62,649 nucleotides of DNA from IMG/VR virus record IMGVR_UViG_3300042691_017208, positions 1 to 62,649 of that record; one strand, given 5' to 3'. Under the pieces are notes generated by a model. It saw only the letters and a program-made list of their open reading frames with translations. It was not told the DNA's origin and did no database searches. Source of the DNA: a virus. Below, piece by piece: positions 1 to 62,649 of the stretch. The position numbers and the translations under genes are program-made. The first letter of the stretch is position 1; every line of letters begins with the position of its first letter.

Positions 1-65
1 CTTAATCTGGTTAAAGCAATTGTCTTATATACAATCGAGTTTGGGTTCAAATCCCAATATCCCTA
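1..65 (+). tRNA. tRNA-Ile (anticodon UAU), 5' end cut by window
   Basis: The 3' part of a tRNA cloverleaf is visible. The D arm pairs CTT (1-3) with AAG (14-16) around a loop containing GG. The anticodon stem ATTGT/ACAAT (19-23/31-35) closes the loop CTTATAT, giving anticodon TAT at 26-28 after U33. The T arm TTGGG/CCCAA (41-45/53-57) has loop TTCAAAT. The acceptor 3' strand is 58-64 with discriminator A65. No CCA is encoded. The 5' acceptor strand lies outside the window. It would read AUA, a codon common in this AT-rich genome. An unmodified UAU anticodon is unusual because bacteria normally read AUA with tRNA-Ile2 carrying lysidine. Confidence 0.85.
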
Positions 66-101
66 CAAAAATTTTTTTTAACATTTTATAAATCTAAAAT
101 A

Positions 102-113
102 CTAGTCGACTAG
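102..113. promoter_or_regulatory. palindromic operator-like site
   Basis: CTAGTCGACTAG is a perfect 12-base palindrome lying 8 bases upstream of a TTGACT -35 box. The same core recurs at 5220-5230 directly against another -35 box on the other strand. Position and recurrence suggest a binding site for a dimeric regulator; no protein is identified. Confidence 0.4.
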
Positions 114-121
114 AATACCTA

Positions 122-151
122 TTGACTTTGCTAATTTTTTAATGATACACT
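122..151 (+). promoter_or_regulatory. promoter upstream of the methyltransferase gene
   Basis: TTGACT (122-127), an 18-base spacer, then TGA-TACACT (143-151) gives a -35 plus extended -10. Transcription would start near 158, leaving a leader of about 180 bases. A second TATAAT at 304-309 lies closer to the gene but lacks a -35 or TG extension. Confidence 0.45.
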
Positions 152-157
152 TTAGTT

Positions 158-340
158 CGGTTTGTGGGGGCTTACACTGGAACTCAAATATACCAGATGT
201 CTTGCTTCTCCTATCTCAACATTGTAGCAATTTTTTCAATGGGGGGAAAGGGGGGCTTTCCTAAAATCTAAATTCCCAGATATCATTTATATAGTAAATA
301 TACTATAATTATCACATATATTTATAAAAGGAGATTTATC
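158..340 (+). other. untranslated leader with G-rich hairpin
   Basis: No convincing gene lies in this stretch. A G-run element GGGGGGAAAGGGGGG (241-255) sits inside a short hairpin (GGAAAG 245-250 with CTTTCC 256-261, GGGGG loop). It could be an attenuator or a stabilising structure. The ribosome site AAAGGAG lies near 328-334. Confidence 0.35.
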
Positions 341-976
341 ATGATTAATTACCCAATAGGTGAATGGGAAACAGATTTTGAAATACCAGAAGACTTTGTT
401 TCAGAGTTCAATCATTTTGTTAAAGAAATAATGAAAGAAGAAACAAGCATAAGACATCCTCTATACGAAAGACTTTTTATACTATGGTCTGCTGCAAAGC
501 ATGCTTCTAAGCTAGAAGGAGATTTTGTAGAGTGTGGAGTATATGCTGGATTCACTTCTTACTTCATGGCTAAGCACTCTAAAACAAATATCCACCTATT
601 CGATTCTTGGGATGGTGTAACTGATTTTACAGAACATGATAATGAATATTATAAAGAAAATCCATTTAAGATACCAATGCATCATGCTGAAAAAACAATG
701 TCAGAATTTGATAATGTCGTTTTTCACAAAGGCGAATTCCCATTTGATTTTGATCAACTAGAAAAAATATCTCTATTACATATTGATGCTGATAACTACA
801 ATCCTACAAAGATTTGCTTAGAGCAACTATGGGATAAGATGGTTCCTGGTGGAATTGTAATAGTTGATTTCCATGATTCATGGGCAACTGGGGCAGAAAA
901 AGCAACTAAGGACTTTTTTGAAGGTAAAAGAGATCTTATCATGTTTAGGACTGGGAAATCTTTAATAATCAAATAA
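341..976 (+). CDS. TylF/MycF-like SAM-dependent O-methyltransferase
   Basis: This 211-residue protein resembles the TylF (macrocin O-methyltransferase) family of class I SAM methyltransferases. The SAM-binding motif FVECGVYAG lies near residues 62-70. The acidic segment HLFDSWDG is near residues 85-92. A Mg-binding-like stretch LLHIDADNYNPT and the strand GGIVIVDFHD follow in the last third. These are the usual TylF landmarks, and the length is close to the family core. The family methylates hydroxyls of sugars, and phage copies are often thought to modify surface glycans or virion sugars; the substrate here is unknown. The start has a good ribosome site (AAAGGAGA). A second, FkbM-like methyltransferase lies at 24506. 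Confidence 0.8.
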   Translation: MINYPIGEWETDFEIPEDFVSEFNHFVKEIMKEETSIRHPLYERLFILWSAAKHASKLEGDFVECGVYAGFTSYFMAKHSKTNIHLFDSWDGVTDFTEHDNEYYKENPFKIPMHHAEKTMSEFDNVVFHKGEFPFDFDQLEKISLLHIDADNYNPTKICLEQLWDKMVPGGIVIVDFHDSWATGAEKATKDFFEGKRDLIMFRTGKSLIIK

Positions 977-999
977 TGGGCGGGAGAGTCTAAAAAGCT

Positions 1000-1254
1000 A
1001 TGCTTGAGAAAAGGCTTCTAATGGGCTTTATAGACCTTGGAACCAATAACTCCATATATGGACTACCTAATGAAATCTTACTTGTCCAAGAAGCCCTTAA
1101 AGCCTTTATTGACTACATAGACTCTAAATTGCTGGAGTGTCCAAATATTGAAAATGGCATTTGCCATACATATTGGAGACATGATGATTGTAGGATATTG
1201 ATGGATATCTTATTTGAACTTACCTTGGAAGAAAGATATAGGGCATGGAAATAG
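1000..1254 (+). CDS. hypothetical protein
   Basis: An 84-residue protein with no recognised family. It contains two Cys and a His-rich stretch in the middle (CPNIENGICHTYWRHDDC), which could bind metal, and the end is mainly helical. GGGAGAG upstream supports the ATG at 1000; an internal ATG at 1021 is an alternative. It follows the methyltransferase after 23 bases and is probably co-transcribed. Confidence 0.6.
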   Translation: MLEKRLLMGFIDLGTNNSIYGLPNEILLVQEALKAFIDYIDSKLLECPNIENGICHTYWRHDDCRILMDILFELTLEERYRAWK

Positions 1255-1331
1255 CTATTATTGGGATATTGTCTCTATATGGGTTTATTATTTACCATAT
1301 ACTGAAAAATACTGATAAGATGTATAAATGA
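1245..1331 (+). CDS. predicted 28-residue membrane peptide
   Basis: An ATG at 1245 overlaps the end of the preceding gene by 10 bases and opens a 28-codon frame. It starts MEIAIIGILSLYGFIIYHIL and ends in a charged tail with three Lys and one Asp. That is one hydrophobic helix followed by a cytosolic-type basic tail. A purine-rich GGAAGAA stretch lies upstream. The overlapping arrangement is typical of translational coupling. The function is unknown; small holin-like or membrane-modulating peptides look like this, but a chance frame cannot be excluded. Confidence 0.4.
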   Translation: MEIAIIGILSLYGFIIYHILKNTDKMYK

Positions 1332-1340
1332 TCTTCTAGT

Positions 1341-1455
1341 TTCGCCCGCCGCCGCACTTTTTTTCGCACTTCAGGGGACATGTATAATATTAGATGATGT
1401 ATAATTACATAGTGATATTAGCCTGCATATAGGCTATTAGTAAAAGGAGCTAAAT
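1341..1455 (+). promoter_or_regulatory. promoter and leader of the 1456 operon
   Basis: A locally GC-rich patch (CGCCCGCCGCCGCAC, 1343-1357) is followed by TATAAT (1383-1388). Five bases later an ATG (1394) opens a 12-codon frame ending at 1432. Its stop falls inside a hairpin, TAGCCT (1419-1424) with AGGCTA (1431-1436), just before the ribosome site AAAGGAG of the next gene. A second TATAAT occurs at 1400-1405. The mini-ORF plus hairpin could be a leader-peptide control element, but this is speculative. Confidence 0.35.
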
Positions 1456-1710
1456 ATGAATTGGTTAAGAACAATAGAAGAAGATAGACTAGTTGCCATG
1501 TTTGAGAAACTAGCATCTGAATTAAAAGAAAAAGAATTAGCTGATAACCCAAGAGAATTAACTGCCGAAGAGAACAATGAGTTAGGCGTATCTTTAACAA
1601 CTAAGTGGCAGAATGAAAATGCTGATGGCATGGAAGAGAAGCTAGTTGAGCTATATGGTACAGAAAAAGATAAGCTTGATTATGCCAACTGGAAAGTTAA
1701 GGGAGAGTAA
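1456..1710 (+). CDS. hypothetical helical protein
   Basis: An acidic, Lys/Glu-rich 84-residue protein that should be almost entirely helical. It has no recognised domain, signal peptide or membrane segment. A strong ribosome site (AAAAGGAG) precedes the ATG. It heads a likely operon with the two oxygenase-fold genes that follow; the next gene starts two bases after its stop. Confidence 0.6.
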   Translation: MNWLRTIEEDRLVAMFEKLASELKEKELADNPRELTAEENNELGVSLTTKWQNENADGMEEKLVELYGTEKDKLDYANWKVKGE

Positions 1711-1712
1711 TT

Positions 1713-2447
1713 ATGGGAATACTGGACACAGTAACAAAGACTAACGAGTACGGGCAACATGGAATTCACATCTTTAAAAATTTTTTTACAGAAGAAGAGC
1801 TCGCACTTCTTGATACTTGGGTAGAAACAAGTTACAGTAGCTCTACTGATGTTTCTGGACACCTTACCGCAAAAAACTATTCCATTATAACCAATAGAGA
1901 ATCAGTTAGACCATATTTTACTAAGTTAAGAGAAGCAATTAAAACTAAGTGCAGCACAGAGACTTTGTTTATTGCTAGAGTAAAAGTTTTAGAGATTTCT
2001 CCATGGGAGTGGGAGGAGCTTGTTGATCCAGATTATGTTCCTACCGAAGAGCAGCTTGCTTCATGGGATAGGCCAATGAAAACTCTTAGTTATAATCTTA
2101 CAGAGGTTAGAGAAGCTGCATTGGCTTCAGTACCTTCTAACGGATACGCACTAGCCGACTTCGAAAGTGGAATTGTTTCTAATCCACTATTTTTAGATAT
2201 TTATCAGAATCCAATAGAGATTGATGCATATCATGCAATGGTAGTTTTGAACCCAGAATTTACTGGAGGTTCTGTTACTGTTAACAGCTCTATTACCAAT
2301 GAAGACGTTGTGTTAGATCTAAATCCTGGAGACGTATTGTTCTTTAATAAGAGCGTTTCTGGTGTACAACAAATTTCAAAAGTTTTAACTGGAAAAAGAC
2401 GTTGTTTTAATTTAGTACTAACTGAGGATAGAGCCTTTAGAGTTTAA
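1713..2447 (+). CDS. 2OG-Fe(II) oxygenase-fold protein, catalytic triad apparently lost
   Basis: This 244-residue protein has the prolyl-4-hydroxylase layout: an N-terminal 'xxxFFTEEELALLDTW' entry motif, and a C-terminal jelly-roll with VVLNPEFTGGSV, LNPGDVLFFN and a final RRCFNLVL strand. The iron-binding HxD expected before the VVLNPEFTGG strand is absent. The distal His that should sit in the 'HxVxPV' position reads SGVQQISKV. The basic 2-oxoglutarate-binding position is kept (GKRR). I infer a non-catalytic paralogue, perhaps a partner or structural protein. It is followed by an intact oxygenase gene after 5 bases. Confidence 0.6.
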   Translation: MGILDTVTKTNEYGQHGIHIFKNFFTEEELALLDTWVETSYSSSTDVSGHLTAKNYSIITNRESVRPYFTKLREAIKTKCSTETLFIARVKVLEISPWEWEELVDPDYVPTEEQLASWDRPMKTLSYNLTEVREAALASVPSNGYALADFESGIVSNPLFLDIYQNPIEIDAYHAMVVLNPEFTGGSVTVNSSITNEDVVLDLNPGDVLFFNKSVSGVQQISKVLTGKRRCFNLVLTEDRAFRV

Positions 2448-2452
2448 CGCAT

Positions 2453-3040
2453 ATGTCCATACATGTGCATGAAAACTTTATAGAAGGACAAGACTTAGAA
2501 AACATATTAGGGTTTAGCAAATCGTTTAGCCCCGAAGATAAGTTTCTTTGGGGTTATAACGATATTGTTAACTTAGAATATGAAAATAAAAATAACATTA
2601 TTGGTTCACTAGATAAGTGTGTGCTATTTTTGAACGAAGAGTTCTTAAAAAAATATAAATTAAAAAATGATTTAAAAGTAATTAATATATTTGGTGCAGG
2701 GTTGAGACCTGGGAAAAAGTATACTAGACATCAAGATAAAGAATATACATATGAAGGCAAAAAAGACTCAGATGTAGTATACACTGGATTACTTTATTTA
2801 AATGATGATTATGTTGGAGGAGAATTACTATTAGAAGATCATTCTTCTGATAGTGTAACAGGTGGGCATAAATTAATTAAGCCTAAAGCTGGAACTTTAA
2901 TATACTTTACAGAAGATGTCTATCATTCAGTAATGCCCGTTTCTGAAGGTATTAGATACAACATAGTTATGTTTTTTTCAGACACAGACTTGCGTAGACC
3001 TTTAGCTAGAAAGACTACACTAGAAAACTTTGGTTATTAA
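2453..3040 (+). CDS. prolyl-4-hydroxylase-like 2OG-Fe(II) oxygenase
   Basis: A 195-residue member of the P4H-like 2OG-Fe(II) oxygenase superfamily. The iron ligands are H93-x-D95 and H158, and R168 is placed to bind the 2-oxoglutarate carboxylate. The signature strands LLYLNDDYVGGEL and KPKAGTLIYF lie between them. The family uses O2 and 2-oxoglutarate to hydroxylate prolyl or other residues; the substrate here is unknown. There is no clear ribosome site, and the ATG sits 5 bases after the upstream stop, so translation may be coupled. The 3' end overlaps the convergent gene by 4 bases. Confidence 0.85.
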   Translation: MSIHVHENFIEGQDLENILGFSKSFSPEDKFLWGYNDIVNLEYENKNNIIGSLDKCVLFLNEEFLKKYKLKNDLKVINIFGAGLRPGKKYTRHQDKEYTYEGKKDSDVVYTGLLYLNDDYVGGELLLEDHSSDSVTGGHKLIKPKAGTLIYFTEDVYHSVMPVSEGIRYNIVMFFSDTDLRRPLARKTTLENFGY

Positions 3041-3699
3041 GAGTATTTATTATTGTCGTAAAAATTTGGTACCTTTAAAAATGCTGGTAACACATATCTA
3101 ATAGGGCCAGCACCAACATGTCTAACTCCATGATTAAACTCATCATTACCTGGGAAGACAATTAGTGTTCCAGGCTCTGGAACAATTTCAATGTTTTTGT
3201 TGGGCCAGAACACCTGACCATTTTTATAATCATCATGTATATATATGATTGCTGCATACTTAATTGATGGATCTGTGTGTTGATCTGTATGGGCTACAAG
3301 TTCCACCCCTTCTGGCATTCTTTGAAAAAAATAAAATCCAGAGCATATTAACTTTTCTGTACCTTGATCCATAATTTTTTGAAGTCGATTACTTACTTGG
3401 TGATGAATAGGGTTATCTGTAAATGCTAAGTTTTTATCGTGCCAGTTTTGTGTTACTTCGAATAGACCTTCTGCAACTAAATTTTCAACATCATCTCTTC
3501 CAAACTTAGCCATACAGAATTTAGCAAGTCCTTGCGTATACTGAATTTCCCAATCAGCTTGAGTAGCATTGTTTATTATTTCAAAATATTGTTTAATTTC
3601 TTCGTCTGTAACAAAATTTTTTACAAGCAATAATCCTTCTACTGGAGTTTCTACTTCATAGCCAGCAGATTCCATTTCTTTTTTGAGATATGTTGTCAT
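3037..3699 (-). CDS. prolyl-4-hydroxylase-like 2OG-Fe(II) oxygenase (leaderless)
   Basis: A 220-residue oxygenase on the minus strand. The triad is H137-T-D139 and H190, with R201 for 2-oxoglutarate. The core strands are AAIIYIHDDYKNGQV and PEPGTLIVFPG. An N-terminal 'FVTDEEIKQYFEII' segment matches the usual entry of phage P4H proteins. No ribosome site exists; TATAAT ends exactly six bases before ATG, so a leaderless mRNA is predicted. It runs convergent to the previous oxygenase and is separated from the leftward lysozyme operon by a terminator. Confidence 0.85.
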   Translation of the reverse strand: MTTYLKKEMESAGYEVETPVEGLLLVKNFVTDEEIKQYFEIINNATQADWEIQYTQGLAKFCMAKFGRDDVENLVAEGLFEVTQNWHDKNLAFTDNPIHHQVSNRLQKIMDQGTEKLICSGFYFFQRMPEGVELVAHTDQHTDPSIKYAAIIYIHDDYKNGQVFWPNKNIEIVPEPGTLIVFPGNDEFNHGVRHVGAGPIRYVLPAFLKVPNFYDNNKYS

Positions 3700-3705
3700 G
3701 GTTAT

Positions 3706-3714
3706 ATTATATCA
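3706..3714 (-). promoter_or_regulatory. extended -10 promoter, leaderless gene
   Basis: On the minus strand TGA-TATAAT is followed by six bases (ATAACC) and then the ATG at 3699. No -35 consensus is visible 17 bases upstream, where the terminator stem lies; the TG extension may compensate. Confidence 0.6.
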
Positions 3715-3749
3715 AAAAACCCTAATAGGAGGCGGATCCTATTAGGGTT
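3714..3749 (-). terminator. intrinsic terminator of the leftward operon
   Basis: A perfect 13-bp stem, AACCCTAATAGGA (3718-3730) with its complement at 3737-3749 and a 6-base loop, is followed on the minus strand by a run of six T. It would end transcripts coming from the 5156-3806 operon. The extended -10 of the next gene begins at the end of the T run. Confidence 0.8.
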
Positions 3750-3766
3750 CTGTGCGTTTCCGCAAT

Positions 3767-3801
3767 ACATGAGGGCAAAATATGGGATGCTCACCTCATG
3801 T
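3767..3801 (-). other. inverted repeat after the 3806 gene
   Basis: ACATGAGG (3767-3774) pairs with CCTCATGT (3794-3801) around a 19-base loop, just past the stop of the last gene of the leftward operon. It lacks a T run and may protect the 3' end ahead of the true terminator. Confidence 0.35.
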
Positions 3802-3805
3802 AAAT

Positions 3806-3991
3806 TTATTTAATTATGTCTTTTTCAACCATTACTTCGTAAACAGCAGTAAGAGCGTGTTCGATAGAAGGAGTACTCTGTTCAATAAACTTAGAAACTT
3901 CCTCTTCACCCATTCCACTCATTAATGCCATGCTTTTATTAATTTCGATAAAGGTTTCAACCATTACCGCAATAGCTTCTTCTTTACTCAT
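3806..3991 (-). CDS. hypothetical protein
   Basis: A 61-residue acidic helical protein with Met-rich and Glu-rich segments (MSGMGEEEVSKF). No family is recognised. It overlaps the upstream gene by 8 bases and is the last gene of the leftward operon, ahead of the terminator at 3714-3749. Its upstream purine-rich region (AAGGAAGAAA) can serve as a ribosome site. Confidence 0.6.
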   Translation of the reverse strand: MSKEEAIAVMVETFIEINKSMALMSGMGEEEVSKFIEQSTPSIEHALTAVYEVMVEKDIIK

Positions 3992-4214
3992 TTTCTTCCT
4001 TAGATCTGAAGGCTGGTGAGGGGCCCAGCAAAAAACCCTCTTGATGATATTCTACCATTTTAGCAAGCTGTTGTCTATCATTTTCATCTTTTGATAGTAA
4101 ATTTGCTATAAGGCTTAGCAGGTCATATATTCTATGGAGCATAATATAATTTACCATGGGTAAATTATCTTCCATGTCCTGAGTTATATAATCTTCAGGC
4201 ATTATATTTTTCAT
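3984..4214 (-). CDS. hypothetical protein
   Basis: A 76-residue protein with an acidic N-terminus and a central helix (MLHRIYDLLSLIANLLS), and no recognised domain. It overlaps both neighbours (upstream gene by 20 bases, downstream by 8), showing tight coupling in the leftward operon. Confidence 0.6.
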   Translation of the reverse strand: MKNIMPEDYITQDMEDNLPMVNYIMLHRIYDLLSLIANLLSKDENDRQQLAKMVEYHQEGFLLGPSPAFRSKEENE

Positions 4215-4389
4215 CGCTAGTTATTTCAAATAGAACCTGATTTATAGTTTTATTTGACTGAGACTGCTCATCTAGATATTTAACAAAATGTTTAATAACT
4301 CTATCAGCGATAAATTCCCTAGGTATGTGAGCGCATGGGATCACCATGGATAGCTCTAGTATTAAATCTTTATTATAAATACTTTGCAT
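4195..4389 (-). CDS. hypothetical protein
   Basis: A 64-residue protein of unknown family, probably helical, with a short Cys/His-containing stretch near the start (IPCAHIPREF). AAAGGATACGTAG upstream gives a ribosome site for the ATG at 4389. The ATG lies inside the end of the preceding zinc-ribbon-like gene, whose stop is at 4373. Confidence 0.6.
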   Translation of the reverse strand: MQSIYNKDLILELSMVIPCAHIPREFIADRVIKHFVKYLDEQSQSNKTINQVLFEITSDEKYNA

Positions 4390-4585
4390 CTACGTATCCT
4401 TTCATTTTTTTATACATATCGATTCCTATATATTTTTTATAACTACAAGAAATGCAGTATAGGAAAATTTTATCTTCTTCATCTAAATTTGAAAAAAGAA
4501 GACCCTGATCTAATGGGCAATCCATTTTAGGAACAAGGCCTTCTTTTGATAGAGATAGGTACCTTGATACAATTTGTATTTTAAT
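4373..4585 (-). CDS. small Cys-containing protein, predicted ATT start
   Basis: A 70-codon frame fills the apparent gap between the lysozyme-like gene and the next gene. It contains a CPLDQG motif, then an LDEEDKIFLYCISC motif, giving three Cys, CxxC included, in a zinc-ribbon-like arrangement, followed by a basic Lys/Tyr-rich end. No ATG, GTG or TTG allows the full frame. An ATT at 4585 lies five bases after AGGGGA and only 13 bases past the upstream stop. The first ATG (residue 21) has no ribosome site and would leave 50 residues. I favour the rare ATT start, as in infC-type genes, but the call is inference. Confidence 0.55.
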   Translation of the reverse strand: MKIQIVSRYLSLSKEGLVPKMDCPLDQGLLFSNLDEEDKIFLYCISCSYKKYIGIDMYKKMKGYVDAKYL

Positions 4586-4598
4586 ACCTATCCCCTAA

Positions 4599-5156
4599 CT
4601 ACTTTGGAAATTGAATCATCAATCTCTTTGCTTTACTAATAGAATTTGGCCACGATGACCAGTCTATTCCGCCTTTAGTCATATAATACGTTATCTCTGC
4701 GTTTATGACTGGATCGAACAAAAGTACGTTCGACCTCAATTCGAATTTCTCTTTACGATCTATACCAAGGTTACCCAGCATGTTGATCTGAAAAATTCCG
4801 TAGGAACTGTCTCCAGTGCTCCTGTTGCCATTGTATGCCATAGGGCGTCCATTAGACTCCGCTTTAGCAATGGCCCACGCCATTTTAAGGGCGCTTCCTT
4901 CAAAACCTACAGACTTGAGAAGTTTTACTAACTCATTATCTGTTAACATTTCCGAAGGTTTGTATACAGTATTGCTGAATTTTTCCAGCGTTTCTCTTTT
5001 CAGTTGTGCTTCTGTTTTAGACTCTACCTTTACAGTTAGAGCTTCGGCTGGCGGTGTATTAACAACTGGTGTTCCAGTATATAAAAACATTAAACCAACC
5101 GCTATTGCAACATAATGATGTAAAACATCACTAAGTTTTTCTTTTATATTCTCCAT
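4599..5156 (-). CDS. membrane-anchored SLT/lysozyme-like muralytic enzyme
   Basis: This protein has an N-terminal hydrophobic helix (YVAIAVGLMFLYTG, residues about 15-28), a linker, and a C-terminal lysozyme-like transglycosylase domain. The domain shows AWAIAKAESNG with the likely catalytic Glu, then SSYGIFQIN, and LLFDPVINAEI. This matches SLT-type peptidoglycan lytic folds. The helix could be a signal anchor, so a signal-arrest-release endolysin is one reading; a virion-associated lysozyme is another. An upstream in-frame ATG at 5171 exists, but GGAGG lies inside that extension, 8 bases before the ATG at 5156, so I chose 5156 (185 residues). It heads the leftward operon. Confidence 0.75.
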   Translation of the reverse strand: MENIKEKLSDVLHHYVAIAVGLMFLYTGTPVVNTPPAEALTVKVESKTEAQLKRETLEKFSNTVYKPSEMLTDNELVKLLKSVGFEGSALKMAWAIAKAESNGRPMAYNGNRSTGDSSYGIFQINMLGNLGIDRKEKFELRSNVLLFDPVINAEITYYMTKGGIDWSSWPNSISKAKRLMIQFPK

Positions 5157-5189
5157 TGGCATTTCCTCCATTAGAGATAACGGACTATA

Positions 5190-5219
5190 ATCATAACATT
5201 GTTATTTAGTACATGTCAA
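5190..5219 (-). promoter_or_regulatory. sigma70-type promoter of the leftward lysozyme operon
   Basis: On the minus strand TTGACA (5219-5214), an 18-base spacer and TATGAT (5195-5190) form a strong promoter. The start would be near 5183. The palindrome at 5220-5230 abuts the -35 box. Confidence 0.7.
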
Positions 5220-5230
5220 GCTAGTCGACT
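5220..5230. promoter_or_regulatory. palindromic operator-like site, second copy
   Basis: GCTAGTCGACTA carries the same TAGTCGACTA core as the site at 102-113 and touches the -35 of the leftward promoter. It lies between the leftward operon and the rightward reductase gene, so it could coordinate the two. Confidence 0.45.
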
Positions 5231-5314
5231 ATAATTTTTATTTATAGTTAACTAATAATCTTACTGTTTTTTATTAATCTATTTTCTAAAGCACTTCCCT
5301 TAAAGAATTTTCTT

Positions 5315-5323
5315 TGGTAGAAT
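5315..5323 (+). promoter_or_regulatory. extended -10 promoter of the reductase gene
   Basis: TGG-TAGAAT matches the extended -10 form used throughout the window. No good -35 is seen. The predicted start is near 5330, giving a leader of about 44 bases before the ATG. Confidence 0.45.
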
Positions 5324-5373
5324 TATCTTCTATTGTTTTAAAATTAAACCGCAAGGCGGAGAAAAGGTGCTAT

Positions 5374-7308
5374 ATGTCAAGAATTATTGAAAACCCATAC
5401 GAAAACTTTATTGCATTGTCGAGATATGCAAGATGGATCCCAGATGACAATCGCAGAGAAACATGGGGTGAGACAGTTGATAGATACTTTAGTTTTATGT
5501 TAAATCATCTGAAAAATAATTTTGACTATGTTCCAGATAAAAAGCTTGTAGATGAACTTAAAGAGTTTGTTTATGATAGAAATGTAATGCCTTCAATGAG
5601 AGCAGTAATGACTGCAGGTCCTGCTCTTGATAGAGATCATGTTGCAGGGTATAACTGCTCATTTGTTCCAGTTGATTCACCTCGATCATTTGATGAGACT
5701 ATGTATATCTTAATGTGTGGAACTGGTGTTGGATTCTCTGTTGAATACAAGTATGTCAATAAGCTTCCTGCCGTTCCAGAAAGTTTTGAAAAGTCTAATA
5801 CAATTATTTCTGTTGAGGATTCAAAGACTGGATGGGCAAAGGCGTATCGTGAACTTCTTGCAATGCTTTGGGCTGGACAAATTCCTTCTGTTGATGTATC
5901 TAAGCTTCGCCCAGCGGGTGCACGTTTAAAGACAATGGGAGGAAGGTCATCTGGACCACAGCCTTTGATTAACCTATTTGATTTTACTATTGCAAAATTT
6001 AAGTCAGCAGCAGGTCGCCAATTGAAACCTATTGAAGCTCACGATATAATGTGTAAGATTGGTGAAGTTGTAGTTGTTGGTGGAGTACGTCGTTCCGCAA
6101 TGATTTCGTTATCTAATATTAACGATATTGAAATGGCAGCCGCAAAATCTGGAAACTGGTGGGAAAACAACACTCAACGTGCACTATCAAATAATTCAGT
6201 AGCATATTCTCGCAAACCAGAAATGGAGCAGTTTATAGCAGAGTGGAAAAATTTATATGATTCAAAATCAGGTGAGCGTGGCATATACAATGTTGCCGCT
6301 GCTCAAAAGCAAGCAGCAAGATGGGGTAGAAGAGACCCAGAAATTCATTACGGAACTAACCCATGCTCAGAAATTATCCTTCGCCCTTATCAGTTCTGTA
6401 ATTTATCCGAAGTTGTAATTCGTGAGAATGATTCTTTAAAGGATATTGAAAATAAGGTAAAGTTAGCAACAATTCTTGGAACATGGCAGTCAACCCTTAC
6501 AGACTTCAAATATCTTCGTAAGATTTGGAAAGACAATACTGAAGAAGAAAGACTACTTGGCGTTTCATTGACAGGTCAATTTGGACACAAGTTTATGTCT
6601 GGAAAAGAAAACTTAGAAAAGCTTGGAAAGTTCTTAGAGGACATTAGGGATGTTGCAAGATTTATTAATAAAGCAGAGTCAGATAGAATTGGAATCAATG
6701 AGTCTGCAGCTATAACCTGTGTTAAGCCTTCAGGGACCGTCTCACAGCTTGTAGGAGTGTCTTCTGGAATGCATGCATGGCATTCAGAGTATTATATTCG
6801 TACAGTTCGTGGAGATAAGAAAGATCCCCTATCAACATTTTTAAAGGAAGTCGGAATTCCCGTAGAAGATGACTTTATGAAGCCAAATGATACATATGTA
6901 TTCTCATTTCCTGTAAAGGCACCAGAAGGTGCAATTGTAAGAAATGATTTAACTGCAATCGATCATTTGAATACATGGTTAGTTTATCAACGTTCATGGT
7001 GTGAACATAAGCCATCTATTACTGTATCTGTTAAAGAAGATGAATGGATGGAAGTAGGGGCTTGGGTATATAAGCATTTTGACGAAGTCTCTGGAATCTC
7101 ATTCCTTCCGCACTCAGATCATAGTTATAAGCAAGCACCATATCAAGAGGTAACAAAAGAAGAATATGAAACTCTTCTTTCTCAAATGCCAAAAAATATT
7201 CGTTGGGCAGATTTATCATTTTATGAAACCGAAGACGGTACAAGCGGAACACAGACTTTAGCTTGTACATCAGATGGAAATTGTGAAATTGTAGATATTT
7301 CAGCTTAG
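5374..7308 (+). CDS. adenosylcobalamin-dependent ribonucleoside-triphosphate reductase (class II)
   Basis: A 644-residue monomeric class II reductase that converts ribonucleoside triphosphates to deoxy forms for phage DNA synthesis. Residues align with the Lactobacillus leichmannii enzyme. C95 in AGYNCSF is the first redox Cys. NPCSEI carries the thiyl-forming C331 and E333. C342 in FCNLSE is the second redox Cys, with the same 11-residue spacing as C408/C419. The C-terminal shuttle pair is C631 and C637 in ACTSDGNCE. The enzyme needs B12, supplied or scavenged by the host. The ATG has GGAGAAAAGG upstream; a longer TTG-initiated frame from 5314 would begin inside the promoter. Length is somewhat below the 739 residues of the type enzyme. 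Confidence 0.93.
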   Translation: MSRIIENPYENFIALSRYARWIPDDNRRETWGETVDRYFSFMLNHLKNNFDYVPDKKLVDELKEFVYDRNVMPSMRAVMTAGPALDRDHVAGYNCSFVPVDSPRSFDETMYILMCGTGVGFSVEYKYVNKLPAVPESFEKSNTIISVEDSKTGWAKAYRELLAMLWAGQIPSVDVSKLRPAGARLKTMGGRSSGPQPLINLFDFTIAKFKSAAGRQLKPIEAHDIMCKIGEVVVVGGVRRSAMISLSNINDIEMAAAKSGNWWENNTQRALSNNSVAYSRKPEMEQFIAEWKNLYDSKSGERGIYNVAAAQKQAARWGRRDPEIHYGTNPCSEIILRPYQFCNLSEVVIRENDSLKDIENKVKLATILGTWQSTLTDFKYLRKIWKDNTEEERLLGVSLTGQFGHKFMSGKENLEKLGKFLEDIRDVARFINKAESDRIGINESAAITCVKPSGTVSQLVGVSSGMHAWHSEYYIRTVRGDKKDPLSTFLKEVGIPVEDDFMKPNDTYVFSFPVKAPEGAIVRNDLTAIDHLNTWLVYQRSWCEHKPSITVSVKEDEWMEVGAWVYKHFDEVSGISFLPHSDHSYKQAPYQEVTKEEYETLLSQMPKNIRWADLSFYETEDGTSGTQTLACTSDGNCEIVDISA

Positions 7309-7379
7309 TGCTACAATAATAGTATTGGGATAAAACCCAAAATTCCTGGGCACCCCGCCCAGAAGCAGGGAGGTCTTTA
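7309..7379 (+). promoter_or_regulatory. promoter and structured leader of the holin-like gene
   Basis: TGC-TACAAT (7309-7317) just after the reductase stop is an extended -10. The leader then forms two hairpins, TTGGG/CCCAA with an ATAAAA loop and CTGGGC/GCCCAG with a 5-base loop, before the ribosome site GGGAGG. The two hairpins could also slow or partly terminate read-through from the reductase gene. Confidence 0.5.
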
Positions 7380-7607
7380 ATGAAAGAAGATCTTAATAAT
7401 GATGGAAAGGTAACAATGCAAGAAAAAATTCTCGCAGCGCTAGCAAGCTATGGTCGTCACTTTTTAGGTGCGGCTATTGCACTATACATGACTGGCAATA
7501 CAGACCCAGGAGATTTAATTAAGGGTGGTATCGCAGCATGCTTGCCAGTTATTTTAAAGGCGTTAAATCCAAACGAACCAAGTTTCGGGTTTACAAAGAA
7601 GGCTTAA
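7380..7607 (+). CDS. holin-like small membrane protein with EF-hand-like start
   Basis: A 75-residue protein beginning with DLNNDGKVTMQE, which matches the Ca-binding loop of EF-hand/dockerin motifs. Two hydrophobic segments follow (about residues 26-40 and 50-60, GAAIALYM and GGIAACLPVILKAL), and the end is basic. Size and topology fit a phage holin or tail-lysis membrane protein. It sits in its own unit between a promoter and a strong terminator. The muralytic enzyme is nearby on the other strand. The function is inferred from topology, not from motif identity. Confidence 0.5.
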   Translation: MKEDLNNDGKVTMQEKILAALASYGRHFLGAAIALYMTGNTDPGDLIKGGIAACLPVILKALNPNEPSFGFTKKA

Positions 7608-7627
7608 TTTAATAGTCGATTAGGATG

Positions 7628-7658
7628 ACTCCTGTGCTAAAATTGGCATAGGAGTTTT
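7628..7658 (+). terminator. intrinsic terminator after the holin-like gene
   Basis: ACTCCTGTGC (7628-7637) pairs with GCATAGGAGT (7646-7655) in a 10-bp stem with one G-U pair, followed by TTTT. The loop contains TGC-TAAAAT, which would also read as an extended -10 for the next gene, so terminator and promoter may overlap. Confidence 0.75.
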
Positions 7659-7680
7659 CCTATTTTAGGAGATTTTGCAA

Positions 7681-8031
7681 ATGGCAGTACAAAAGAATTT
7701 CGAAGTAGATCAAAATGCTACTTTCACCTTTGAGGTTCAATACACCGAAGAGGATGAAACTACGCCTATTGATTTAACTGGCGCAACCGCTAAAATGCAG
7801 GTGCGTGATACTAAGGGCGGAAGTAAGTTAGCTTTTACATTAACTTCTCCTTCTGGAGGAATTACTATTGACGGCCCAAATGGAAAATTAACTATTAAGA
7901 TCACTCCTACTCAAACTAATAAAATGTTTTACCCTAAGTCTTCTTATGACATTATGGTAGTTGATTCTAATAGCAATAAAATAAAATTGCTAGAAGGATT
8001 TATGACATTGAGTAGGAGCGTGACTATTTAA
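7681..8031 (+). CDS. baseplate/tail protein, BppU N-terminal-like
   Basis: A 116-residue beta-rich protein with the pattern 'F.VDQNATFTFEVQYTEEDETTPIDLTGATAKMQVRD', resembling the immunoglobulin-like N-terminal domain of phage baseplate upper proteins. It is probably a small structural adaptor of the fibre assembly. The ATG at 7681 has AGGAGA eight bases upstream; a TTG two codons earlier is less likely. It overlaps the next gene at ATGG and leads the fibre operon. Confidence 0.65.
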   Translation: MAVQKNFEVDQNATFTFEVQYTEEDETTPIDLTGATAKMQVRDTKGGSKLAFTLTSPSGGITIDGPNGKLTIKITPTQTNKMFYPKSSYDIMVVDSNSNKIKLLEGFMTLSRSVTI

Positions 8032-8480
8032 TGGCAGATGTAGTAAAAGTCGTTGAAACTAAAAACAAAGTAATTGTATCTACTCCAGGATCTCAAGGTC
8101 CTAGAGGAAGAACTATTCTCAATGGTTCTGGTTCACCTTCAGCCAATTTAGGCTTAGAAGGAGATTTTTATTACGACAAAGATTCTGCAACATTCTATGG
8201 TCCAAAGCTATCCGACATCACATGGGCAGGAGCCACAGTAGTAGAATTTGCGACAACCGAAAACGTTTCTTATTCTACATCCTGGGAGCTTTCTCAAGTT
8301 GTTGGTCCAGTAAATGGTGAATACTCTATACAAATAACACATAACTTAGGATACAGTCCAAGTGTTACGATTAAGTCAAGCTCAGGCGATGTAGTAGAAA
8401 CTGGCATCAATTATGATTCTCTTAATGTATTAACTCTTGTAATGGCACAGCCATTTTCTGGAACAGTATACCTATCATAA
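8031..8480 (+). CDS. tail fibre-associated structural protein with short collagen-like motif
   Basis: A 149-residue protein. After a beta-strand start it has GSQGPRGRT, two Gly-x-y triplets typical of phage fibre hinges. Then comes 'GDFYYDKDSATFYGP', a small fibre module, and a C-terminal beta domain with ITHNLGYSPSVTIKSSSGDVV, seen in many tail proteins. The start overlaps the preceding stop (TAATG). It probably forms part of a trimeric fibre. Confidence 0.6.
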   Translation: MADVVKVVETKNKVIVSTPGSQGPRGRTILNGSGSPSANLGLEGDFYYDKDSATFYGPKLSDITWAGATVVEFATTENVSYSTSWELSQVVGPVNGEYSIQITHNLGYSPSVTIKSSSGDVVETGINYDSLNVLTLVMAQPFSGTVYLS

Positions 8481-8491
8481 GGAGATAAAAA

Positions 8492-9772
8492 ATGGCAAGA
8501 AAATTTTTGGTAAGCGTCGACCTAAATAAAAATGAACTTCTCAATGCCAGAATTCAAAATTTAGGTAGTGCACCGTCCAGTCCAGTAACTGGTCAAATTT
8601 ACTACAATACTGGAGATAATACATTATACTTCTGGAATGGAACAGAGTGGATTCCAACATCTGGTTCACAAGAAGTAATTCAAGACTTAATAGGCTCTTC
8701 GATAGATGGCGGAGTAGGATTAACAAAAACCTATAATGATTCTACTGGAGTAACAACTTTAGATTTAGACGATACAACAGTAACTGCAGGATCTTATGGT
8801 TCTAGCACAGAAATTCCTACCTTTACAGTTGACGCACAGGGTAGACTAACTGCTGCTGGATCCACCACTATATCTACGGATTTAGATATAGCTTCAGATT
8901 CTGGAACAGATACAATTTCTCTTCTTTCGGAAACATTGACAGTTTCTGGCGGAGAGGGAATAGATACTTCGATTTCTGCAGGAACAATTACAATTTCTGG
9001 AGAAGATGCATCTGATACTAATAAGGGTATTGCAAGTTTTAATTCTACAGATTTTTCTGTAACAAATGGTCATGTAAGTTTAGCTAAAGATCCAGTAATA
9101 ACACTTTCTGGAGACGTTGCTGGTTCTGCTACTATGACAAATCTTGGCGACGTAACAATTACAACAACTGTTCAGCCAAACTCTGTAGCTTTAGGAACAG
9201 ACACCACAGGAAATTATGTTGCGACAATTGCTGGAACTGTAAATGAAATTACAGTAACAGGTTCTGGTTCAGAAACAGCTGCCGTAACTATCGGATTACC
9301 AGATGACGTAACAGTTTCTGGAAACTTAACAGTTAATGGAAATCTAGAAGTACAAGGCTCAATTAACTCTATTAGCACAACTGAAGTCAATATTATTGAC
9401 AACAAGGTTGTATTAAATTCTAATGTAACTGGAGCTCCATCTGCAGATGCAGGAATAAAGGTTGAGCGAGGAACTTCTTCTGATGTAGAAATTTTATGGA
9501 ATGAGACTTCAGATCAATGGCAATTAACAAATGATGGGTCAAGTTATCATGAAATTACTAGAAAGTTTAAACAAACTCTTTCTACTTCGGCAACATCTTA
9601 TGCACTAACTCACAATTTGAATACACAAGATGTTGTAGTTCAAATTTATGAAGTTGCATCTCCATACCAGCAAGTTTTTACAGATGTAGAGCATACAAAT
9701 GCAAACACTGTAACTATTAAATTTGCTACCGCACCAACTGCTGGAGAATATAGAGTAGTAGTTATAGGATAA
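8492..9772 (+). CDS. tail fibre protein
   Basis: A 426-residue fibre protein. The start 'NLGSAPSSPVTGQIYYNTGDNTLYFWNGTEWIP' is an attachment-type module also found in the 9783 gene. The middle is Thr/Ser/Gly-rich repetitive beta structure. Residues about 275-360 hold an 'NLTVNGNLEVQGSIN...' module followed by DNKVVLN, shared with the 13254 protein. The end is a beta domain with 'YALTHNLNTQDVVVQIYE', likely the receptor-facing tip. The ribosome site is AAGGAG. No enzyme domain is visible. Confidence 0.75.
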   Translation: MARKFLVSVDLNKNELLNARIQNLGSAPSSPVTGQIYYNTGDNTLYFWNGTEWIPTSGSQEVIQDLIGSSIDGGVGLTKTYNDSTGVTTLDLDDTTVTAGSYGSSTEIPTFTVDAQGRLTAAGSTTISTDLDIASDSGTDTISLLSETLTVSGGEGIDTSISAGTITISGEDASDTNKGIASFNSTDFSVTNGHVSLAKDPVITLSGDVAGSATMTNLGDVTITTTVQPNSVALGTDTTGNYVATIAGTVNEITVTGSGSETAAVTIGLPDDVTVSGNLTVNGNLEVQGSINSISTTEVNIIDNKVVLNSNVTGAPSADAGIKVERGTSSDVEILWNETSDQWQLTNDGSSYHEITRKFKQTLSTSATSYALTHNLNTQDVVVQIYEVASPYQQVFTDVEHTNANTVTIKFATAPTAGEYRVVVIG

Positions 9773-9782
9773 GGAATTAATA

Positions 9783-10157
9783 ATGGCAAAATTTAAATCA
9801 TTATTAAACTTAGTAACTTTATCGGCAGACCCAGTTTCTGGGTCTGCTGGAGATGTTTACTTTAATGTAACATCAAAGAATCTAAAAATACATAATGGTT
9901 TAGAGTGGACCGATTTAACACCTGGATCTACAGATCCAACTCCATTTTATATGCATACTCACACTTATGATGGAGATGTACACACGATTAACTTACAAGA
10001 AACAATTAACTTTACAACAGATATAAACGATGATGCATCAGTTAATGAAACAATTCCTGCTATAATAGGACTTGATGGCGGTGCACCAAATTCAACATAC
10101 GACAATGTTTCCGAAACAAATGTTACATTGTTAGACGGAGGCGAAGTTGGCAACTAA
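9783..10157 (+). CDS. small tail fibre protein
   Basis: A 124-residue protein that repeats the 'ADPVSGSAGDVYFNVTSKNLKIHNGLEW' attachment module of its upstream neighbour, then a Thr/Asp-rich beta segment. It may be a short fibre or adaptor. Its last codons overlap the TTG start of the next gene. Confidence 0.65.
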   Translation: MAKFKSLLNLVTLSADPVSGSAGDVYFNVTSKNLKIHNGLEWTDLTPGSTDPTPFYMHTHTYDGDVHTINLQETINFTTDINDDASVNETIPAIIGLDGGAPNSTYDNVSETNVTLLDGGEVGN

Positions 10158-11217
10158 TTTCCCAACAAATTTAGACGATTTGTCAAATCCACAAGGTACA
10201 GATTCCTTACAAGGTCACGCTCAATTACACACGAATGTAAATGATGCGATTGAAGCGTTACAAGAAAAAGTAGGTGTTAATAACTCTACTGATGTTACAT
10301 CTTTAGATTACCGTGTAACTTCTCTTGAAAATGTTCCACAGAGCACTGAAGCTAAACTAATTTATGAAACTGTTAGCAACAATACTGGCTCAGCAATTGC
10401 AAAAGGCAAGGCAGTATATGTAAGTGGCGCAGTTGGATCATCAGGAAAGCTTAGAGTATCTTTAGCATCTAATGTATCAGAGAGTACGTCTACAAAAACT
10501 TTTGGAATAACACGACAATCAATTGCAGATGGCGCAGAGGGTGAAGTTATATCTGAAGGTTTACTTCAAGGTATAAATACAACTGGCGCAAACGATGGAG
10601 ATCCAGTTTGGCTGGGAACAAATGGTAATTTATTATTTGGATTAGCAAACAAACCATCTGCTCCAGCACATTTAGTATTTTTAGGTATAGTAATAAGAGG
10701 AAATCAGGCAAACACAGGCTCCATGTTTGTAAAAGTACAAAATGGATTTGAGCTTGAAGAACTTCATAATGTTTATATAACAAACCCACAAGATGGGCAG
10801 ATTCTCCAATATAACTCATCTACTGGTCTTTGGGAAAATGTAAATTTAGATTTAGAATATGCAAAAGATGAAGATGTTGCCTTAATAAATACAACATTAG
10901 GATTGGCTGGAAACAATGACCTAACTATTACTGGTATAGAAAATAAGACCACAATAGATAGCTTTAATTCCAGTACATATAGAACAATTAAATATAGTTT
11001 GCAGATATCAAAGGGTAGCGAATATATATCTTCGGATTACCTGCTTTTAAATGATGGGACAGATATTAACGTATCTGAGTCTAACATTATATCAAATACA
11101 TCAAGTAGCCTAGCAAATGTTACATTTGAATCAAATGCAGGTATAATTAGCTTATGCGTAACTCCCACAACCTCTGCTGTTACAGCAAGATATGTGCGGA
11201 CTGCGCTTAAAGCTTAA
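10147..11217 (+). CDS. tail fibre protein
   Basis: A 356-residue protein starting at TTG with GGAGG five bases upstream. The N-terminus (GTDSLQGHAQLHTNVNDAIEALQEKVG) is a fibre coiled segment. The middle contains a 'GKAVYVSGAVGSSGKLRVSLASN' beta domain of the kind found in phage structural proteins. The C-terminal third is a beta-rich tip. It overlaps the previous gene by 11 bases. Confidence 0.7.
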   Translation: MATNFPTNLDDLSNPQGTDSLQGHAQLHTNVNDAIEALQEKVGVNNSTDVTSLDYRVTSLENVPQSTEAKLIYETVSNNTGSAIAKGKAVYVSGAVGSSGKLRVSLASNVSESTSTKTFGITRQSIADGAEGEVISEGLLQGINTTGANDGDPVWLGTNGNLLFGLANKPSAPAHLVFLGIVIRGNQANTGSMFVKVQNGFELEELHNVYITNPQDGQILQYNSSTGLWENVNLDLEYAKDEDVALINTTLGLAGNNDLTITGIENKTTIDSFNSSTYRTIKYSLQISKGSEYISSDYLLLNDGTDINVSESNIISNTSSSLANVTFESNAGIISLCVTPTTSAVTARYVRTALKA

Positions 11218-11234
11218 TCAAGGGGGTTGTCAGA

Positions 11235-12824
11235 GTGGCAACAGTAAATAAAAATTTTAGAGTAAAAAATGGTCTGGTAGTTGAAGGAAATACCGCTACC
11301 GTAAATGGCTATGACATATTAACAAAGGCATCTGCAGATCAGTCTTATATTATTGATCTTATTGGCGGTACCGCAACTTCTGCAAATACCCCAAATACAG
11401 TTGTTAAGCGTGATGGATCTGGCAATTTTTCAGCTGGAACAATTACAGCAACATTTAGTGGTAATTTAACTGGTAACGTAACTGGTACAGTTTCGGACAT
11501 TTCGAATCATGATACTGGAGACTTAGCAGAAGGAACAAACTTATATTTTACAAACCAGAGAGCTTTGGATGCAACATCGGCCGCTTACGACGCAGCAGGT
11601 GCAGCTTCAGCGGCACAATCGGCAGCAGAAGCAACTGCAGCATCATACACAGATAGCGTAGTAAATGGTTTAGATACAGACGATATTGAAGAAGGTTCAT
11701 CTAATCTATACTTTACAAATCAGAGAGCTCTTAACGCTACATCATCTGCTTATGACGCAGCAGGTGCAGCTTCAGCAGCCCAGTCCGCAGCACAATCTTA
11801 TGCTGATAATTTAGTAAATGGTCTAGATACAGATGACATTGAAGAAGGTGCCTCTAACCTTTACTTTACAAATGGTCGTGCTAGAAATGCAATGGGAGCT
11901 GGCACAGGATTATCATATGATTCTTCAACAGGAACATTCTCCGTAACAGCAAATACTTTCGACGCTTGGGGTTCAGCATCTGCAGCAGAAGCAGCAGCAA
12001 ACAGCTATACAGATGATGAAATAAATGCACTTACAACAACTGATATTGAAGAGGGCACAAATCTTTATTATACAGATACACGTGCTCGTGGTGCAGTAAG
12101 CGCTGGCTCAGGATTAAGCTATAATGGTGGAACTGGTGAATTTTCAGTAGACACATCTGTTATTGCCAATAAGTCATATGTTGACACAGCAATAACAAAT
12201 CTTGTCGATGGAGCACCAGGACTTCTAGATACATTAAATGAAATTGCAGCAGCAATTAACGATGATGAAAATTTCTTTACTACAGTAACAAATAGCATCA
12301 ACGGAAAACTTTCGCTAACTGGTGGAACTTTAACTGGAGCACTAACACTTAATGCAGACCCAGTAAATGCGCTTGAGGCAGCTACTAAGCAATATGTAGA
12401 TGCAGCAGAATCCGCAGCACAATCAGCTGCCGAATCAACTGCACAGGCAGCTCTTGATGATGTTCTAGATGGCACAACTGACTTCACAGCACTTGATGTA
12501 AATTCAGTTTCTCGTCAAGTTGCAGCAACAACTGGAAATATAGTTACAGCAGAAGCAACTACCGTTCTAAGCTGGAATAAGACAGACTATAGATCTGCTA
12601 AAATTTTAGTTAAGGCTAAGAATGGATCGCATACTCATGTTTCTGAGGTAATAGCTACGCTAGATACATCAGATAATATTGCTTTAAATGAATATGGAAT
12701 TACAACAACAAATGGATCATTGATAACAATTGATGCAGACATTAACAGCGGAAGCGTACGAATCCGTGTAACTCCAACACATAATAATACTGAAGTTATG
12801 GCACACGCCACTCTTCTTGCTTAA
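11235..12824 (+). CDS. tail fibre protein with Ala-rich repeats
   Basis: A 529-residue fibre protein initiated at GTG after GGGGG. Its first residues, ATVNKNFRVKNGLVV, match those of the 12887 protein and suggest a common docking module. Residues about 95-220 carry repeats of an 'NLYFTNQRALNATSSAYDAAG' unit with Ala/Ser-rich helical stretches. A 'YVDTAITNLVDGAPGLLDTLNEIAAAIND' segment follows, typical of phage fibres. The tip is a beta domain ending in VTPTHNNTEV. The Ala-rich repeats are visible in the DNA between about 11530 and 11900. Confidence 0.75.
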   Translation: MATVNKNFRVKNGLVVEGNTATVNGYDILTKASADQSYIIDLIGGTATSANTPNTVVKRDGSGNFSAGTITATFSGNLTGNVTGTVSDISNHDTGDLAEGTNLYFTNQRALDATSAAYDAAGAASAAQSAAEATAASYTDSVVNGLDTDDIEEGSSNLYFTNQRALNATSSAYDAAGAASAAQSAAQSYADNLVNGLDTDDIEEGASNLYFTNGRARNAMGAGTGLSYDSSTGTFSVTANTFDAWGSASAAEAAANSYTDDEINALTTTDIEEGTNLYYTDTRARGAVSAGSGLSYNGGTGEFSVDTSVIANKSYVDTAITNLVDGAPGLLDTLNEIAAAINDDENFFTTVTNSINGKLSLTGGTLTGALTLNADPVNALEAATKQYVDAAESAAQSAAESTAQAALDDVLDGTTDFTALDVNSVSRQVAATTGNIVTAEATTVLSWNKTDYRSAKILVKAKNGSHTHVSEVIATLDTSDNIALNEYGITTTNGSLITIDADINSGSVRIRVTPTHNNTEVMAHATLLA

Positions 12825-12840
12825 CAATTAAATATTAATT

Positions 12841-12868
12841 GGTGGGGGCCAGTCCCCCACCTAAAATT
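12841..12868 (+). terminator. hairpin, probable terminator after fibre gene
   Basis: GGTGGGGG (12841-12848) pairs with CCCCCACC (12854-12861) over a 5-base loop, followed by TAAAATTT. The T tract is weak, so it may be partial. Confidence 0.5.
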
Positions 12869-12886
12869 TCGGGGGATATTGAACTC

Positions 12887-13207
12887 GTGGCAACATTAAA
12901 TAGAGACTTTAAAGTTAAAAATAATCTAGTAGTCCAGTCTGGACAGGTTACACTAGGCTCAGTACCCCTTAGATATAATTCAGATAATAATAAATTACAA
13001 ATCCAGGTCAATAATCAGTGGATAGATATAGCTGATTCTAATGACATGGGATTTAATGATTTAGATTTAGCCATTGACTACAATGGCTCGCCAATATATT
13101 CTGTTGGTGATACGGGGGTCGTTACTGAGGCTACTAAATTTGCCGATGGCGGTTCCCCAAGTAGCTCATCATTTGCGCTTACGTTTGATTCAGGAGTGGT
13201 TTCCTAG
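12887..13207 (+). CDS. short tail fibre protein
   Basis: A 106-residue protein. It shares its N-terminal ATLNRDFKVKNNLVV module with the 11235 fibre and continues with an attachment-type unit (LRYNSDNNKLQIQVNNQWID) and a short tail. The GTG at 12887, after CGGGGGAT, mirrors the start of the 11235 gene. An upstream ATG at 12839 would run through the terminator stem and encode an unlikely VGASPPP start, so I rejected it. Confidence 0.65.
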   Translation: MATLNRDFKVKNNLVVQSGQVTLGSVPLRYNSDNNKLQIQVNNQWIDIADSNDMGFNDLDLAIDYNGSPIYSVGDTGVVTEATKFADGGSPSSSSFALTFDSGVVS

Positions 13208-13220
13208 TAAAATAAGCAAG

Positions 13221-13229
13221 TGGTATAAT
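13221..13229 (+). promoter_or_regulatory. extended -10 promoter of the large fibre gene
   Basis: TGG-TATAAT is followed 24 bases later by the ATG at 13254, with an AGGGG ribosome site between. This allows the largest fibre gene its own transcription. Confidence 0.55.
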
Positions 13230-13253
13230 TCTAATATAGGGGTATAAAACAAA

Positions 13254-16200
13254 ATGGCAACAGTAAGAATTCAACTTAGAAGAGGAACCTCTTCACAATG
13301 GGATACCGCAAACCCAACATTAGCTGCGGGAGAAATTGGTATTGAAACAGATACCAATACATTTAAATTTGGTGATGGCGTAACAGCTTGGAATAGCTTA
13401 GATTATGCGCTATCAAATACAGTAGACGATTATATTCCATTATCACTTAAGGGAGCAAATAACGGTGTTGCAGAACTAGATGGTTCTGGAAAAATTCCTT
13501 ATTCGCAAATACCAAGTATTGATGAGCTTTCGCAAGATGCTGTAAACACTGCTCTTGTTGCAGGAACTGGTATTACAAAAACCTATAATGACGGAGCAAA
13601 CACTATCACAGTTGCCGTTGATACATCCGTTATTGCCACTAAAGCAGAATTAGCAGAAGTTGCACAGGATTCTGTAAACGATTCTTTGGTTGCAGGATCT
13701 GGTCTGCAAAAGACTTATGATGATGTAAATAATTTAATTACACTTGAAATTTCTTCTGCTGTTGCTACAGTAACTGGAGCACAAAATTTAACAAACAAGA
13801 CTTTAACTTCTCCAGTAATTGAAAATGGAGCCACCTTGAAGGGTGGACTTTCATTTGAAGGCTCAACAAATGATGACTATGAAACTTCTTTAGTAGTAGT
13901 TGACCCAACAACTGATAACACAATTAGCATACCAAATTCTAGTGGAACTATGGCATTAACTTCAGACTTAACACCATATGCACTATTATCTGGTGCAACA
14001 TTTACAGGAGCAGTTAATGGTACAGACTTAACATTATCTGGAAACCTAACTGTTAATGGAACTACAACAAATATTAATACAACAAATCTTACAGTAGAAG
14101 ATAAGAATGTTATTTTAGGAGATACTTTAAGTCCATCTAATGCTACTGCAGATGGAGGCGGAATTTCTCTAAAGGGAGATACTGATAAGTATATACAGTG
14201 GTCTCTTTCCGATGATGCATGGGTATCCTCAGAAGACTTTGAATTACCAGTTGGAAAAGCATATAAAATTGATGGAGATGTTGTTTTAACAAGCTCTGAA
14301 GTTTTAGGTAAATCTCTTCCATCTGGATTAATTGTTGGAACAAATGATGTCCAAGAATTAACAAATAAAACAATTGATTTAACTTCAAATACACTTACTG
14401 GAACAGTTGCTGAATTTAATGCAGCTTTACAGGATGAAAGTTTTGCAACATTAAGCGGTGCAGAGACTTTAACAAATAAAACTTTATCTTCTCCAGTAAT
14501 TAATGGCCCAACTGGATTAAACAAGACAGATGTCGGACTTTCAAATGTAGATAATGTTGCTGATTTAGATAAGCCAATTTCAACAGCAACTCAGTCAGCT
14601 CTTGATTTAAAGGCACCTTTATCTGGACCTTCATTTACTGGAACTGTGTCGTTACCAAGCACAACAAGCATTGGCAACGTTTCTTCATCAGAAATCGCAA
14701 CACTTGATGGAGTGACTTCAGCAATTCAAACACAAATTGATACTAAGGCTCCATCTGCCAGCCCAACATTTACAGGCACAGTCTCTTTGCCTAGCGATAC
14801 AAGCATTGGCAACGTTTCTTCATCAGAGATTGAAACACTTAACGGAGTAACTTCAGCAATTCAGACACAGTTAGATGCAAGACTAGAAGCTACGCTTGCT
14901 GCCTCAACATATGCACCTATTGAGTCTCCTACATTCACAGGAACAGTTTCTGGAATTACAAAATCTATGGTTGGACTTGCAAATGTTGACAATACAGCTG
15001 ATAGCGCAAAGCCAATATCTGCAGCAACTCAAACAGCTCTTGATTTGAAAGCACCTTTGTCTGGACCTACCTTTACAGGAACAGTCACTCTACCTAGCAC
15101 AACTAGCGTAGGTAACGTTTCTGCAACAGAGCTTGGATACCTCGACGGTGTAACCTCAGCAGTACAGACCCAGCTTGACGCTAAGCTAGCCTCAGCTACA
15201 GCAGCCTCAACTTATGCACCAAAAGAGTCTCCTACCTTTACAGGAACAGTCACTCTACCTAGCACAACTAGCGTAGGTAACGTTTCTGCAACAGAGCTTG
15301 GATACCTCGACGGTGTAACCTCAGCAGTACAGACCCAGCTTGACGCTAAGCTAGCCTCAGCTACAGCAGCCTCAACTTATGCACCGATTGCCTCACCAAC
15401 ATTTACAGGAACAGTTTCTGGTGTTACCAAGGCAATGGTTGGTCTAGGTAATGTTGACAATACATCAGATGCTAATAAGCCAGTATCAACAGCAACACAA
15501 ACAGCTTTAGACGCCAAGTTATCTCTTGCTGGCGGAACTATGACAGGAGCACTTACATTATCAGGTGCACCTACATTAGACGCACATGCCGCTACAAAAG
15601 CATATGTCGATAATGTTTCTGCTGGAATTAATTTCCATCAGCCAGTTCGTGTCGCTACAACAGGAAATATTACACTAAGCGGAACACAAACAATTGACGG
15701 CGTAGCAGTAGTTGCTGGAGATCGTGTTCTTGTTAAAGACCAAACAGATCAAAAAACAAATGGTATTTATGTAGTAGCATCAGGCGCATGGACACGTGCA
15801 GCAGATGCAGATAATACACCTTCAGGAGAATTAGCTGGTGGAGACTTTTCATTAGTTCTTGAAGGTACAGTAAATTCAGGCTACGGATATGTATGCTCTA
15901 ATACCTCAGCAATTACAATTGGAACAACAAATGTTACTTATGCAGCATTTAATGCCGCTAAAGCAGTATCTGCAGGTTCTGGACTAACAGAATCTGTACC
16001 AGGAACAATTGATATTGCAACTGGCGGAGTAACATCTGCCATGATTGCAGATGGAACAATTGTTGCAGGAGATATTGCAGATGGAACTATTACATCAGCA
16101 AAAATTGCTGACGGTACAATTGTTAATGCAGATATTAATGCTTCTGCAGCAATAGATTGGACCAAGCTCGCAGTCTCTTCAACAGTTTCTGCAACAGAGC

Positions 16201-16733
16201 TTGGATACCTCGACGGTGTAACCTCAGCAGTACAGACCCAGCTTGACGCTAAGCTAGCCTCAGCTACAGCAGCCTCAACTTATGCACCGATTGCCTCACC
16301 AACATTTACAGGAACTGTAACTGTTGCAGCATCTGGCGTAGCATTTACAGATGGAACACAAACCAAGGAAGGTGTCCCATCAAGAACTACAGTTTACGGT
16401 GCTGCCACTGGTGCTCAGCAGAGCGCTATAACAGCAAATGCAACTCTTAGCACATTAGGATATAGAGACGCAATGATCGAGGTAAACTCATCATCTGATG
16501 TCACATTAACAATTCCACTTAATTCAGCAACTGCGTTTCCAGTAGGAACATCAATAGATGTTGTTAGAGTAGGAACTGGAAATGTTATTATTGCTGGAAG
16601 TGCTGGTGTTACAATTAATGCAACACCACAAAATGCAACAAATCAAGCAAAACTAAGATCACAGTGGTCTTCAGCAACATTACTTAAGAGAGGCACTGAC
16701 TCTTGGATAGTAATGGGAGACCTAACAGTTTAA
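13254..16733 (+). CDS. large tail fibre protein with repeated modules
   Basis: A 1159-residue fibre. The N-terminus 'VRIQLRRGTSSQWDTANPTLAAGEIGIETDT' is the head-binding module found at the start of many phage fibres (major tropism determinant N-terminal type). The middle repeats units of the form 'SPTFTGTVTLPSTTSVGNVSATELGYLDGVTSAVQTQLDAKL', which resemble triple-beta-helix fibre repeats. Some copies are identical at DNA level. A 'GDRVLVKDQTDQKTNGIYVV' module, common in structural proteins, lies near residues 825-850. The C-terminal 150 residues form the likely tip. No chaperone or enzyme domain is visible. Confidence 0.8.
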   Translation: MATVRIQLRRGTSSQWDTANPTLAAGEIGIETDTNTFKFGDGVTAWNSLDYALSNTVDDYIPLSLKGANNGVAELDGSGKIPYSQIPSIDELSQDAVNTALVAGTGITKTYNDGANTITVAVDTSVIATKAELAEVAQDSVNDSLVAGSGLQKTYDDVNNLITLEISSAVATVTGAQNLTNKTLTSPVIENGATLKGGLSFEGSTNDDYETSLVVVDPTTDNTISIPNSSGTMALTSDLTPYALLSGATFTGAVNGTDLTLSGNLTVNGTTTNINTTNLTVEDKNVILGDTLSPSNATADGGGISLKGDTDKYIQWSLSDDAWVSSEDFELPVGKAYKIDGDVVLTSSEVLGKSLPSGLIVGTNDVQELTNKTIDLTSNTLTGTVAEFNAALQDESFATLSGAETLTNKTLSSPVINGPTGLNKTDVGLSNVDNVADLDKPISTATQSALDLKAPLSGPSFTGTVSLPSTTSIGNVSSSEIATLDGVTSAIQTQIDTKAPSASPTFTGTVSLPSDTSIGNVSSSEIETLNGVTSAIQTQLDARLEATLAASTYAPIESPTFTGTVSGITKSMVGLANVDNTADSAKPISAATQTALDLKAPLSGPTFTGTVTLPSTTSVGNVSATELGYLDGVTSAVQTQLDAKLASATAASTYAPKESPTFTGTVTLPSTTSVGNVSATELGYLDGVTSAVQTQLDAKLASATAASTYAPIASPTFTGTVSGVTKAMVGLGNVDNTSDANKPVSTATQTALDAKLSLAGGTMTGALTLSGAPTLDAHAATKAYVDNVSAGINFHQPVRVATTGNITLSGTQTIDGVAVVAGDRVLVKDQTDQKTNGIYVVASGAWTRAADADNTPSGELAGGDFSLVLEGTVNSGYGYVCSNTSAITIGTTNVTYAAFNAAKAVSAGSGLTESVPGTIDIATGGVTSAMIADGTIVAGDIADGTITSAKIADGTIVNADINASAAIDWTKLAVSSTVSATELGYLDGVTSAVQTQLDAKLASATAASTYAPIASPTFTGTVTVAASGVAFTDGTQTKEGVPSRTTVYGAATGAQQSAITANATLSTLGYRDAMIEVNSSSDVTLTIPLNSATAFPVGTSIDVVRVGTGNVIIAGSAGVTINATPQNATNQAKLRSQWSSATLLKRGTDSWIVMGDLTV
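15066..15412 (+). repeat. tandem 165-base direct repeat in fibre gene
   Basis: Bases 15066-15220 are identical to 15231-15385, a 155-base exact match with a 165-base period. Bases 15282-15412 are identical again to 16185-16315. Other copies of the protein module in this gene are clearly diverged, so these three were duplicated or homogenised recently. Confidence 0.9.
16185..16315 (+). repeat. third exact copy of the fibre repeat
   Basis: 131 bases identical to 15282-15412, separated by about 770 bases of unrelated fibre sequence. It could support recombination that deletes or duplicates the intervening modules. Confidence 0.85.
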
Positions 16734-16754
16734 TAAAATTACAAGGAGAATAAG

Positions 16755-17900
16755 ATGGCAATTTCAAAAAGAAGAGGAACTAAATCCTCAGCACAAGATA
16801 ACTTTCTTGAGCCGTTAAATGTAACAAATCTTACAGCCGTTGATGTTGGAACTAATAGACCATATTTAGCTACAGCAGCAACAACACAAGCTGGTGCATC
16901 AGGCACTGGTGGTGCTGTAGATTTATCTTGGACATTGCCATCTAATTCTCCAGCAGCAACAAGTTATGACATAACAACTACACCAGCAACATATACCGCA
17001 AATACATCTTCAACAACCTATAGATTTGAAGGTTTAGTGTCTGGACAAAGCTATACATTTACAGTAATTCCAAAAAATAGTTCTGGTTCAGCAAAAACTC
17101 CTAATACAACATCATCTTCTGTTTCTGCAACAACAGTGCCTCAGGCGCCACAAAGCGTAACAGCCTCTGCCTCATCTGCTAATTCAAATACTGTTAGCTG
17201 GACAATTGGCGCAAATGGAGGAAAGCCATTATCTGCACATAATGTTTATGGATCAGACAACAACAACTCACTTGGTCTTTCTGCATCAGCTACAAGCGCA
17301 ACTATTAATGACCCAGGAGCAGCTCCAGGAGCACAGACATATTATGTTACAGCAGTAAATGCAAATGGAACTTCTGCTAACTCTAATAGCACTGGAAGCG
17401 TTACTACAATCCCGCCGTTTTTCCCATTCTTCCCACCGTTCTTCCCACCGTTCTTCCCATTCTTCCCACCATTCTTCCCACCATTCTTCCCACCATTCTT
17501 CCCACCGTTCTTCCCATTCTTCCCACCATTCTTCCCACCGTTCTTCCCACCATTCTTCCCACCGTTCTTCCCATTCTTCCCACCATTCTTCCCACCATTC
17601 TTCCCACCATTCTTCCCACCATTCTTCCCATTCTTCCCACCATTCTTCCCACCGTTCTTCCCACCATTCTTCCCACCATTCTTCCCATTCTTCCCACCGT
17701 TCTTCCCATTCTTCCCACCATTCTTCCCATTCTTCCCACCGTTCTTCCCACCATTCTTCCCAGGATTCGGACCGTACTTCCCATACTTTAAGGGACCATT
17801 CTTCCCAGGATTCGGACCGTTCTTCCCAGGATTTGGACCGTTCTTCCCGTTCTTCCCAGGATTCGGTGGCGGACCATTCTTCCCAGGATTCGGATACTAA
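16755..17900 (+). CDS. fibronectin-III tail protein with long Phe-Pro repeat tail
   Basis: A 381-residue protein in three parts. Residues about 22-127 and 131-218 are two fibronectin type III domains (VDLSWTLPS, YTFTVIPKN; NTVSWTIGANGG, YYVTAVNANG). Residues 220-381 are almost only Phe and Pro with occasional Gly, in FFPP and FFP units, ending with several PFFPGFGP units and the terminus PFFPGFGY. The same terminus ends the 51390 protein. The tract is very hydrophobic and cannot be an ordinary soluble domain; it may be an extended polyproline-like adhesive or membrane-interacting segment. It is the last gene of the fibre block and lies directly before the hydroxylase array. The tract's function is unknown. 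Confidence 0.75.
   Translation: MAISKRRGTKSSAQDNFLEPLNVTNLTAVDVGTNRPYLATAATTQAGASGTGGAVDLSWTLPSNSPAATSYDITTTPATYTANTSSTTYRFEGLVSGQSYTFTVIPKNSSGSAKTPNTTSSSVSATTVPQAPQSVTASASSANSNTVSWTIGANGGKPLSAHNVYGSDNNNSLGLSASATSATINDPGAAPGAQTYYVTAVNANGTSANSNSTGSVTTIPPFFPFFPPFFPPFFPFFPPFFPPFFPPFFPPFFPFFPPFFPPFFPPFFPPFFPFFPPFFPPFFPPFFPPFFPFFPPFFPPFFPPFFPPFFPFFPPFFPFFPPFFPFFPPFFPPFFPGFGPYFPYFKGPFFPGFGPFFPGFGPFFPFFPGFGGGPFFPGFGY
17409..17897 (+). repeat. degenerate tandem repeat encoding FFPP
   Basis: Units of TTCTTCCCACC(A/G), with shorter TTCTTCCCA variants, run for nearly 490 bases. Phe codons are almost always TTC and the + strand is strongly pyrimidine-rich. Units differ by third-position A/G, so slippage and point change both operate. 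The other frames stay open but read only His/Ser or Gly/Arg/Met repeats, which are artefacts. Confidence 0.9.
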
Positions 17901-17908
17901 TAAATTAA

Positions 17909-17933
17909 AAGTGGGGGAGTAAATCCCCCACTT
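17909..17933 (+). terminator. hairpin terminator after Phe-Pro gene
   Basis: AAGTGGGGGA (17909-17918) pairs perfectly with TCCCCCACTT (17924-17933) over a GTAAA loop. No long T run follows, but the stem is strong and placed 9 bases after the stop. Confidence 0.65.
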
Positions 17934-17938
17934 AGCTA

Positions 17939-17967
17939 TTGTTTATATATTTCGTATATGATACAAT
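17939..17967 (+). promoter_or_regulatory. promoter of the hydroxylase array
   Basis: TTGTTT (17939-17944), a 17-base spacer and TGA-TACAAT (TACAAT at 17962-17967) form a consensus-like promoter with extended -10. It starts the array independently of the fibre operon. The leader holds AGGAGA before the ATG at 17992. Confidence 0.6.
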
Positions 17968-17991
17968 TTACATACATGTACAGGAGATATT

Positions 17992-18696
17992 ATGGAATGG
18001 TATGATTTACCAAGATTAGAAAAAACAAAAACAAGATTAGAGTCTGAATTTATACAAGATGGTATAGAGGTTATTAATTTAGATTACGGCATCCACTTGT
18101 ATAGAAATGCAGTTAATAAAGATGACTGTAAAACCATTATAGATTTAATTGAAAATGAAATATCTTTAGGCATACCAAAAATTCAATGGAATGAAGCCAG
18201 TGTTAATGGTAAAGAAAGAACCACCCATGCAAGAAATTGTTATGATCTAAAATATAAAAAAGAAGCTCTTGGAACTTATATTCCTAAAAATGATGCTTTG
18301 GCAAAAGCTCATGACATGGTTAATGATAGATTAAATGTTGCATTGCAGCACTATGAAAGATTATGGCATTTTTCAATAAAGTATAAAGAAGCATTTAACT
18401 TTGTAAAATATATGCCAGGTGAATTCTTTAAAATACATGCAGACCATGGACCATTTTATACATGTACAGTTTCTGCAATAGTTTATTTGAACGATGACTA
18501 TGAAGGCGGGGAACTAGAATTTCCAAGACATGGATTAACAGTTAAGCCAAAGGCTGGAGACATTATGTTGTTCCCATCCAATTATGTATACGAGCATGCA
18601 TCATTAAATATAAGTTCAGGAATTAAGTATGCTGTAGTTATCATGATGGATTATAATGATTTATATCATAAATCAGAAAGTTCAGGCGGATATTAA
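17992..18696 (+). CDS. prolyl-4-hydroxylase-like 2OG-Fe(II) oxygenase
   Basis: A 234-residue P4H-like oxygenase. Iron ligands are H149-A-D151 and H202. K212 occupies the 2-oxoglutarate-binding position, as in collagen-type prolyl 4-hydroxylases. Core strands are SAIVYLNDDYEGGELEF and VKPKAGDIMLFPSNY. The N-terminal third (INLDYGIHLYRNAVNKDDC) is the usual entry segment. It begins the array right after the Phe-Pro fibre gene. It is followed by a DUF6065-like gene, a pairing repeated at 19461/20125. The substrate is unknown; prolines of the fibre tail are a candidate. Confidence 0.87.
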   Translation: MEWYDLPRLEKTKTRLESEFIQDGIEVINLDYGIHLYRNAVNKDDCKTIIDLIENEISLGIPKIQWNEASVNGKERTTHARNCYDLKYKKEALGTYIPKNDALAKAHDMVNDRLNVALQHYERLWHFSIKYKEAFNFVKYMPGEFFKIHADHGPFYTCTVSAIVYLNDDYEGGELEFPRHGLTVKPKAGDIMLFPSNYVYEHASLNISSGIKYAVVIMMDYNDLYHKSESSGGY

Positions 18697-19459
18697 TAAA
18701 ATAATTTTTACAGCATTTAGACCATGGCTAACAAAATTTAGCCCATCAGTGCCAGGAACTACTCATTCTGTTATGCCTAAATGGTACAAGGATGCCGACA
18801 GGTTTGCTAAAAACCCAATCAATGGTGAATATTACAAAGCTACCAAGGAAGTTTGTCCTTTTCCAAAAGAGGGTACAAATAATGATTACGGGTATATCCC
18901 AACTTGGAAAGCTTGTCCAGCAGTTATGGATGCATTTATTACTGGTTATGTTTTTAAGACTCCATGTGATATAACATTCTATAAAGATAAAAATGGAAAA
19001 ATTAATGTAAAAATAGATGATAAAAAAAATGCAGGTTTTTGTACAACAAGAGATCCGATGCCTCAGTTTGAGCATCCAACTGGTTATTATAAAGAACATT
19101 TTGCGTGGTATCCAGATTGGGCATTAGAAGTTCCTGAAGGGTATAGCTGTTTATATATGACTCCAATGAATAGATTTGACTTACCGTTTTTAAATACAAC
19201 TGGAGTTGTAGATAATGATAGTGTCCATTTATCTGGCACATTTCCATTCTTTTTGGTTGAAGGATGGGAAGGAACAATTCCAGCAGGAACACCGTATTTA
19301 CAGATACTTCCATTTAAAAGAGAAGACTGGCAGCATGAGGTAAAGTTTTTGTCACAAAAAGATATATATGATAAAATGACAGACAACATGAAATTCTACC
19401 GTCAACCAGATGGCGGAGTATATAAAAGCAAGGTATGGAGTAGGAGAGAGTACAAATAA
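18656..19459 (+). CDS. conserved protein distantly related to the DUF6065-like neighbour
   Basis: A protein of up to 267 residues without a known function. Landmarks include PKWYKDADRF, CPAVMDAFITGYVFKTPCDITF, PEGYSCLYMTPMNRFDLPF and WEGTIPAGTPYLQILPF. The same order of landmarks, more diverged, occurs in the 20125 protein, so the two are probably paralogues. Each follows a Lys-type hydroxylase, which suggests linked function. The ATG at 18656 overlaps the upstream gene by 41 bases and lacks a clear ribosome site. An ATT at 18692 or ATA at 18701, after GGCGGA, would give a start like 'NKIIFTAFRPW' and should be considered. Confidence 0.65.
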   Translation: MIYIINQKVQADINKIIFTAFRPWLTKFSPSVPGTTHSVMPKWYKDADRFAKNPINGEYYKATKEVCPFPKEGTNNDYGYIPTWKACPAVMDAFITGYVFKTPCDITFYKDKNGKINVKIDDKKNAGFCTTRDPMPQFEHPTGYYKEHFAWYPDWALEVPEGYSCLYMTPMNRFDLPFLNTTGVVDNDSVHLSGTFPFFLVEGWEGTIPAGTPYLQILPFKREDWQHEVKFLSQKDIYDKMTDNMKFYRQPDGGVYKSKVWSRREYK

Positions 19460-19460
19460 A

Positions 19461-20135
19461 ATGCAAACTTGGTCATCAAAAGAGTCTCTAGGGAATGGTA
19501 TATTTGTCTATAGAGATGTTATAAAAAAAGAAATTGATGTAATAGGCAGACTAGAAAACATTCTTAGTCCAGTAAATTCTGGCGCTAAGTATGCATGGCA
19601 GCCAGCGTATGTTGGGTATCAAGAACTTATGCCAGATTATAGAGACTGTGTAGATTTTAAATTCAAGAAGACCGACATTCAATTTGATAAAAGCGAAGAG
19701 TCCTCAAAACTTCAAAAATTGTGGCAAGACGTATTTGATGTACAATCTCCAGCCGTAAATGATTATAGAAAAGAACATAATCTTATGGACCTTAAATACT
19801 GGGAAGCATTTAATTTTATTAAGTATGGACCAGGACAACACTTTATGGAGCACCACGATCATGGATACTCATATAATTGTACTGTCTCTTTAGTTGCATA
19901 TGTTAATGATGATTACGATGGTGGAGAATTATATTTCAGGTTGCAAAACCTGAATATTAAGCCAAAAGCTGGAGATTTATATATATTCCCTTCTAACTAC
20001 ATGTACCCACATCAAGCAAAGCCAGTTATATCGGGAACAAAATATTCAATTGTTACTATGTTAGATTATAGTGGCAAGTTCCACTCACAAGAAATGTATG
20101 ATCCTAAATGGGAGAATGAGCCAAGTGTTAGTTAA
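19461..20135 (+). CDS. prolyl-4-hydroxylase-like 2OG-Fe(II) oxygenase
   Basis: A 224-residue oxygenase close to the 17992 protein. The triad is H131-H-D133 and H184, with K194 at the 2-oxoglutarate position. It shares the EAFNF(I/V)KY and VKPKAGD/IKPKAGD motifs and the FPSNYMY element with its paralogue. The ATG at 19461 lies two bases after the upstream stop with GGAGAG upstream. An earlier in-frame ATG at 19410 would overlap the upstream gene by 50 bases and is less likely. Its last bases contain the start of the DUF6065-like gene. Confidence 0.87.
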   Translation: MQTWSSKESLGNGIFVYRDVIKKEIDVIGRLENILSPVNSGAKYAWQPAYVGYQELMPDYRDCVDFKFKKTDIQFDKSEESSKLQKLWQDVFDVQSPAVNDYRKEHNLMDLKYWEAFNFIKYGPGQHFMEHHDHGYSYNCTVSLVAYVNDDYDGGELYFRLQNLNIKPKAGDLYIFPSNYMYPHQAKPVISGTKYSIVTMLDYSGKFHSQEMYDPKWENEPSVS

Positions 20136-20841
20136 AGCCTATAAACATGCTGGACATAGGGTAAAGATAGAGCAGACTAAAGTAAAAAGAGACTGGATGG
20201 ATGCTACTGATAATGCTCATGCATACAAATGCTTTCCAGTTAGTTTAGCTAATACAATTGGATGGTCGATATCATTACTAGACGATGTCGAGTTTATTTG
20301 GGATGGAATATCTGACTCAAGTTCGGAACACGTAAAGGTTTTAAAGGATCCAGCTGGAGCCTGTAGTACACAACGCTCTAATGGCACAATAAGTTTTTAT
20401 ACTGGTATCTTTTTTGAGACAGATAAAGACACGACAATGCTACAAATAGTTCCTCCTAATTACTTTATAGATGGTGCTGCGCCATTTACAACTCTTATAT
20501 CCACATCTTTTTTTCCAGAAGCAATTCCAGTTGCATGGAAAATAACTAGACCAAACACAGTAATAACTATACCAGCTGGTACTCCAATAGCTACTTTTAT
20601 TCCAATATCATTGGCTAAATACAATGAGGTAGAGTTAGAAATTCAGGATAAGGTGTGGCCAGAGCTTTCTTGGAAACAAAAAGAAGAAAGAAACAAGGTC
20701 TGGCAAGAAATAACTATGCAGGGCAAGTTTACTAATTTTTATAGAGATGGTGTAGAGTATGATGGAACAAAAATTGGTGACCATGAATTAAAGGCTATAA
20801 GGTTAAAAATTAACGATTTTTCTACAAAGATAGAGGAGTGA
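20125..20841 (+). CDS. DUF6065-like protein
   Basis: A 238-residue protein of unknown function resembling the DUF6065 family: KRDWMDATDNAHAYKCFPVSLANTIGWSI, then an F.WDG strand, and ITIPAGTPIATFIPISL. Beta-rich, no membrane segment. The GTG at 20125 has GGAGA nine bases upstream; the ATG at 20116 touches that ribosome site and is less favourable. It overlaps the hydroxylase gene by 11 bases, implying coupled translation. Members in other genomes are often small soluble proteins near modification genes, but I know no biochemical role. Confidence 0.7.
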   Translation: MLVKAYKHAGHRVKIEQTKVKRDWMDATDNAHAYKCFPVSLANTIGWSISLLDDVEFIWDGISDSSSEHVKVLKDPAGACSTQRSNGTISFYTGIFFETDKDTTMLQIVPPNYFIDGAAPFTTLISTSFFPEAIPVAWKITRPNTVITIPAGTPIATFIPISLAKYNEVELEIQDKVWPELSWKQKEERNKVWQEITMQGKFTNFYRDGVEYDGTKIGDHELKAIRLKINDFSTKIEE

Positions 20842-20847
20842 TATAAT
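20839..20847 (+). promoter_or_regulatory. extended -10 promoter, leaderless gene
   Basis: TGA-TATAAT overlaps the end of the DUF6065-like gene (its TGA stop at 20839-20841 is the TG extension) and is followed by six bases, ATTAAT, then ATG at 20854. A leaderless mRNA is predicted. Confidence 0.65.
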
Positions 20848-20853
20848 ATTAAT

Positions 20854-21612
20854 ATGGAAAAGATGAATGTAAATCATTTAGATCAGGTGACAAAATCTAT
20901 CACCCCATCAGGATTTTTTGGGACCAGCAAAGATAATATTGTTGAACTAGAAAACTTTATGACAGAAGAAGAGATAGACTTTTTGGAAAAATCTGCAAAA
21001 GGTATAACAATTTGGGATTATACAGAAAGCCATGTCAATGAAAATGGAACCACAATATATGATGCTAACTATTGGAAAGATAGAGTGGCAACTAGACCAT
21101 CATTAGATAAGAATGATCCAAAAATTGGTCCAGTTATTGAAGGTCTATTTAAAAGACTTCAGCCAATTATAGAAGACTTTTTTAATGTTAGAGTACAGCC
21201 AACTGGACAAACAATTGTAAGATGGTTACCAGGACAATTACAAAAACCTCATGCTGATAAAGAACTACATGATGGTCCAGATGCAGGACTGCCAAATGAT
21301 TTTCCATATTACGACATAGCAAGTTTATTTTATTTAAACGATGACTACGAAGGTGGAGAAATCTACTGGCCTCTACAAGGAGTTAGAATTAAGCCTAAAA
21401 GAGGAGCAGCATACTTTTTCCCAGGAGACATGAATTATATACATGGCGTCACCGAGATAAAAGGAAATATAAGATATACAGTTCCTTTCTTTTGGACCAT
21501 ATTAGAACACACTGGAGAAAATAAGCCTGAGGCAGGTAAAGAGTATTATAGGACGCTATTAGATCCAGAAATGCGTGGAAAGAATCTTTATGAAAGTGTT
21601 TACGAGGGGTAA
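20854..21612 (+). CDS. prolyl-4-hydroxylase-like 2OG-Fe(II) oxygenase (leaderless)
   Basis: A 252-residue oxygenase with triad H133-A-D135 and H197, and R207 for 2-oxoglutarate. Core strands are ASLFYLNDDYEGGEIYWP and IKPKRGAAYFFPGD. An insert rich in Asp/Gly/Pro (residues about 136-150) separates HxD from the next strand. It heads a second block of five oxygenase genes with its own leaderless promoter. The substrate is unknown. Confidence 0.87.
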   Translation: MEKMNVNHLDQVTKSITPSGFFGTSKDNIVELENFMTEEEIDFLEKSAKGITIWDYTESHVNENGTTIYDANYWKDRVATRPSLDKNDPKIGPVIEGLFKRLQPIIEDFFNVRVQPTGQTIVRWLPGQLQKPHADKELHDGPDAGLPNDFPYYDIASLFYLNDDYEGGEIYWPLQGVRIKPKRGAAYFFPGDMNYIHGVTEIKGNIRYTVPFFWTILEHTGENKPEAGKEYYRTLLDPEMRGKNLYESVYEG

Positions 21613-21614
21613 AA

Positions 21615-22358
21615 ATGTCTAATTATACAAGATTAACTCAAGATATTTTGTTGTATGAAAACTTTTTGACTAAAGAGGAGTCCCAAGCAATTATTGATGT
21701 TATGGAAGCTCAGGTTAAAAATGAAAAGTTGTCTTGGACACCAATTACATTTTATGAATCTTATTCTTCCGTTCTTCCGCAAGACGGTGACGAAGAACTA
21801 GAGCAATTCGGATTGCCTTCTGATTTTTTCTCTGTGCTTCAGAATAGAATAGTTGAAGCAGTTGCAGAGGTTCATGGAAAACAATTTTCCGATATTCACA
21901 AGATTGGTTTTCATGCTCAGAAGTGGGAGCCAGGAGCCTTTGCAAAAGAACATTCAGACAATACAGATTTAGAAGGCAACACTGGACCATTTGAAAGAAG
22001 CAGGTACGCTGCCTTCCTATACCTTAATGACGAGTTTGAAGGCGGACTACTAAAGTTCAATAAGCAAGATGAATTGATTTATCCTAAGACAGGTTCTCTA
22101 GCTGCTTTTGCAGGCGGGTTTGATAATACTCATGAGGTTACAATGATTACTTCTGGCATTAGGTACACGCTTGGATCATTTTGGGACGACAGAGACCAGA
22201 GTGCTTACCCTCAAGAAACAATTGATGCCTGGGACGCTGAAATGAAAAGAATTAGAGAAGAGCAAGAAGTGATAAAGGCTGGTTGGCAAGATGCACTAAA
22301 AGAAGGATATAAGTTAGATCCAGACGGAAATAAATATAAAATGGAGGAAAACGAATAA
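21615..22358 (+). CDS. prolyl-4-hydroxylase-like 2OG-Fe(II) oxygenase
   Basis: A 247-residue oxygenase. The triad is H113-S-D115 and H173, and R183 binds 2-oxoglutarate. Core strands are AAFLYLNDEFEGGLLKF and YPKTGSLAAFAGG. A Glu/Lys-rich C-terminal extension (about residues 195-247) is helical and not part of the catalytic fold. The ribosome site GAGGGG precedes the ATG. Its stop overlaps the next ATG (TAATG). Confidence 0.87.
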   Translation: MSNYTRLTQDILLYENFLTKEESQAIIDVMEAQVKNEKLSWTPITFYESYSSVLPQDGDEELEQFGLPSDFFSVLQNRIVEAVAEVHGKQFSDIHKIGFHAQKWEPGAFAKEHSDNTDLEGNTGPFERSRYAAFLYLNDEFEGGLLKFNKQDELIYPKTGSLAAFAGGFDNTHEVTMITSGIRYTLGSFWDDRDQSAYPQETIDAWDAEMKRIREEQEVIKAGWQDALKEGYKLDPDGNKYKMEENE

Positions 22359-23122
22359 TGCAACTAGAAGAAAGATTACATGAAAATGTTTACATGTATT
22401 CGGATGTAATTGAGAATCCTCAAGAAATTATTGATTTAATCAATAAGCTGGATTCTGACGAAAGAGTTCACAAGGTTATTCCTAAGTGGAACAACTGGAA
22501 CTCAAGCAGCAGAGATGGAAATATCTTTGGTAAGAAAAAAGATTTCAATCTAGCTGAAGTAGAAGGTTTAGATCCAGAAGTTAGAAAGGATGTAGACTTA
22601 ATTATTTCTACGATTAGAAATGCAATTAGAAATATTGCAGAAGCTTTTATTGTAGACAGAGGTCTGAAGGGAGAGCCAAACGTTTCTCCTTTCGTAGGTA
22701 TTTCTAAATATATTCCAGGTTGTGCCATGGGAGCACATTTTGACAGACAGGCTGGAGATAACAGTTTAGAGTGGTCAATTATCATTTATTGGAACGACGA
22801 TTATGAAGGTGGAGAAATATCATTTGTAATCAGACCAGAAGACTTAAGACTAGAGGTTAATGGTCATTTGAGACCACCAGACGACGCTCTAGATCCAAGA
22901 ACTAAAGACATGGTTACATTTACTGCAAAGCCAAAAGCTGGTAGCGCACTAATATTCCCATCTACTGACCCATACAAGCATCAAGTTCATATTATGAAAG
23001 AGGGAGAAAAATATATTACTCCAGGTTTCATATTTGTAGATGGCTATGTTGTTGGTGGACCAGGAGGTCCTTCAGAGGAGTACATCAAAGCTTATCACGA
23101 GCAAATGAATGGAATGATGTAG
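22358..23122 (+). CDS. prolyl-4-hydroxylase-like 2OG-Fe(II) oxygenase
   Basis: A 254-residue oxygenase with triad H127-F-D129 and H208, and K218 at the co-substrate position. Core strands are SIIIYWNDDYEGGEISF and KPKAGSALIFPS. A charged insert of about 30 residues (near 160-190) lies between them and may shape the substrate groove. The C-terminus has a GGPGGPSEEY loop. It is translated immediately after the previous gene. Confidence 0.87.
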   Translation: MQLEERLHENVYMYSDVIENPQEIIDLINKLDSDERVHKVIPKWNNWNSSSRDGNIFGKKKDFNLAEVEGLDPEVRKDVDLIISTIRNAIRNIAEAFIVDRGLKGEPNVSPFVGISKYIPGCAMGAHFDRQAGDNSLEWSIIIYWNDDYEGGEISFVIRPEDLRLEVNGHLRPPDDALDPRTKDMVTFTAKPKAGSALIFPSTDPYKHQVHIMKEGEKYITPGFIFVDGYVVGGPGGPSEEYIKAYHEQMNGMM

Positions 23123-23920
23123 TTGTCTTTTGATAACATTGAAGTGGAAGTTCTTCACCCTAAAATTTGGGTTTTTAAAAACATACTAACTCAAAGTGAT
23201 GATTTAATAAATTATCTAAGGGGTGAAGAATTTTCTAATCAATGGATGCAATGGTATTCTTTCGGAGAAAAAATTTATCTTCCTATAGGAGGATCTAGTT
23301 TTGAAAAATTTCCATCTGATTTAGAATGGTCTGAAAAAATAACGCTTGAGTCTTCTAAAAACAAATCACTTCAAGAATTTACCGATTCTTTTTATTACAT
23401 AACAAAAAAATATACTGAGTCTCAAGGAATAGTTTTAGATAATTGGGAGTTTGGTAGCCCAGATTTGTGTTACTATAATGAAATGTCTGGTGTTTCTGGA
23501 ACCCAGGCCATGAATTATCATACTGATTATCAGCTAGAAAGAGATTACGAGCCAGGCATGAAATTTGAAACAACTTCTGTGTTTTACCTAAATGATAATT
23601 ATGATGGTGGAGAAATATGTTTTAAGGTATTCGAAGAAGACTATTCAAAAGTTTTACACAGAATATCGTACAAACCATCAAAGGGAGATGCAATAATTTT
23701 CCCATCCAAGCACCCCGTCTATCATGGAGTAAAAATTGTTGAAAACGGAACTAAGTACATAATTAGAAGTTATTGGAAATATTGGCAGGACGGAACAGAA
23801 GAATACTACAATGATAAAAACTCTATGGGCGTAGAAGAGTTTGAAGAATTTTTAGATCAAAGACACAAAGACATTTGGAATGAAATTGTTAGTAAAACTC
23901 ATGATGATGTAACAGGATAA
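23123..23920 (+). CDS. prolyl-4-hydroxylase-like 2OG-Fe(II) oxygenase
   Basis: A 265-residue oxygenase. The triad is H133-T-D135 and H201, with K211 for 2-oxoglutarate. Core strands are TSVFYLNDNYDGGEICF and KPSKGDAIIFPSKH. The TTG start directly follows the upstream stop and has only a weak ribosome site, so re-initiation is likely. The next in-frame Met (residue 42) would remove the entry segment. Confidence 0.82.
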   Translation: MSFDNIEVEVLHPKIWVFKNILTQSDDLINYLRGEEFSNQWMQWYSFGEKIYLPIGGSSFEKFPSDLEWSEKITLESSKNKSLQEFTDSFYYITKKYTESQGIVLDNWEFGSPDLCYYNEMSGVSGTQAMNYHTDYQLERDYEPGMKFETTSVFYLNDNYDGGEICFKVFEEDYSKVLHRISYKPSKGDAIIFPSKHPVYHGVKIVENGTKYIIRSYWKYWQDGTEEYYNDKNSMGVEEFEEFLDQRHKDIWNEIVSKTHDDVTG

Positions 23921-23922
23921 TC

Positions 23923-24525
23923 ATGAATATAAATAAACTTTTACCAGACATTTATGAGGTTGAAAATTTTATAACAGAAAAAGAACAGTCTCTTATTCTA
24001 GACCAGATAAAGTTACTAGATGAAAGTTACTGGTATGCAATGGATAAGAATGCATACGAGTTTAATTTTTGGGATGGCAAAATAATAGATCCAATGGTTC
24101 ATGAACTAAATGATAATCTTTACGATGGCATAAATGTTAAATGTAAAAAGATTTTTGATTCGTTTTTAGAGATTACTGGAATAAATATTGCCAGATACAC
24201 TAAAGATGATTTTTTAGGCACACACAGGGATTATTGGAAATACGATGAAGATTATCATATAAGATACGGTCTTGTTATATATTATAATGATGATTACGAG
24301 GGCGGAGAGATAGAGTATCCAGAACTAAATCTAATACATAAGCCAAAAGCAAGGTCCATGTTGATTCATGGTGGAAACATATTACATGGAACGCTGCCAG
24401 TTAAAAGTAATAATTATAGATATATATCTACAATGTTTGTTAAAGGATCTAAAGATAAACCTGCAGTTCTAAGCAAGGAACTGTTTGATGGAATAGAGGA
24501 ATCAGATGGAACAATTTATAGATAA
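23923..24525 (+). CDS. prolyl-4-hydroxylase-like 2OG-Fe(II) oxygenase
   Basis: A 200-residue oxygenase, the shortest of the array. The triad is H101-R-D103 and H155, and R166 is the co-substrate Arg. Core strands are GLVIYYNDDYEGGEIEYP and KPKARSMLIHGG; here the usual Gly after KPKA is Arg. AGGATA precedes the ATG. It overlaps the FkbM-like gene by 20 bases, so hydroxylase and methyltransferase are made together. Confidence 0.86.
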   Translation: MNINKLLPDIYEVENFITEKEQSLILDQIKLLDESYWYAMDKNAYEFNFWDGKIIDPMVHELNDNLYDGINVKCKKIFDSFLEITGINIARYTKDDFLGTHRDYWKYDEDYHIRYGLVIYYNDDYEGGEIEYPELNLIHKPKARSMLIHGGNILHGTLPVKSNNYRYISTMFVKGSKDKPAVLSKELFDGIEESDGTIYR

Positions 24526-25108
24526 AAGAAACTTTATAAGTTCTTCGGACTCATTTGCACTAGACATCCTGAATTATAAGAGGGATGGATACTATGTTGA
24601 AATGGGTTCAGCAGACCCCATTAAGGGAAATACTACTTATAGAATGGAAAAAGATTACGGATGGAAAGGACTAGGGTTCGACTTAAACGAACAGCATGCT
24701 AAAAACTATAACTCGGTTAGATCCAATCCATGCCTAGTAGAAGACGCAACTAAATTTAATTACCTAAAGTATTTTGAAGAAAATAATTTTCCAAAACAAA
24801 TAGATTATCTTCAAATTGATATAGAGAGTCCAATGGACAGAGGCGGGAGACCTCAGCATCCGATAGGACAACCGCTTTTAGGTTTAATTGCTTTGCCACT
24901 AAATCATTATAGATTCACTGTCATTTCTTTCGAGCATGAGTTTATAATTCATTATAAAAATGCTTCTTTGAGAGATGCACAGAGAGAAATTTTAGATAGC
25001 CTCGGCTATTCATTAGTTTGTAAAATTGGCCATGAAGATTGGTGGGTTGACTCTACAGTTATTCCTTACCAAGACTACAAGTGGTACTCTAGATTTGAGT
25101 CGCCATGA
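24506..25108 (+). CDS. FkbM-like SAM methyltransferase
   Basis: A 200-residue protein with the FkbM-type class I methyltransferase pattern: GYYVEMGSADPIKGNTTYRMEKDYGWKG (SAM motif I and following strand), FDLNEQHAKNY, VEDATKFN, then IDYLQIDIES and a late VISFEHE strand. Family members O-methylate sugars or small molecules. It overlaps the last hydroxylase gene, so it may act on the same target. AGAGGA lies 5 bases before the ATG. Confidence 0.7.
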   Translation: MEQFIDKRNFISSSDSFALDILNYKRDGYYVEMGSADPIKGNTTYRMEKDYGWKGLGFDLNEQHAKNYNSVRSNPCLVEDATKFNYLKYFEENNFPKQIDYLQIDIESPMDRGGRPQHPIGQPLLGLIALPLNHYRFTVISFEHEFIIHYKNASLRDAQREILDSLGYSLVCKIGHEDWWVDSTVIPYQDYKWYSRFESP

Positions 25109-25575
25109 CAGCTGCTGGACAGTTAAAGCAAGAACATGTCGATGTTGTTTCTAGCTATCTTAATGATGTTTCCTCTAAAAAGGCAACATCTTATATGCTA
25201 ACAATATCTAGAGATGGTGAGTCCCCAGTAAGAACTATCATATTCTATGACAATGCAATAGATGCATCTGAAGCATACAATATGTATAAGGACTGGGGTT
25301 TTGCTAGACAGTACTTGACAGTAACATTATATGAGCCATCTGGAAGAATAAATCAAAAGGTGTTTAAAAGAAATCAGGCGGGGGATCCAACTTTTTTAAG
25401 ACAAAATTACTATGATGTTGCGGAAGCCTTAAATGATTTAAAACCTTTTCTAGAAAAGGATGTATACGATAAGGCATGTGCCAAAATAGCCACCTCTTTT
25501 GCCAAAGATAATTGGAGATTTGATCCAGAAAGGTTTTTAAAAACAACTGGATCGGATATCGTGTTAAACGGATAA
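25105..25575 (+). CDS. hypothetical protein
   Basis: A 156-residue protein of unknown family. An alpha/beta start (YMLTISRDGESPVRTIIFYDNAIDASEAYNMYKDWGFA) resembles a small sandwich in which a strand pair is followed by a helix. The C-terminal half is helical. ATGA overlap with the methyltransferase stop shows coupled translation. No catalytic motif is seen. Confidence 0.6.
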   Translation: MTAAGQLKQEHVDVVSSYLNDVSSKKATSYMLTISRDGESPVRTIIFYDNAIDASEAYNMYKDWGFARQYLTVTLYEPSGRINQKVFKRNQAGDPTFLRQNYYDVAEALNDLKPFLEKDVYDKACAKIATSFAKDNWRFDPERFLKTTGSDIVLNG

Positions 25576-25578
25576 AAT

Positions 25579-25587
25579 TGGTATAAT
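25579..25587 (+). promoter_or_regulatory. extended -10 promoter, leaderless gene
   Basis: TGG-TATAAT, then six bases (ATAGTT), then ATG at 25594. The spacing predicts a start on or next to the A of ATG. Confidence 0.65.
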
Positions 25588-25593
25588 ATAGTT

Positions 25594-25761
25594 ATGTCAC
25601 CATATCAAAGGCATCCAAGAAGGCATTTTTCAAATCAAATGAAAAATCCTTATTTCCATAGCAAACACTATCAAGAAGAACATACTTCTACTGAGGTGAA
25701 AATAGAAAAAGCTGCCCTGAGCTTTATTCATTTTTTCAAAAAGATATTCAGCAAAAAGTAA
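25594..25761 (+). CDS. small basic hypothetical protein (leaderless)
   Basis: A 55-codon frame between two leaderless-type promoters, rich in His, Lys and Arg (SPYQRHPRRHF near the start) and ending in a Phe/Lys segment, FIHFFKKIFSKK, that could be an amphipathic membrane-surface helix. No family is recognised. The exact promoter-to-ATG spacing is the main support. Confidence 0.55.
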   Translation: MSPYQRHPRRHFSNQMKNPYFHSKHYQEEHTSTEVKIEKAALSFIHFFKKIFSKK

Positions 25762-25767
25762 AGCTTC

Positions 25768-25776
25768 TGATATAAT
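25768..25776 (+). promoter_or_regulatory. extended -10 promoter, leaderless gene
   Basis: TGA-TATAAT followed by AAAATC and the ATG at 25783. It lies 7 bases beyond the stop of the small basic gene. Confidence 0.65.
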
Positions 25777-25782
25777 AAAATC

Positions 25783-27504
25783 ATGTCCTACTATACTTCA
25801 ATTTTTAAGGACAGCCCACTAGGTTTCTGGAAGCTTGATGAGAGTGTGGGCAATGTGGCGTATGATTATTCTGGATGCGGAAATCACGCTGAGTATAACA
25901 ATTTTGTAGATGAAAAGATATTTCCATTGATTCCTCAAGGAGTTTCTGGAACAACAATAACTAGCACATCTTATATCAATTTTCCAATAACAAAAGACTA
26001 TTATGGGAATAACTCATCAGAAGCTTTTGGGACAACAAAAACTTCGGACAACGATTTTTCTTTAGAGGCATGGATATACCCAAAGTCAATAAACTCTTTT
26101 ACAAAAATTTTAGGAACATCTAACGACTTAGGGATTTATTGGGATCAGGGAAATATTGTTTTTTCAGTTGGCTCAGAAAAAATTTCTTATACCCTGCCTA
26201 ATACAAATAAAACTATGCACATTGTTGCAGTATATAAAAAGCAATTAATATCTTTATACATAGACGGAGTTCTTGTTAGGTCTAAAAAACTAAATAATTT
26301 TAGATTTTCCAATAATTCAATTTTACTTTCTTCTGGGCCATGTTCTGCTGGTGAAAGTTTTGTTATAGATGCACCAGCAGTATACAGGTATGCATTAAGT
26401 ATAAATCAAATTAAAAATCATTACTTTAAATCGTCAACTGTTACACCATCACAGATTGCTTCTTTAAACTCTGGAGTTATATTTAAATCAACAGAGAAAC
26501 ATCAGCCAGAAGCAGATAAGTTTATGTTTCCGTTATCAAAAGGATGGGATTACTTTTCAAGTGCGGAATTGGCTTATGATGAAATTAAAAACACTATCTA
26601 TTTAAAGCCAGGGAAATTATCTGGAGAATTCGTAGAAGCAGTTTCTTTATCAATAAGAAAAAATTATGTGTCTTCAAAAATAGAATGGCTGGGCGGAGAG
26701 GGAGTGTCTGTCTTTGTTTCAACTGATGAAATAACCTGGACTCAGTGTGAGAATGGATCTTCTATTCCAAACCCAAATAATAAAAAAATAATATATGTTA
26801 AGGTGCAGTTTGATTCTTCTGATTCAACAGAGTATACTCCAGAACTACATTATTTAAGTTTGTTTTTTTATCAAGAGAAGAAATTATTTGCACACAATGG
26901 AACTGGATATATATCTTCTAATCAATTATCTGGAGATATAGACCTATCTAATTTAGAACACCCAGTTCTTGCAAGAGCCAAAAATGATGGCATAGTTTGT
27001 AAATCAGCAGGGTTTAAATTAACTACAATTAATTCAATTTTAGATTTAGAATTTATATTTACACCTAAATCTTTGTCTGCGGGATACTTGGTATACAACA
27101 TGACTGAGGGCACCGAATACAGCCTTTCCTGGGCCTCTGGAGGCTCTATCTCCAAGTCTGGGATATCTGAGCTATACATAAATGGACAGGACGCCACAGG
27201 GGCTACAAACATATCTTCTTATATCAATATAAATGATTCAAATCATATATTTATCAAATTCAATTCAGAGATTACGGGAGACACCTGGTTTAATGTAAAG
27301 TATCAGTCTGGATCCTGGAGCGGGCTTTTAGACAATAATACCTACAAAAATATAACCATATATTCAAATAGTGATGCTGATCCAATAAATAACTATCAAC
27401 TTTATATGGGCAATAACTCTTTAATAGTAGAGGATTCGGACATCACCATGACAGAACTAGATGTGTACACATATTCTCCAGACTGGGTACGTATATCAAA
27501 TTAG
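25783..27504 (+). CDS. LamG/concanavalin-like virion protein (leaderless)
   Basis: A 573-residue beta-rich protein. Residues about 10-215 form a LamG/concanavalin-like domain: GFWKLDESVGNVAYDYSGCGNHAEY, FSLEAWIYPKS, IVAVYKKQLISLYIDGVLV. Such domains bind glycans and are common in phage adhesion and baseplate proteins. The remainder is beta-sandwich-like with no clear family. No ribosome site is present, in line with the leaderless promoter. It lies between the modification genes and the head genes. Confidence 0.7.
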   Translation: MSYYTSIFKDSPLGFWKLDESVGNVAYDYSGCGNHAEYNNFVDEKIFPLIPQGVSGTTITSTSYINFPITKDYYGNNSSEAFGTTKTSDNDFSLEAWIYPKSINSFTKILGTSNDLGIYWDQGNIVFSVGSEKISYTLPNTNKTMHIVAVYKKQLISLYIDGVLVRSKKLNNFRFSNNSILLSSGPCSAGESFVIDAPAVYRYALSINQIKNHYFKSSTVTPSQIASLNSGVIFKSTEKHQPEADKFMFPLSKGWDYFSSAELAYDEIKNTIYLKPGKLSGEFVEAVSLSIRKNYVSSKIEWLGGEGVSVFVSTDEITWTQCENGSSIPNPNNKKIIYVKVQFDSSDSTEYTPELHYLSLFFYQEKKLFAHNGTGYISSNQLSGDIDLSNLEHPVLARAKNDGIVCKSAGFKLTTINSILDLEFIFTPKSLSAGYLVYNMTEGTEYSLSWASGGSISKSGISELYINGQDATGATNISSYININDSNHIFIKFNSEITGDTWFNVKYQSGSWSGLLDNNTYKNITIYSNSDADPINNYQLYMGNNSLIVEDSDITMTELDVYTYSPDWVRISN

Positions 27505-27532
27505 CTCAGCGTCATTTTGTGTGACAAAAGGC

Positions 27533-27561
27533 TGGACTTAGGCTGTCATTAGTGGTAAAAT
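27533..27561 (+). promoter_or_regulatory. promoter of the head operon
   Basis: TGGACT (27533-27538), a 17-base spacer, then TGG-TAAAAT (TAAAAT at 27556-27561). ATG follows nine bases later. Upstream, TTTTGT-GTG-ACAAAA is a small inverted repeat that may be an operator. Confidence 0.5.
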
Positions 27562-27570
27562 GATGTGTAT

Positions 27571-27909
27571 ATGGATATCAAAACTAGCTATAAGGTCAAA
27601 GAAGGCGAAACCACAATTGGTGTTTATGTCTGGGAGATGCCAGACGGACGCTGGATCGGAGACGATGAGGGAAACTTCTTGTCGGTGGCATCACGTAAAG
27701 ATAATAGACAAAAGATTGAAATGCTGGCTAAAGCAGTAAGACATTATGGAATTGAAGAAGGAAAGCCTAAGTTTTTAGAAGGCAGTAGAAAAATTGACGA
27801 CGAAGAGTTTGAGTATCAAAAACAAAGATTAAAATGGGGACTTACTCCAGATCCGTTGGATATAGGAAACTATAAGGATGAAATGAAAAAGTTAAAGGGT
27901 GGGAAATAA
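27571..27909 (+). CDS. hypothetical protein upstream of portal
   Basis: A 112-residue protein with an N-terminal beta section (TTIGVYVWEMPDGRWIGDDEGNFLSVAS), then charged helices. It sits directly before the portal gene with a one-base overlap, as small accessory genes often do. A GTG two codons earlier (27565) is an alternative start. The short promoter distance means the transcript has little or no leader. Function unknown. Confidence 0.6.
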   Translation: MDIKTSYKVKEGETTIGVYVWEMPDGRWIGDDEGNFLSVASRKDNRQKIEMLAKAVRHYGIEEGKPKFLEGSRKIDDEEFEYQKQRLKWGLTPDPLDIGNYKDEMKKLKGGK

Positions 27910-29492
27910 TGGAGTTTATTGATGATGAAGAAAACTCGATCAGCGAAATAGAAATTTCTAATGCGGCTGATTGGGTTAAGTACAATAGCCCAAAGAACAC
28001 CATCAGCAATGATCCATTTAAGGTGGAGGGCGAAGACATATCTAAGATATCTGGATTAGGACCTACATTCAGAAGAAAGATGAATCGTGACCTGCAAAAA
28101 AGATTTGTAGGTGTGGATGGAACTGCTACTCAGCAAAATCTATTACAGCAAGCAGTAACTGGCTATGCTATGTTTGACTTGATCGAGCCACCATATAACC
28201 TAGAATATCTTTCAAGAATTTATGAAATTTCTCCATACAACTACGCTGCCATAAATGCAAAGGTGTCCAACATCGTTGGACTTGGTTATCAGTTTGTAGA
28301 ATCAAAAAGAGCAAATGATGCGTTAGACAACATAGAAGATGAAAAGCAGCTTGCAAGAGCTAGAAAAAAGCTAAATAGAATTAGACAAGATTTAAATGAG
28401 TGGCTTGAGTCAGTAAACGAAGAAGAAACATTTACTGAAACTCTTATTAAGGTGTATACAGATTTAGAATCTACAGGAAATGGATACATCGAGATTGGAA
28501 GAACAACAAGAGGCGATATAGGATATATTGGACATATACCTGCTAAAACAATGCGTGTAAGAAGATTGCGTGATGGATATATGCAGTTGCTATATGGAAA
28601 GGCAGTGTTTTTTAGGAACTTTGGAGATCAAGAGACTCCTAATCCAATTACAAGTGCAACAGATCGCCCTAATGAAATTATTCATTTAAAGAAGTACACT
28701 CCAACAAATAATTATTATGGAATACCAGACATTATTGCATCTCAAAACGCAATGGCTGGAAATGAATTTGCTGGAAAGTACAACCTAGATTATTTTGAAA
28801 ACAAGGCGGTGCCAAGATATCTTATTACAGTCAAGGGCGCAAAGCTTTCGGGTGAATCAGAAAGAAAACTTTTAGAGTTTTTCCAGGTAGGCTTAAGAGG
28901 TAAAAATCATAGATCTCTTTATATTCCTTTGCCCCCAGACTCTGCTGATTCAAAAACTGAATTTAAAATGGAGCCAATTGAATCTGGAGTTCAAGATGGG
29001 TCATTTAATACTTACAGAATTTCAAATAGGGACGAAATATTAATTTCTCATAGAGTTCCTATAAATAAAATAGGAACCCCTGCTGGAGTTAATTTAGCAG
29101 TCGCTAGAGACGCAGATAAAACATTCAGGGAGCAGGTTTGTGGCCCTGCCCAGGCTAATTTAGAAAAGAAATTAAATAAGATTATTGAAGAAAAGACAGA
29201 CGCTTTAACAATTAAATTTAATCAGTTGGCCCTTAATGATGATGATACTCAGTCAAAAATTGATGAAAGATATTTAAGATTCCAGGTAATTACACCAAAT
29301 GAGGTTAGAATTAGAATGGGATTAGTTCCTAGAGAAGGTGGCGATGAGGTCGTAGATCTTCAAGCCCAGGCAGCAGAAGCAAAGGCTCAGGCAATGCAAA
29401 CCAGAACTAGGGACCAAGAAAGATCTGCAAATTCCCCAGATACCTCTGGGGAAGGCCGAAATGCAAAAGGCGACGGCAGACAAGTCGAGTAG
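27909..29492 (+). CDS. phage portal protein (PBSX-like)
   Basis: A 527-residue portal protein forming the dodecameric ring through which DNA enters the head. Conserved parts include ISPYNYAAINAKVSNIVGLGY, the clip/stem region TLIKVYTDLESTGNGYIEI, and YGIPDIIASQNAMAGNEFAGKYN and LRGKNHRSLYIPLP typical of PBSX-family portals. The C-terminal 60 residues are Ala/Gln/Arg-rich and flexible. The ribosome site is GGTGGGAA. It is followed by the protease/scaffold and capsid genes. Confidence 0.88.
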   Translation: MEFIDDEENSISEIEISNAADWVKYNSPKNTISNDPFKVEGEDISKISGLGPTFRRKMNRDLQKRFVGVDGTATQQNLLQQAVTGYAMFDLIEPPYNLEYLSRIYEISPYNYAAINAKVSNIVGLGYQFVESKRANDALDNIEDEKQLARARKKLNRIRQDLNEWLESVNEEETFTETLIKVYTDLESTGNGYIEIGRTTRGDIGYIGHIPAKTMRVRRLRDGYMQLLYGKAVFFRNFGDQETPNPITSATDRPNEIIHLKKYTPTNNYYGIPDIIASQNAMAGNEFAGKYNLDYFENKAVPRYLITVKGAKLSGESERKLLEFFQVGLRGKNHRSLYIPLPPDSADSKTEFKMEPIESGVQDGSFNTYRISNRDEILISHRVPINKIGTPAGVNLAVARDADKTFREQVCGPAQANLEKKLNKIIEEKTDALTIKFNQLALNDDDTQSKIDERYLRFQVITPNEVRIRMGLVPREGGDEVVDLQAQAAEAKAQAMQTRTRDQERSANSPDTSGEGRNAKGDGRQVE

Positions 29493-29509
29493 TCTTACTC
29501 AACTGTTAT

Positions 29510-29538
29510 TTGCCTTTTGATATATAGAAATCTATAAT
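29510..29538 (+). promoter_or_regulatory. promoter of the protease/capsid genes
   Basis: TTGCCT (29510-29515), a 17-base spacer, TATAAT (29533-29538). ATG follows after eight bases without a ribosome site, so the gene is likely leaderless or nearly so. Confidence 0.6.
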
Positions 29539-29546
29539 ATACACAT

Positions 29547-30956
29547 ATGACCATTGAAAAATCCCATTGGTCTTCTAACGGAAATGTTATTAATTTATCA
29601 GTTCCGTTTACGAAGGTCAACAGAGAAAAAAGAACAGTCTCAGGTTTTGCTACATTAGACAACCTAGATCAGACTGGTGATGTTGTTACGCAGGAAGCGA
29701 GCATGAAAGCTTTCGAAGGTTTTCGTGGAAATCTAAGAGAAATGCATCAGCCTTTAGCTGTCGGTAAGGTTGCATCATTTAGACCAGAAACATATTACGA
29801 TCCAAAAACAAAAGAGTTTTATAACGGAGTATATGTTGACGCATACATTTCAAAAGGCGCACAGGATACCTGGGAAAAAGTTCTTGACGGAACATTAACA
29901 GGATTTTCAATTGGCGGAAAGATTATAGATTCAGACACAGAGGTTAACAAGTCTACAGGACAAAGCGTTAGATTTATTAAAGATTATTCTTTAGTTGAAT
30001 TATCAATAGTAGACTCTCCAGCAAATGAGCTTTGCAATATTTTGTCTATTGAAAAGGTAAATGGCCAAATGATATTTAAAGGAATTGCTGCAGATGTAAA
30101 AATGGAAAATATTTTTTATTGTGCAGAAAGTGATTCTGTGTTTATGTCAACAGAGGCAGAATATATTTCTCCAGTTACTGGAAAGAAGACAGAACTCATT
30201 GGATGGGTAGAGTCAAACGATATTAACAAATCAAAGGAAATAGATAAGATTCTTGATTCTCATAAATCAAGATTAAAAACGTTGCCTGATACACAAATTG
30301 CAAAACAGGCAAACGCAGAAGGAGGTAATGAAGTGGAAAACGTAGAAAATACAGAAGTCGTAGAAGACACTGTTGAAAAGTTACGTGCTCCTGAGGCTCC
30401 AAAGAAAGATGAGCCAAAGGCAGCAGCTCCTGTTGTAAAAGCAGAAGCGCCTGCAGCTCCAGTTGTAGAAGCAACTCCAGCTGCTCCATCATCTGATGAA
30501 GTTAAAAAGTCTGATGAAGTTGAAAACACTGAAGCAACATCAGAAGAAACTTCTGCCGAAGTTCTGGAAAAAGCAGCCGACGTATCAGAAGTTGAGGTTG
30601 AAGAACCTGATTTTGCAAAGATGCTTGGTGACCTAAAGGGTTTCTTCTCAGAGACTTTGGAAAAAGCCTCTGAGGCAAACGCAGCTCAAGTTACAGCTAT
30701 CAAAGAGACAGTTGAAACTTTCAGCAAAGGCGTAGATGCTAGAATTTCAGAATTAGCAGAACAACACACAGCACTCTCATCTGCAGTAGATGCAATTAAG
30801 AATACAATTGCAACTGTTGAAAAGAGAGTAGACGCAGTCGAATCAGAGACTGCATTCAAGAAGTCCTCAGACCTTGGCGGGTCTCAGGAGATTACAATAA
30901 AAAAATCAAAATGGAACGGTTCTTTCCTCGGTTCCGTTAATGAATTACTTAAATAA
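29547..30956 (+). CDS. prohead protease fused to scaffold domain
   Basis: A 469-residue two-part protein. Residues about 15-180 are an HK97-type (S78) prohead protease: REKRTVSGFATLDNLDQTGDVV, catalytic His in LREMHQP, the FSIGGK segment with the likely nucleophile Ser, and LVELSIVDSPAN. After a linker, residues about 260-350 are rich in Ala, Pro, Glu and Val, and residues 350-469 form a long coiled coil (LSSAVDAIKNTIATVEKRVDAVE), as in scaffolding proteins. It would guide capsid assembly and then digest the scaffold. Confidence 0.85.
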   Translation: MTIEKSHWSSNGNVINLSVPFTKVNREKRTVSGFATLDNLDQTGDVVTQEASMKAFEGFRGNLREMHQPLAVGKVASFRPETYYDPKTKEFYNGVYVDAYISKGAQDTWEKVLDGTLTGFSIGGKIIDSDTEVNKSTGQSVRFIKDYSLVELSIVDSPANELCNILSIEKVNGQMIFKGIAADVKMENIFYCAESDSVFMSTEAEYISPVTGKKTELIGWVESNDINKSKEIDKILDSHKSRLKTLPDTQIAKQANAEGGNEVENVENTEVVEDTVEKLRAPEAPKKDEPKAAAPVVKAEAPAAPVVEATPAAPSSDEVKKSDEVENTEATSEETSAEVLEKAADVSEVEVEEPDFAKMLGDLKGFFSETLEKASEANAAQVTAIKETVETFSKGVDARISELAEQHTALSSAVDAIKNTIATVEKRVDAVESETAFKKSSDLGGSQEITIKKSKWNGSFLGSVNELLK

Positions 30957-30980
30957 TGAAGGTAGGTGAAACAAAAAACA

Positions 30981-32033
30981 ATGAGCAATGAACTATTACA
31001 AAAAGCAGTTTCCGCTGATACAACATTAACCACAGCAATGACTGGTTCCGCTGGTGCCGATTCAGGTATCCACGTTGGTTCCGAAGGCAAGGGTGGTTTG
31101 TTGAACCCAGAGCAATCTGCTCGATTCCTCGATTATATGTTCGATGCGACAGTAATCGGTAAGGTAGCTCGTACTGTTCGAATGAGAGCAGACACTACTG
31201 AAATTGATCGTATCGGCGTAGGTGAGAAACTTATGAAGGTTGCTTCTGAAGCAGATAACACAAACAGTGGTAATGCTGCAGTCACCTTCTCCAAGATTTC
31301 TCTTACAACAAAGAAGCTTCGCCTAGATTGGGAGCTTTCAACAGAATCTCTTGAAGACAACATTGAAGGTGCTGATCTAGAAGATCATATCGCACGTATG
31401 ATGGCAACTCAGGCAGGTAACGACATTGAAGATGTAATCCTCAATGGAAATACTGCACTAAGCTCTGACCAGCTATACAAGGCGTTTGACGGCGTAGTTA
31501 AGATTGCAAAGACAAACGGACATGTAGTTGATGCTGAGGGTGCTAACGTATCCCGTGAAGTATTCAACAATGCCCTTAAGGCTTTGCCACGTAAGTACAA
31601 GCAGCGTAGACCAGATCTCCGCTTCCTATCAGGATCAAACTTGATTCAGGATTATTTGTATTCAACATCACAAAATATCCAGAACGTAAACCCACAGGAT
31701 ATCGCTTCAAGCATTATCCGTGGAGATCAGCCAGGTCTTGGTGGCCCAGCTGGATTCGTAGCACCATTCGCATTCGGTATTCCGATTGTTGAAGTGCCAC
31801 TACTTCCTGAGACACAAGCTGGAGATTATGACACTCCATCAGGTAACCATGGTGACGTACACTTGACATTCCCTAATAACGTAGTTATTGGTATCAAGCG
31901 TGACGTTACAGTTTATCGCTTCTTCTGGCCAAAGAAGGATTCGATTGAGTATACAATGTATACCCGTGTCGGAACCCAAATTGAGCAAGCAGATGCATGG
32001 GTTGTCGTTAAGAACGTTAAGGTTGCTTCCTAA
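30981..32033 (+). CDS. major capsid protein (HK97 fold)
   Basis: A 350-residue capsid protein with the usual HK97-family features: an N-terminal arm, the E-loop region (KLRLDWELSTESLEDNIEGADLEDHIARMMATQAGNDIEDVILNG), the spine helix, the P domain, and a late GIKRDVTVYRFFWPKKDSIEYTMYTRVG strand. It follows the protease/scaffold gene as in HK97-like gene order. AGGTGA lies 11 bases before the ATG at 30981; a GTG at 30966 would add five residues. The base composition is more GC-rich than neighbours, which is common for highly expressed virion genes. A strong terminator follows. Confidence 0.9.
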   Translation: MSNELLQKAVSADTTLTTAMTGSAGADSGIHVGSEGKGGLLNPEQSARFLDYMFDATVIGKVARTVRMRADTTEIDRIGVGEKLMKVASEADNTNSGNAAVTFSKISLTTKKLRLDWELSTESLEDNIEGADLEDHIARMMATQAGNDIEDVILNGNTALSSDQLYKAFDGVVKIAKTNGHVVDAEGANVSREVFNNALKALPRKYKQRRPDLRFLSGSNLIQDYLYSTSQNIQNVNPQDIASSIIRGDQPGLGGPAGFVAPFAFGIPIVEVPLLPETQAGDYDTPSGNHGDVHLTFPNNVVIGIKRDVTVYRFFWPKKDSIEYTMYTRVGTQIEQADAWVVVKNVKVAS

Positions 32034-32054
32034 TTTATAGGAATTAAACTGCTG

Positions 32055-32090
32055 AAAGGCCCCTAAATTAAATTTGGGGGCTTTTCCTTT
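32055..32090 (+). terminator. intrinsic terminator after capsid gene
   Basis: A 14-bp stem with two G-U pairs (32055-32068 with 32072-32085), a TAA loop and a T-rich tail. It shares its GGCCCC...GGGGGCTTTT core with the terminator at 36102. Confidence 0.85.
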
Positions 32091-32101
32091 TAACCCAGTA
32101 A

Positions 32102-32110
32102 TGCTATAAT
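32102..32110 (+). promoter_or_regulatory. extended -10 promoter of connector genes
   Basis: TGC-TATAAT 28 bases upstream of the ATG at 32138, after the capsid terminator. It restarts transcription for the head-tail connector genes. Confidence 0.55.
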
Positions 32111-32137
32111 TATTGTTACCTAGATTAAGGAGAATAT

Positions 32138-32536
32138 ATGTCATTCGAGACATTAAAGGTAAAAGAATTAAAGAAAATTGCAGAGGACTTTGCAGTTGAT
32201 ACAGATGGTCTAAAAAACAAGGCCGATATAGTAGCCGCTCTTGCAGAAGAAGGCGTAACATGGTCAGTATACCAAAGCACATTAAAGAATATTGAAGAGG
32301 CAAAAGAAGAAGCTCCTACTGTGCTTCCAAAGTTTGACCCAAATAAAGATATTTCTGCAGACGAAGTGCTTGTTAGAATGACAAGAAATAATTTTAGATA
32401 CGATATAATGGGTAAGACATTTACTAAAGAGCATCCATTTGTCGCTATGGGCAAGGAAGACGCTCAAAGAATTTTTGACAAGGAGGAGGGCTTTAGATTA
32501 GCAACTCCAGCAGAAGTAAGAGAGTTCTACAACTAA
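32138..32536 (+). CDS. SAP/Rho-N-like head protein
   Basis: A 132-residue protein whose first 40 residues (LKVKELKKIAEDFAVDTDGLKNKADIVAALAEEG) match the helix-extended-helix fold of SAP and Rho N-terminal domains, which bind nucleic acid or proteins. The C-terminal part (VLVRMTRNNFRYDIMGKTFTKEHPFVAM...) resembles small head proteins encoded next to capsid genes. A role in head completion or genome contact is plausible. Ribosome site AAGGAG. Confidence 0.6.
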   Translation: MSFETLKVKELKKIAEDFAVDTDGLKNKADIVAALAEEGVTWSVYQSTLKNIEEAKEEAPTVLPKFDPNKDISADEVLVRMTRNNFRYDIMGKTFTKEHPFVAMGKEDAQRIFDKEEGFRLATPAEVREFYN

Positions 32537-32545
32537 GCCTATTAA

Positions 32546-33529
32546 ATGGCAGAGATATTAAAAAATAGCAATTCCCCAGTTTATCATCAGGTATTCTGGA
32601 GAGGAAATGTTGTTGATGCAGACAATCTACCAACAGTAGAGATATACGATATCACTGAAACTCCAGAAGAAGAAAATCCTGGCTTAACAATTTTATTAGA
32701 TACTATTACTGCTGAAAAAGATGAAACAAATGTTGGTCTGTATGCAGCACACATACCTTTGCCATATACAAGCAACACAGGTACCCTAAGACTTGTTTGG
32801 AATTATGAGGTAGATTCTGAAGAGTTTACCTACCGTCATGATGTTTTCGTAGTGACGCCATATGCAGATTTATACCAGTCTGCCTACATGCTTGGTGTAA
32901 GCACAGATCCTTCAGATCCAAATTATAAATCTTTTTCAGAGCTAGCAGCGGCAGAACGATATGCTAGACAGAGAATAGAAGATTATACTGGACAACAATT
33001 TTATCTGTATAGCGATATACATAGAGTCATGGGAACTGGTTCTGACACCTTGCCATTACCAGATCGTCTTCACACAATTCATAAGCTATACTTAAATGAT
33101 ATTGTTTTAATAGATAACACTGCCTACCCAGCAGTAAATAATTGGGGATACAACGTACAGGTTTCAGAAACTGGCTTTGGTATAAGAGTTAATAGAGCAG
33201 AAATGTTAGATAATACTGTCTATATTGCAAATGGAATGGTTCCACCAACAATACATGATGGTCAAGGTGTATTTAAAAACGGTGCGATGTATGAAGTTCA
33301 AGGCAAGTTCGGATGGAAGAAGGTTCCAGACAAGGTAGAGCTTGCAGCTATAGAATTAATGAAAGATTTCTTCGCAAAGGATAACACTTGGAAGAATCAA
33401 TATATTTCAACAATACAAACTTTTGACTGGCAGTTTGAATACAGTCCAGAAGTTTTTATGGGAACGGGTAATGCTTACGCTGACCGACTATTGTCTGACT
33501 TCATTGTAAACAAAGCCTCATTGATATAA
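32546..33529 (+). CDS. head-tail connector protein
   Basis: A 327-residue protein in the position of the gp6-like adaptor. The N-terminal half is beta-rich (an immunoglobulin-like sandwich, GTLRLVWNYEVDSEEFTYRHDVFVV). The C-terminal half contains FSELAAAERYARQRIEDYTGQQF and a late helix, ELAAIELMKDFFA, which are adaptor-like helices. No ribosome site is obvious, and it may be translated by coupling. It overlaps the next gene by one base. Confidence 0.65.
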   Translation: MAEILKNSNSPVYHQVFWRGNVVDADNLPTVEIYDITETPEEENPGLTILLDTITAEKDETNVGLYAAHIPLPYTSNTGTLRLVWNYEVDSEEFTYRHDVFVVTPYADLYQSAYMLGVSTDPSDPNYKSFSELAAAERYARQRIEDYTGQQFYLYSDIHRVMGTGSDTLPLPDRLHTIHKLYLNDIVLIDNTAYPAVNNWGYNVQVSETGFGIRVNRAEMLDNTVYIANGMVPPTIHDGQGVFKNGAMYEVQGKFGWKKVPDKVELAAIELMKDFFAKDNTWKNQYISTIQTFDWQFEYSPEVFMGTGNAYADRLLSDFIVNKASLI

Positions 33530-33957
33530 TGTCATCAGTTATTAATGCAGTTTTATCAATGAAGCTGGATGTATATAAGCAGATTGATATTCAGGACGCA
33601 AACACTGGTTCTATAAAAAAAGAATGGATTTATGATAAAACTTTAGACTGTCATGCTAAAGGAGTAATAAGCAACTCAGCTACAACAAGAACTAGCGATA
33701 AGCAGGTATTCGACAATAGATACTATAATGATCAAATACTTCAGATAAGAACTAAAGACAGACTTACAATAAGAGAAAAGATAACAAATATAAGGGATTC
33801 AAGAGGAGAATGTGTTTGGACTGAGATAAACTTTCCAACCAACAGCCCAACTGTTTTTGAAGTCGTAGGAACCACACCAATAACAGATCCATTTGGATCG
33901 GTTTTAGGATATAACTCATCTGTAAGAAGATCGGAGAACCAGCAAATTGGCATCTGA
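33529..33957 (+). CDS. head-tail adaptor/head-closure protein
   Basis: A 142-residue beta-rich protein in the slot of the head-closure or stopper protein. The pattern DVYKQIDIQDANTGSIKKEWIYDKTLDCHAKGVIS followed by LQIRTKDRLTIREKITNIRD resembles SPP1 gp16-type stoppers. It overlaps the next gene by 11 bases. Confidence 0.6.
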   Translation: MSSVINAVLSMKLDVYKQIDIQDANTGSIKKEWIYDKTLDCHAKGVISNSATTRTSDKQVFDNRYYNDQILQIRTKDRLTIREKITNIRDSRGECVWTEINFPTNSPTVFEVVGTTPITDPFGSVLGYNSSVRRSENQQIGI

Positions 33958-34729
33958 TAAATTACTATTACAAGCAGCCAGCGGATTAACAAAGTTAATG
34001 GCGGGACAACGAGTTGACGGAGCAATTAAAGATAGTACTGTGGCCCAGGTTTCCGCAGCAATATTTTATCAAGCAAATGTTGTAGCAAAATTAACAAACA
34101 GCACATCATTTAATAGAGCATTTGCAAAAACTATATTTAAGCAAATCGAACAGGATTTTGGCCAGTACATAGATGCGAAAGCAAGAACTTCTCCAAGGTC
34201 AATGCACCATGTATATGAATGGCAAAGAGTTGGTGACAAGGAAGCTAGGCTTTTTAAGTTAAACAAAATTTCTGAAGGCGTAATGTCTTTTCAAATCAAT
34301 TATAACCTTCTGCCTTCAAAGTCCATGGTTCCAACTAAAAAGGGCAAGCATAGACATGTCTTTGTTAGCAAAGCAGAAATTATGGAACAGGGCAAGCCAG
34401 TTGTAATATCCCCTAGATCAGCAGAGAGACTCGTTTTTGATGTAAACGGATATACTGTTTTTATGCCCAAAGGAAAATCTGTAACTGTACAAAAGCCTGG
34501 TGGAGCAGCAACAAAAAATTCTTTTTTATCAGCATATAAATATTTTTTTACCAGCAATCTAGTTAGCAACTCAATTAAAGCTTCTGGATTTCAGAGATTA
34601 TTTAATTCGTCTTTAACAAAAGCAATGAAGATACCTGTTAATATAAAAACGGTACAATATAAGTTCTCGCCTAATTCAGTTGCAAGCCAAGCTGAGGCGG
34701 CGGTAAGCACAGCATTTGCGGGGGTATAG
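33947..34729 (+). CDS. neck/tail-completion protein
   Basis: A 260-residue basic alpha/beta protein started by TTG with GGAG ten bases upstream. It lies between the stopper and the tail terminator, where HK97 gp10-like tail-completion proteins are encoded. No exact family match is visible. RSMHHVYEWQRVGDKEARLFKLNK is the best conserved-looking stretch. Confidence 0.55.
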   Translation: MASDKLLLQAASGLTKLMAGQRVDGAIKDSTVAQVSAAIFYQANVVAKLTNSTSFNRAFAKTIFKQIEQDFGQYIDAKARTSPRSMHHVYEWQRVGDKEARLFKLNKISEGVMSFQINYNLLPSKSMVPTKKGKHRHVFVSKAEIMEQGKPVVISPRSAERLVFDVNGYTVFMPKGKSVTVQKPGGAATKNSFLSAYKYFFTSNLVSNSIKASGFQRLFNSSLTKAMKIPVNIKTVQYKFSPNSVASQAEAAVSTAFAGV

Positions 34730-34730
34730 A

Positions 34731-35240
34731 ATGGTAAATTATAGATTAGACGCTATGTTTGAGATCAGAAAGTATCTTTGGGAAAAGTTAAGAGATGCTA
34801 ATATATTTGATCCAGATGATTACTATAGTGACAATTTAAATGAAACTATAGTTCCAATTTTGCCAATTCAGCAGGCACCAGAAATGAATCAATTTTTAAG
34901 TGGCAAAAAGCATATAGTCTATGACAAAATAGGAATGTCATATGAAAACAATTGGCTTATATGCTGTGAGCAAATATTATTTACAATATACTCAACAGAC
35001 ATCTTAGACATTGTAGAGATAAGAAACTTTCTTACAGATGAGTTTCGCAGAATGGATGATTCTGCTAGAGACGTAAACCGTTGGGACAGCTTATCAGATA
35101 AATTTAAATTTCACAGTATATTTATATCGGACATGTCGCCGACAGCCCCATCAGAAGAGCTACAAGGGTTCTTGGCAGCAGATGTTATTTTGGAGATAAA
35201 ATATTCCAGAATAACTGATAGATCTGGCAGATTTGCCTAG
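34731..35240 (+). CDS. tail terminator protein
   Basis: A 169-residue protein just before the tail tube gene, matching the position and alpha/beta composition of siphovirus tail terminators. The ATG at 34731 follows GGGGG by six bases and lies one base past the upstream stop; an upstream ATG at 34716 would start inside the previous gene. It includes the long helix VEIRNFLTDEFRRMDDSARDVNRW. Confidence 0.6.
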   Translation: MVNYRLDAMFEIRKYLWEKLRDANIFDPDDYYSDNLNETIVPILPIQQAPEMNQFLSGKKHIVYDKIGMSYENNWLICCEQILFTIYSTDILDIVEIRNFLTDEFRRMDDSARDVNRWDSLSDKFKFHSIFISDMSPTAPSEELQGFLAADVILEIKYSRITDRSGRFA

Positions 35241-35241
35241 T

Positions 35242-35270
35242 TTGCTTTAGGCGACTAGGACATCTATAAT
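35242..35270 (+). promoter_or_regulatory. promoter of the major tail protein gene
   Basis: TTGCTT (35242-35247), a 17-base spacer, TATAAT (35265-35270). The spacer holds a CGACTAG half-site of the palindrome found at 102 and 5220. The leader of about 68 bases ends in AGGAGG. Confidence 0.6.
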
Positions 35271-35344
35271 TGGACATAGAGGGAAGGGCCTAGCCAGCCA
35301 TTTATATATATATAAACATTTCATGAAATAGGAGGTTAGACTTC

Positions 35345-36079
35345 ATGGCAGCACAAAACGTAGGTAATGCTAAAAACATTCTTGTCGGTGCTTCTCCATT
35401 GTTCCTTTCAGTAGAAGATTCTACAGTCGAAGGTTACGATGAGAGCATGGAAGCTGGCGTTGCAAATACATTCGTAGCGAACAAAAATCGCTTCGTTCCA
35501 GCATTTTCAACTTCAGAGTCATACACTGATACCCTTAACGCAGTTGCAGTAACAACTGCCACAACACAGGGAACAACACCAAAGGATGGAGGCGCATACC
35601 GTAACGTTGGTTATACAAATAATGGTCTTCAGATCACTTATAATCCAACATACGATTCAGTAACCGTCGACCAGCTACTTGATACAGCTAAGCTTTTCAA
35701 GTCTGCGATGGAGGTTATGATCGCAACCGAAATGTCCGAAGGTACATTAGAAAATATTCTTATTGTATTCGGACAAGGCAAGTCAACTTTGACAGAAGGA
35801 GATAACGACGAACTAGGTCTTGAGGCAGGTGCACTTGGTGCAGCTCCAACAGAGCGCCAGCTTGTCGCTATTGGAAAGGCTCCTACAGTAGCTTCTCCAA
35901 ATACAGAGCGTGTATATTATGCACGTCGTGTTCTTTCAGTACAACAGTCACAGTTCTCGCTTGCTCGTACTGCTCCAACCACATTCCCAGTAACATTCCG
36001 TCTTCTACCATCTGGTGACTCAGCTCACGCAGGTTCAGAATACGGTAAGATTATTGACCGTGCTTGGACACCAGCATAA
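35345..36079 (+). CDS. major tail (tube) protein
   Basis: A 244-residue protein forming the tail tube. It precedes the frameshifted chaperone pair and tape measure gene and has its own promoter, ideal ribosome site (AGGAGG) and terminator, consistent with high expression. The codons are more GC-rich than in neighbours, as in the capsid gene. The N-terminal residues VGNAKNILVGASPLFLSVEDS and the late RLLPSGDSAHAGSEYGKIIDRAW strand are typical of siphovirus tube proteins. Confidence 0.8.
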   Translation: MAAQNVGNAKNILVGASPLFLSVEDSTVEGYDESMEAGVANTFVANKNRFVPAFSTSESYTDTLNAVAVTTATTQGTTPKDGGAYRNVGYTNNGLQITYNPTYDSVTVDQLLDTAKLFKSAMEVMIATEMSEGTLENILIVFGQGKSTLTEGDNDELGLEAGALGAAPTERQLVAIGKAPTVASPNTERVYYARRVLSVQQSQFSLARTAPTTFPVTFRLLPSGDSAHAGSEYGKIIDRAWTPA

Positions 36080-36101
36080 TAATTAATTTTAATTATTAAA
36101 T

Positions 36102-36126
36102 AAGGCCCCCAGAAATGGGGGCTTTT
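36102..36126 (+). terminator. intrinsic terminator after tail tube gene
   Basis: AAGGCCCCC (36102-36110) pairs with GGGGGCTTT (36117-36125) around an AGAAAT loop, followed by further T. Confidence 0.85.
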
Positions 36127-36129
36127 CAT

Positions 36130-36158
36130 TTGTATCCACACCATCCTTATGTTATAAT
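36130..36158 (+). promoter_or_regulatory. promoter of the tail assembly operon
   Basis: TTGTAT (36130-36135), 17 bases, TATAAT (36153-36158) with a TG extension at 36150-36151. It drives the chaperone and tape measure genes after the upstream terminator. Confidence 0.65.
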
Positions 36159-36184
36159 AATTAAGAATCCTAAAGGAGGATAAA

Positions 36185-36517
36185 TTGGCTACTACAGTAT
36201 ACGACGTAGAAGAAATTGAATTACAAAATGGTGCTAAGGTAAAACTAAAGCCATTATCAATCAAGCAGTTACGTAAATTTATGGCTGCCGTACAAAAGAC
36301 TCAAGAATCAACAGATGAAAATGCAACATTGAGCATTTTAATTGATGCATGTGCAGTTGCGCTAGAAACACAGTTACCAGATTTGGTATCAGATAGAGAC
36401 GCATTAGAAGAAGCATTGGACGTACCAACAATCAATCGCATCCTTGAAGTATGTGGAGGGATTAAGATGGACGACCCAAACCTAATAGCGGCAGCGGTTC
36501 TGGCTGGTCAGAACTAG
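36185..36517 (+). CDS. tail assembly chaperone, short form (gpG-like)
   Basis: A 110-residue protein started by TTG after AAAGGAGG. Beta-rich start (YDVEEIELQNGAKVKLKPLSIKQLRKFMAAV), then helices with an acidic DAL/EAL segment, as in siphovirus tail chaperones. It lies between the tube and tape measure genes. Most ribosomes should end here; a minority slip at 36475-36481. Confidence 0.85.
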   Translation: MATTVYDVEEIELQNGAKVKLKPLSIKQLRKFMAAVQKTQESTDENATLSILIDACAVALETQLPDLVSDRDALEEALDVPTINRILEVCGGIKMDDPNLIAAAVLAGQN

Positions 36518-36843
36518 ATCTTGCCGCTTTAGAAGGAGAAGTATTTCTTTTAGGACATTGGAAGAATTACGAAGAGTTAGAAGAAAACCTATCAATGCCA
36601 GAGCTCATTCAGACATTGAAATCAATGCATGAAAAAGAGCACAACCAGAGAAAGTTTGCAGCATCTCTAAAGGGAATACCGATGGACGATGAAGCAGAAA
36701 AATCAGGTCCTACGTTCGACGATGTCAAGCGGAGAGCACTTGGGATTAACGCATCAGCAGATGATGTAGTTAGTCTGCAAGGATCGTTCGCCTCAGAAGC
36801 TGGATTCGGAATCGGAATGGGATTGGGATACTCCAAGGGGTAG
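36185..36843 (+). CDS. tail assembly chaperone, frameshift product (gpGT-like)
   Basis: A -1 frameshift at CCCAAAC (36475-36481) joins the short chaperone to a second open frame. The new frame has no start of its own near the join. It is open from 36466 to the stop at 36841-36843, reading PNSGSGSGW then SELDLAALEGEVFLLGHWKNYEELEE and a helical, charged T domain. The product is about 219 residues. This G/GT arrangement is a hallmark of lambda-like and many other siphoviruses and controls tape measure folding. An ATG-started piece at 36595-36843 is only the end of this fusion. Confidence 0.85.
36475..36481 (+). promoter_or_regulatory. -1 ribosomal frameshift site
   Basis: C-CCA-AAC is a textbook X-XXY-YYZ slippery heptamer in the zero frame of the chaperone gene; re-pairing gives CCC-AAA. 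It lies 36 bases before the zero-frame stop. Confidence 0.85.
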
Positions 36844-36846
36844 CAA

Positions 36847-39800
36847 ATGGCCGATGATCAGATTGTAACTAATATAGTTGCGAAAGCTGATCTTTCAAGC
36901 CTTGTCACGGAAGTGCACAGGGCTACTGCCAGCCTACAACAATTACAACAAAACCTTTCATCAGCTGGAAAATCAGTTGCTTCACAAATAAAGGTTATCA
37001 ATAACTCATTCGGAGAAACGTTACGAAGTACTGGACAGTTTGCGTCTCATTTCGTAACACTACATTCCGATGTAGAAAGATTTGGAAAAGGCTTAGACTC
37101 TGGAAGATTAAAATTAAGAGATTATTATAGTGCTTTTAATCAGCATGCAAAACAAAGTGGCGGATTAATTAGAGACCTTGCTAAGCAGCAAGTAATGTTA
37201 CAAAATGCAGTTATGCAGCCATTGGGTAGAAATGCTCAAGGCTTAATGCAATACAATGTACATATTCCAAGAGGTTTAGATTTAGTAAAAAATAAAGCAA
37301 ACTTAGCTCGTATGGAATTGCAGATTATGAATCGTGCAATTAATGAAGGAGCCACAGCATTAATTAATTGGGGTAAAAATACTCAGTGGGCTGGTCGTCA
37401 GTTAACAGTTGGATTGACTGTCCCTATAGCAGGTTTTGGTGCGGCAGCAGCCAAAGCATTTAGAGAAGCAGACCAAGAGTTAACAAGATTATCTAAGGTG
37501 TATGGAGATATAGGCGGCGCAACAGCTGATGAACTTACAAAAGTAAGAAGAGATATTATTGCAACATCTAAAGAATTGTCTGCTGCATTAGGCGTAAATT
37601 ATAAAGAAACTATTTCATTAGCCGCTGATATTGCCGCAACAGGTAAGCAGGGCAACGAACTGATGGGCTCATTAAGAGAAACAACTCGATTAGCCGTACT
37701 TGGAGAAGTAGATAGAGCAGAGGCGATGAAGGCCACTCTGGCAATTCAAACTGCCTTTAAACAAAATACAGATGAACTATCTGAATCAATTAACTTTTTA
37801 AACGCAGTTGAAAACCAAACTTCAACAACTCTAAATGATTTAGTAGAAGCAATTCCCAAAGCTGGTCCAGTTATTAAAGGATTAGGTGGAAGCGTTCAAG
37901 ATTTAGCTCTATACCTTACAGCTATGCGTGAAGGTGGAATATCTGCATCAGAAGGAGCTAACGCATTAAAGTCTGGTCTTGCTTCTTTAATTAACCCAAC
38001 AGATGTGGCGGTTGCTAAGTTTAGTAATTGGGGAATAGATATTTTAGGAATGGTTCAAAGAAATGCTGGTAATACAACTGGCATGATTTTGGAAATGCAA
38101 TCTGCATTAGATAAACTTGACCCACTGCAAAAGCAGCAAGCAATTGAACAATTATTTGGTAAATTTCAATTTTCAAGACTTAATGCTTTATTTAACAACT
38201 TAGGAAGACAGGGTAGCCAAACGCTCCAGGTAATGGATCTTATGAAGGCCAGTGCTGGGGATCTGGAGGCTGTAGCGGGCCGAGAATTAGCAGCCGTAAC
38301 TGAATCTGCATCTGGACAATATAAGAGGGCTATAGAGTCTTTAAAGGCCGAATTATCAACATTAGGTGAAGACTTCTTAACAATAGGAACTAAGTTCATT
38401 AATATTATAACTAAACTATTAAAGTTTTTAAACAATTTACCAGAACCAGTAAAGAAATTAATAACAGCATTTGGAGGATTAACCGCAATTGCTGGACCAA
38501 TAATTATGTTAACTGGTGTTCTTGCAAACTTTGCTGGATATCTGTTAAAAGGATCAACTAATTTAAAAGCATTACTTTCTGGCTCAAAGGGATGGAAAAT
38601 GCTTACTCCAGAAATTGTTGCAGCAAATCATGCTGCTCAATCCCTAGAGGCAACATTTTATAGTGATGCACAGGCGGCAGCTGTATTGGAACAGGCTTTA
38701 AGAAACCTTGTAGACGAGTTTAATGTTTTAAATAATGCAGTAAATAGTGGAAACATATCTGTAAAGCCAGCAATTTCTACAATGGGTAATAATTTAATAA
38801 TGACTGGCGGAACACAAATAGAAGTAGATCCTACTCATAGACTTACTGGAGAAAGAGATACTAGAGCATTCTCACACATTAATCCAAGAAAGAGCGGTCA
38901 TGCTGGACAATTATTGGGTGTAGTTCCAGGAGCAATACCAGTAAATAGAAGGCTGGGTGCAACTCCACAAATGTATATGACCGAAAGACTTCCAAATATA
39001 GAAGGTCTGACTTCTGTTGGAGGAGTTTCAACTGGAATTGTTGCACAGGAAGCGGCTAAGTTCCATGCATTAATGGCTACGCTTGGAATGCAAACTGAAG
39101 CAGAGGTGGCAGAATTAAAGAAGGTAGTCGCTTTAGGCGGAACAATAAGCTCAGATCTTTTAAATACATATGATGACTTGCTTCCAATAACATCAAAGTT
39201 TGCTAATAAAGCTGCTTCAGAATCAGCCTTAATTGTTGCAGAATTACGTGCAGCTAAAATTACCGTAGATCAGGCTAGAATTCAAATCATGCAGCTCAAT
39301 GCACAAATTGAGGCAGAAATGTCTGCTGAAATATCTCAATTAGCAGCAGCTCGTGGAAGAACAATTGATTTTTCAAAAGCTCCATTAATAAATCAAGCTG
39401 TAACAGATCCTACTGGAAAATATACTTTAAGAGATATGTTTAAGCGTGAAAGCAGCAAGAATGTTTTGGAGGAGTTCGGCAGACTTCGTGGAATTAAAAC
39501 ATTTGGCGCACCTTACAGCATGGAAGTAAATAGGCCAAAAAGATTTAACTCTGGAGGAGCAGTATACTCTTCTCCAAATATTGTTCCTGGTCCAAATGTA
39601 GACTCCGACATTGTTCCAGCAGTTTTAACTCCTGGAGAATTTGTTGTAAATAGAAAAGCTACTCAAAGAAATCTTCCATTACTAATGGCAATTAATAATG
39701 GCACATTGGGTGGAGAAGTTTCTAATCAACAGTTCGGCTACGGAGCACAAGCTGCTACATCTCCATTTAGATCCACTTCATCTGATGTTGATATGTTATA

Positions 39801-42800
39801 TAGTTATGTTGATAGTCTTATGGATGACAGCTATGATGCTAGGTTTAAATCAAGCGCTATACTTAATGACGCTATGGGAATTATGCAGGCGAGAATTACA
39901 AATGACCCAGACGATGCAATCGCAAGAGCAAGAAAGTATTTTGAGCAGGCCACAAATTTAGCAGAAACCGAAGGAATAACATACAGAGAAGCAAGAGATA
40001 GAATTCTTCAACAAAATCCTAAACTTATTTCCTTAAGAAGTGGACGCCAGCCAGTGTTATCAAATGAAGCAAGAAAATTAATTGGTGATACTATGCGTAG
40101 ATCTGGTTATCCAATTGGAAGAAATGCAGAATTTTTGCAAAGAGGACACATTGATCCAATAGGAACACTTACTACTCACGGAGTAGGATATTTTGGGCAG
40201 GCTATCGCTGATCCATATAATCAGTTTACAAGAATGTTAAGTGTAAGGTTGCCAGAAATTGAGGATAGAATACCAGACAATTCTTCTGCTGCAAAAGCTA
40301 GAGCAAATGCAATAGTTAAAACATTGGGCTTTGAAGACTATGATGATTTTATTTTAAGAAGAGGAGAAGTTGATAATATAGTTTCAACTGGAAGACCTCT
40401 TAGAAGAAGCCCAGTACCTCTTGGCCTATTTAGATTCTTAAACCCAGTAAGAAGAAATATGGGAGGAATGATTCCTGGATACAGTAGGGGAGGAGGAGTC
40501 GCTAAGTCTGGAAGACTTTTTTACGGAGACAACAGGCCTTCATATTTAAGTGCTGCAGACATTGCATCCAGAGTTCCTTTACAACAAACTTCAACTGGAA
40601 TGCGTACTCCAGGATTAATGCAAGCATTTGGTCAAGGGTTTAAAGAAGGAAGACCTTTAATAAGTACTGGCGCAGGACCCGTTGATCCATTTGTAAAAAT
40701 GAACGCCATATCCATGGGCGGAAGCATGCTAGGAATGGGTGCAATGAGCATGGGCCAATCAGGTCTTGGAATGGGAATAATGGCTGCAGCAAATTTCCTT
40801 CCACTACTAACTCCAAAACTAATGGCAATAAAAAATGCTATGTCTGCTGCTGCAGGTGGTGCTGGAGGATTAACAAAAGCATTTAAGCTATTAGGAATGG
40901 CAACAAAGTTTGCTTGGCCTATAGCTGCAATAACTGCAGTCGGCTTTGCCCTAAAGAAACTTTATGATAACGTAAAAGAGTATCAAAGAGAACAAACTTT
41001 ATTAAATGGAATGACAGAAGAAGGTGCTAAGCAGGCTGGAATAAAGTATAATAATTTATCTTCTTCTATTAAAAATGTAACAGAACAAATTAGAGCTCAG
41101 AGGGCTATGGGCAAGGCAGCATTTGAAGCTGTTGCTCCAGCTGGACTTCCTGGAATGTCGATAACAATAAAGGAAATGAAAGAAGCCAAAAAATTTGCTC
41201 AAGAAAATTTAACAGAGTTTGTTGACACATTTAATTCAGCATCAAGAGATCAGGTTGTACCACTAGCTCAAAACATTAAGGCACAATTTATTGCTGGTGG
41301 CATGAGTGCAGAAGAAGCAACAAAGAAGATATATGGAATTGTTGCCGCTTCTGAAAAATCTAAAGAGGCATTAAATGTTTTAGGGTCTTCTGGATTTGCT
41401 ATCATAAGAGATAAAGCTTCAGCTGCTGATTTTATGGTTAAAAATTTAGTTAAAAACTTAGAAGGAATGACTAGAAGCAAAGATTTAGGAAATGCATTTA
41501 GTAATACCCTAAATGTAATTGATGGAATTAGAAAGGGATTAGAAGGAACTAAGGACGCTACTGGTAATGTAATAGATCAGTCAGAGGCCTTAAAACAAAC
41601 ACTAGAGCAAGTTAAAAATATAAATGGCTCAGATAAGCAAATTGGAGAGGCCAAACTAGATCAGTTGGAAAAGTCTCAGCCAGAGTTGGCAGCTATACTT
41701 AATTCAGCAGATACCATTGCTAGTGCCTATGCTAAATGGCAAATTGCAATTTCTGGAGCTAGAGTTAATTTGAAAAATATGACTGCCGATCAGGCTCTCA
41801 TGCTTGCAGAGTTTGACACAGCCATGTCTACTGCTATGACTAATTTATCTAAAGAGGCTGGAGACAACAGTACTTTTGGAAAAGTTGGAAAGCAAATAGC
41901 TAGACTAAATAAAATTGCTTTATCTACTTCAGCAGCAGCCCAAAGAAATGCCGAAAAGGCAAGAAAGCAAATTGAAGAAGAGATAAAGTTAATTGATGAA
42001 AAGATTAAAAAGATTAATGAAGAGGCTGACGCAAAGATTAAAGCTCTTCAAAGAGTTCAACAAAAAGAAAATTATCAATTAGATTTACAAAGAGCTCAGC
42101 TTGATTATCAGGATGCAATTGCTAGAGGAGATATGGCAGCGGCAGCTAGAGCTCAGCTAGCCATAGACCAGCTTGTTAAGGAACGTCAAAATACATTAGC
42201 AATAGATGCAATCCAAGATGAAAGAGAAAGAAAGTTAAATAAGGCTAACAAGGAAAAAGAGGCTAAGCAAAAACAACTAGAAGCAAAGGCTGAAGCTTTT
42301 CAAAATAGTCAAATGAATGCTCAAGAAGCAGCTTCAGTTCGTGATGAATTATTAAAGCAACAAGCTGAATATCAAAGAATTGTTAAAGAACTCGCATATG
42401 CCCAAGCAATGCCAAGCGGCACAGTAAAACAAAATACAGCAAGACAAAAAGCAATAGAATCAGCAACAGGTCAATTGGTTGGCTTCCAGTCAACAGTAAG
42501 AGATTTTGCAACAACTGGAACAGCTGCACAAAAGAAAGCTTTCTCTGAAGCTTTTAAGGATATGCTATCTCAACCTGCTGGAGTGTTTCAGAATATGGGT
42601 TCTGTTGTTGGCGGTAAGTATGTTCCTGGCGGAAATGTTTCCACAATAGGAAAATCCACACAAGACGATATTGAAAGAGTTCAGAGAGAAGCTTTAGCTA
42701 TCACTGGAGGCAAAACTTTAGCAGACCTATATAGACTTATAAATAATAAGGGAATAGGCAAGGGCGATGGGGCAACATATGGGAAAGATAATCCGTATGT

Positions 42801-43332
42801 ATTACGTGGAACTTATGAGACGAAGAAGGACGGGTCTCTGACTGATGCTGCACGTGGACAAATTGTAGATAGATTAAAGTTACAAAGAAACGATTTCTTT
42901 GAGTATAAGGGTCAGTTATATAGAGTTACTGGATCAAAGACAAACACTCAAAGAGCTTATTTGCAAAAAGCAGCTGGCGGAATGATAACTGGTCCAGGAT
43001 CTGGAACCTCTGATTCTATACCAGCAATGCTTTCCAATGGTGAGTATGTAATAAATGCTGCTGCTGTAAAGAATATTGGCGTACCTATGTTAGATAGAAT
43101 TAATGGAATGGCTCAAGGTGGACTAGCCACTAGATTTGATATTCCAAAATATTCAACTGGTGGAAGAATAATGTATGGATCTGGCGGTGGACCAGCAGGA
43201 AACTCAAATGCATTATATAATATTAATGTTACACTTAATGGATCAGATATGAATCCTGACGATGTGGCTAAGGCTATCAGCAGAGAAATGAAGCTAAGAG
43301 AAGCAGCATCTGGAATAGGTAGGAGGTACTAA
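36847..43332 (+). CDS. tape measure protein
   Basis: At 2161 residues this is the longest gene in the window and the expected ruler of tail length. The start is coiled-coil. Residues about 150-500 resemble the TP901-type tape measure core (IINWGKNTQWAGRQLTVGLTVPIAGFGAAAAKAFREADQELTRL). Hydrophobic segments follow, near residues 540-570 and 1300-1360. Two Gly-rich GG.I.GPG.G.SD.IPA.L..GE.V.N motifs (near 920 and 2080) are common in actinophage and other siphovirus tape measures. A Lys/Glu-rich coiled coil lies near 1700-1840. No lysozyme domain was seen. At roughly 1.5 A per residue the tail would be very long, about 300 nm. Confidence 0.88.
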   Translation: MADDQIVTNIVAKADLSSLVTEVHRATASLQQLQQNLSSAGKSVASQIKVINNSFGETLRSTGQFASHFVTLHSDVERFGKGLDSGRLKLRDYYSAFNQHAKQSGGLIRDLAKQQVMLQNAVMQPLGRNAQGLMQYNVHIPRGLDLVKNKANLARMELQIMNRAINEGATALINWGKNTQWAGRQLTVGLTVPIAGFGAAAAKAFREADQELTRLSKVYGDIGGATADELTKVRRDIIATSKELSAALGVNYKETISLAADIAATGKQGNELMGSLRETTRLAVLGEVDRAEAMKATLAIQTAFKQNTDELSESINFLNAVENQTSTTLNDLVEAIPKAGPVIKGLGGSVQDLALYLTAMREGGISASEGANALKSGLASLINPTDVAVAKFSNWGIDILGMVQRNAGNTTGMILEMQSALDKLDPLQKQQAIEQLFGKFQFSRLNALFNNLGRQGSQTLQVMDLMKASAGDLEAVAGRELAAVTESASGQYKRAIESLKAELSTLGEDFLTIGTKFINIITKLLKFLNNLPEPVKKLITAFGGLTAIAGPIIMLTGVLANFAGYLLKGSTNLKALLSGSKGWKMLTPEIVAANHAAQSLEATFYSDAQAAAVLEQALRNLVDEFNVLNNAVNSGNISVKPAISTMGNNLIMTGGTQIEVDPTHRLTGERDTRAFSHINPRKSGHAGQLLGVVPGAIPVNRRLGATPQMYMTERLPNIEGLTSVGGVSTGIVAQEAAKFHALMATLGMQTEAEVAELKKVVALGGTISSDLLNTYDDLLPITSKFANKAASESALIVAELRAAKITVDQARIQIMQLNAQIEAEMSAEISQLAAARGRTIDFSKAPLINQAVTDPTGKYTLRDMFKRESSKNVLEEFGRLRGIKTFGAPYSMEVNRPKRFNSGGAVYSSPNIVPGPNVDSDIVPAVLTPGEFVVNRKATQRNLPLLMAINNGTLGGEVSNQQFGYGAQAATSPFRSTSSDVDMLYSYVDSLMDDSYDARFKSSAILNDAMGIMQARITNDPDDAIARARKYFEQATNLAETEGITYREARDRILQQNPKLISLRSGRQPVLSNEARKLIGDTMRRSGYPIGRNAEFLQRGHIDPIGTLTTHGVGYFGQAIADPYNQFTRMLSVRLPEIEDRIPDNSSAAKARANAIVKTLGFEDYDDFILRRGEVDNIVSTGRPLRRSPVPLGLFRFLNPVRRNMGGMIPGYSRGGGVAKSGRLFYGDNRPSYLSAADIASRVPLQQTSTGMRTPGLMQAFGQGFKEGRPLISTGAGPVDPFVKMNAISMGGSMLGMGAMSMGQSGLGMGIMAAANFLPLLTPKLMAIKNAMSAAAGGAGGLTKAFKLLGMATKFAWPIAAITAVGFALKKLYDNVKEYQREQTLLNGMTEEGAKQAGIKYNNLSSSIKNVTEQIRAQRAMGKAAFEAVAPAGLPGMSITIKEMKEAKKFAQENLTEFVDTFNSASRDQVVPLAQNIKAQFIAGGMSAEEATKKIYGIVAASEKSKEALNVLGSSGFAIIRDKASAADFMVKNLVKNLEGMTRSKDLGNAFSNTLNVIDGIRKGLEGTKDATGNVIDQSEALKQTLEQVKNINGSDKQIGEAKLDQLEKSQPELAAILNSADTIASAYAKWQIAISGARVNLKNMTADQALMLAEFDTAMSTAMTNLSKEAGDNSTFGKVGKQIARLNKIALSTSAAAQRNAEKARKQIEEEIKLIDEKIKKINEEADAKIKALQRVQQKENYQLDLQRAQLDYQDAIARGDMAAAARAQLAIDQLVKERQNTLAIDAIQDERERKLNKANKEKEAKQKQLEAKAEAFQNSQMNAQEAASVRDELLKQQAEYQRIVKELAYAQAMPSGTVKQNTARQKAIESATGQLVGFQSTVRDFATTGTAAQKKAFSEAFKDMLSQPAGVFQNMGSVVGGKYVPGGNVSTIGKSTQDDIERVQREALAITGGKTLADLYRLINNKGIGKGDGATYGKDNPYVLRGTYETKKDGSLTDAARGQIVDRLKLQRNDFFEYKGQLYRVTGSKTNTQRAYLQKAAGGMITGPGSGTSDSIPAMLSNGEYVINAAAVKNIGVPMLDRINGMAQGGLATRFDIPKYSTGGRIMYGSGGGPAGNSNALYNINVTLNGSDMNPDDVAKAISREMKLREAASGIGRRY

Positions 43333-43922
43333 TGGCATTTGAGAATTTACCTAAAGGTTCTATCCTTTACATAAAGGCAACAGACCCTCTTGCTATAGAT
43401 CCTGCAAATAATCAATTTACCTATGGTGGATCTACATTTACTGCTCCAGGACAAAAGTATTTATCGGCGGTGGCTACAAGAAACGGACTTGCCGTCGGAA
43501 ATAAAACTCAAACCAGATTTAGAAGAGTAACAGAGCATAATAGGTCAGAATTTAGTGTAACCCCTATCAGAATAGAAAGGCAAGAAAGAATGGCTAATGG
43601 GTCTCTACGTAAATACGTAATAGCAGACAAGAAGTCATTTAGCCTATCTTGGACAATGTTGCCATCATTTAGAAATGAGACGGTAGATGGAGCATGGGGG
43701 GCGGAAGACCTAAAAGCCTTCTATGAATCTACACTAGGACAAGGTACATTTGATATTATGATAAATCCTACATCCTTTGATCCAGCAGTCAATTTAGAGA
43801 ATACAGGCGTATTAGCAGATGATTATACCTATACAGTTACATTTACATCTTGTGACTTTGTAGTAGTTAAAAGAGGCATCCAGGCATATTGGAATGTAAA
43901 TATGAGCATGGAGCAGGTATGA
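43332..43922 (+). CDS. distal tail/minor tail protein
   Basis: A 196-residue beta-rich protein immediately after the tape measure gene, the position of siphovirus distal tail proteins. AGGAGG precedes the ATG, which overlaps the tape measure stop. KKSFSLSWTMLPSFRNETVDGAWGAEDLKAFYE and the late YTYTVTFTSCDFVVVKRG strand fit a tail-ring protein. Confidence 0.6.
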   Translation: MAFENLPKGSILYIKATDPLAIDPANNQFTYGGSTFTAPGQKYLSAVATRNGLAVGNKTQTRFRRVTEHNRSEFSVTPIRIERQERMANGSLRKYVIADKKSFSLSWTMLPSFRNETVDGAWGAEDLKAFYESTLGQGTFDIMINPTSFDPAVNLENTGVLADDYTYTVTFTSCDFVVVKRGIQAYWNVNMSMEQV

Positions 43923-46900
43923 TCCAATTAAATGAAACAGTTAAGAATATATTAAAGACGAGTAGGAGTATCTCTACTTCGGCGGGCGCACTTATTGAGT
44001 ACAATATGAATAATATGGTGAATCATATTAGCGGAACATCTAATGCTAATTATGGAGACCTTACTAATGCTTATAATAAGTTATTTCCTATAGACACAAT
44101 ATACAAACCATTTAGACCCTTACTCCCAGGAATTAAATATTTAATTTATACAGTAGGGAATACTGACACTCAAGAAAACTCATTTGTTTCCCCCAGAGAA
44201 TTAAATCCAGAAGGCACAAGACTATACTATCCTGGAGACAGCATGACATACAAGTATTGGCTTGGCCCTAAGGATGAAGATATTAGTATTTCTATCTCAT
44301 ACTTTAAAGATGAAGCTAAAACAATTCCAAAAATAATCGTAGCAAATAAAATTATTGCAAGATTTGAGGTTAGTCATGATGTTCCAACTTCATGGACAAT
44401 TACCGCAACTAAGCAGGACAACACTACAATCACTGCAACAGGAACCGCACTTGTTAATGGTCAAGCAACGATTTACTATAACGGAACAACTTGGTCTACA
44501 AGCGAACCATCTACATTTAATGCTTATCAACAATTTAAATCTATATCATTGCAAGCCGTTAACTCAAACAGTGGTAAGCTAATAGGAGTAATAGAGTTTG
44601 CCCCTATTTGGGTGGTAGACATTACAAATGATATTCAAAGTTTTAATATTTTAAAAGAAACCAGCGACGACACAGACTCAATTATTCCAGTAGGAAATTT
44701 AACAGCAAATACATTGTCGTTATCTTTAAATAAATATACTCAAGGATCTTTAAAGTTAAAAGAGTACCTTAGAGATTCTGATATAGACCCTACAATATTA
44801 TACGCATTTAAAGATGCAGTTATTAAACCTTATATAGCAATTAAAGATGGAGCCACATCTTATAAAATAAATCAAGGATTATTTTATATGCATTCATGGT
44901 CTATCGGAGAGTTTGGAAATGGCGATGTAACGGCTTTAGATTCCGCAAAAATACTTCAAGAAATTTTATGTCCTGAAATATTAATACAGGACTATCCAAT
45001 TACTGCTGTGATAAGAACACTGTTAGACTCTGTAGGATTTTCTAATTATAAGTTTTATGTTAAAGATGAGGACGAATCTATTCCTTCCGTTAAGTACTGG
45101 TGGTCGGACAGAAGCAAGACAGTTTGGGAATGCCTACAAGAGCTATGTAGAGACATACAAATGAATGCGTTTGTTGACGAAAATAATATACTTAACTTTT
45201 ATAGTAGGGAGTATATTTATGACTCAGAAAAAAATCCTGATTGGATTTTAACTAGTGAAAATTATGTAGATGGCAGCACTACAATTATTCCAAACATAGT
45301 AGACTTTTCTTCTTCAGAGATAGCATCTGCAAATGCTGTAAAGGTAATATGGTCAGCAGCTTCTACATCAGAATATGACGGATCATCTTCGCCACTATGG
45401 AAATCAGAAGAGACATACTTAGGCGCAGGAACATTAGCTGATCCATTGACGAGCACAGACGAATATTTTTCTTTAAACAATAGCACAATATCTCAAGACA
45501 ATAACTTGCAAGCATTATTTAGCTTTAATGGATACGTTTTGATTAATGATGAGATTATTGAATATGATGGCATTGAATACCAGTATGTTCCAAAAGATGG
45601 GCCTTCTGATCCTCAAGAAGTATTAATTAAGTCTGAGTCTGATATTTACAAATATAGGTACCTGTCTAAACCAGGGTATGAAGATATTAACAATATTAAT
45701 AGTGCATACTTTAAGCCAACAGGAAGGTACAAGATTAAATCAAGAGCTTTGTGGAATACAAAAACACCTCCTACTCATGAAAAATCTCCAAACTCATACA
45801 TCAATGTGGCTGGAGAAAATGATCCTAAAAAGTTTAATAGATATTCAGTTAAACTTCTATCTGCCACAGCATCTACCAAAAAAGAAGACGATCCAGGATT
45901 ATTTAAGTCTGACGCAAATTCTCAACAGAATACTATTAGTAAATCATTTTTAGCTTTAAGTAATTTGGACAAGGATAAAACTACATATGATATAGCAGTC
46001 AGATCCTTTGACTCAATAGATATTTCAAAAAATTACTTTGCATTTGGCACCAGAATGTATTTTGATACACAGTTTGAAAGCCCTGCACAAATAGGAGGCT
46101 TAGCCCTTTTTACATCTAATGATGGCAAGAATGGCTACTATATAACTATTCATACAACTGCATCTTCCAAAACAAAAAAAGAAGTTAGAATTATGAAATT
46201 TAGTAATAATGGCAAAGTGTTGTTGTTAAAAGATAGTCAATCAAAAAGTATAAATAGGTTGGCTGGCATATATGCTGGCCAAGCATACAATATAGATGTT
46301 AGGCTAAAAGTTGGAGTAGAACAAAACGAAATAGTTGTGTTTATTAACGGATTTAAAATAAAGGCTGTTGATAACAATACAGATACATCTCCAAAATTAT
46401 CAAAAGGGAAAAACATAGGATTACTCTGCGGACAAGGGGTTGTATATTATGAATATGCGTATGCAAAGTCTATAGAAGACACAGAGTATGAAAATTCAAC
46501 TGCAAAGAGTAGTTTCTTTTTTGACGGAGTTTTTTCTGACGATACGATTTCATTACTACATGGAAATATCGTTTATTCACAAGGAGAGAATGAAAATAAA
46601 AGAGATGAGGCGTTCCTGGAGTTTGGCACTACTGCCAGAGAAATAAGAAAGTCTAAGGTTAAATATAATGGAGGGCCTTCAATTCCGTTAAAGTTTTCTA
46701 CGGCTGCAAATAAGTATGCAACCGTTCTTGACACTAAACTTCAGCCGTTTGAAGCCGAAGCTTATGTTTTAAACAACACATCAACTTTTATTCCATTGGA
46801 TGATGGAAACTATAGCAGTTTTTATGTATTAGGAAATACAGTAAATAAATCTAGCCCATTAGAATATAGTACACACGATGCTTCTGAGCTTGCAACAAAA

Positions 46901-47167
46901 GAGCCAGTCATATTTGAATCAAATTGGATACAAACTGAACCAGCAGCTAAGGCCTTGGCGGATTGGGTATCTAGTACTGTTTTAAATAAAGGAAGATATG
47001 TAGAAATGAATATCTTTGGAAACCCAGCCTTATCAGCTGGAGACATAGTATCAATAAATTATCCATTGCAACAGCTAGATGCAAACAACAAGTATATTGT
47101 TACACGGGTAGAAACGCAATATTCTGAGGGGGTATCCACTAGACTAACCTGCAGAGCTATTGGATAG
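43919..47167 (+). CDS. tail tip protein with LamG-like domain
   Basis: A 1082-residue protein following the distal tail gene, likely the tail-associated hub. The ATG at 43919 overlaps the previous TGA and has GGAGCAGG upstream. The middle has a baseplate-hub-like region (SIGEFGNGDVTALDSAKILQEILC, KYWWSDRSKTVWECLQELCRDIQMNAFVDENNILNFYS). Residues about 690-850 form a concanavalin/LamG-like sandwich (GGLALFTSNDGKNGYYITIHTT). The end matches hub proteins (WVSSTVLNKGRYVEMNIFGNPALSAGDIVSINYP). No peptidase motif is seen. Confidence 0.7.
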   Translation: MIQLNETVKNILKTSRSISTSAGALIEYNMNNMVNHISGTSNANYGDLTNAYNKLFPIDTIYKPFRPLLPGIKYLIYTVGNTDTQENSFVSPRELNPEGTRLYYPGDSMTYKYWLGPKDEDISISISYFKDEAKTIPKIIVANKIIARFEVSHDVPTSWTITATKQDNTTITATGTALVNGQATIYYNGTTWSTSEPSTFNAYQQFKSISLQAVNSNSGKLIGVIEFAPIWVVDITNDIQSFNILKETSDDTDSIIPVGNLTANTLSLSLNKYTQGSLKLKEYLRDSDIDPTILYAFKDAVIKPYIAIKDGATSYKINQGLFYMHSWSIGEFGNGDVTALDSAKILQEILCPEILIQDYPITAVIRTLLDSVGFSNYKFYVKDEDESIPSVKYWWSDRSKTVWECLQELCRDIQMNAFVDENNILNFYSREYIYDSEKNPDWILTSENYVDGSTTIIPNIVDFSSSEIASANAVKVIWSAASTSEYDGSSSPLWKSEETYLGAGTLADPLTSTDEYFSLNNSTISQDNNLQALFSFNGYVLINDEIIEYDGIEYQYVPKDGPSDPQEVLIKSESDIYKYRYLSKPGYEDINNINSAYFKPTGRYKIKSRALWNTKTPPTHEKSPNSYINVAGENDPKKFNRYSVKLLSATASTKKEDDPGLFKSDANSQQNTISKSFLALSNLDKDKTTYDIAVRSFDSIDISKNYFAFGTRMYFDTQFESPAQIGGLALFTSNDGKNGYYITIHTTASSKTKKEVRIMKFSNNGKVLLLKDSQSKSINRLAGIYAGQAYNIDVRLKVGVEQNEIVVFINGFKIKAVDNNTDTSPKLSKGKNIGLLCGQGVVYYEYAYAKSIEDTEYENSTAKSSFFFDGVFSDDTISLLHGNIVYSQGENENKRDEAFLEFGTTAREIRKSKVKYNGGPSIPLKFSTAANKYATVLDTKLQPFEAEAYVLNNTSTFIPLDDGNYSSFYVLGNTVNKSSPLEYSTHDASELATKEPVIFESNWIQTEPAAKALADWVSSTVLNKGRYVEMNIFGNPALSAGDIVSINYPLQQLDANNKYIVTRVETQYSEGVSTRLTCRAIG

Positions 47168-47172
47168 TCAAA

Positions 47173-47181
47173 TGGTATAAT
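47173..47181 (+). promoter_or_regulatory. extended -10 promoter, leaderless gene
   Basis: TGG-TATAAT, six bases (AAATAA), ATG at 47188. This is an internal start for the tail-tip operon. Confidence 0.6.
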
Positions 47182-47187
47182 AAATAA

Positions 47188-47559
47188 ATGGGTAAAGAGA
47201 CCGATAAAAAATTAAGCTCTTTAGATATATCTGAAGTAGCACCAATTGTTGTAGATAAATTTTCTACCGATGATTATTTTTTAGCTAACAAATGGCGTGG
47301 CGGCAAACCATTAACTGGCATAATTACAAATGCAAAGTTTCCATTTAGCATAACCGAAGGCGGAAGCGGAGGAGATGGTGATGGAGACGGTGACGGAGAT
47401 GGGGAAGATCGTCCAGGAGTAGGAGATATATCAATAGTAAGCCAAGAGGTTTATTATGACAATGCTGGAATGGCAAGAGTAAAAGTAACATTTAAAGTTT
47501 ATAATTCAAGCGAGGAGCCTATAGACAAGTTTGCATTTGTCATAGCGCCTAAGGTATAG
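47188..47559 (+). CDS. tail-associated protein with Gly-Asp linker (leaderless)
   Basis: A 123-residue protein. A Gly/Asp repeat linker (GGDGDGDGDGDGED, from DNA repeats near 47368-47408) separates a small N-terminal region from a C-terminal beta domain (VYYDNAGMARVKVTFKVYNSSEEPIDKFAFVIAP). The acidic repeats may bind calcium. It has no ribosome site, matching the leaderless promoter. The exact role is unknown. Confidence 0.6.
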   Translation: MGKETDKKLSSLDISEVAPIVVDKFSTDDYFLANKWRGGKPLTGIITNAKFPFSITEGGSGGDGDGDGDGDGEDRPGVGDISIVSQEVYYDNAGMARVKVTFKVYNSSEEPIDKFAFVIAPKV

Positions 47560-47566
47560 GAGAGAA

Positions 47567-48427
47567 ATGATAACTCAATTTGGAAAACGTTTTTTGACAA
47601 ACTTTATAGCTGGCAATGCCTCATTTGCGACTAAAGATTTAGCAGTTGGTATTGCAAATAATTCTGAGTATTCATTATCTAACACAAACTCAAGACTAGG
47701 GTTTGAATTCTATAGAATGCCAGTAGAGTTTGGAGGAATAAATATAGACACTTCTGTATCTCCAAATACTTATACTGTTATATATTCAGCAACACTACCC
47801 TCAGACCTTGCTGGTAAAATAAACGAAATTGGAATATTTCCAGGAACCAGATCTTCAATAAATAATTACGATAGCAAATTTATTACAGACTTTGAGCTGC
47901 CTTTTGACTGGAGCCCAACTCCAGACATAGATCAATCTAATTATAGAGTTGGTAATAGTTCACTTGTATTTGAATCAAACGGGGCGGCAGATCAAGAATA
48001 TGTTTCTACTATAGAAACTTTAGATATTAGCGGATACAGTAATTTTGACACAATATCTTTTTCATTCAAAGCATTAGATTCTAATTTATCTGAAATTAAA
48101 TTAAGATTATATAGCTCAGCATCTAATTATGTAGAAATGATATTTGACTCTTATTCTGCAGGAAACAATATTGTAGAAAAAACTTTATCGGAGTTTGTAA
48201 CGGTTGGGTCTCCAGATAAAGCAAATATAACACAAATAGGAATTGTTATATCCCCAACCTCTTCAGCAACATCAGTCGTTGTTGACGGGTTAAGAATAAA
48301 TGACGAAGACACTTTTGATCCAGCATATGGACTTATTTCTAGAAAGGTTTTGCCTTCTGAGGTTGAAAAAGTTTCAGGTAAAGAATTAATTATAGAATAC
48401 AAGATGGACCTTTCTTTCGGAGGATAA
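47567..48427 (+). CDS. tail protein with beta-sandwich domain
   Basis: A 286-residue tail protein. The N-terminal part (TKDLAVGIANNSEYSLSNTNSRLGFEFYRMPV, then YTVIYSATLPSDLAGKINEIGIFPG) is a strand-rich module seen in phage tail fibre hubs. Residues 125-250 look like a carbohydrate-binding-like sandwich (YVSTIETLDISGYSNFDTISFSFKA...VVVDGLRIND). The ribosome site is AGGAGA. It runs within two bases of the next gene. Confidence 0.6.
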   Translation: MITQFGKRFLTNFIAGNASFATKDLAVGIANNSEYSLSNTNSRLGFEFYRMPVEFGGINIDTSVSPNTYTVIYSATLPSDLAGKINEIGIFPGTRSSINNYDSKFITDFELPFDWSPTPDIDQSNYRVGNSSLVFESNGAADQEYVSTIETLDISGYSNFDTISFSFKALDSNLSEIKLRLYSSASNYVEMIFDSYSAGNNIVEKTLSEFVTVGSPDKANITQIGIVISPTSSATSVVVDGLRINDEDTFDPAYGLISRKVLPSEVEKVSGKELIIEYKMDLSFGG

Positions 48428-48428
48428 A

Positions 48429-51389
48429 TTGGCTCAATATCAAGATCTAAATAGCCAGACTAGGGATGGTGATTACTTTAAAGTAGTAATTGCAGATTTA
48501 GACCCTAGTACTGATTACCTATTAAGATTCGGTTGGGTGTTTTCTGATAAGGAAAAGGGAGAAAGCCCACTCTCTAATGTATTTGAATTTAGAACAATAG
48601 ATGCAGTTAAGCAGGAAGTAGCAAATGTAGTTGCTACCTGGGAGGGAACTACTCTCAAGGTGACATGGGACAAGACATCAACCCTAGCCAAGGGATATCA
48701 AATATATTTAACTAATTCATCAACTACAAGAAGTTGGACACAATCAATAGACGCCTCACAAACTCAGCAGGTTTGGACACTATCTAAAGAATCTAATAAA
48801 GCAAATTTTGGTAACACATTTAGAACTTCTTTTACAGGATTTTTAAAAACTACATATTTAGATGGCACGACATCAGGAGTTGCATTTACGGTACCAGAAT
48901 ACGCAGATGCAATATGCTCGCTTTCTATAGGTGTTGATGATTGGTCGGTCACCTCAATAGACAACGGATTTACAGCTTCATGGAAAATAAATTCCGTAGA
49001 TTACCCAACTTATAAGTACACAGAAGTTTGGGTTGAAGATCCAGACACATTAGTTTATGATAAGGTTTATTCTGGAACTGGTCCAGCAACCGAAAAACTT
49101 TATTCGCTAGCTTTACATAATGTAAAGATAAAACACTTTTCTGAAAGTGGTTGTAGCACTGGGTTTTCTGATGTCAAGCAGGCTAAGGCTTTTGACACTA
49201 TAGAGTTTGATAATACTCCACCAGACCCAGTAGTAAATCCAACAGCAGCTTGGAGCGGTACAGACTTAGTTGTTTCCTTTACTATGCCAGCTCAAAACAT
49301 ACCAACATATGTAAAGGTTCACCTTACTTACTCTGGACAAACAGAGTACTTTGAAAAAACAGTTTCTGGAATTGCGGCTTCTGCGAGCACGTCAGTAAAA
49401 ATTAGTAGAACAGAATTAATTGACGGATTTGGAGCCAGCCCATCTTCATTTACAGCTGGATACGTAACAGACTTAGACATATATAGGAATGAGAATACAA
49501 CTCAAGTTCTTATATCAAATATATCTTCTATATCTAAACCAAATCCATTAGCTGGAAAGACTACAACCATTTCTGTAGCAGGAGCCGCTAATGCCTATGT
49601 AGTTTCTTCAAATTTTGACTCAAAGGCAACTGGAATAAAAGTTTATCAAAGCTCCACAGAGAATGGAACTTATACATTAGTAGCCTCATCTAATTCTAGT
49701 CCAGTTATTGTCTATGATGAAACTAATGCTGGCAACACCGTTTGGGTAAAAGCAGAATGGACTTCTGAAGATGGAAACGCTTCAATATCTATAGCACATT
49801 CAGTAGAAATTCTTGATGTAGGTGCTTTGTCTATTATTGAAAATCCAATTAAGATAAAAACCAACGGATCTATATTTGCTGGAACTCTTGATATAAATGA
49901 TGAGCCAGTTTTAACTGGAGCTAGAGCAGTATTTAATAAGCGTGGTTTTTTCTTATATGACGATAATGATGAGAATGGGCTGAATCCTACTACACAAATT
50001 ATTGGTGAAGATAATGGAGTTACTGCTACCTTTATAACTAAAAAAGCAAAAATTGCTAACTGGGTTATATCTGATACAAAAATAGAAAACACTTTAAATG
50101 CTGCGGCAGGTTCATACACTGGATTATCTCCTAGCGGCACCTATGCCTTTTGGGCAGGAGGAGGCGTAGCTGGAGGATATTCAGTTAATGCTAATGAAGA
50201 TGCAAAGTTTTCTGTAACTAAAGAAGGCTCTGTGATTGCAAGAAATATAAAAGTTTTAGGCGGAGAAATACAAGTAGGGTCTAAATTTAAAGTAAACACT
50301 CAAGGAGATCTTGAGGCTACAAACGTTAAATTATCTGGAGAGATTAAAGCGGCTTCTGGAATATTAGGAACTGTTGAAATAGGCGGAACAATAGACGGAG
50401 TCACATATGCTGGACAATTATTAATTGATGCATCCAATGGGTCAAAAGTAGAAATTGGAAAATATACTAGTGGTGACATAAAGAATCCCGTAAATGGATT
50501 TTCTGGAATTCAAGTAACTGGGTCTACTGGAAAGTATGTGCAACTGGATCCATTAAATGGAATTATAGCAGTTAAGGGAGATATAGGTGGCTGGGAGATA
50601 AAAGCTACTGAGATATCTAAAAATCAAACAAAATTAGGATCTGATGGATCTATTCAGGCTGGTGCAGACGGAGTATTTAAGGTTACAACCGCAGGAGCAT
50701 TAACTGCTACTGACGCAACTATAATGGGAACTGTCAGGGCAAACGAAGGCGGATTTGGAACATTTAAGTCTGACATGACAGATATTGATAAGGGCTGGAA
50801 GATAGATGCAGCTAAATTAGTTTCAACTGGCTATTCTACTGGAATCACTAAAGTAGAACTTGATGGAGAAACTGGTTCCATAAAAGGCGCAAACATTTTT
50901 GGCTCAGTATTATATTTAAACAATACTGGAGCTACTACTGGCACAGATTATATTTCTTCTGGAGGTAGTTTTAGGTTAGGTCAGGGCAGAGTGAATTATA
51001 ATTATTCTACAAATACCTTGGCGGTTCAAGGAGACATTCATGGTTCCGATGTATATATAGGAACATATGATGATGATAATTATACTGATGCTCCAGATTA
51101 CATTAAAGGCAATGGACAAATAAGGTTAGGAAATGGTAGAATAGTTTATGATCCTGGATCTAGTGAATTAAGTATTACTAATACAAAACTTTATTTAAAT
51201 ATTGTAAGTAATGAAGACGGAACATTTGGAGATTCAACAGTTGTTCAAGATAAAAATGGGTTATTGACTACTGGAAGAGCTTTTTATTATGGTGGAAATT
51301 TTTATCCAGATGGTGCTACGTCAAGAAGTACGGCACAAGGTGGAAGAGATTTTGTTGTTGGTGATGTATGGTTAAGCAGAAAGGCATAA
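48429..51389 (+). CDS. tail fibre/tip protein with fibronectin-III-like repeats
   Basis: A 986-residue protein begun by TTG with GGAGG upstream. The first half contains fibronectin type III-like domains (VANVVATWEGTTLKVTWDKTSTLAKGYQIYLTNS; PTAAWSGTDLVVSFTMPAQN). The second half carries beta-repeat fibre structure (GEIQVGSKFKVNTQGDLEATNVKLSGEIKAASGILG, repeated in variant form), like the end of J-like tip proteins. It probably contacts the host surface. Confidence 0.7.
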   Translation: MAQYQDLNSQTRDGDYFKVVIADLDPSTDYLLRFGWVFSDKEKGESPLSNVFEFRTIDAVKQEVANVVATWEGTTLKVTWDKTSTLAKGYQIYLTNSSTTRSWTQSIDASQTQQVWTLSKESNKANFGNTFRTSFTGFLKTTYLDGTTSGVAFTVPEYADAICSLSIGVDDWSVTSIDNGFTASWKINSVDYPTYKYTEVWVEDPDTLVYDKVYSGTGPATEKLYSLALHNVKIKHFSESGCSTGFSDVKQAKAFDTIEFDNTPPDPVVNPTAAWSGTDLVVSFTMPAQNIPTYVKVHLTYSGQTEYFEKTVSGIAASASTSVKISRTELIDGFGASPSSFTAGYVTDLDIYRNENTTQVLISNISSISKPNPLAGKTTTISVAGAANAYVVSSNFDSKATGIKVYQSSTENGTYTLVASSNSSPVIVYDETNAGNTVWVKAEWTSEDGNASISIAHSVEILDVGALSIIENPIKIKTNGSIFAGTLDINDEPVLTGARAVFNKRGFFLYDDNDENGLNPTTQIIGEDNGVTATFITKKAKIANWVISDTKIENTLNAAAGSYTGLSPSGTYAFWAGGGVAGGYSVNANEDAKFSVTKEGSVIARNIKVLGGEIQVGSKFKVNTQGDLEATNVKLSGEIKAASGILGTVEIGGTIDGVTYAGQLLIDASNGSKVEIGKYTSGDIKNPVNGFSGIQVTGSTGKYVQLDPLNGIIAVKGDIGGWEIKATEISKNQTKLGSDGSIQAGADGVFKVTTAGALTATDATIMGTVRANEGGFGTFKSDMTDIDKGWKIDAAKLVSTGYSTGITKVELDGETGSIKGANIFGSVLYLNNTGATTGTDYISSGGSFRLGQGRVNYNYSTNTLAVQGDIHGSDVYIGTYDDDNYTDAPDYIKGNGQIRLGNGRIVYDPGSSELSITNTKLYLNIVSNEDGTFGDSTVVQDKNGLLTTGRAFYYGGNFYPDGATSRSTAQGGRDFVVGDVWLSRKA

Positions 51390-54300
51390 ATGAGTTGGTG
51401 GAGAAAGGCTAGTCCTACCGATACTGGCAGCCATAATATAAACGGTTGGATCCAAATGAAAAGTATTTGGAGAAAAGCCTCACCTCAAGATGAAGCAAAC
51501 TCTAATGCAAGTCAAAATCCGTGGGTAATTGATGGATGGCTAAAAATAAAAAGTGCTTGGCGACTAGATTCAATAGTAAATGGTGTTAGAAATTGGGTAA
51601 GAATATTTTCTGGCACTAATCTTCCAACTCCTAAAATTCCATACCCAGAGCTATACTATATTTGGCCAGATGGTTTTGAAACAATTGATAGTCCAATCAA
51701 TGGGTCAAGCATGTATGTTACAAGAGGATCTTGGACAGAAGAGCCAGAAGAATTTAGATTAAGAATTCAAGAGCTTGCACCAGGAGGAACATGGTCTGCA
51801 TTATATGATTTTACTAAAATTTATGAAGAATATTTAGAGTCTCAGTCAACAAACAAATTCCCATCAGATGCAAATGCGGCATCTAGACCAGTTATATCTA
51901 AAACTAAAACTAGGCAAGGGTATAAGTTTAGAGGAAGGGTTGATGCAAAGACTCCAGGAGGTTTAGAAAACTTTTATATAACTCCAGAATCAATGCCTAG
52001 AATTGACTTCTACATAGCAGACTTTATTGTGTATGACGAAGAATCTGACGGAGCTACATTTAGCTGGTCTTACGCAGCACTTGCTACAGGCAATACCGTA
52101 AGTGACAATTTAGACATATTTTCTCAAAAACTTAATGTTTATGACGAATTAGGTGAGTTATTGATGTCAATTCCAGTAACCACCCCAACAACTACATACA
52201 TATTAACTAGCCCACTTCTTGAGCCAAATAAGATTTACAGTGTTGAGTTAGAGGTTGTTGGAACAGATGGTTATACTGAGACAGATGATAAAACTATAGA
52301 TTATGCTTATGTGGACTTAGAGACTATTATAGACGAACCAGTAAATGTTACACCACCAACTCTTACCCTTCAATCTGGAATAGAAAACAAAACAGGTTCA
52401 ACTTATAGGCTTTCTTCTGGAGAGTGGACAAACGAACCAACAGAATTTAGATATCAGTTAGAGTTAAATAATGCAGCTGGAACCGTGCTAGCTTATTACC
52501 CATCTTCTACTGGTTACACTTCAGAAACTTATTTCGATTATCAATTTACTAGCCCAACTACAAATACAGTTTCTGGATCTGTAATAGCAAGTAATGGGGC
52601 TGACAGCCTTCCAGCATACTCAAACTCTATAGGACCAATTACTCAACTTCAGTATACTATAACTTATGAGGAGCTTGGGGGTACAGTAGTATCAGATGAT
52701 ATTGTAAATGCAGGAAGCAGTGTATTTTTGCCAACTACCTCTAGGCAAGGTTACATTTTTAATGGATGGTACACAGAGCCACTAGGTGGTGGCACTTATG
52801 TTGGTGGAGGAGGCCCAACTCCTACATCATACACTCCAACTGCAAGTATAACTCTTTATGCTAGCTGGACAGGAATAGAGTATACAGTAACGTGGAATAA
52901 AAATGATGGAACTTCAGACTTTACTTCTGATACTGTTATTTCTGGAACCACAATATATGCACCAACGCCCTCTTCTAGAGAACATTATAATTTCACTAGA
53001 TGGAGAAATCCACAGTCTGGTGGAGACCCAATATTTCTTAATGCTGGTGATGCGTGGATAGTAACATACTCATTTCAATTTTATGCACAATGGGTTGCAA
53101 AAACTTATACTGTTACATTTAATTATGGCTCAGGAACTGGAACTCCAGCGACAAGATCAGTTCAATATCCAGGAACAGTAACTTTACCTACTCCAGATTC
53201 AAACGCAGACTATATTTTCAATGGATGGTACACTGGTCCAAACGCAACGGGAACTTTTGTCGGAGGAAGCGGGCCAACACCAACACAGTATCAGCCAACA
53301 AGCAATATAACGCTGTATGCAGACTATACAATTGCTCAGCGTACAATAACATGGAATGCCAACGGAGGAACGGGAGGAGGAACTACTGGACCGTTCAATG
53401 CAGGGACAGCTCATACTGCGCCGTCACCAGGTACGAGAGCAAACTATGCATTCTTATATTGGAGAGATTCTATTTCTGGAGACTTTGCCTACCAAGTTTC
53501 AGACGGAGGAAGTTTTGTTCCACCATTTAGTGGTATGACTTTCTATGCTAGATGGTCTTTAAATCAATATACAGTTTCATATAACGGAAACGGTGGAACA
53601 CCAACTAGAACTTCAGATATTGTGAATGCAGGATCATCAATCACATTGCCTTCAGCTTCAAGAGATGGCTACGTTTTAGATGGCTGGTACACTGCTGCTA
53701 CTGGAGGAACATTTTTAGGAAATCCAGGGTCATCATATACACCGTCTGCTTCAGTTACTATATATGCTAGATGGTCTGTTGTCACATACACAGTAACGTG
53801 GAACGCAAATGGTGGCACCGTTAACCCAACATCAAGCTCAGGAGTTTTGGGTCAAGTTGTGACTGCACCTACTCCCACCAGAGACGGATATACTTTTGTT
53901 TATTGGAGAAATCCATCCTCTGGAGATATGCTTTACAATATATCAGCAGGAGCTAGCTGGTCTATAAATGGCAGCATAACTTTTACTGCAGTTTGGTCAA
54001 TAGCCCAGTACACAGTATCTTTTAGTGCAAATGGTGGAACTGTTAGTCCATCTTCTAGCACCGTGAATGCTGGATCTTCAGTCACCTTGCCAACACCAAG
54101 CAGAGACGGATATAGTCTTAATGGATGGTACACACAGTCTTCTGGCGGCACCTTTCTTGGTCAACCTGGTACAAGTTACACTCCAACTTCCTCAATTACC
54201 ATTTATGCACAATGGGCAATAACACAATATACAATAAACTGGAATGCCAATGGAGGAACGGGCGGAGGAACTACTGGACCGTTCAATGCAGGAACCTCAC

Positions 54301-55175
54301 ATACCGCACCATCTCCAGGAACAAGAAGTGGCTATGCATTCCTTTATTGGAGAGATTCAATTTCAGGAGATTTTATTAATCAAGTTTCTGATGGAGGAAG
54401 TTTTGTACCTTCTGGAAATACAACTTTTTATGCTAGATGGTCTCAAAATACATTCACATACTATGTTGGAACTTCAACATGTAATGTTTTGTCGGGATGT
54501 TATTCATCATTACCTTCAGCAAGCGGACCATTTGATGGAGTTGGATCTATGCCGACTGATATTACAGAGGGCCCATCTAACGCTAGAGTAAAAACTGTTT
54601 ATAGATCTACTTATGCTGATGCACTTGCTGCGGCTGCCAATGCATCTTGTGTTAATTGCACACCAGCACCGTTCTTCCCGCCCTTCTTCCCGCCTTTCTT
54701 CCCACCGTTCTTCCCTCCATTTTTCCCTCCGTTCTTCCCACCATTCTTCCCAGCACCAAGTGTTTACTATATAGGAACTTCTACATGCAACGTATCATCT
54801 GGTTGCTACTCTAGCCTTCCATCTGTTAGTGGGCCATTTAACGGAACTATGCCATCAGATACCACAACTGGAGGAACAACTGCCAGAGTTAAAACTGTAT
54901 ATAGATCTACAGAGGCAGAAGCGTTATCAGCAGCAGCAAACGCATCCTGCATTAGCTGCGCCCCAGCACCGTTCTTCCCTCCGTTCTTCCCTCCGTTCTT
55001 CCCACCAACATTTGGTCCGTTCTTCCCACCGTTCTTCCCACCGTTCTTCAAAGCACCAGCACCGTTCTTCCCTCCATTCTTTGGTCCGTTCTTCCCACCA
55101 TTCTTCCCACCAACATTCGGACCATTCTTCCCACCAACATTTACAACCCCATTCTTCCCAGGATTTGGATACTAA
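51390..55175 (+). CDS. InlB-repeat tail protein with Phe-Pro repeat tail
   Basis: A 1261-residue modular adhesin-like tail protein. The start has repeated W(R)RKASP/NGW units typical of tail tips. Beta domains follow to residue 420. Residues about 420-1020 are eight Listeria-Bacteroides (InlB B-type) repeats with patterns such as NANGGT and GY.F.GWYT; two of them are almost identical in the GGGTTGPFNAGT region. Next is a Cys module, a (FFPP)n tract, a second near-identical Cys module, and a second (FFPP)n tract ending PFFPGFGY. Each Cys module has CNVxSGC and CxxC. The end matches that of the 16755 protein. It is the last tail gene. Confidence 0.75.
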   Translation: MSWWRKASPTDTGSHNINGWIQMKSIWRKASPQDEANSNASQNPWVIDGWLKIKSAWRLDSIVNGVRNWVRIFSGTNLPTPKIPYPELYYIWPDGFETIDSPINGSSMYVTRGSWTEEPEEFRLRIQELAPGGTWSALYDFTKIYEEYLESQSTNKFPSDANAASRPVISKTKTRQGYKFRGRVDAKTPGGLENFYITPESMPRIDFYIADFIVYDEESDGATFSWSYAALATGNTVSDNLDIFSQKLNVYDELGELLMSIPVTTPTTTYILTSPLLEPNKIYSVELEVVGTDGYTETDDKTIDYAYVDLETIIDEPVNVTPPTLTLQSGIENKTGSTYRLSSGEWTNEPTEFRYQLELNNAAGTVLAYYPSSTGYTSETYFDYQFTSPTTNTVSGSVIASNGADSLPAYSNSIGPITQLQYTITYEELGGTVVSDDIVNAGSSVFLPTTSRQGYIFNGWYTEPLGGGTYVGGGGPTPTSYTPTASITLYASWTGIEYTVTWNKNDGTSDFTSDTVISGTTIYAPTPSSREHYNFTRWRNPQSGGDPIFLNAGDAWIVTYSFQFYAQWVAKTYTVTFNYGSGTGTPATRSVQYPGTVTLPTPDSNADYIFNGWYTGPNATGTFVGGSGPTPTQYQPTSNITLYADYTIAQRTITWNANGGTGGGTTGPFNAGTAHTAPSPGTRANYAFLYWRDSISGDFAYQVSDGGSFVPPFSGMTFYARWSLNQYTVSYNGNGGTPTRTSDIVNAGSSITLPSASRDGYVLDGWYTAATGGTFLGNPGSSYTPSASVTIYARWSVVTYTVTWNANGGTVNPTSSSGVLGQVVTAPTPTRDGYTFVYWRNPSSGDMLYNISAGASWSINGSITFTAVWSIAQYTVSFSANGGTVSPSSSTVNAGSSVTLPTPSRDGYSLNGWYTQSSGGTFLGQPGTSYTPTSSITIYAQWAITQYTINWNANGGTGGGTTGPFNAGTSHTAPSPGTRSGYAFLYWRDSISGDFINQVSDGGSFVPSGNTTFYARWSQNTFTYYVGTSTCNVLSGCYSSLPSASGPFDGVGSMPTDITEGPSNARVKTVYRSTYADALAAAANASCVNCTPAPFFPPFFPPFFPPFFPPFFPPFFPPFFPAPSVYYIGTSTCNVSSGCYSSLPSVSGPFNGTMPSDTTTGGTTARVKTVYRSTEAEALSAAANASCISCAPAPFFPPFFPPFFPPTFGPFFPPFFPPFFKAPAPFFPPFFGPFFPPFFPPTFGPFFPPTFTTPFFPGFGY
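54669..55172 (+). repeat. two Phe-Pro coding tracts around a duplicated Cys module
   Basis: FFPP-coding tracts at about 54669-54752 and 54969-55172 flank the second Cys module (54760-54965). The first Cys module is at 54450-54668. Codons are TTC/CCA/CCG/CCC/CCT, slightly more varied than in the 17409 tract. The second tract is interrupted by PPTFGP and FKAPAP elements. Confidence 0.85.
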
Positions 55176-55191
55176 ACTATAGACGATGTTC

Positions 55192-55208
55192 ATCTTATAT
55201 GATAAGAT
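55192..55208 (+). promoter_or_regulatory. leader hairpin before zinc-ribbon gene
   Basis: ATCTTAT (55192-55198) pairs with ATAAGAT (55202-55208) over an ATG loop, 8 bases before the ribosome site AAAGGAG. It could stabilise the 5' end or mark the end of the tail operon. Confidence 0.4.
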
Positions 55209-55229
55209 TATATAAAGGAGAAAGTTTAT

Positions 55230-55466
55230 ATGTCAGTTAAATGGGAAAAAATTAAAAGCTTTATTGATTCGGATGAGGTTAAACCATGGGATTTTTTGAA
55301 TAGGTCAACACCCTATGCTTCTGACGAGGAGGCTGGGGAAAGATATTCTATATGCCTAGAATGTCCCGAACTTAGTAAATTGACTAAGAGGTGTAATGAG
55401 TGTGGGTGTTTTATGGCGGCAAAAACTAAACTGAAGCTAGCCAAATGTCCATTAAATAAATGGTAA
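55230..55466 (+). CDS. zinc-ribbon protein (DUF6171-like)
   Basis: A 78-residue protein with a C-terminal four-Cys cluster: CLECPE, CNECGC, KC. This matches small phage zinc-ribbon proteins of the DUF6171 type. The N-terminal 35 residues are charged and probably helical. The ribosome site is AAAGGAG. No function is known; many such proteins bind nucleic acid or proteins. Confidence 0.65.
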   Translation: MSVKWEKIKSFIDSDEVKPWDFLNRSTPYASDEEAGERYSICLECPELSKLTKRCNECGCFMAAKTKLKLAKCPLNKW

Positions 55467-55474
55467 TTATAGGG

Positions 55475-55522
55475 TATAATTTATCTTATGCTAAAATAGA
55501 GATTAATGCACGTTAGCATTAA
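55475..55522 (+). promoter_or_regulatory. promoter plus 5' hairpin
   Basis: TGC-TAAAAT (TAAAAT 55492-55497) is an extended -10; another TATAAT sits at 55475-55480. The predicted start is at a perfect 7-bp hairpin, TTAATGC (55503-55509) with GCATTAA (55516-55522), which would cap the transcript just before AAAGGAG. Confidence 0.5.
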
Positions 55523-55534
55523 AAAGGAGTAATT

Positions 55535-55750
55535 ATGACAACTTTATCAAATAGCGATAAGATAGTTATTATTGATCAAAAAATCAAAAATCTAGATTAT
55601 CAAAGATATAGTGTGAATTTAGATATTCAGCTTGAAGGATCTGTATCTACACCAGATCAAGACAATTTAGATTCTTTAAATGTTAAGCTTTCAGATATTG
55701 TAACAAAGCTTGATATTTTAAACACCGAGAAAACTTCATTAATAGAGTAG
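55535..55750 (+). CDS. hypothetical coiled-coil protein
   Basis: A 71-residue protein that is helical throughout (SDKIVIIDQKIKNLDYQRYSVNLDIQ...LSDIVTKLDILNTEKTSLI) and probably forms a coiled coil. Ribosome site AAAGGAG. It runs with the next two genes in a short operon. No function is known. Confidence 0.6.
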   Translation: MTTLSNSDKIVIIDQKIKNLDYQRYSVNLDIQLEGSVSTPDQDNLDSLNVKLSDIVTKLDILNTEKTSLIE

Positions 55751-55755
55751 GAAAC

Positions 55756-55938
55756 ATGACAACAAAAATAGAACTAGTTGTAACTGCACTTCAACAAAGA
55801 ATTGGTGAGCTAGTTGCTAATTACGAAACTCAGATAGCCGTACTTAGAGCTGAGTTGACAGAACTATCTATGGAGAATGAAGCAAAAAAGTATTCTGACT
55901 CTTTAGAAGAAAAAATGGAACAGGTAAATAATGGCTGA
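55756..55938 (+). CDS. hypothetical coiled-coil protein
   Basis: A 60-residue acidic coiled coil (IELVVTALQQRIGELVANYETQIAVLRAELTEL). AGGAAAC precedes the ATG 5 bases after the upstream stop. It overlaps the next gene by 8 bases, so the two may form a complex. Confidence 0.6.
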   Translation: MTTKIELVVTALQQRIGELVANYETQIAVLRAELTELSMENEAKKYSDSLEEKMEQVNNG

Positions 55939-56356
55939 AGTTTTTAGAGATGGCGAGCCAGTAGATCCGCAAAAGCTTAGAAGCTTACAGCAACAGATTA
56001 CTGAATTAACCGCAACCGCCAACAACGCCTTCGACCTAGCCAATAGAACATCTGACGGCACAACAGAAACATTTCAATATATAACCCGTGCAGATTCTAT
56101 TGAATTTACAAATTTAAAAAATGGTACAAAATACGATCAAGGAATAGATGTAGGATTTATTGATGGTGATATAGTTTATACCACTGCTACACCAAGATAC
56201 TCGAAGCCTGAATATTATAATGTTAATGTTTCCATAAGTGGGTCAAGACTATCTCCGACAATTAATGTTAGTCAAACTAATTCGGGAAAAAAGACCATGG
56301 AAAAGCTTTCTGTAGATTATATTTCTGTGGCAAAAAGAAAAGTAGAGTCTGCATAA
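55931..56356 (+). CDS. hypothetical protein
   Basis: A 141-residue protein with an N-terminal helix (KLRSLQQQITELTATANNAFDLANRT) and a C-terminal beta domain (FIDGDIVYTTATPRYSKPEYYNVNVSISGSRLSPTINVSQTN). The helix resembles the coiled-coil of its upstream neighbours. It might be a late structural or tail-associated factor, but no family is recognised. Confidence 0.6.
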   Translation: MAEVFRDGEPVDPQKLRSLQQQITELTATANNAFDLANRTSDGTTETFQYITRADSIEFTNLKNGTKYDQGIDVGFIDGDIVYTTATPRYSKPEYYNVNVSISGSRLSPTINVSQTNSGKKTMEKLSVDYISVAKRKVESA

Positions 56357-56360
56357 CTAC

Positions 56361-56388
56361 TTGACAGCCTGACTGTTAATGCTATAAT
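56361..56388 (+). promoter_or_regulatory. strong promoter of the phosphoesterase/replication genes
   Basis: TTGACA (56361-56366), a 16-base spacer and TGC-TATAAT (TATAAT 56383-56388) combine a perfect -35 with an extended perfect -10. This is the best promoter in the window and starts the early-type gene block. Confidence 0.75.
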
Positions 56389-56433
56389 TCAGTAAGCTTG
56401 AATATCCTTCTGGCTAAAATTAGTAAGGAAAAA

Positions 56434-57234
56434 ATGACAAACGACTTAAAATGGATGCTGTCATCAGATCAGCAGTTCCCATATCAAGATGATAAAGCAA
56501 TCGCACTATGGTTTAAGGTAATGAAATGGTTTAAGCCAGATGTTGTAGACTATCTTGGAGACACAGACGATCAGGCTTGTTACAGCAAGTATACAGAAGG
56601 AAAATCGGCAGAGTTTCTTAATCTGCATAAAACCGATAGCAGAGATTTAATTGTTCCAATGATGAGGCATGAGGCAAAAGGTGCTCGTGATTTCTACACT
56701 AAAACAAGAGAGATGCTTCCAGACGCACAATTATTTTCAGCATTAGGAAATCATGATGTTCGTATATTTAATTATATGGATGCTAAGCTCCCAGACTATC
56801 TAAATGATGTTACTCCAGAAACACTATGGAACTTAGATTCATTGGGATATGAATATATTTATTATAATGAATTGCCCAAGCGCCGTTTTGGCGACATCCA
56901 TGTTCATCATGGATTATCAATTGCTGATACTGGTGCCGTAAGAAAAGATATGAACGATTTACAAATATCATTAATTCGTGGACATTCTCATAGAATTGCT
57001 TCACATCTTCAAACCTATGAATTGAGAAATAATGGAGTTGGAGAAACAATTCGTGGCTATGAGATTGGGCACATGTGCGATGAAAAGGGGCCAGGGATGA
57101 AATACATGCAACACCATGATTGGCAAAAGGGGTTTGCAATTGCACACATTGTTAATGACTATCCACATATTCAAATGATCCATATTGCACCAGACTATTC
57201 ATGCGTTGTTGACGGCAAGGTGTTTACATTATGA
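56434..57234 (+). CDS. metallophosphoesterase
   Basis: A 266-residue calcineurin-like metallophosphoesterase. Motifs run in order: an N-terminal SSDQQFPY (metal-binding D/Q position), DYLGDTDD, FSALGNHDVR, the HHGLS segment and IRGHSHRIASH. These supply metal ligands for hydrolysis of phosphate esters, possibly nucleic acid or nucleotide substrates. AAGGA six bases before the ATG at 56434 decides the start; a TTG at 56398 lies only nine bases after the -10 box and has no ribosome site. Related phage proteins act on nucleotides or nick DNA. Confidence 0.8.
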   Translation: MTNDLKWMLSSDQQFPYQDDKAIALWFKVMKWFKPDVVDYLGDTDDQACYSKYTEGKSAEFLNLHKTDSRDLIVPMMRHEAKGARDFYTKTREMLPDAQLFSALGNHDVRIFNYMDAKLPDYLNDVTPETLWNLDSLGYEYIYYNELPKRRFGDIHVHHGLSIADTGAVRKDMNDLQISLIRGHSHRIASHLQTYELRNNGVGETIRGYEIGHMCDEKGPGMKYMQHHDWQKGFAIAHIVNDYPHIQMIHIAPDYSCVVDGKVFTL

Positions 57235-57419
57235 TGAAATGCAGTAAGTGTAGAGGTAGAGTTTTTGTGGACAGAGTGTTTTCTCAAAAACTCCATGTAG
57301 AATTGTTTTGCATAATGTGTGGAAAACGATGGATGATAAACAAGGATACGAGTTCTTTAGGGCGATGGCTGGAACAGGCAGAAAAAAACAAGCTAAAAGA
57401 TTTAGCTATTTCTTCTTAA
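57231..57419 (+). CDS. zinc-ribbon protein
   Basis: A 62-residue protein with CSKC near the start and CIMC about 23 residues later, a four-Cys zinc ribbon, then a helical tail. The ATG overlaps the phosphoesterase stop. It probably binds nucleic acid or a partner protein. Confidence 0.65.
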   Translation: MMKCSKCRGRVFVDRVFSQKLHVELFCIMCGKRWMINKDTSSLGRWLEQAEKNKLKDLAISS

Positions 57420-57844
57420 ATAACAAAATACATAAAGTATTAAGTTCTTCAAGAGCAAAGGATGAACTCGTAGCATGGTGCTATCCAGATAAAAAGCGTG
57501 TGCTGTATTCATATTCTCAAGTTATAAAAAATATGGAAAATGCGTATTCAACAAAACAGGTAGCACAAATACTAAATAAACATAAGATTACAATTGAAGA
57601 TTATATTTTAGAGGGAAAGATACGGTATCCTCAAAAGGTATATCCTATTGGTAATCCAGAGAGTGATTGGTATAAGTTTATGTATAGCGAATCAGACATA
57701 ATGGACATACATGAATTTATTTTAGAATCTGGTTACTCTAAGAACATGCCGTCAAAAAATGAGTTGAGGGCACTTCTCAAAAACAACATTATATTGTATA
57801 CTAAGACTGATTCTGGATTTGTACCAGTATGGAAGGCGGAGTAG
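57365..57844 (+). CDS. MerR-like helix-turn-helix protein
   Basis: A 159-residue protein with a MerR-family-like DNA-binding segment (AYSTKQVAQILNKHKITIEDYILEGKIRYPQKVYPI). A basic N-terminal part (GTGRKKQAKRFSYFFLNNKIHKVLSSSRAKDELVAWCYPDKKRVLYSYS) precedes it. Its likely role is transcription control or recognition of replication sites. The start is uncertain: ATG at 57365 is chosen because it begins the conserved-looking region, but 57329 or a TTG at 57308 would also be in frame. Any of them overlaps the zinc-ribbon gene by at least 55 bases. Confidence 0.6.
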   Translation: MAGTGRKKQAKRFSYFFLNNKIHKVLSSSRAKDELVAWCYPDKKRVLYSYSQVIKNMENAYSTKQVAQILNKHKITIEDYILEGKIRYPQKVYPIGNPESDWYKFMYSESDIMDIHEFILESGYSKNMPSKNELRALLKNNIILYTKTDSGFVPVWKAE

Positions 57845-57951
57845 TGTCTGGACGGTTTGTTGTTTGTGATACATGTGGTAAAGAGATAGAATTGCGTTGG
57901 GGCATATTTGGCCACGACACATTAAATAGGCATAGAAAGGCGGAACATTAA
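57844..57951 (+). CDS. 35-residue CCHH zinc-finger peptide
   Basis: A GTG overlapping the previous stop (TAGTG) opens 35 codons. CDTC is followed by a H...H pair (GHDTLNRHRKAEH), the spacing of a single CCHH zinc finger. GGAG lies just upstream, and the stop overlaps the next ATG (TAATG). Such tiny zinc-finger proteins are common in phages and easily missed. Confidence 0.6.
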   Translation: MSGRFVVCDTCGKEIELRWGIFGHDTLNRHRKAEH

Positions 57952-58160
57952 TGTCAGATAGAACTCAAGTTCGTGTAGATCTTTCATTTACTAGAAACTT
58001 AGGAAACTTTGAAAGTATAAAAATTGGAATTGGCGTTGATGATTTTGTCAGAGACAATGAAACAGTTGATGCTGCCACAGAAAGAGTTTATAAGTTCGTA
58101 GAAAGCAAACTAATTGCAAAAACTCAAGAAGTTGAAGAAGAGCTAAATGGCAACAAGTAA
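57951..58160 (+). CDS. hypothetical protein
   Basis: A 69-residue protein with a beta strand pair (TQVRVDLSFTRNLGNFESIKIGIGVDDFV) and a C-terminal helix. It is conserved-looking but of unknown function. Ribosome site AAGGCGGA. It overlaps the next gene by 14 bases. Confidence 0.65.
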   Translation: MSDRTQVRVDLSFTRNLGNFESIKIGIGVDDFVRDNETVDAATERVYKFVESKLIAKTQEVEEELNGNK

Positions 58161-58461
58161 AGAACCATACATACTGCTTACTATCTACTCTGCACTTTAT
58201 GAGCAAAAGTATGGCAAGAAACCTAGACTAAATAAATATAAAGAAAAGTGGGCTATGCAAGATGTACTAGACAGCATAGGTTTTGATCAGGCGAAAGACG
58301 TACTTAATTATTATTTTCGTACAGGCAAGCCTGGACACCCATTAAACTTTTTTTATAATAATTTTGATAGGCTAGAAGACATGATGATTCAGATAAATAA
58401 AGATGTGGCCAATCGGGCTCGTTTATTAGAACAGACTAGAAAGCTGGTTGAAGAAGAGTGA
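58147..58461 (+). CDS. hypothetical protein, possible helicase accessory factor
   Basis: A 104-residue basic helical protein (LNKYKEKWAMQDVLDSIGFDQAKDVLNYYFRT). It lies directly before the DnaB-like helicase gene and overlaps it by four bases, as helicase loaders often do. No motif confirms the role. Confidence 0.5.
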   Translation: MATSKEPYILLTIYSALYEQKYGKKPRLNKYKEKWAMQDVLDSIGFDQAKDVLNYYFRTGKPGHPLNFFYNNFDRLEDMMIQINKDVANRARLLEQTRKLVEEE

Positions 58462-59723
58462 ACACAGAAGCTGAATTAATTTCTGCGGTATGTAAGAATA
58501 AAGATATAAGCACCCTTCTTGCCGACAATGCTGATGACTTATTTACCTCACATAAAGATATTTGGGAGGGCTTAAAATCATATTATTATAAGTTTAGAGC
58601 AGTTCCAGAGGTTGGGATCCTGCAGGATAAATTTAAGGATTTTGAACCAGTTCAAACTAAAGCAGAAACTGGATACTACCTAGACAAGCTAAAAAACGAA
58701 TTTGTTTCTGCTAGGCTAAAAACAATCATGCTTCAGGCTGGCTCATCATTAAAAGAAGATGCAGCATCAAGAGTGCTTGGTGTCATGCAGGGCCAGCTAG
58801 CAACGCTTAGTAGATATACAAATAATGTTAGAGATGTTGATATTACAGATATTGAGTCTGCTGAAAGACACTATCAGTCAGTTAAAGACAGATCTACTGC
58901 AATGGGTGGAAGCCCAGGAATACTTACTGGCTTCGATGCAATAGACAAGGCCTATCCCACAGGAATGGCTCCAGGACACCTTATAGTAGCCATAGGATGG
59001 CCAGGAAGAGGAAAGACATGGTTTACCTCCTATTTGGCATGCAAGGCCTGGGAGCAGGGCTTTAAACCAATGATTGTTTCCTTGGAGATGGCTCCAGAGA
59101 ATATGCGTGACCGTATTTACACAATGCTTGGTTCGGGATTATTCCGTGCCAGTGATTTATCAAAAGGAGATATTAACTTAGATGATTTCAGATCATGGGG
59201 GCAAAAAAAGACGGAGGGAAAGAACAGCTTTATTCTTGTTTCTAATGAGGGCACAGCAGAAGTCACACCTTCAACAATTCAAGGAAAGATTGATCAGCAC
59301 AAACCAGATTTAGTTATTTTGGATTACCATCAATTATTTAATGATAACAAGCGAAGTAATTCTGAAGTTGAAAGAAATCGAAATATTTCTAGAGATTTTA
59401 AACTTCTTGCAGTAACAAATAATATTCCTATTATAGATATTACTGCTGCAACTGCTGATGATATATCAGATCAGGATGAGCCACCTATGATGAGCCAAGT
59501 CGCTTGGTCCAAGGCTATTGAATACGATGCTGATATGGCTATAGCTATTCATAAGCATGCAAATACCGACATGATTGAGGTTGTATCTAGAAAGAATAGA
59601 CATGGTCAAGACTTTAGGTTCTTTTTAGACTGGGATATTAATCGTGGTGTTATTACTCCTATTTATGAAAATTTACCAGAATTAAACAATGACTCACAAG
59701 AAAATAAAAAGATTTCAAATTAG
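58458..59723 (+). CDS. dnaB: DnaB-like replicative helicase
   Basis: A 421-residue hexameric helicase of the DnaB/RecA type. The N-terminal domain covers residues about 1-130. The Walker A motif GWPGRGKT is at residues 180-187. MIVSLEMAPENMRDR is motif H1a, and the Walker B LVILDYHQLF begins at residue 285. Downstream DQDEPPMMSQVAWSKAIEYDADMAIAIH and the Arg-finger region SRKNRHGQDFRFFL complete the core. The GTG start overlaps the previous TGA. It unwinds phage DNA with the primase encoded two genes later. Confidence 0.9.
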   Translation: MNTEAELISAVCKNKDISTLLADNADDLFTSHKDIWEGLKSYYYKFRAVPEVGILQDKFKDFEPVQTKAETGYYLDKLKNEFVSARLKTIMLQAGSSLKEDAASRVLGVMQGQLATLSRYTNNVRDVDITDIESAERHYQSVKDRSTAMGGSPGILTGFDAIDKAYPTGMAPGHLIVAIGWPGRGKTWFTSYLACKAWEQGFKPMIVSLEMAPENMRDRIYTMLGSGLFRASDLSKGDINLDDFRSWGQKKTEGKNSFILVSNEGTAEVTPSTIQGKIDQHKPDLVILDYHQLFNDNKRSNSEVERNRNISRDFKLLAVTNNIPIIDITAATADDISDQDEPPMMSQVAWSKAIEYDADMAIAIHKHANTDMIEVVSRKNRHGQDFRFFLDWDINRGVITPIYENLPELNNDSQENKKISN

Positions 59724-59979
59724 TGTAGAGTTTTTAGATGACTCCGACATTATTAGGATTAAAAATCAATATGAAAATTTATTGACTGGGCAGATGCGTG
59801 ACTCTGGGTACATTAGAATGCTTGACATAGACCCAGCCTTTTCGGTAGAATTCACGGGTGAAACATGGAAGTTTTTAATGACTATCCATGGAGTTTATGT
59901 GGGAAAGAGGAAGGCATGGCAATTAGAGGGTATAACTCAAAACAAGTTAGTCAAACGGAATACACGCCAGCCCATATAA
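59689..59979 (+). CDS. hypothetical protein between helicase and primase
   Basis: A 96-residue basic beta/alpha protein. The ATG lies inside the end of the helicase gene (35-base overlap) and its own end overlaps the primase gene by 64 bases. RFQISVEFLDDSDIIRIKNQYENLL gives an alternating strand/helix pattern. No family is recognised; the double overlap suggests a real, tightly coupled gene. Confidence 0.5.
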   Translation: MTHKKIKRFQISVEFLDDSDIIRIKNQYENLLTGQMRDSGYIRMLDIDPAFSVEFTGETWKFLMTIHGVYVGKRKAWQLEGITQNKLVKRNTRQPI

Positions 59980-60914
59980 AGTCAGTAATTAAAAGCTTAG
60001 GCGTAGAGATTGTCGGAGAGACTGGAAATGACTTTCTGGCATATTGTCCATTTCATTCCAATAGACATACACCAAGCTTTAGTGTAAGCAGAACAAAAGG
60101 CGCCTATATTTGTTTCAACCCATCCTGCGGAGAATCTGGAACGATAACAGACTTGGTTAAAAAATATTTAGATAAAAATGATTACGAGTCGCTTAGATAT
60201 ATTGAATCTAAACAGATTGAGTCTGTAGAAAATTTTGATGATGAACTAAAATCAATGTTTGAAGACAAGCCAGACTTTGTTGAGTTTTCACAGCAAACAT
60301 TAGATGAGTTATATGAAAACCTTGGAAAGAATAAACATGCACAAGAGTATCTTGAGCATAGAGGTATTATGGTGGATTCGATGCATTATTTTAAACTAGG
60401 CTATTCTTCTAATTTGGGAATGGTTACTGTCCCAGTTCATAGTCCAGACGGTATTCCAGTTGGCTTAGTTGGTAGATCAATATCAGAAAAAAGATTTAAG
60501 AATAGTAATAATTTGCCAAGAAGCAAGACTATGTTTAATATTCATAGAGCAAAGCGTGTAGGAGAAAAAGTAATTATTGTCGAATCTACATTTGACGCAA
60601 TTAAAATACATCAGGCGGGATTTCCAAATGTTGTAGCCACACTTGGAGGACACATATCTCATGATAATATTAAATTACTTAATAGATACTTTAATACAAT
60701 TATATTAATGACAGATGCAGATATAGCTGGAAGAGAATTAGGTATGTCAATTGCCTCTAAATTAAAAAACAAAAACATCTTGTGGGGATCTTATTCATAT
60801 GGTAAGATATATCCTGATGGTGCAAAGGATGCAGGTGATATGTCTGATAAAGACATAAAGGCATGTATAGATAACGCAGTTTCCGATTTCGAATATCGAT
60901 CTTGGAACCCATGA
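59916..60914 (+). CDS. dnaG: DnaG-like primase
   Basis: A 332-residue DnaG-type primase. Zinc-binding residues are C44, H47, C66 and C71 (CPFH...CFNPSC). The TOPRIM fold follows, with VIIVESTFDAI (Glu223) and LMTDADIAG (Asp267, Asp269) as Mg ligands. There is no C-terminal helicase-interaction domain as in bacterial DnaG, so the protein is shorter. Start at ATG 59916 with GAGG five bases upstream; an earlier ATG at 59865 is possible. It makes RNA primers with the adjacent helicase. Confidence 0.88.
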   Translation: MAIRGYNSKQVSQTEYTPAHIKSVIKSLGVEIVGETGNDFLAYCPFHSNRHTPSFSVSRTKGAYICFNPSCGESGTITDLVKKYLDKNDYESLRYIESKQIESVENFDDELKSMFEDKPDFVEFSQQTLDELYENLGKNKHAQEYLEHRGIMVDSMHYFKLGYSSNLGMVTVPVHSPDGIPVGLVGRSISEKRFKNSNNLPRSKTMFNIHRAKRVGEKVIIVESTFDAIKIHQAGFPNVVATLGGHISHDNIKLLNRYFNTIILMTDADIAGRELGMSIASKLKNKNILWGSYSYGKIYPDGAKDAGDMSDKDIKACIDNAVSDFEYRSWNP

Positions 60915-60946
60915 TATAATGGAAATACAGACGGATATATACCGTC
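60912..60946 (+). promoter_or_regulatory. promoter and leader hairpin of the SSB gene
   Basis: TGA-TATAAT (60912-60920) overlaps the primase stop. The leader carries GACGG (60930-60934) with CCGTC (60942-60946) as a hairpin, then AAGGAGA and the ATG at 60969. Confidence 0.55.
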
Positions 60947-60968
60947 AAATATATTAAGGAGATATAAA

Positions 60969-61637
60969 ATGGGTATAGTAAAAGGTCTAAAAGACTTAAA
61001 CAAAGCATTAGATAAACCTCAGTCAGTAAGTGGCGAAGGAAGCAAAGCACGGTGGGTAAAACTTGAAGACGGAGAAAGCATTAAGATTAGATTTCTTCAA
61101 GAGTTAGATCCAGATTCACCAACATATAACGATAAGTGTGGATTAGGTTTTATAGCAGTAGAGCACACAAATCCAAAAGATTACAGAAGAAAGCTTTTGT
61201 GTACAATGGAAGATCAAGGAAAGTGCTGGGGCTGCGAACAACATAGAAAAGATTATAAGGCAGGCTGGAAGGGCCGCTCACGACTATATATTAATGTATT
61301 GGTTGATGATGGAAAGAATGACCCTTACGTAGCAATATTGTCTCAAGGTTCCAGTGGAAAAACAGTCACTCCGACATTAATAGAGTATGCTGGAGAAATG
61401 GGATCTATAACAAACCTAATGTGGAGAATTAAAAGAACTGGTACAAAAACAGATACAAGTTATACAATTATTCCACTAGCAAAAGACGAAGAGCAGTTTG
61501 ACAGTTCTTCTCTAGAACTGTACAAGTTAGAAGAAACTGCAGTTCGTGATATGAAGTATGCAGATCAAGAATCCTTCTTTAATGGAGAAGGCGGTTCCGA
61601 GGAGCCAGAGTCTACATCAACAGATGTAACTTGGTAA
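60969..61637 (+). CDS. single-stranded DNA-binding protein (gp32-like)
   Basis: A 222-residue protein with features of phage gp32-type SSB: a basic N-terminus (MGIVKGLKDLNKALDKP), an OB-fold region, and a zinc-site-like cluster C78, C86, C89, H92. An acidic C-terminal tail (GEGGSEEPESTSTD) would recruit partner proteins. It lies between primase and polymerase, matching a replication role. The exact family assignment is by pattern only. Confidence 0.7.
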   Translation: MGIVKGLKDLNKALDKPQSVSGEGSKARWVKLEDGESIKIRFLQELDPDSPTYNDKCGLGFIAVEHTNPKDYRRKLLCTMEDQGKCWGCEQHRKDYKAGWKGRSRLYINVLVDDGKNDPYVAILSQGSSGKTVTPTLIEYAGEMGSITNLMWRIKRTGTKTDTSYTIIPLAKDEEQFDSSSLELYKLEETAVRDMKYADQESFFNGEGGSEEPESTSTDVTW

Positions 61638-61657
61638 TTTAGAAAGGCGGAGAGTTA

Positions 61658-62649
61658 ATGTCATTTGTACATCTACATGTACATTCCTATTATTCATTAA
61701 TGGATGGCCTTAACTCTCCTGCCGATCTTGTTAAAGCAGCAAAAGATGCTGGTCAGTCCTCTATTGCAATAACAGATCATGGCACATTGGCATCGCATAG
61801 AGAATTTCAGATAGCATGTAAAGAAAATGATGTAAAGCCCATACTGGGCGTAGAGGCATACATTTCTCCGACAGACAGATTTGATAGGTCTTCAAAGACT
61901 GATAAATCAATTCAGGCTTACAACCACATTATCCTACTTGCAAAAAATAAAAAGGGTCTTGAGAATATAAACGCACTACAAGAACTGGCTTGGAATGAAG
62001 GTTTTTATCATAAGCCAAGAATTGACAGGGAGATTTTAAAAGAATATGCAGAAGGTATTATTGTTCTTAGCGGATGCCTTAATGGCCTTGTTAGTAAGTG
62101 CATTGAACGCCAGGAGTTCTCAGAAGCCAAACTTATACTCAAAGACTTTAAACAGACTTTTGGCGAAGATTTTTATGTTGAAGTACAATCTCATAATCCA
62201 AAAGAAGTGAATGATAAGTTGCTTGAGCTTGCTGATGAATTAAAAATTAAGGCGGTGGCAACAGGGGACGCACATTTTGCAAAAGGGGAAGATAAGGTAC
62301 TAGAAGAGGCAATGCTCATATTGTCTACAAATCCCAAGATGGATAAAGAAGCTGACTTTGAAATGTCTCGCAACATGAAGGATATGCTAGATAGATTTAA
62401 TTACTTGTATCCAGACAGAAGAATTTCATTTCAAGATTATAATCTTTTTATTCAGACTTACGATGAAATTTCAGAAGACTTCCGTAAAGCAGGAATTCAG
62501 CGCACAGATATTTATCAAAATACACTAGAGATTGCCAATAAAGTCGAGGAGTATGATTTCTACAAAGGTCTAGACTTATTGCCTGTGCCCAAAAGAAATG
62601 CAGATGAGAAATTAAAAGAGTTAGCATACGAGGGGCTAAAGGCAAAAGG
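61658..62649 (+). CDS. dnaE: DNA polymerase III alpha subunit (partial)
   Basis: A gene starting at ATG 61658 after AAGGCGGAGA and continuing past the window; 330 codons are seen. The start SFVHLHVHSYYSLMDGLNSP is the PHP domain metal motif (HLHVHS), and ITDHGTLASH, PILGVEAYI and LSGCLNGL follow, as in bacterial DnaE. Later residues IKAVATGDAHF continue the PHP fold. The polymerase catalytic region lies outside. It supplies a bacterial-type replicase to the phage. Confidence 0.88.
   Translation, partial: MSFVHLHVHSYYSLMDGLNSPADLVKAAKDAGQSSIAITDHGTLASHREFQIACKENDVKPILGVEAYISPTDRFDRSSKTDKSIQAYNHIILLAKNKKGLENINALQELAWNEGFYHKPRIDREILKEYAEGIIVLSGCLNGLVSKCIERQEFSEAKLILKDFKQTFGEDFYVEVQSHNPKEVNDKLLELADELKIKAVATGDAHFAKGEDKVLEEAMLILSTNPKMDKEADFEMSRNMKDMLDRFNYLYPDRRISFQDYNLFIQTYDEISEDFRKAGIQRTDIYQNTLEIANKVEEYDFYKGLDLLPVPKRNADEKLKELAYEGLKAK

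What the first reader, a model, noticed from the sequence alone, without database searches (positions are those of the whole stretch)
16755..24525. Prolyl-hydroxylase array beside a Phe-Pro fibre gene: possible virion proline-modification system
Seven intact P4H-like 2OG-Fe(II) oxygenase genes (17992, 19461, 20854, 21615, 22358, 23123, 23923) follow directly behind a tail gene whose last 160 residues are (FFPP)n. Two more intact copies and one degenerate copy lie at 1713-3699. Nine distinct active enzymes in one phage is far beyond the usual one or two. The family's best-known substrate is proline, and the only conspicuous proline-rich proteins in the window are the two (FFPP)n tail proteins. 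I infer that these enzymes hydroxylate the tract, perhaps at different positions or assembly stages, changing its solubility or adhesion. The two methyltransferases could act on the same target.
Basis: partly seen in the sequence, partly recalled or inferred. Interest (0 to 1): 0.92.

Follow-up and report, generated by a model that had tools for sequence, protein, structure and literature searches.

The report
Phage operon modifying Phe-Pro tail protein
Abundant uncultured freshwater phages carry a conserved operon of prolyl-hydroxylase-like enzymes just behind a tail-region gene ending in a long phenylalanine-proline repeat, which suggests that these viruses chemically remodel part of their own tail.

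Summary
Nine ORFs keep the prolyl-hydroxylase signature HxD...H...[K/R], a tenth (1713-2447) has lost it, and the fn3 protein 16755-17900 ends in a Phe-Pro tract.

Of 50 records with a related capsid gene, 29 have the array. Two contigs stop at the array; the other 27 all have a Phe-Pro gene upstream, 26 within about 1.2 kb, some in dialects such as SFFAPP that a DNA pattern missed. Four array-less relatives show no tract on their contigs. In another set the tract followed DUF6065-family genes, not hydroxylase number: 9 of 10 loci with them, 2 of 34 without. The enzymes are mostly conserved, non-redundant orthologues.

Best reading: a dedicated maturation cassette hydroxylates prolines of the tract. 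Linkage is shown; substrate and chemistry are inferred. Hydroxylase number alone is not remarkable: one cyanophage is reported with 24 (PMC9602691).

The parts
16755..17900 (+). Tail-region protein: fn3, then a C-terminal Phe-Pro tract, C-terminus PFFPGFGY; proposed substrate
   Evidence: ORF; fn3 4e-11; weak PHROG 'major tail protein' 1.5e-4; pattern 20 hits in the window against 0 in 100 shuffles
17992..18696 (+). 2OG-Fe(II) oxygenase, slot a (P4H-like)
   Evidence: PF13640 5e-11; HAD149-H202-K212; AF2 model pLDDT 80, best matches prolyl hydroxylases, Z up to 18.9
18656..19459 (+). DUF6065-like protein (phrog_7084), no Pfam match
   Evidence: phrog_7084 2e-32; no Pfam match at E 0.1; aligned with DUF6065 relatives
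19410..20135 (+). 2OG-Fe(II) oxygenase, slot b
   Evidence: PF13640 9e-15; HHD148-H201-K211
20071..20841 (+). DUF6065 protein, predicted dUTPase-like fold
   Evidence: PF19541 3e-35; all 50 listed PDB rows are dUTPases, Z 8.9-9.8, model pLDDT 67
20854..21612 (+). 2OG-Fe(II) oxygenase, slot c
   Evidence: PF13640 3e-6, over cut-off; HAD133-H197-R207
21615..22358 (+). 2OG-Fe(II) oxygenase, slot d
   Evidence: PF13640 4e-9; HSD113-H173-R183
22358..23122 (+). 2OG-Fe(II) oxygenase, slot e
   Evidence: PF13640 5e-9; HFD127-H208-K218
23123..23920 (+). 2OG-Fe(II) oxygenase, slot f
   Evidence: PF13640 3e-10; HTD133-H201-K211
23923..24525 (+). 2OG-Fe(II) oxygenase, slot g
   Evidence: PF13640 1e-7; HRD101-H155-R166
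24506..25108 (+). FkbM-like methyltransferase (weak), at the end of the array
   Evidence: Methyltransf_21 E=0.019, below cut-off; homologues at the array's end in L209, L218, L347, L354
2453..3040 (+). Outlying 2OG-Fe(II) oxygenase, intact motif
   Evidence: PF13640 7e-13
3037..3699 (-). Outlying 2OG-Fe(II) oxygenase of slot i, which lies inside the array in 19 of 42 long loci
   Evidence: PF13640 4e-8; tree; slot orders
1713..2447 (+). Degenerate 2OG-like ORF without HxD
   Evidence: alignment; no Pfam match
341..976 (+). TylF-like methyltransferase; link to the cassette not shown
   Evidence: PF05711 2e-13
51390..55175 (+). Second Phe-Pro protein: Flg_new repeats and Phe-Pro stretches, same C-terminus; possible second substrate
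   Evidence: ORF; Flg_new 4e-82; repeats at 54667-54752 and 54963-55160

Best explanation
Genes 16755-24525 form a protein-maturation cassette. The tail-region protein is made with a long, very hydrophobic C-terminal tract of Phe-Phe and Pro-Pro dipeptides. A fixed series of P4H-like 2OG-Fe(II) dioxygenases (core slots b, c, d, usually a, plus e, f, g, i in various phages) hydroxylates prolines of that tract, each enzyme taking its own positions or step, before or during tail assembly. One or two DUF6065-family proteins are constant partners, perhaps presenting the nascent tract or holding the enzymes. In some phages methyl- and sulfotransferases probably decorate the new hydroxyls. The product would be a hydroxyproline-rich, more soluble extended tail segment, probably displayed for adsorption. 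Shown: intact enzyme motifs, P4H-like fold for one slot, conserved slots, tight linkage of cassette and tract. Inferred: that the tract is the substrate, that proline is the residue, the role of DUF6065, that the protein is in the virion, and the adhesive function.
For: Linkage: 27 of 27 determinable arrays in the capsid-related set have a Phe-Pro gene upstream, 26 within about 1.2 kb and G006 at 5.5 kb (G043 read at the contig edge). Of 80 loci found by enzyme sequence alone, 73 show the tract; the other 7 have under 0.8 kb upstream (6 loci) or begin inside the C-terminal domain of the tract-type protein (L251). In four array-less relatives other genes sit at the array's place beside the LamG-like gene, and no tract is on the contigs held. 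The tract varies (FFPP, FFPPHFPP, SFFAPP, FFPPGFFSPP) while aromatic residues and PP stay. The tract sits on N-termini of several kinds (fn3, PASTA, others) with 2OG or DUF6065-family genes nearby, so the enzymes follow the tract rather than one domain. Enzymes: motif in 9 of 9; nearest solved structures are prolyl 4-hydroxylases by sequence (E about 2e-11) and, for slot a, by fold, including algal P4H with a (Ser-Pro)5 peptide, Z 18.7. Slots a-d and DUF6065-family genes are in 42 of 42 long loci (a and b partly by selection). DUF6065-family genes predict the tract, 9 of 10 against 2 of 34 (Fisher 7e-7).
Against: No chemistry could be tested. Counts are not independent, since the phages share ancestry: 79 slot-b proteins fall into 19 clusters at 80% identity and 5 at 70%. 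Tracts without any 2OG gene on the contig exist (G013, G020, G054, G077, G095), all on records that may be fragments; for G013 and G020 the contig ends at the capsid gene, before the place of the array. The 51390-type tract gene has no adjacent enzyme (0 of 2). Of 47 tract ORFs with 5 kb downstream, 11 have no same-strand 2OG gene there. Of 15 loci with close relatives of the L216-type 2OG gene (L365-L379), only 2 hold a tract. Two tract proteins of one genome did not share a dialect more than chance. A monotonous tract does not obviously need seven different enzymes.
Confidence: 0.62

Rival explanations
1. The cassette does act on the tail tract, but the chemistry is broader or different: several distinct oxidations (for example on Phe as well as Pro), followed by O-methylation or sulfation, like maturation of a ribosomally made peptide.
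For: Mostly non-redundant conserved slots; Lys and Arg variants of the putative 2OG-binding residue among slots; in some phages sulfotransferase, Asp/Asn beta-hydroxylase, methyltransferase-like and luciferase-like monooxygenase genes lie between the tract gene and the array.
Against: Nearest folds of slot a are peptidyl-prolyl hydroxylases and PP is kept in the dialects seen. The accessory genes were seen in only a few loci.
Confidence: 0.18
2. Co-location only: tail-fibre regions collect host-range and decoration genes, and the enzymes act on another tail protein, a glycan or the host surface.
For: Linked neighbouring genes are inherited together; 2OG clusters exist in phages without any tract (0 of 9 with tract).
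Against: The tract protein changes N-terminal domain and dialect while staying near the cassette; array-less relatives show no tract.
Confidence: 0.14
3. Auxiliary metabolism: the dioxygenases change host 2-oxoglutarate or nitrogen status, as proposed for T4-like cyanophages (PMC3037559, passages).
For: Cyanophages carry many unexplained 2OG genes.
Against: Fixed gene order beside a tail-region gene, P4H-like fold and constant DUF6065-family partners are not expected; S-SCSM1's copies are mostly scattered.
Confidence: 0.04
4. The tract is only a slippage-prone DNA repeat with no protein function.
For: Phe is TTC in 60 of 60 codons in the 16755 tract against TTT 170 / TTC 38 in six other genes; another frame is also open (17359-17922).
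Against: Tracts with mixed synonymous codons (51390) and altered dialects keep the amino-acid pattern.
Confidence: 0.02

Closest known systems
Viral and algal prolyl 4-hydroxylases (PBCV-1 vCPH, Chlamydomonas P4H-1) acting on proline-rich repeat proteins
   Same: Fold (5c5t Z 17.5, 3gze Z 18.7), HxD...H...[K/R] signature, repetitive proline-rich candidate substrate. Hydroxyproline in PBCV-1 proteins is cited in PMC9301287 (passages).
   Different: Conserved operon of several orthologous enzymes with DUF6065-family partners, in phages; tract is Phe-Phe/Pro-Pro, not collagen or Ser-Pro.
2OG-Fe(II) oxygenase genes of T4-like cyanophages (S-SCSM1 and others)
   Same: Same superfamily; slot b matches S-SCSM1 at 33% identity in the best-ranked row.
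   Different: Mostly scattered, no Phe-Pro tract by the DNA pattern (dialects not excluded); interpreted as metabolic or repair genes (PMC3037559, PMC9602691; passages).
Collagen-like phage tail fibres (recalled; no call)
   Same: Repetitive proline-rich tail segment.
   Different: The window tract has no Gly-X-Y; the Pfam collagen model hit only the GFFGPP dialect of L203, below cut-off.
Streptomyces phages such as Faust, Sham and Coruscant
   Same: Related major capsid protein, 58% identity over 99% of the query.
   Different: The N-terminal part of 16755 and the DUF6065 protein 20071 have no tblastn match in 50,697 isolate phage records; 18656 was not searched there, and PHROGs does hold its family.

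Membership tests
Prolyl 4-hydroxylase-type 2OG-Fe(II) dioxygenases (PF13640) | HxD...H iron triad and Lys/Arg about 10 residues after the distal His (spacing in known P4Hs recalled) | tested here: met
   9 of 9 enzymes; the tenth ORF lacks HxD
Prolyl 4-hydroxylase-type 2OG-Fe(II) dioxygenases (PF13640) | Family profile above the curated cut-off | tested here: met
   9 places over cut-off
Prolyl 4-hydroxylase-type 2OG-Fe(II) dioxygenases (PF13640) | Fold closest to peptidyl-prolyl hydroxylases | tested here: met
   Slot a only: top rows PHD, algal P4H, P. putida P4H, Z 18.4-18.9; the other slots were not modelled
Prolyl 4-hydroxylase-type 2OG-Fe(II) dioxygenases (PF13640) | Hydroxylates peptidyl proline | not testable with these tools
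   needs biochemistry
DUF6065 (PF19541) | Profile match above the curated cut-off | tested here: met
   20071-20841: 122 bits against 26.6; 18656-19459 has no Pfam match, only phrog_7084
dUTPase | dUTPase fold | tested here: inconclusive
   50 of 50 listed rows are dUTPases, Z 8.9-9.8, model pLDDT 67
dUTPase | Conserved dUTPase motifs and activity | not tested
   no motif comparison was made
Collagen-like protein | Gly-X-Y triplet repeat | tested here: not met
   window tract is (FFPP)n; no collagen match for 16755
Auxiliary metabolic 2OG genes of cyanophages | Scattered genes without a linked proline-rich substrate (my own criterion, from one genome and two papers) | tested here: not met
   clustered, fixed order, tract-linked

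The most novel reading that the evidence does not exclude
A ribosomal-peptide-style maturation line for a virion: five to eight mostly non-redundant dioxygenases and one or two DUF6065-family presenters, with methyl-, sulfo- or other tailoring enzymes in some phages, turn a Phe-Pro polymer at a tail-protein C-terminus into a new hydroxylated and decorated material that abundant freshwater actinophages use as their adhesive tip.
Probability: 0.3. Interest if true: 0.93.

Novelty: new variant of a known kind. Interest (0 to 1): 0.8.

Why it matters
Phage 2OG-Fe(II) oxygenases are common and unexplained: a study of Baltic Sea viruses calls viral use of P4H cryptic (PMC9301287, passages), and cyanophage papers treat them mainly as metabolic genes (PMC3037559, PMC9602691, passages). 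It gives a directly testable case of post-translational modification of a tail-region protein by a dedicated phage operon, a first functional lead for DUF6065, and a marker (DUF6065-family genes) to separate tail-modifying hydroxylases from other phage 2OG genes.

Tried and rejected
Reading the upstream genes showed that all eight carry a dialect the pattern cannot see.

2) 'Hydroxylase number tracks the tract': rejected.

3) Within-genome sharing of dialect between two tract proteins looked striking in G005, G003 and the window. A k-mer test on the 8 pairs without homologous N-termini gave median 0.79 against a null of 0.76: not supported. The G005 pair did not enter that test.

4) A first background test was unfair: the fetched loci are centred on tracts beside arrays, so 28% of other ORFs lie within 300 b of a 2OG gene. 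It is not used as evidence of enrichment.

5) Apparent exceptions L242, L249, L251: L242 has the tract, L249 begins inside it, L251 begins inside the C-terminal domain of the same protein type.

6) FFPP in 84,980 bacterial and archaeal genomes: 17 stretches. Long tracts of the phage type were seen in four loci of metagenome-assembled genomes (L298, L302, L309, L310), which I take to be phage contigs; three of the four hold 2OG genes.

7) A Fisher test of 27 of 27 against 0 of 4 is not used: the rows are related and the contigs are fragments.

8) Literature: FFPP phage, prolyl hydroxylase/tail fiber/cyanophage, hydroxyproline/bacteriophage, 2OG-Fe/tail/hydroxylation, freshwater actinobacteria phages, DUF6065 (no paper), proline-rich tail repeats, hydroxyproline in virions (no paper), P4H with tail fiber. 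No listed title or abstract start showed this system; lists were capped at 10 to 20 rows. The library holds open PMC papers and no bioRxiv preprints. Passages were read from five papers; none was read whole.
Full report
OBSERVATION. The window is a 62,649-base IMG/VR virus record, GC 37%. Nine ORFs match PF13640 above its cut-off and carry HxD, a distal His and Lys/Arg at +10/+11. Seven of them are at 17992-24525; two more are at 2453-3040 and 3037-3699. ORF 1713-2447 is a degenerate relative without HxD. Upstream lies 16755-17900, with fn3 and a C-terminal Phe-Pro tract; a second protein, 51390-55175, carries shorter tracts and the same last residues. They belong to one alignable family, at about 15% identity to each other.

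WHERE THE VIRUS BELONGS. The capsid protein is 58% identical to Streptomyces phages in the best-ranked rows, and WhiB genes occur in 12 of 35 related records, though not in the window; the hosts are probably Actinobacteria. The N-terminal part of 16755 and the DUF6065 protein 20071 have no tblastn match among 50,697 isolate phage records; 18656 was not searched there, and PHROGs holds its family.

TEST 1, CAPSID-RELATED PHAGES. I examined 50 of the 80 retrieved records, the longest ones. 32 have a PF13640 match, and 29 of these have an array; the three others (G009, G021, G022) have one gene each. The DNA pattern for [FY]FPP[FY]FP hit 23 of 50 and seemed to leave eight arrays without a tract. 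Reading those eight upstream regions showed variant tracts, (SFFAPP)n, (GFFGPP)n, (FFPPGFFSPP)n; seven carry a recognisable homologue of 16755's N-terminal part, and L208 holds only a partial gene. Of the 29 arrays, G031 and G036 are cut off just upstream (527 and 138 b held). Of the other 27, 26 have the tract within about 1.2 kb upstream and G006 at 5.5 kb (G043 was missed by the ORF rule and read at the contig edge). Of the array-less records, four were read for variant tracts (G010, G026, G032, G042): no tract and no 16755 homologue on the contigs. In these four other genes stand upstream of the LamG-like gene, where the window's array would be; but they are fragments, and a tract elsewhere is not excluded. 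Four records have a tract but no array (G013, G020, G021, G022). In all four the contig ends near the capsid gene, before the array's usual place.

TEST 2, ENZYME-FIRST SEARCH. An alignment of the first two hydroxylases (A3) gave the best 80 of at least 563 loci, blind to the tail. 70 of 80 have a Phe-Pro gene upstream by an automatic rule, mostly within 1 kb and up to 3.8 kb where other genes intervene. Of the other ten, L242 and L249 have it on inspection and L061 by the DNA pattern. L251 begins inside the C-terminal domain of the same protein type. Six have under 0.8 kb upstream. The slot-b proteins form 38 clusters at 90% identity and 19 at 80%, so the counts are not independent events.

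TEST 3, TRACT-FIRST SEARCH. Of 50 records examined (50 of 120), 47 have a PF13640 match, 46 above cut-off. Of 114 tract ORFs, 47 have at least 5 kb downstream, and 36 of these have a same-strand 2OG gene within 5 kb. The N-terminal parts fall into separate clusters, several of which lie beside 2OG genes; a similar short protein in L298 matches PASTA. Misses include the 51390-type protein (0 of 2) and other types.

TEST 4, SPECIFICITY. A search with a different 2OG gene (L216 type) gave 79 loci; 44 are at least 9 kb long. With a DUF6065-family gene, 9 of 10 have the tract; the tenth, L397, begins inside that gene. Without one, 2 of 34 have it. Clusters of three or more 2OG genes without a DUF6065-family gene: 0 of 9. 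Fisher p = 7e-7, to be read with shared ancestry in mind. A separate lineage has the tract, two DUF6065-family genes and a single 2OG gene (L356-L364; one in the whole records G059 and G078). So the tract goes with DUF6065-family genes plus at least one hydroxylase, not with hydroxylase number.

THE ENZYMES. By sequence profile the nearest solved structures are prolyl 4-hydroxylases: 5iax and 5hv0 (1.8e-11 and 1.9e-11; 5hv0 is from Bacillus anthracis) and the PBCV-1 enzyme 5c5t (1.8e-10). The slot-a model (pLDDT 80) matches peptidyl-prolyl hydroxylases best: 6f0w Z 18.9, 3gze Z 18.7, 4iw3 Z 18.6. A tree of 92 enzymes from 15 genomes groups them largely by operon position; a few long branches are unplaced, and some arrays hold two copies of a slot. 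They are mostly old orthologues rather than recent copies. In 42 loci with at least 8 kb from the first gene, slots a, b, c, d and DUF6065-family genes are present in 42 of 42 (a and b partly because the search used them), e in 35, g in 21, f in 19, i in 19. In the FFxPP-dialect group, L201, L202, L203 and L205 lack slot a in the tree. A catalytic-motif pattern was met by 440 of 453 classified enzymes (sum over slots). DUF6065 (pLDDT 67) resembles dUTPases, Z up to 9.8, an inconclusive but uniform match.

ACCESSORY GENES. Between tract gene and array some phages carry Sulfotransfer_2, Asp/Asn beta-hydroxylase, methyltransferase-like and luciferase-like monooxygenase genes. The window has an FkbM-like gene at the array's end (weak) and a TylF-like gene at 341-976.

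MECHANISM. Shown: conserved P4H-like enzymes with intact motifs; fixed order; constant partners; linkage to a repetitive Phe-Pro C-terminus that changes wording and N-terminal domain but keeps aromatic residues and Pro-Pro. Inferred: the enzymes hydroxylate prolines in the tract, raising solubility and stiffness of an otherwise very hydrophobic segment; DUF6065-family proteins present or bind the tract; the product is displayed on the tail. That 16755 is a tail protein rests on neighbours with tail-fibre PHROG matches and a weak match of its own. The weakest point is why a monotonous tract needs so many enzymes; step- or position-specific action is the natural answer but untested.

KNOWN BACKGROUND. 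PMC3037559 (passages) proposes 2OG and nitrogen signalling or DNA-repair roles for cyanophage 2OG genes; PMC9602691 (passages) counts 24 in S-SCSM1 without a tested function; PMC9301287 (passages) calls viral P4H use cryptic and cites hydroxyproline in PBCV-1 proteins; PMC7824862 (passages) mentions 2OG enzymes of a cyanophage gene cluster, placed in polysaccharide decoration or a secondary metabolite; PMC6802176 (passages) describes freshwater actinophages, with no word beginning oxygenase or hydroxylase in its main text. The searches listed in Tried and rejected showed no description of this system.

VERDICT. Observation confirmed with corrections; interpretation partly supported and strengthened by tests that could have refuted it. 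Interest 0.8.

Noticed in passing
L216:2243-6841, L040:6071-7393, L109:3566-6481, L067:2140-3861; by eye also L203:7734-9119: Many Phe-Pro proteins continue after the tract into a Hint/intein-like domain (sub-threshold Pfam matches PT-HINT, Hint_2, Intein_splicing; none for L203), which might cleave or attach the tail end.
   Followed up: partly
L214:10108-14184: A tail-region protein with an (NTI)n tract and a similar Hint-like end (by eye) lies beside a single 2OG gene and has no Phe-Pro tract.
   Followed up: partly
L349:7835-14019 (also L356-L364): A different phage lineage has a Phe-Pro protein, two DUF6065-family genes and only one 2OG gene: perhaps a minimal form of the system.
   Followed up: partly
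window 17424-17762: Phe is TTC in 60 of 60 codons of the tract, against TTT 170 and TTC 38 in six other window genes; an alternative frame is open across it (17359-17922).
   Followed up: partly
L251:3180-4175, L249:563-1249, L247:5893-6675: Luciferase-like monooxygenase and sulfotransferase genes lie between the tract gene and the array in some phages.
   Followed up: partly
L401, L410, L414, L396: Clusters of five 2OG genes in other genomic settings, with no DUF6065-family gene and no Phe-Pro tract; their role is open.
   Followed up: partly
L382:4723-5175, L386:4824-5240, L389:3523-3873: Short proteins (116-150 aa) with a (FFxPP)n tract ending in FK and DUF6065-family and 2OG genes in the locus; the N-terminus resembles PASTA by eye only (no Pfam match for L382 and L386; L389 not scanned).
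   Followed up: partly
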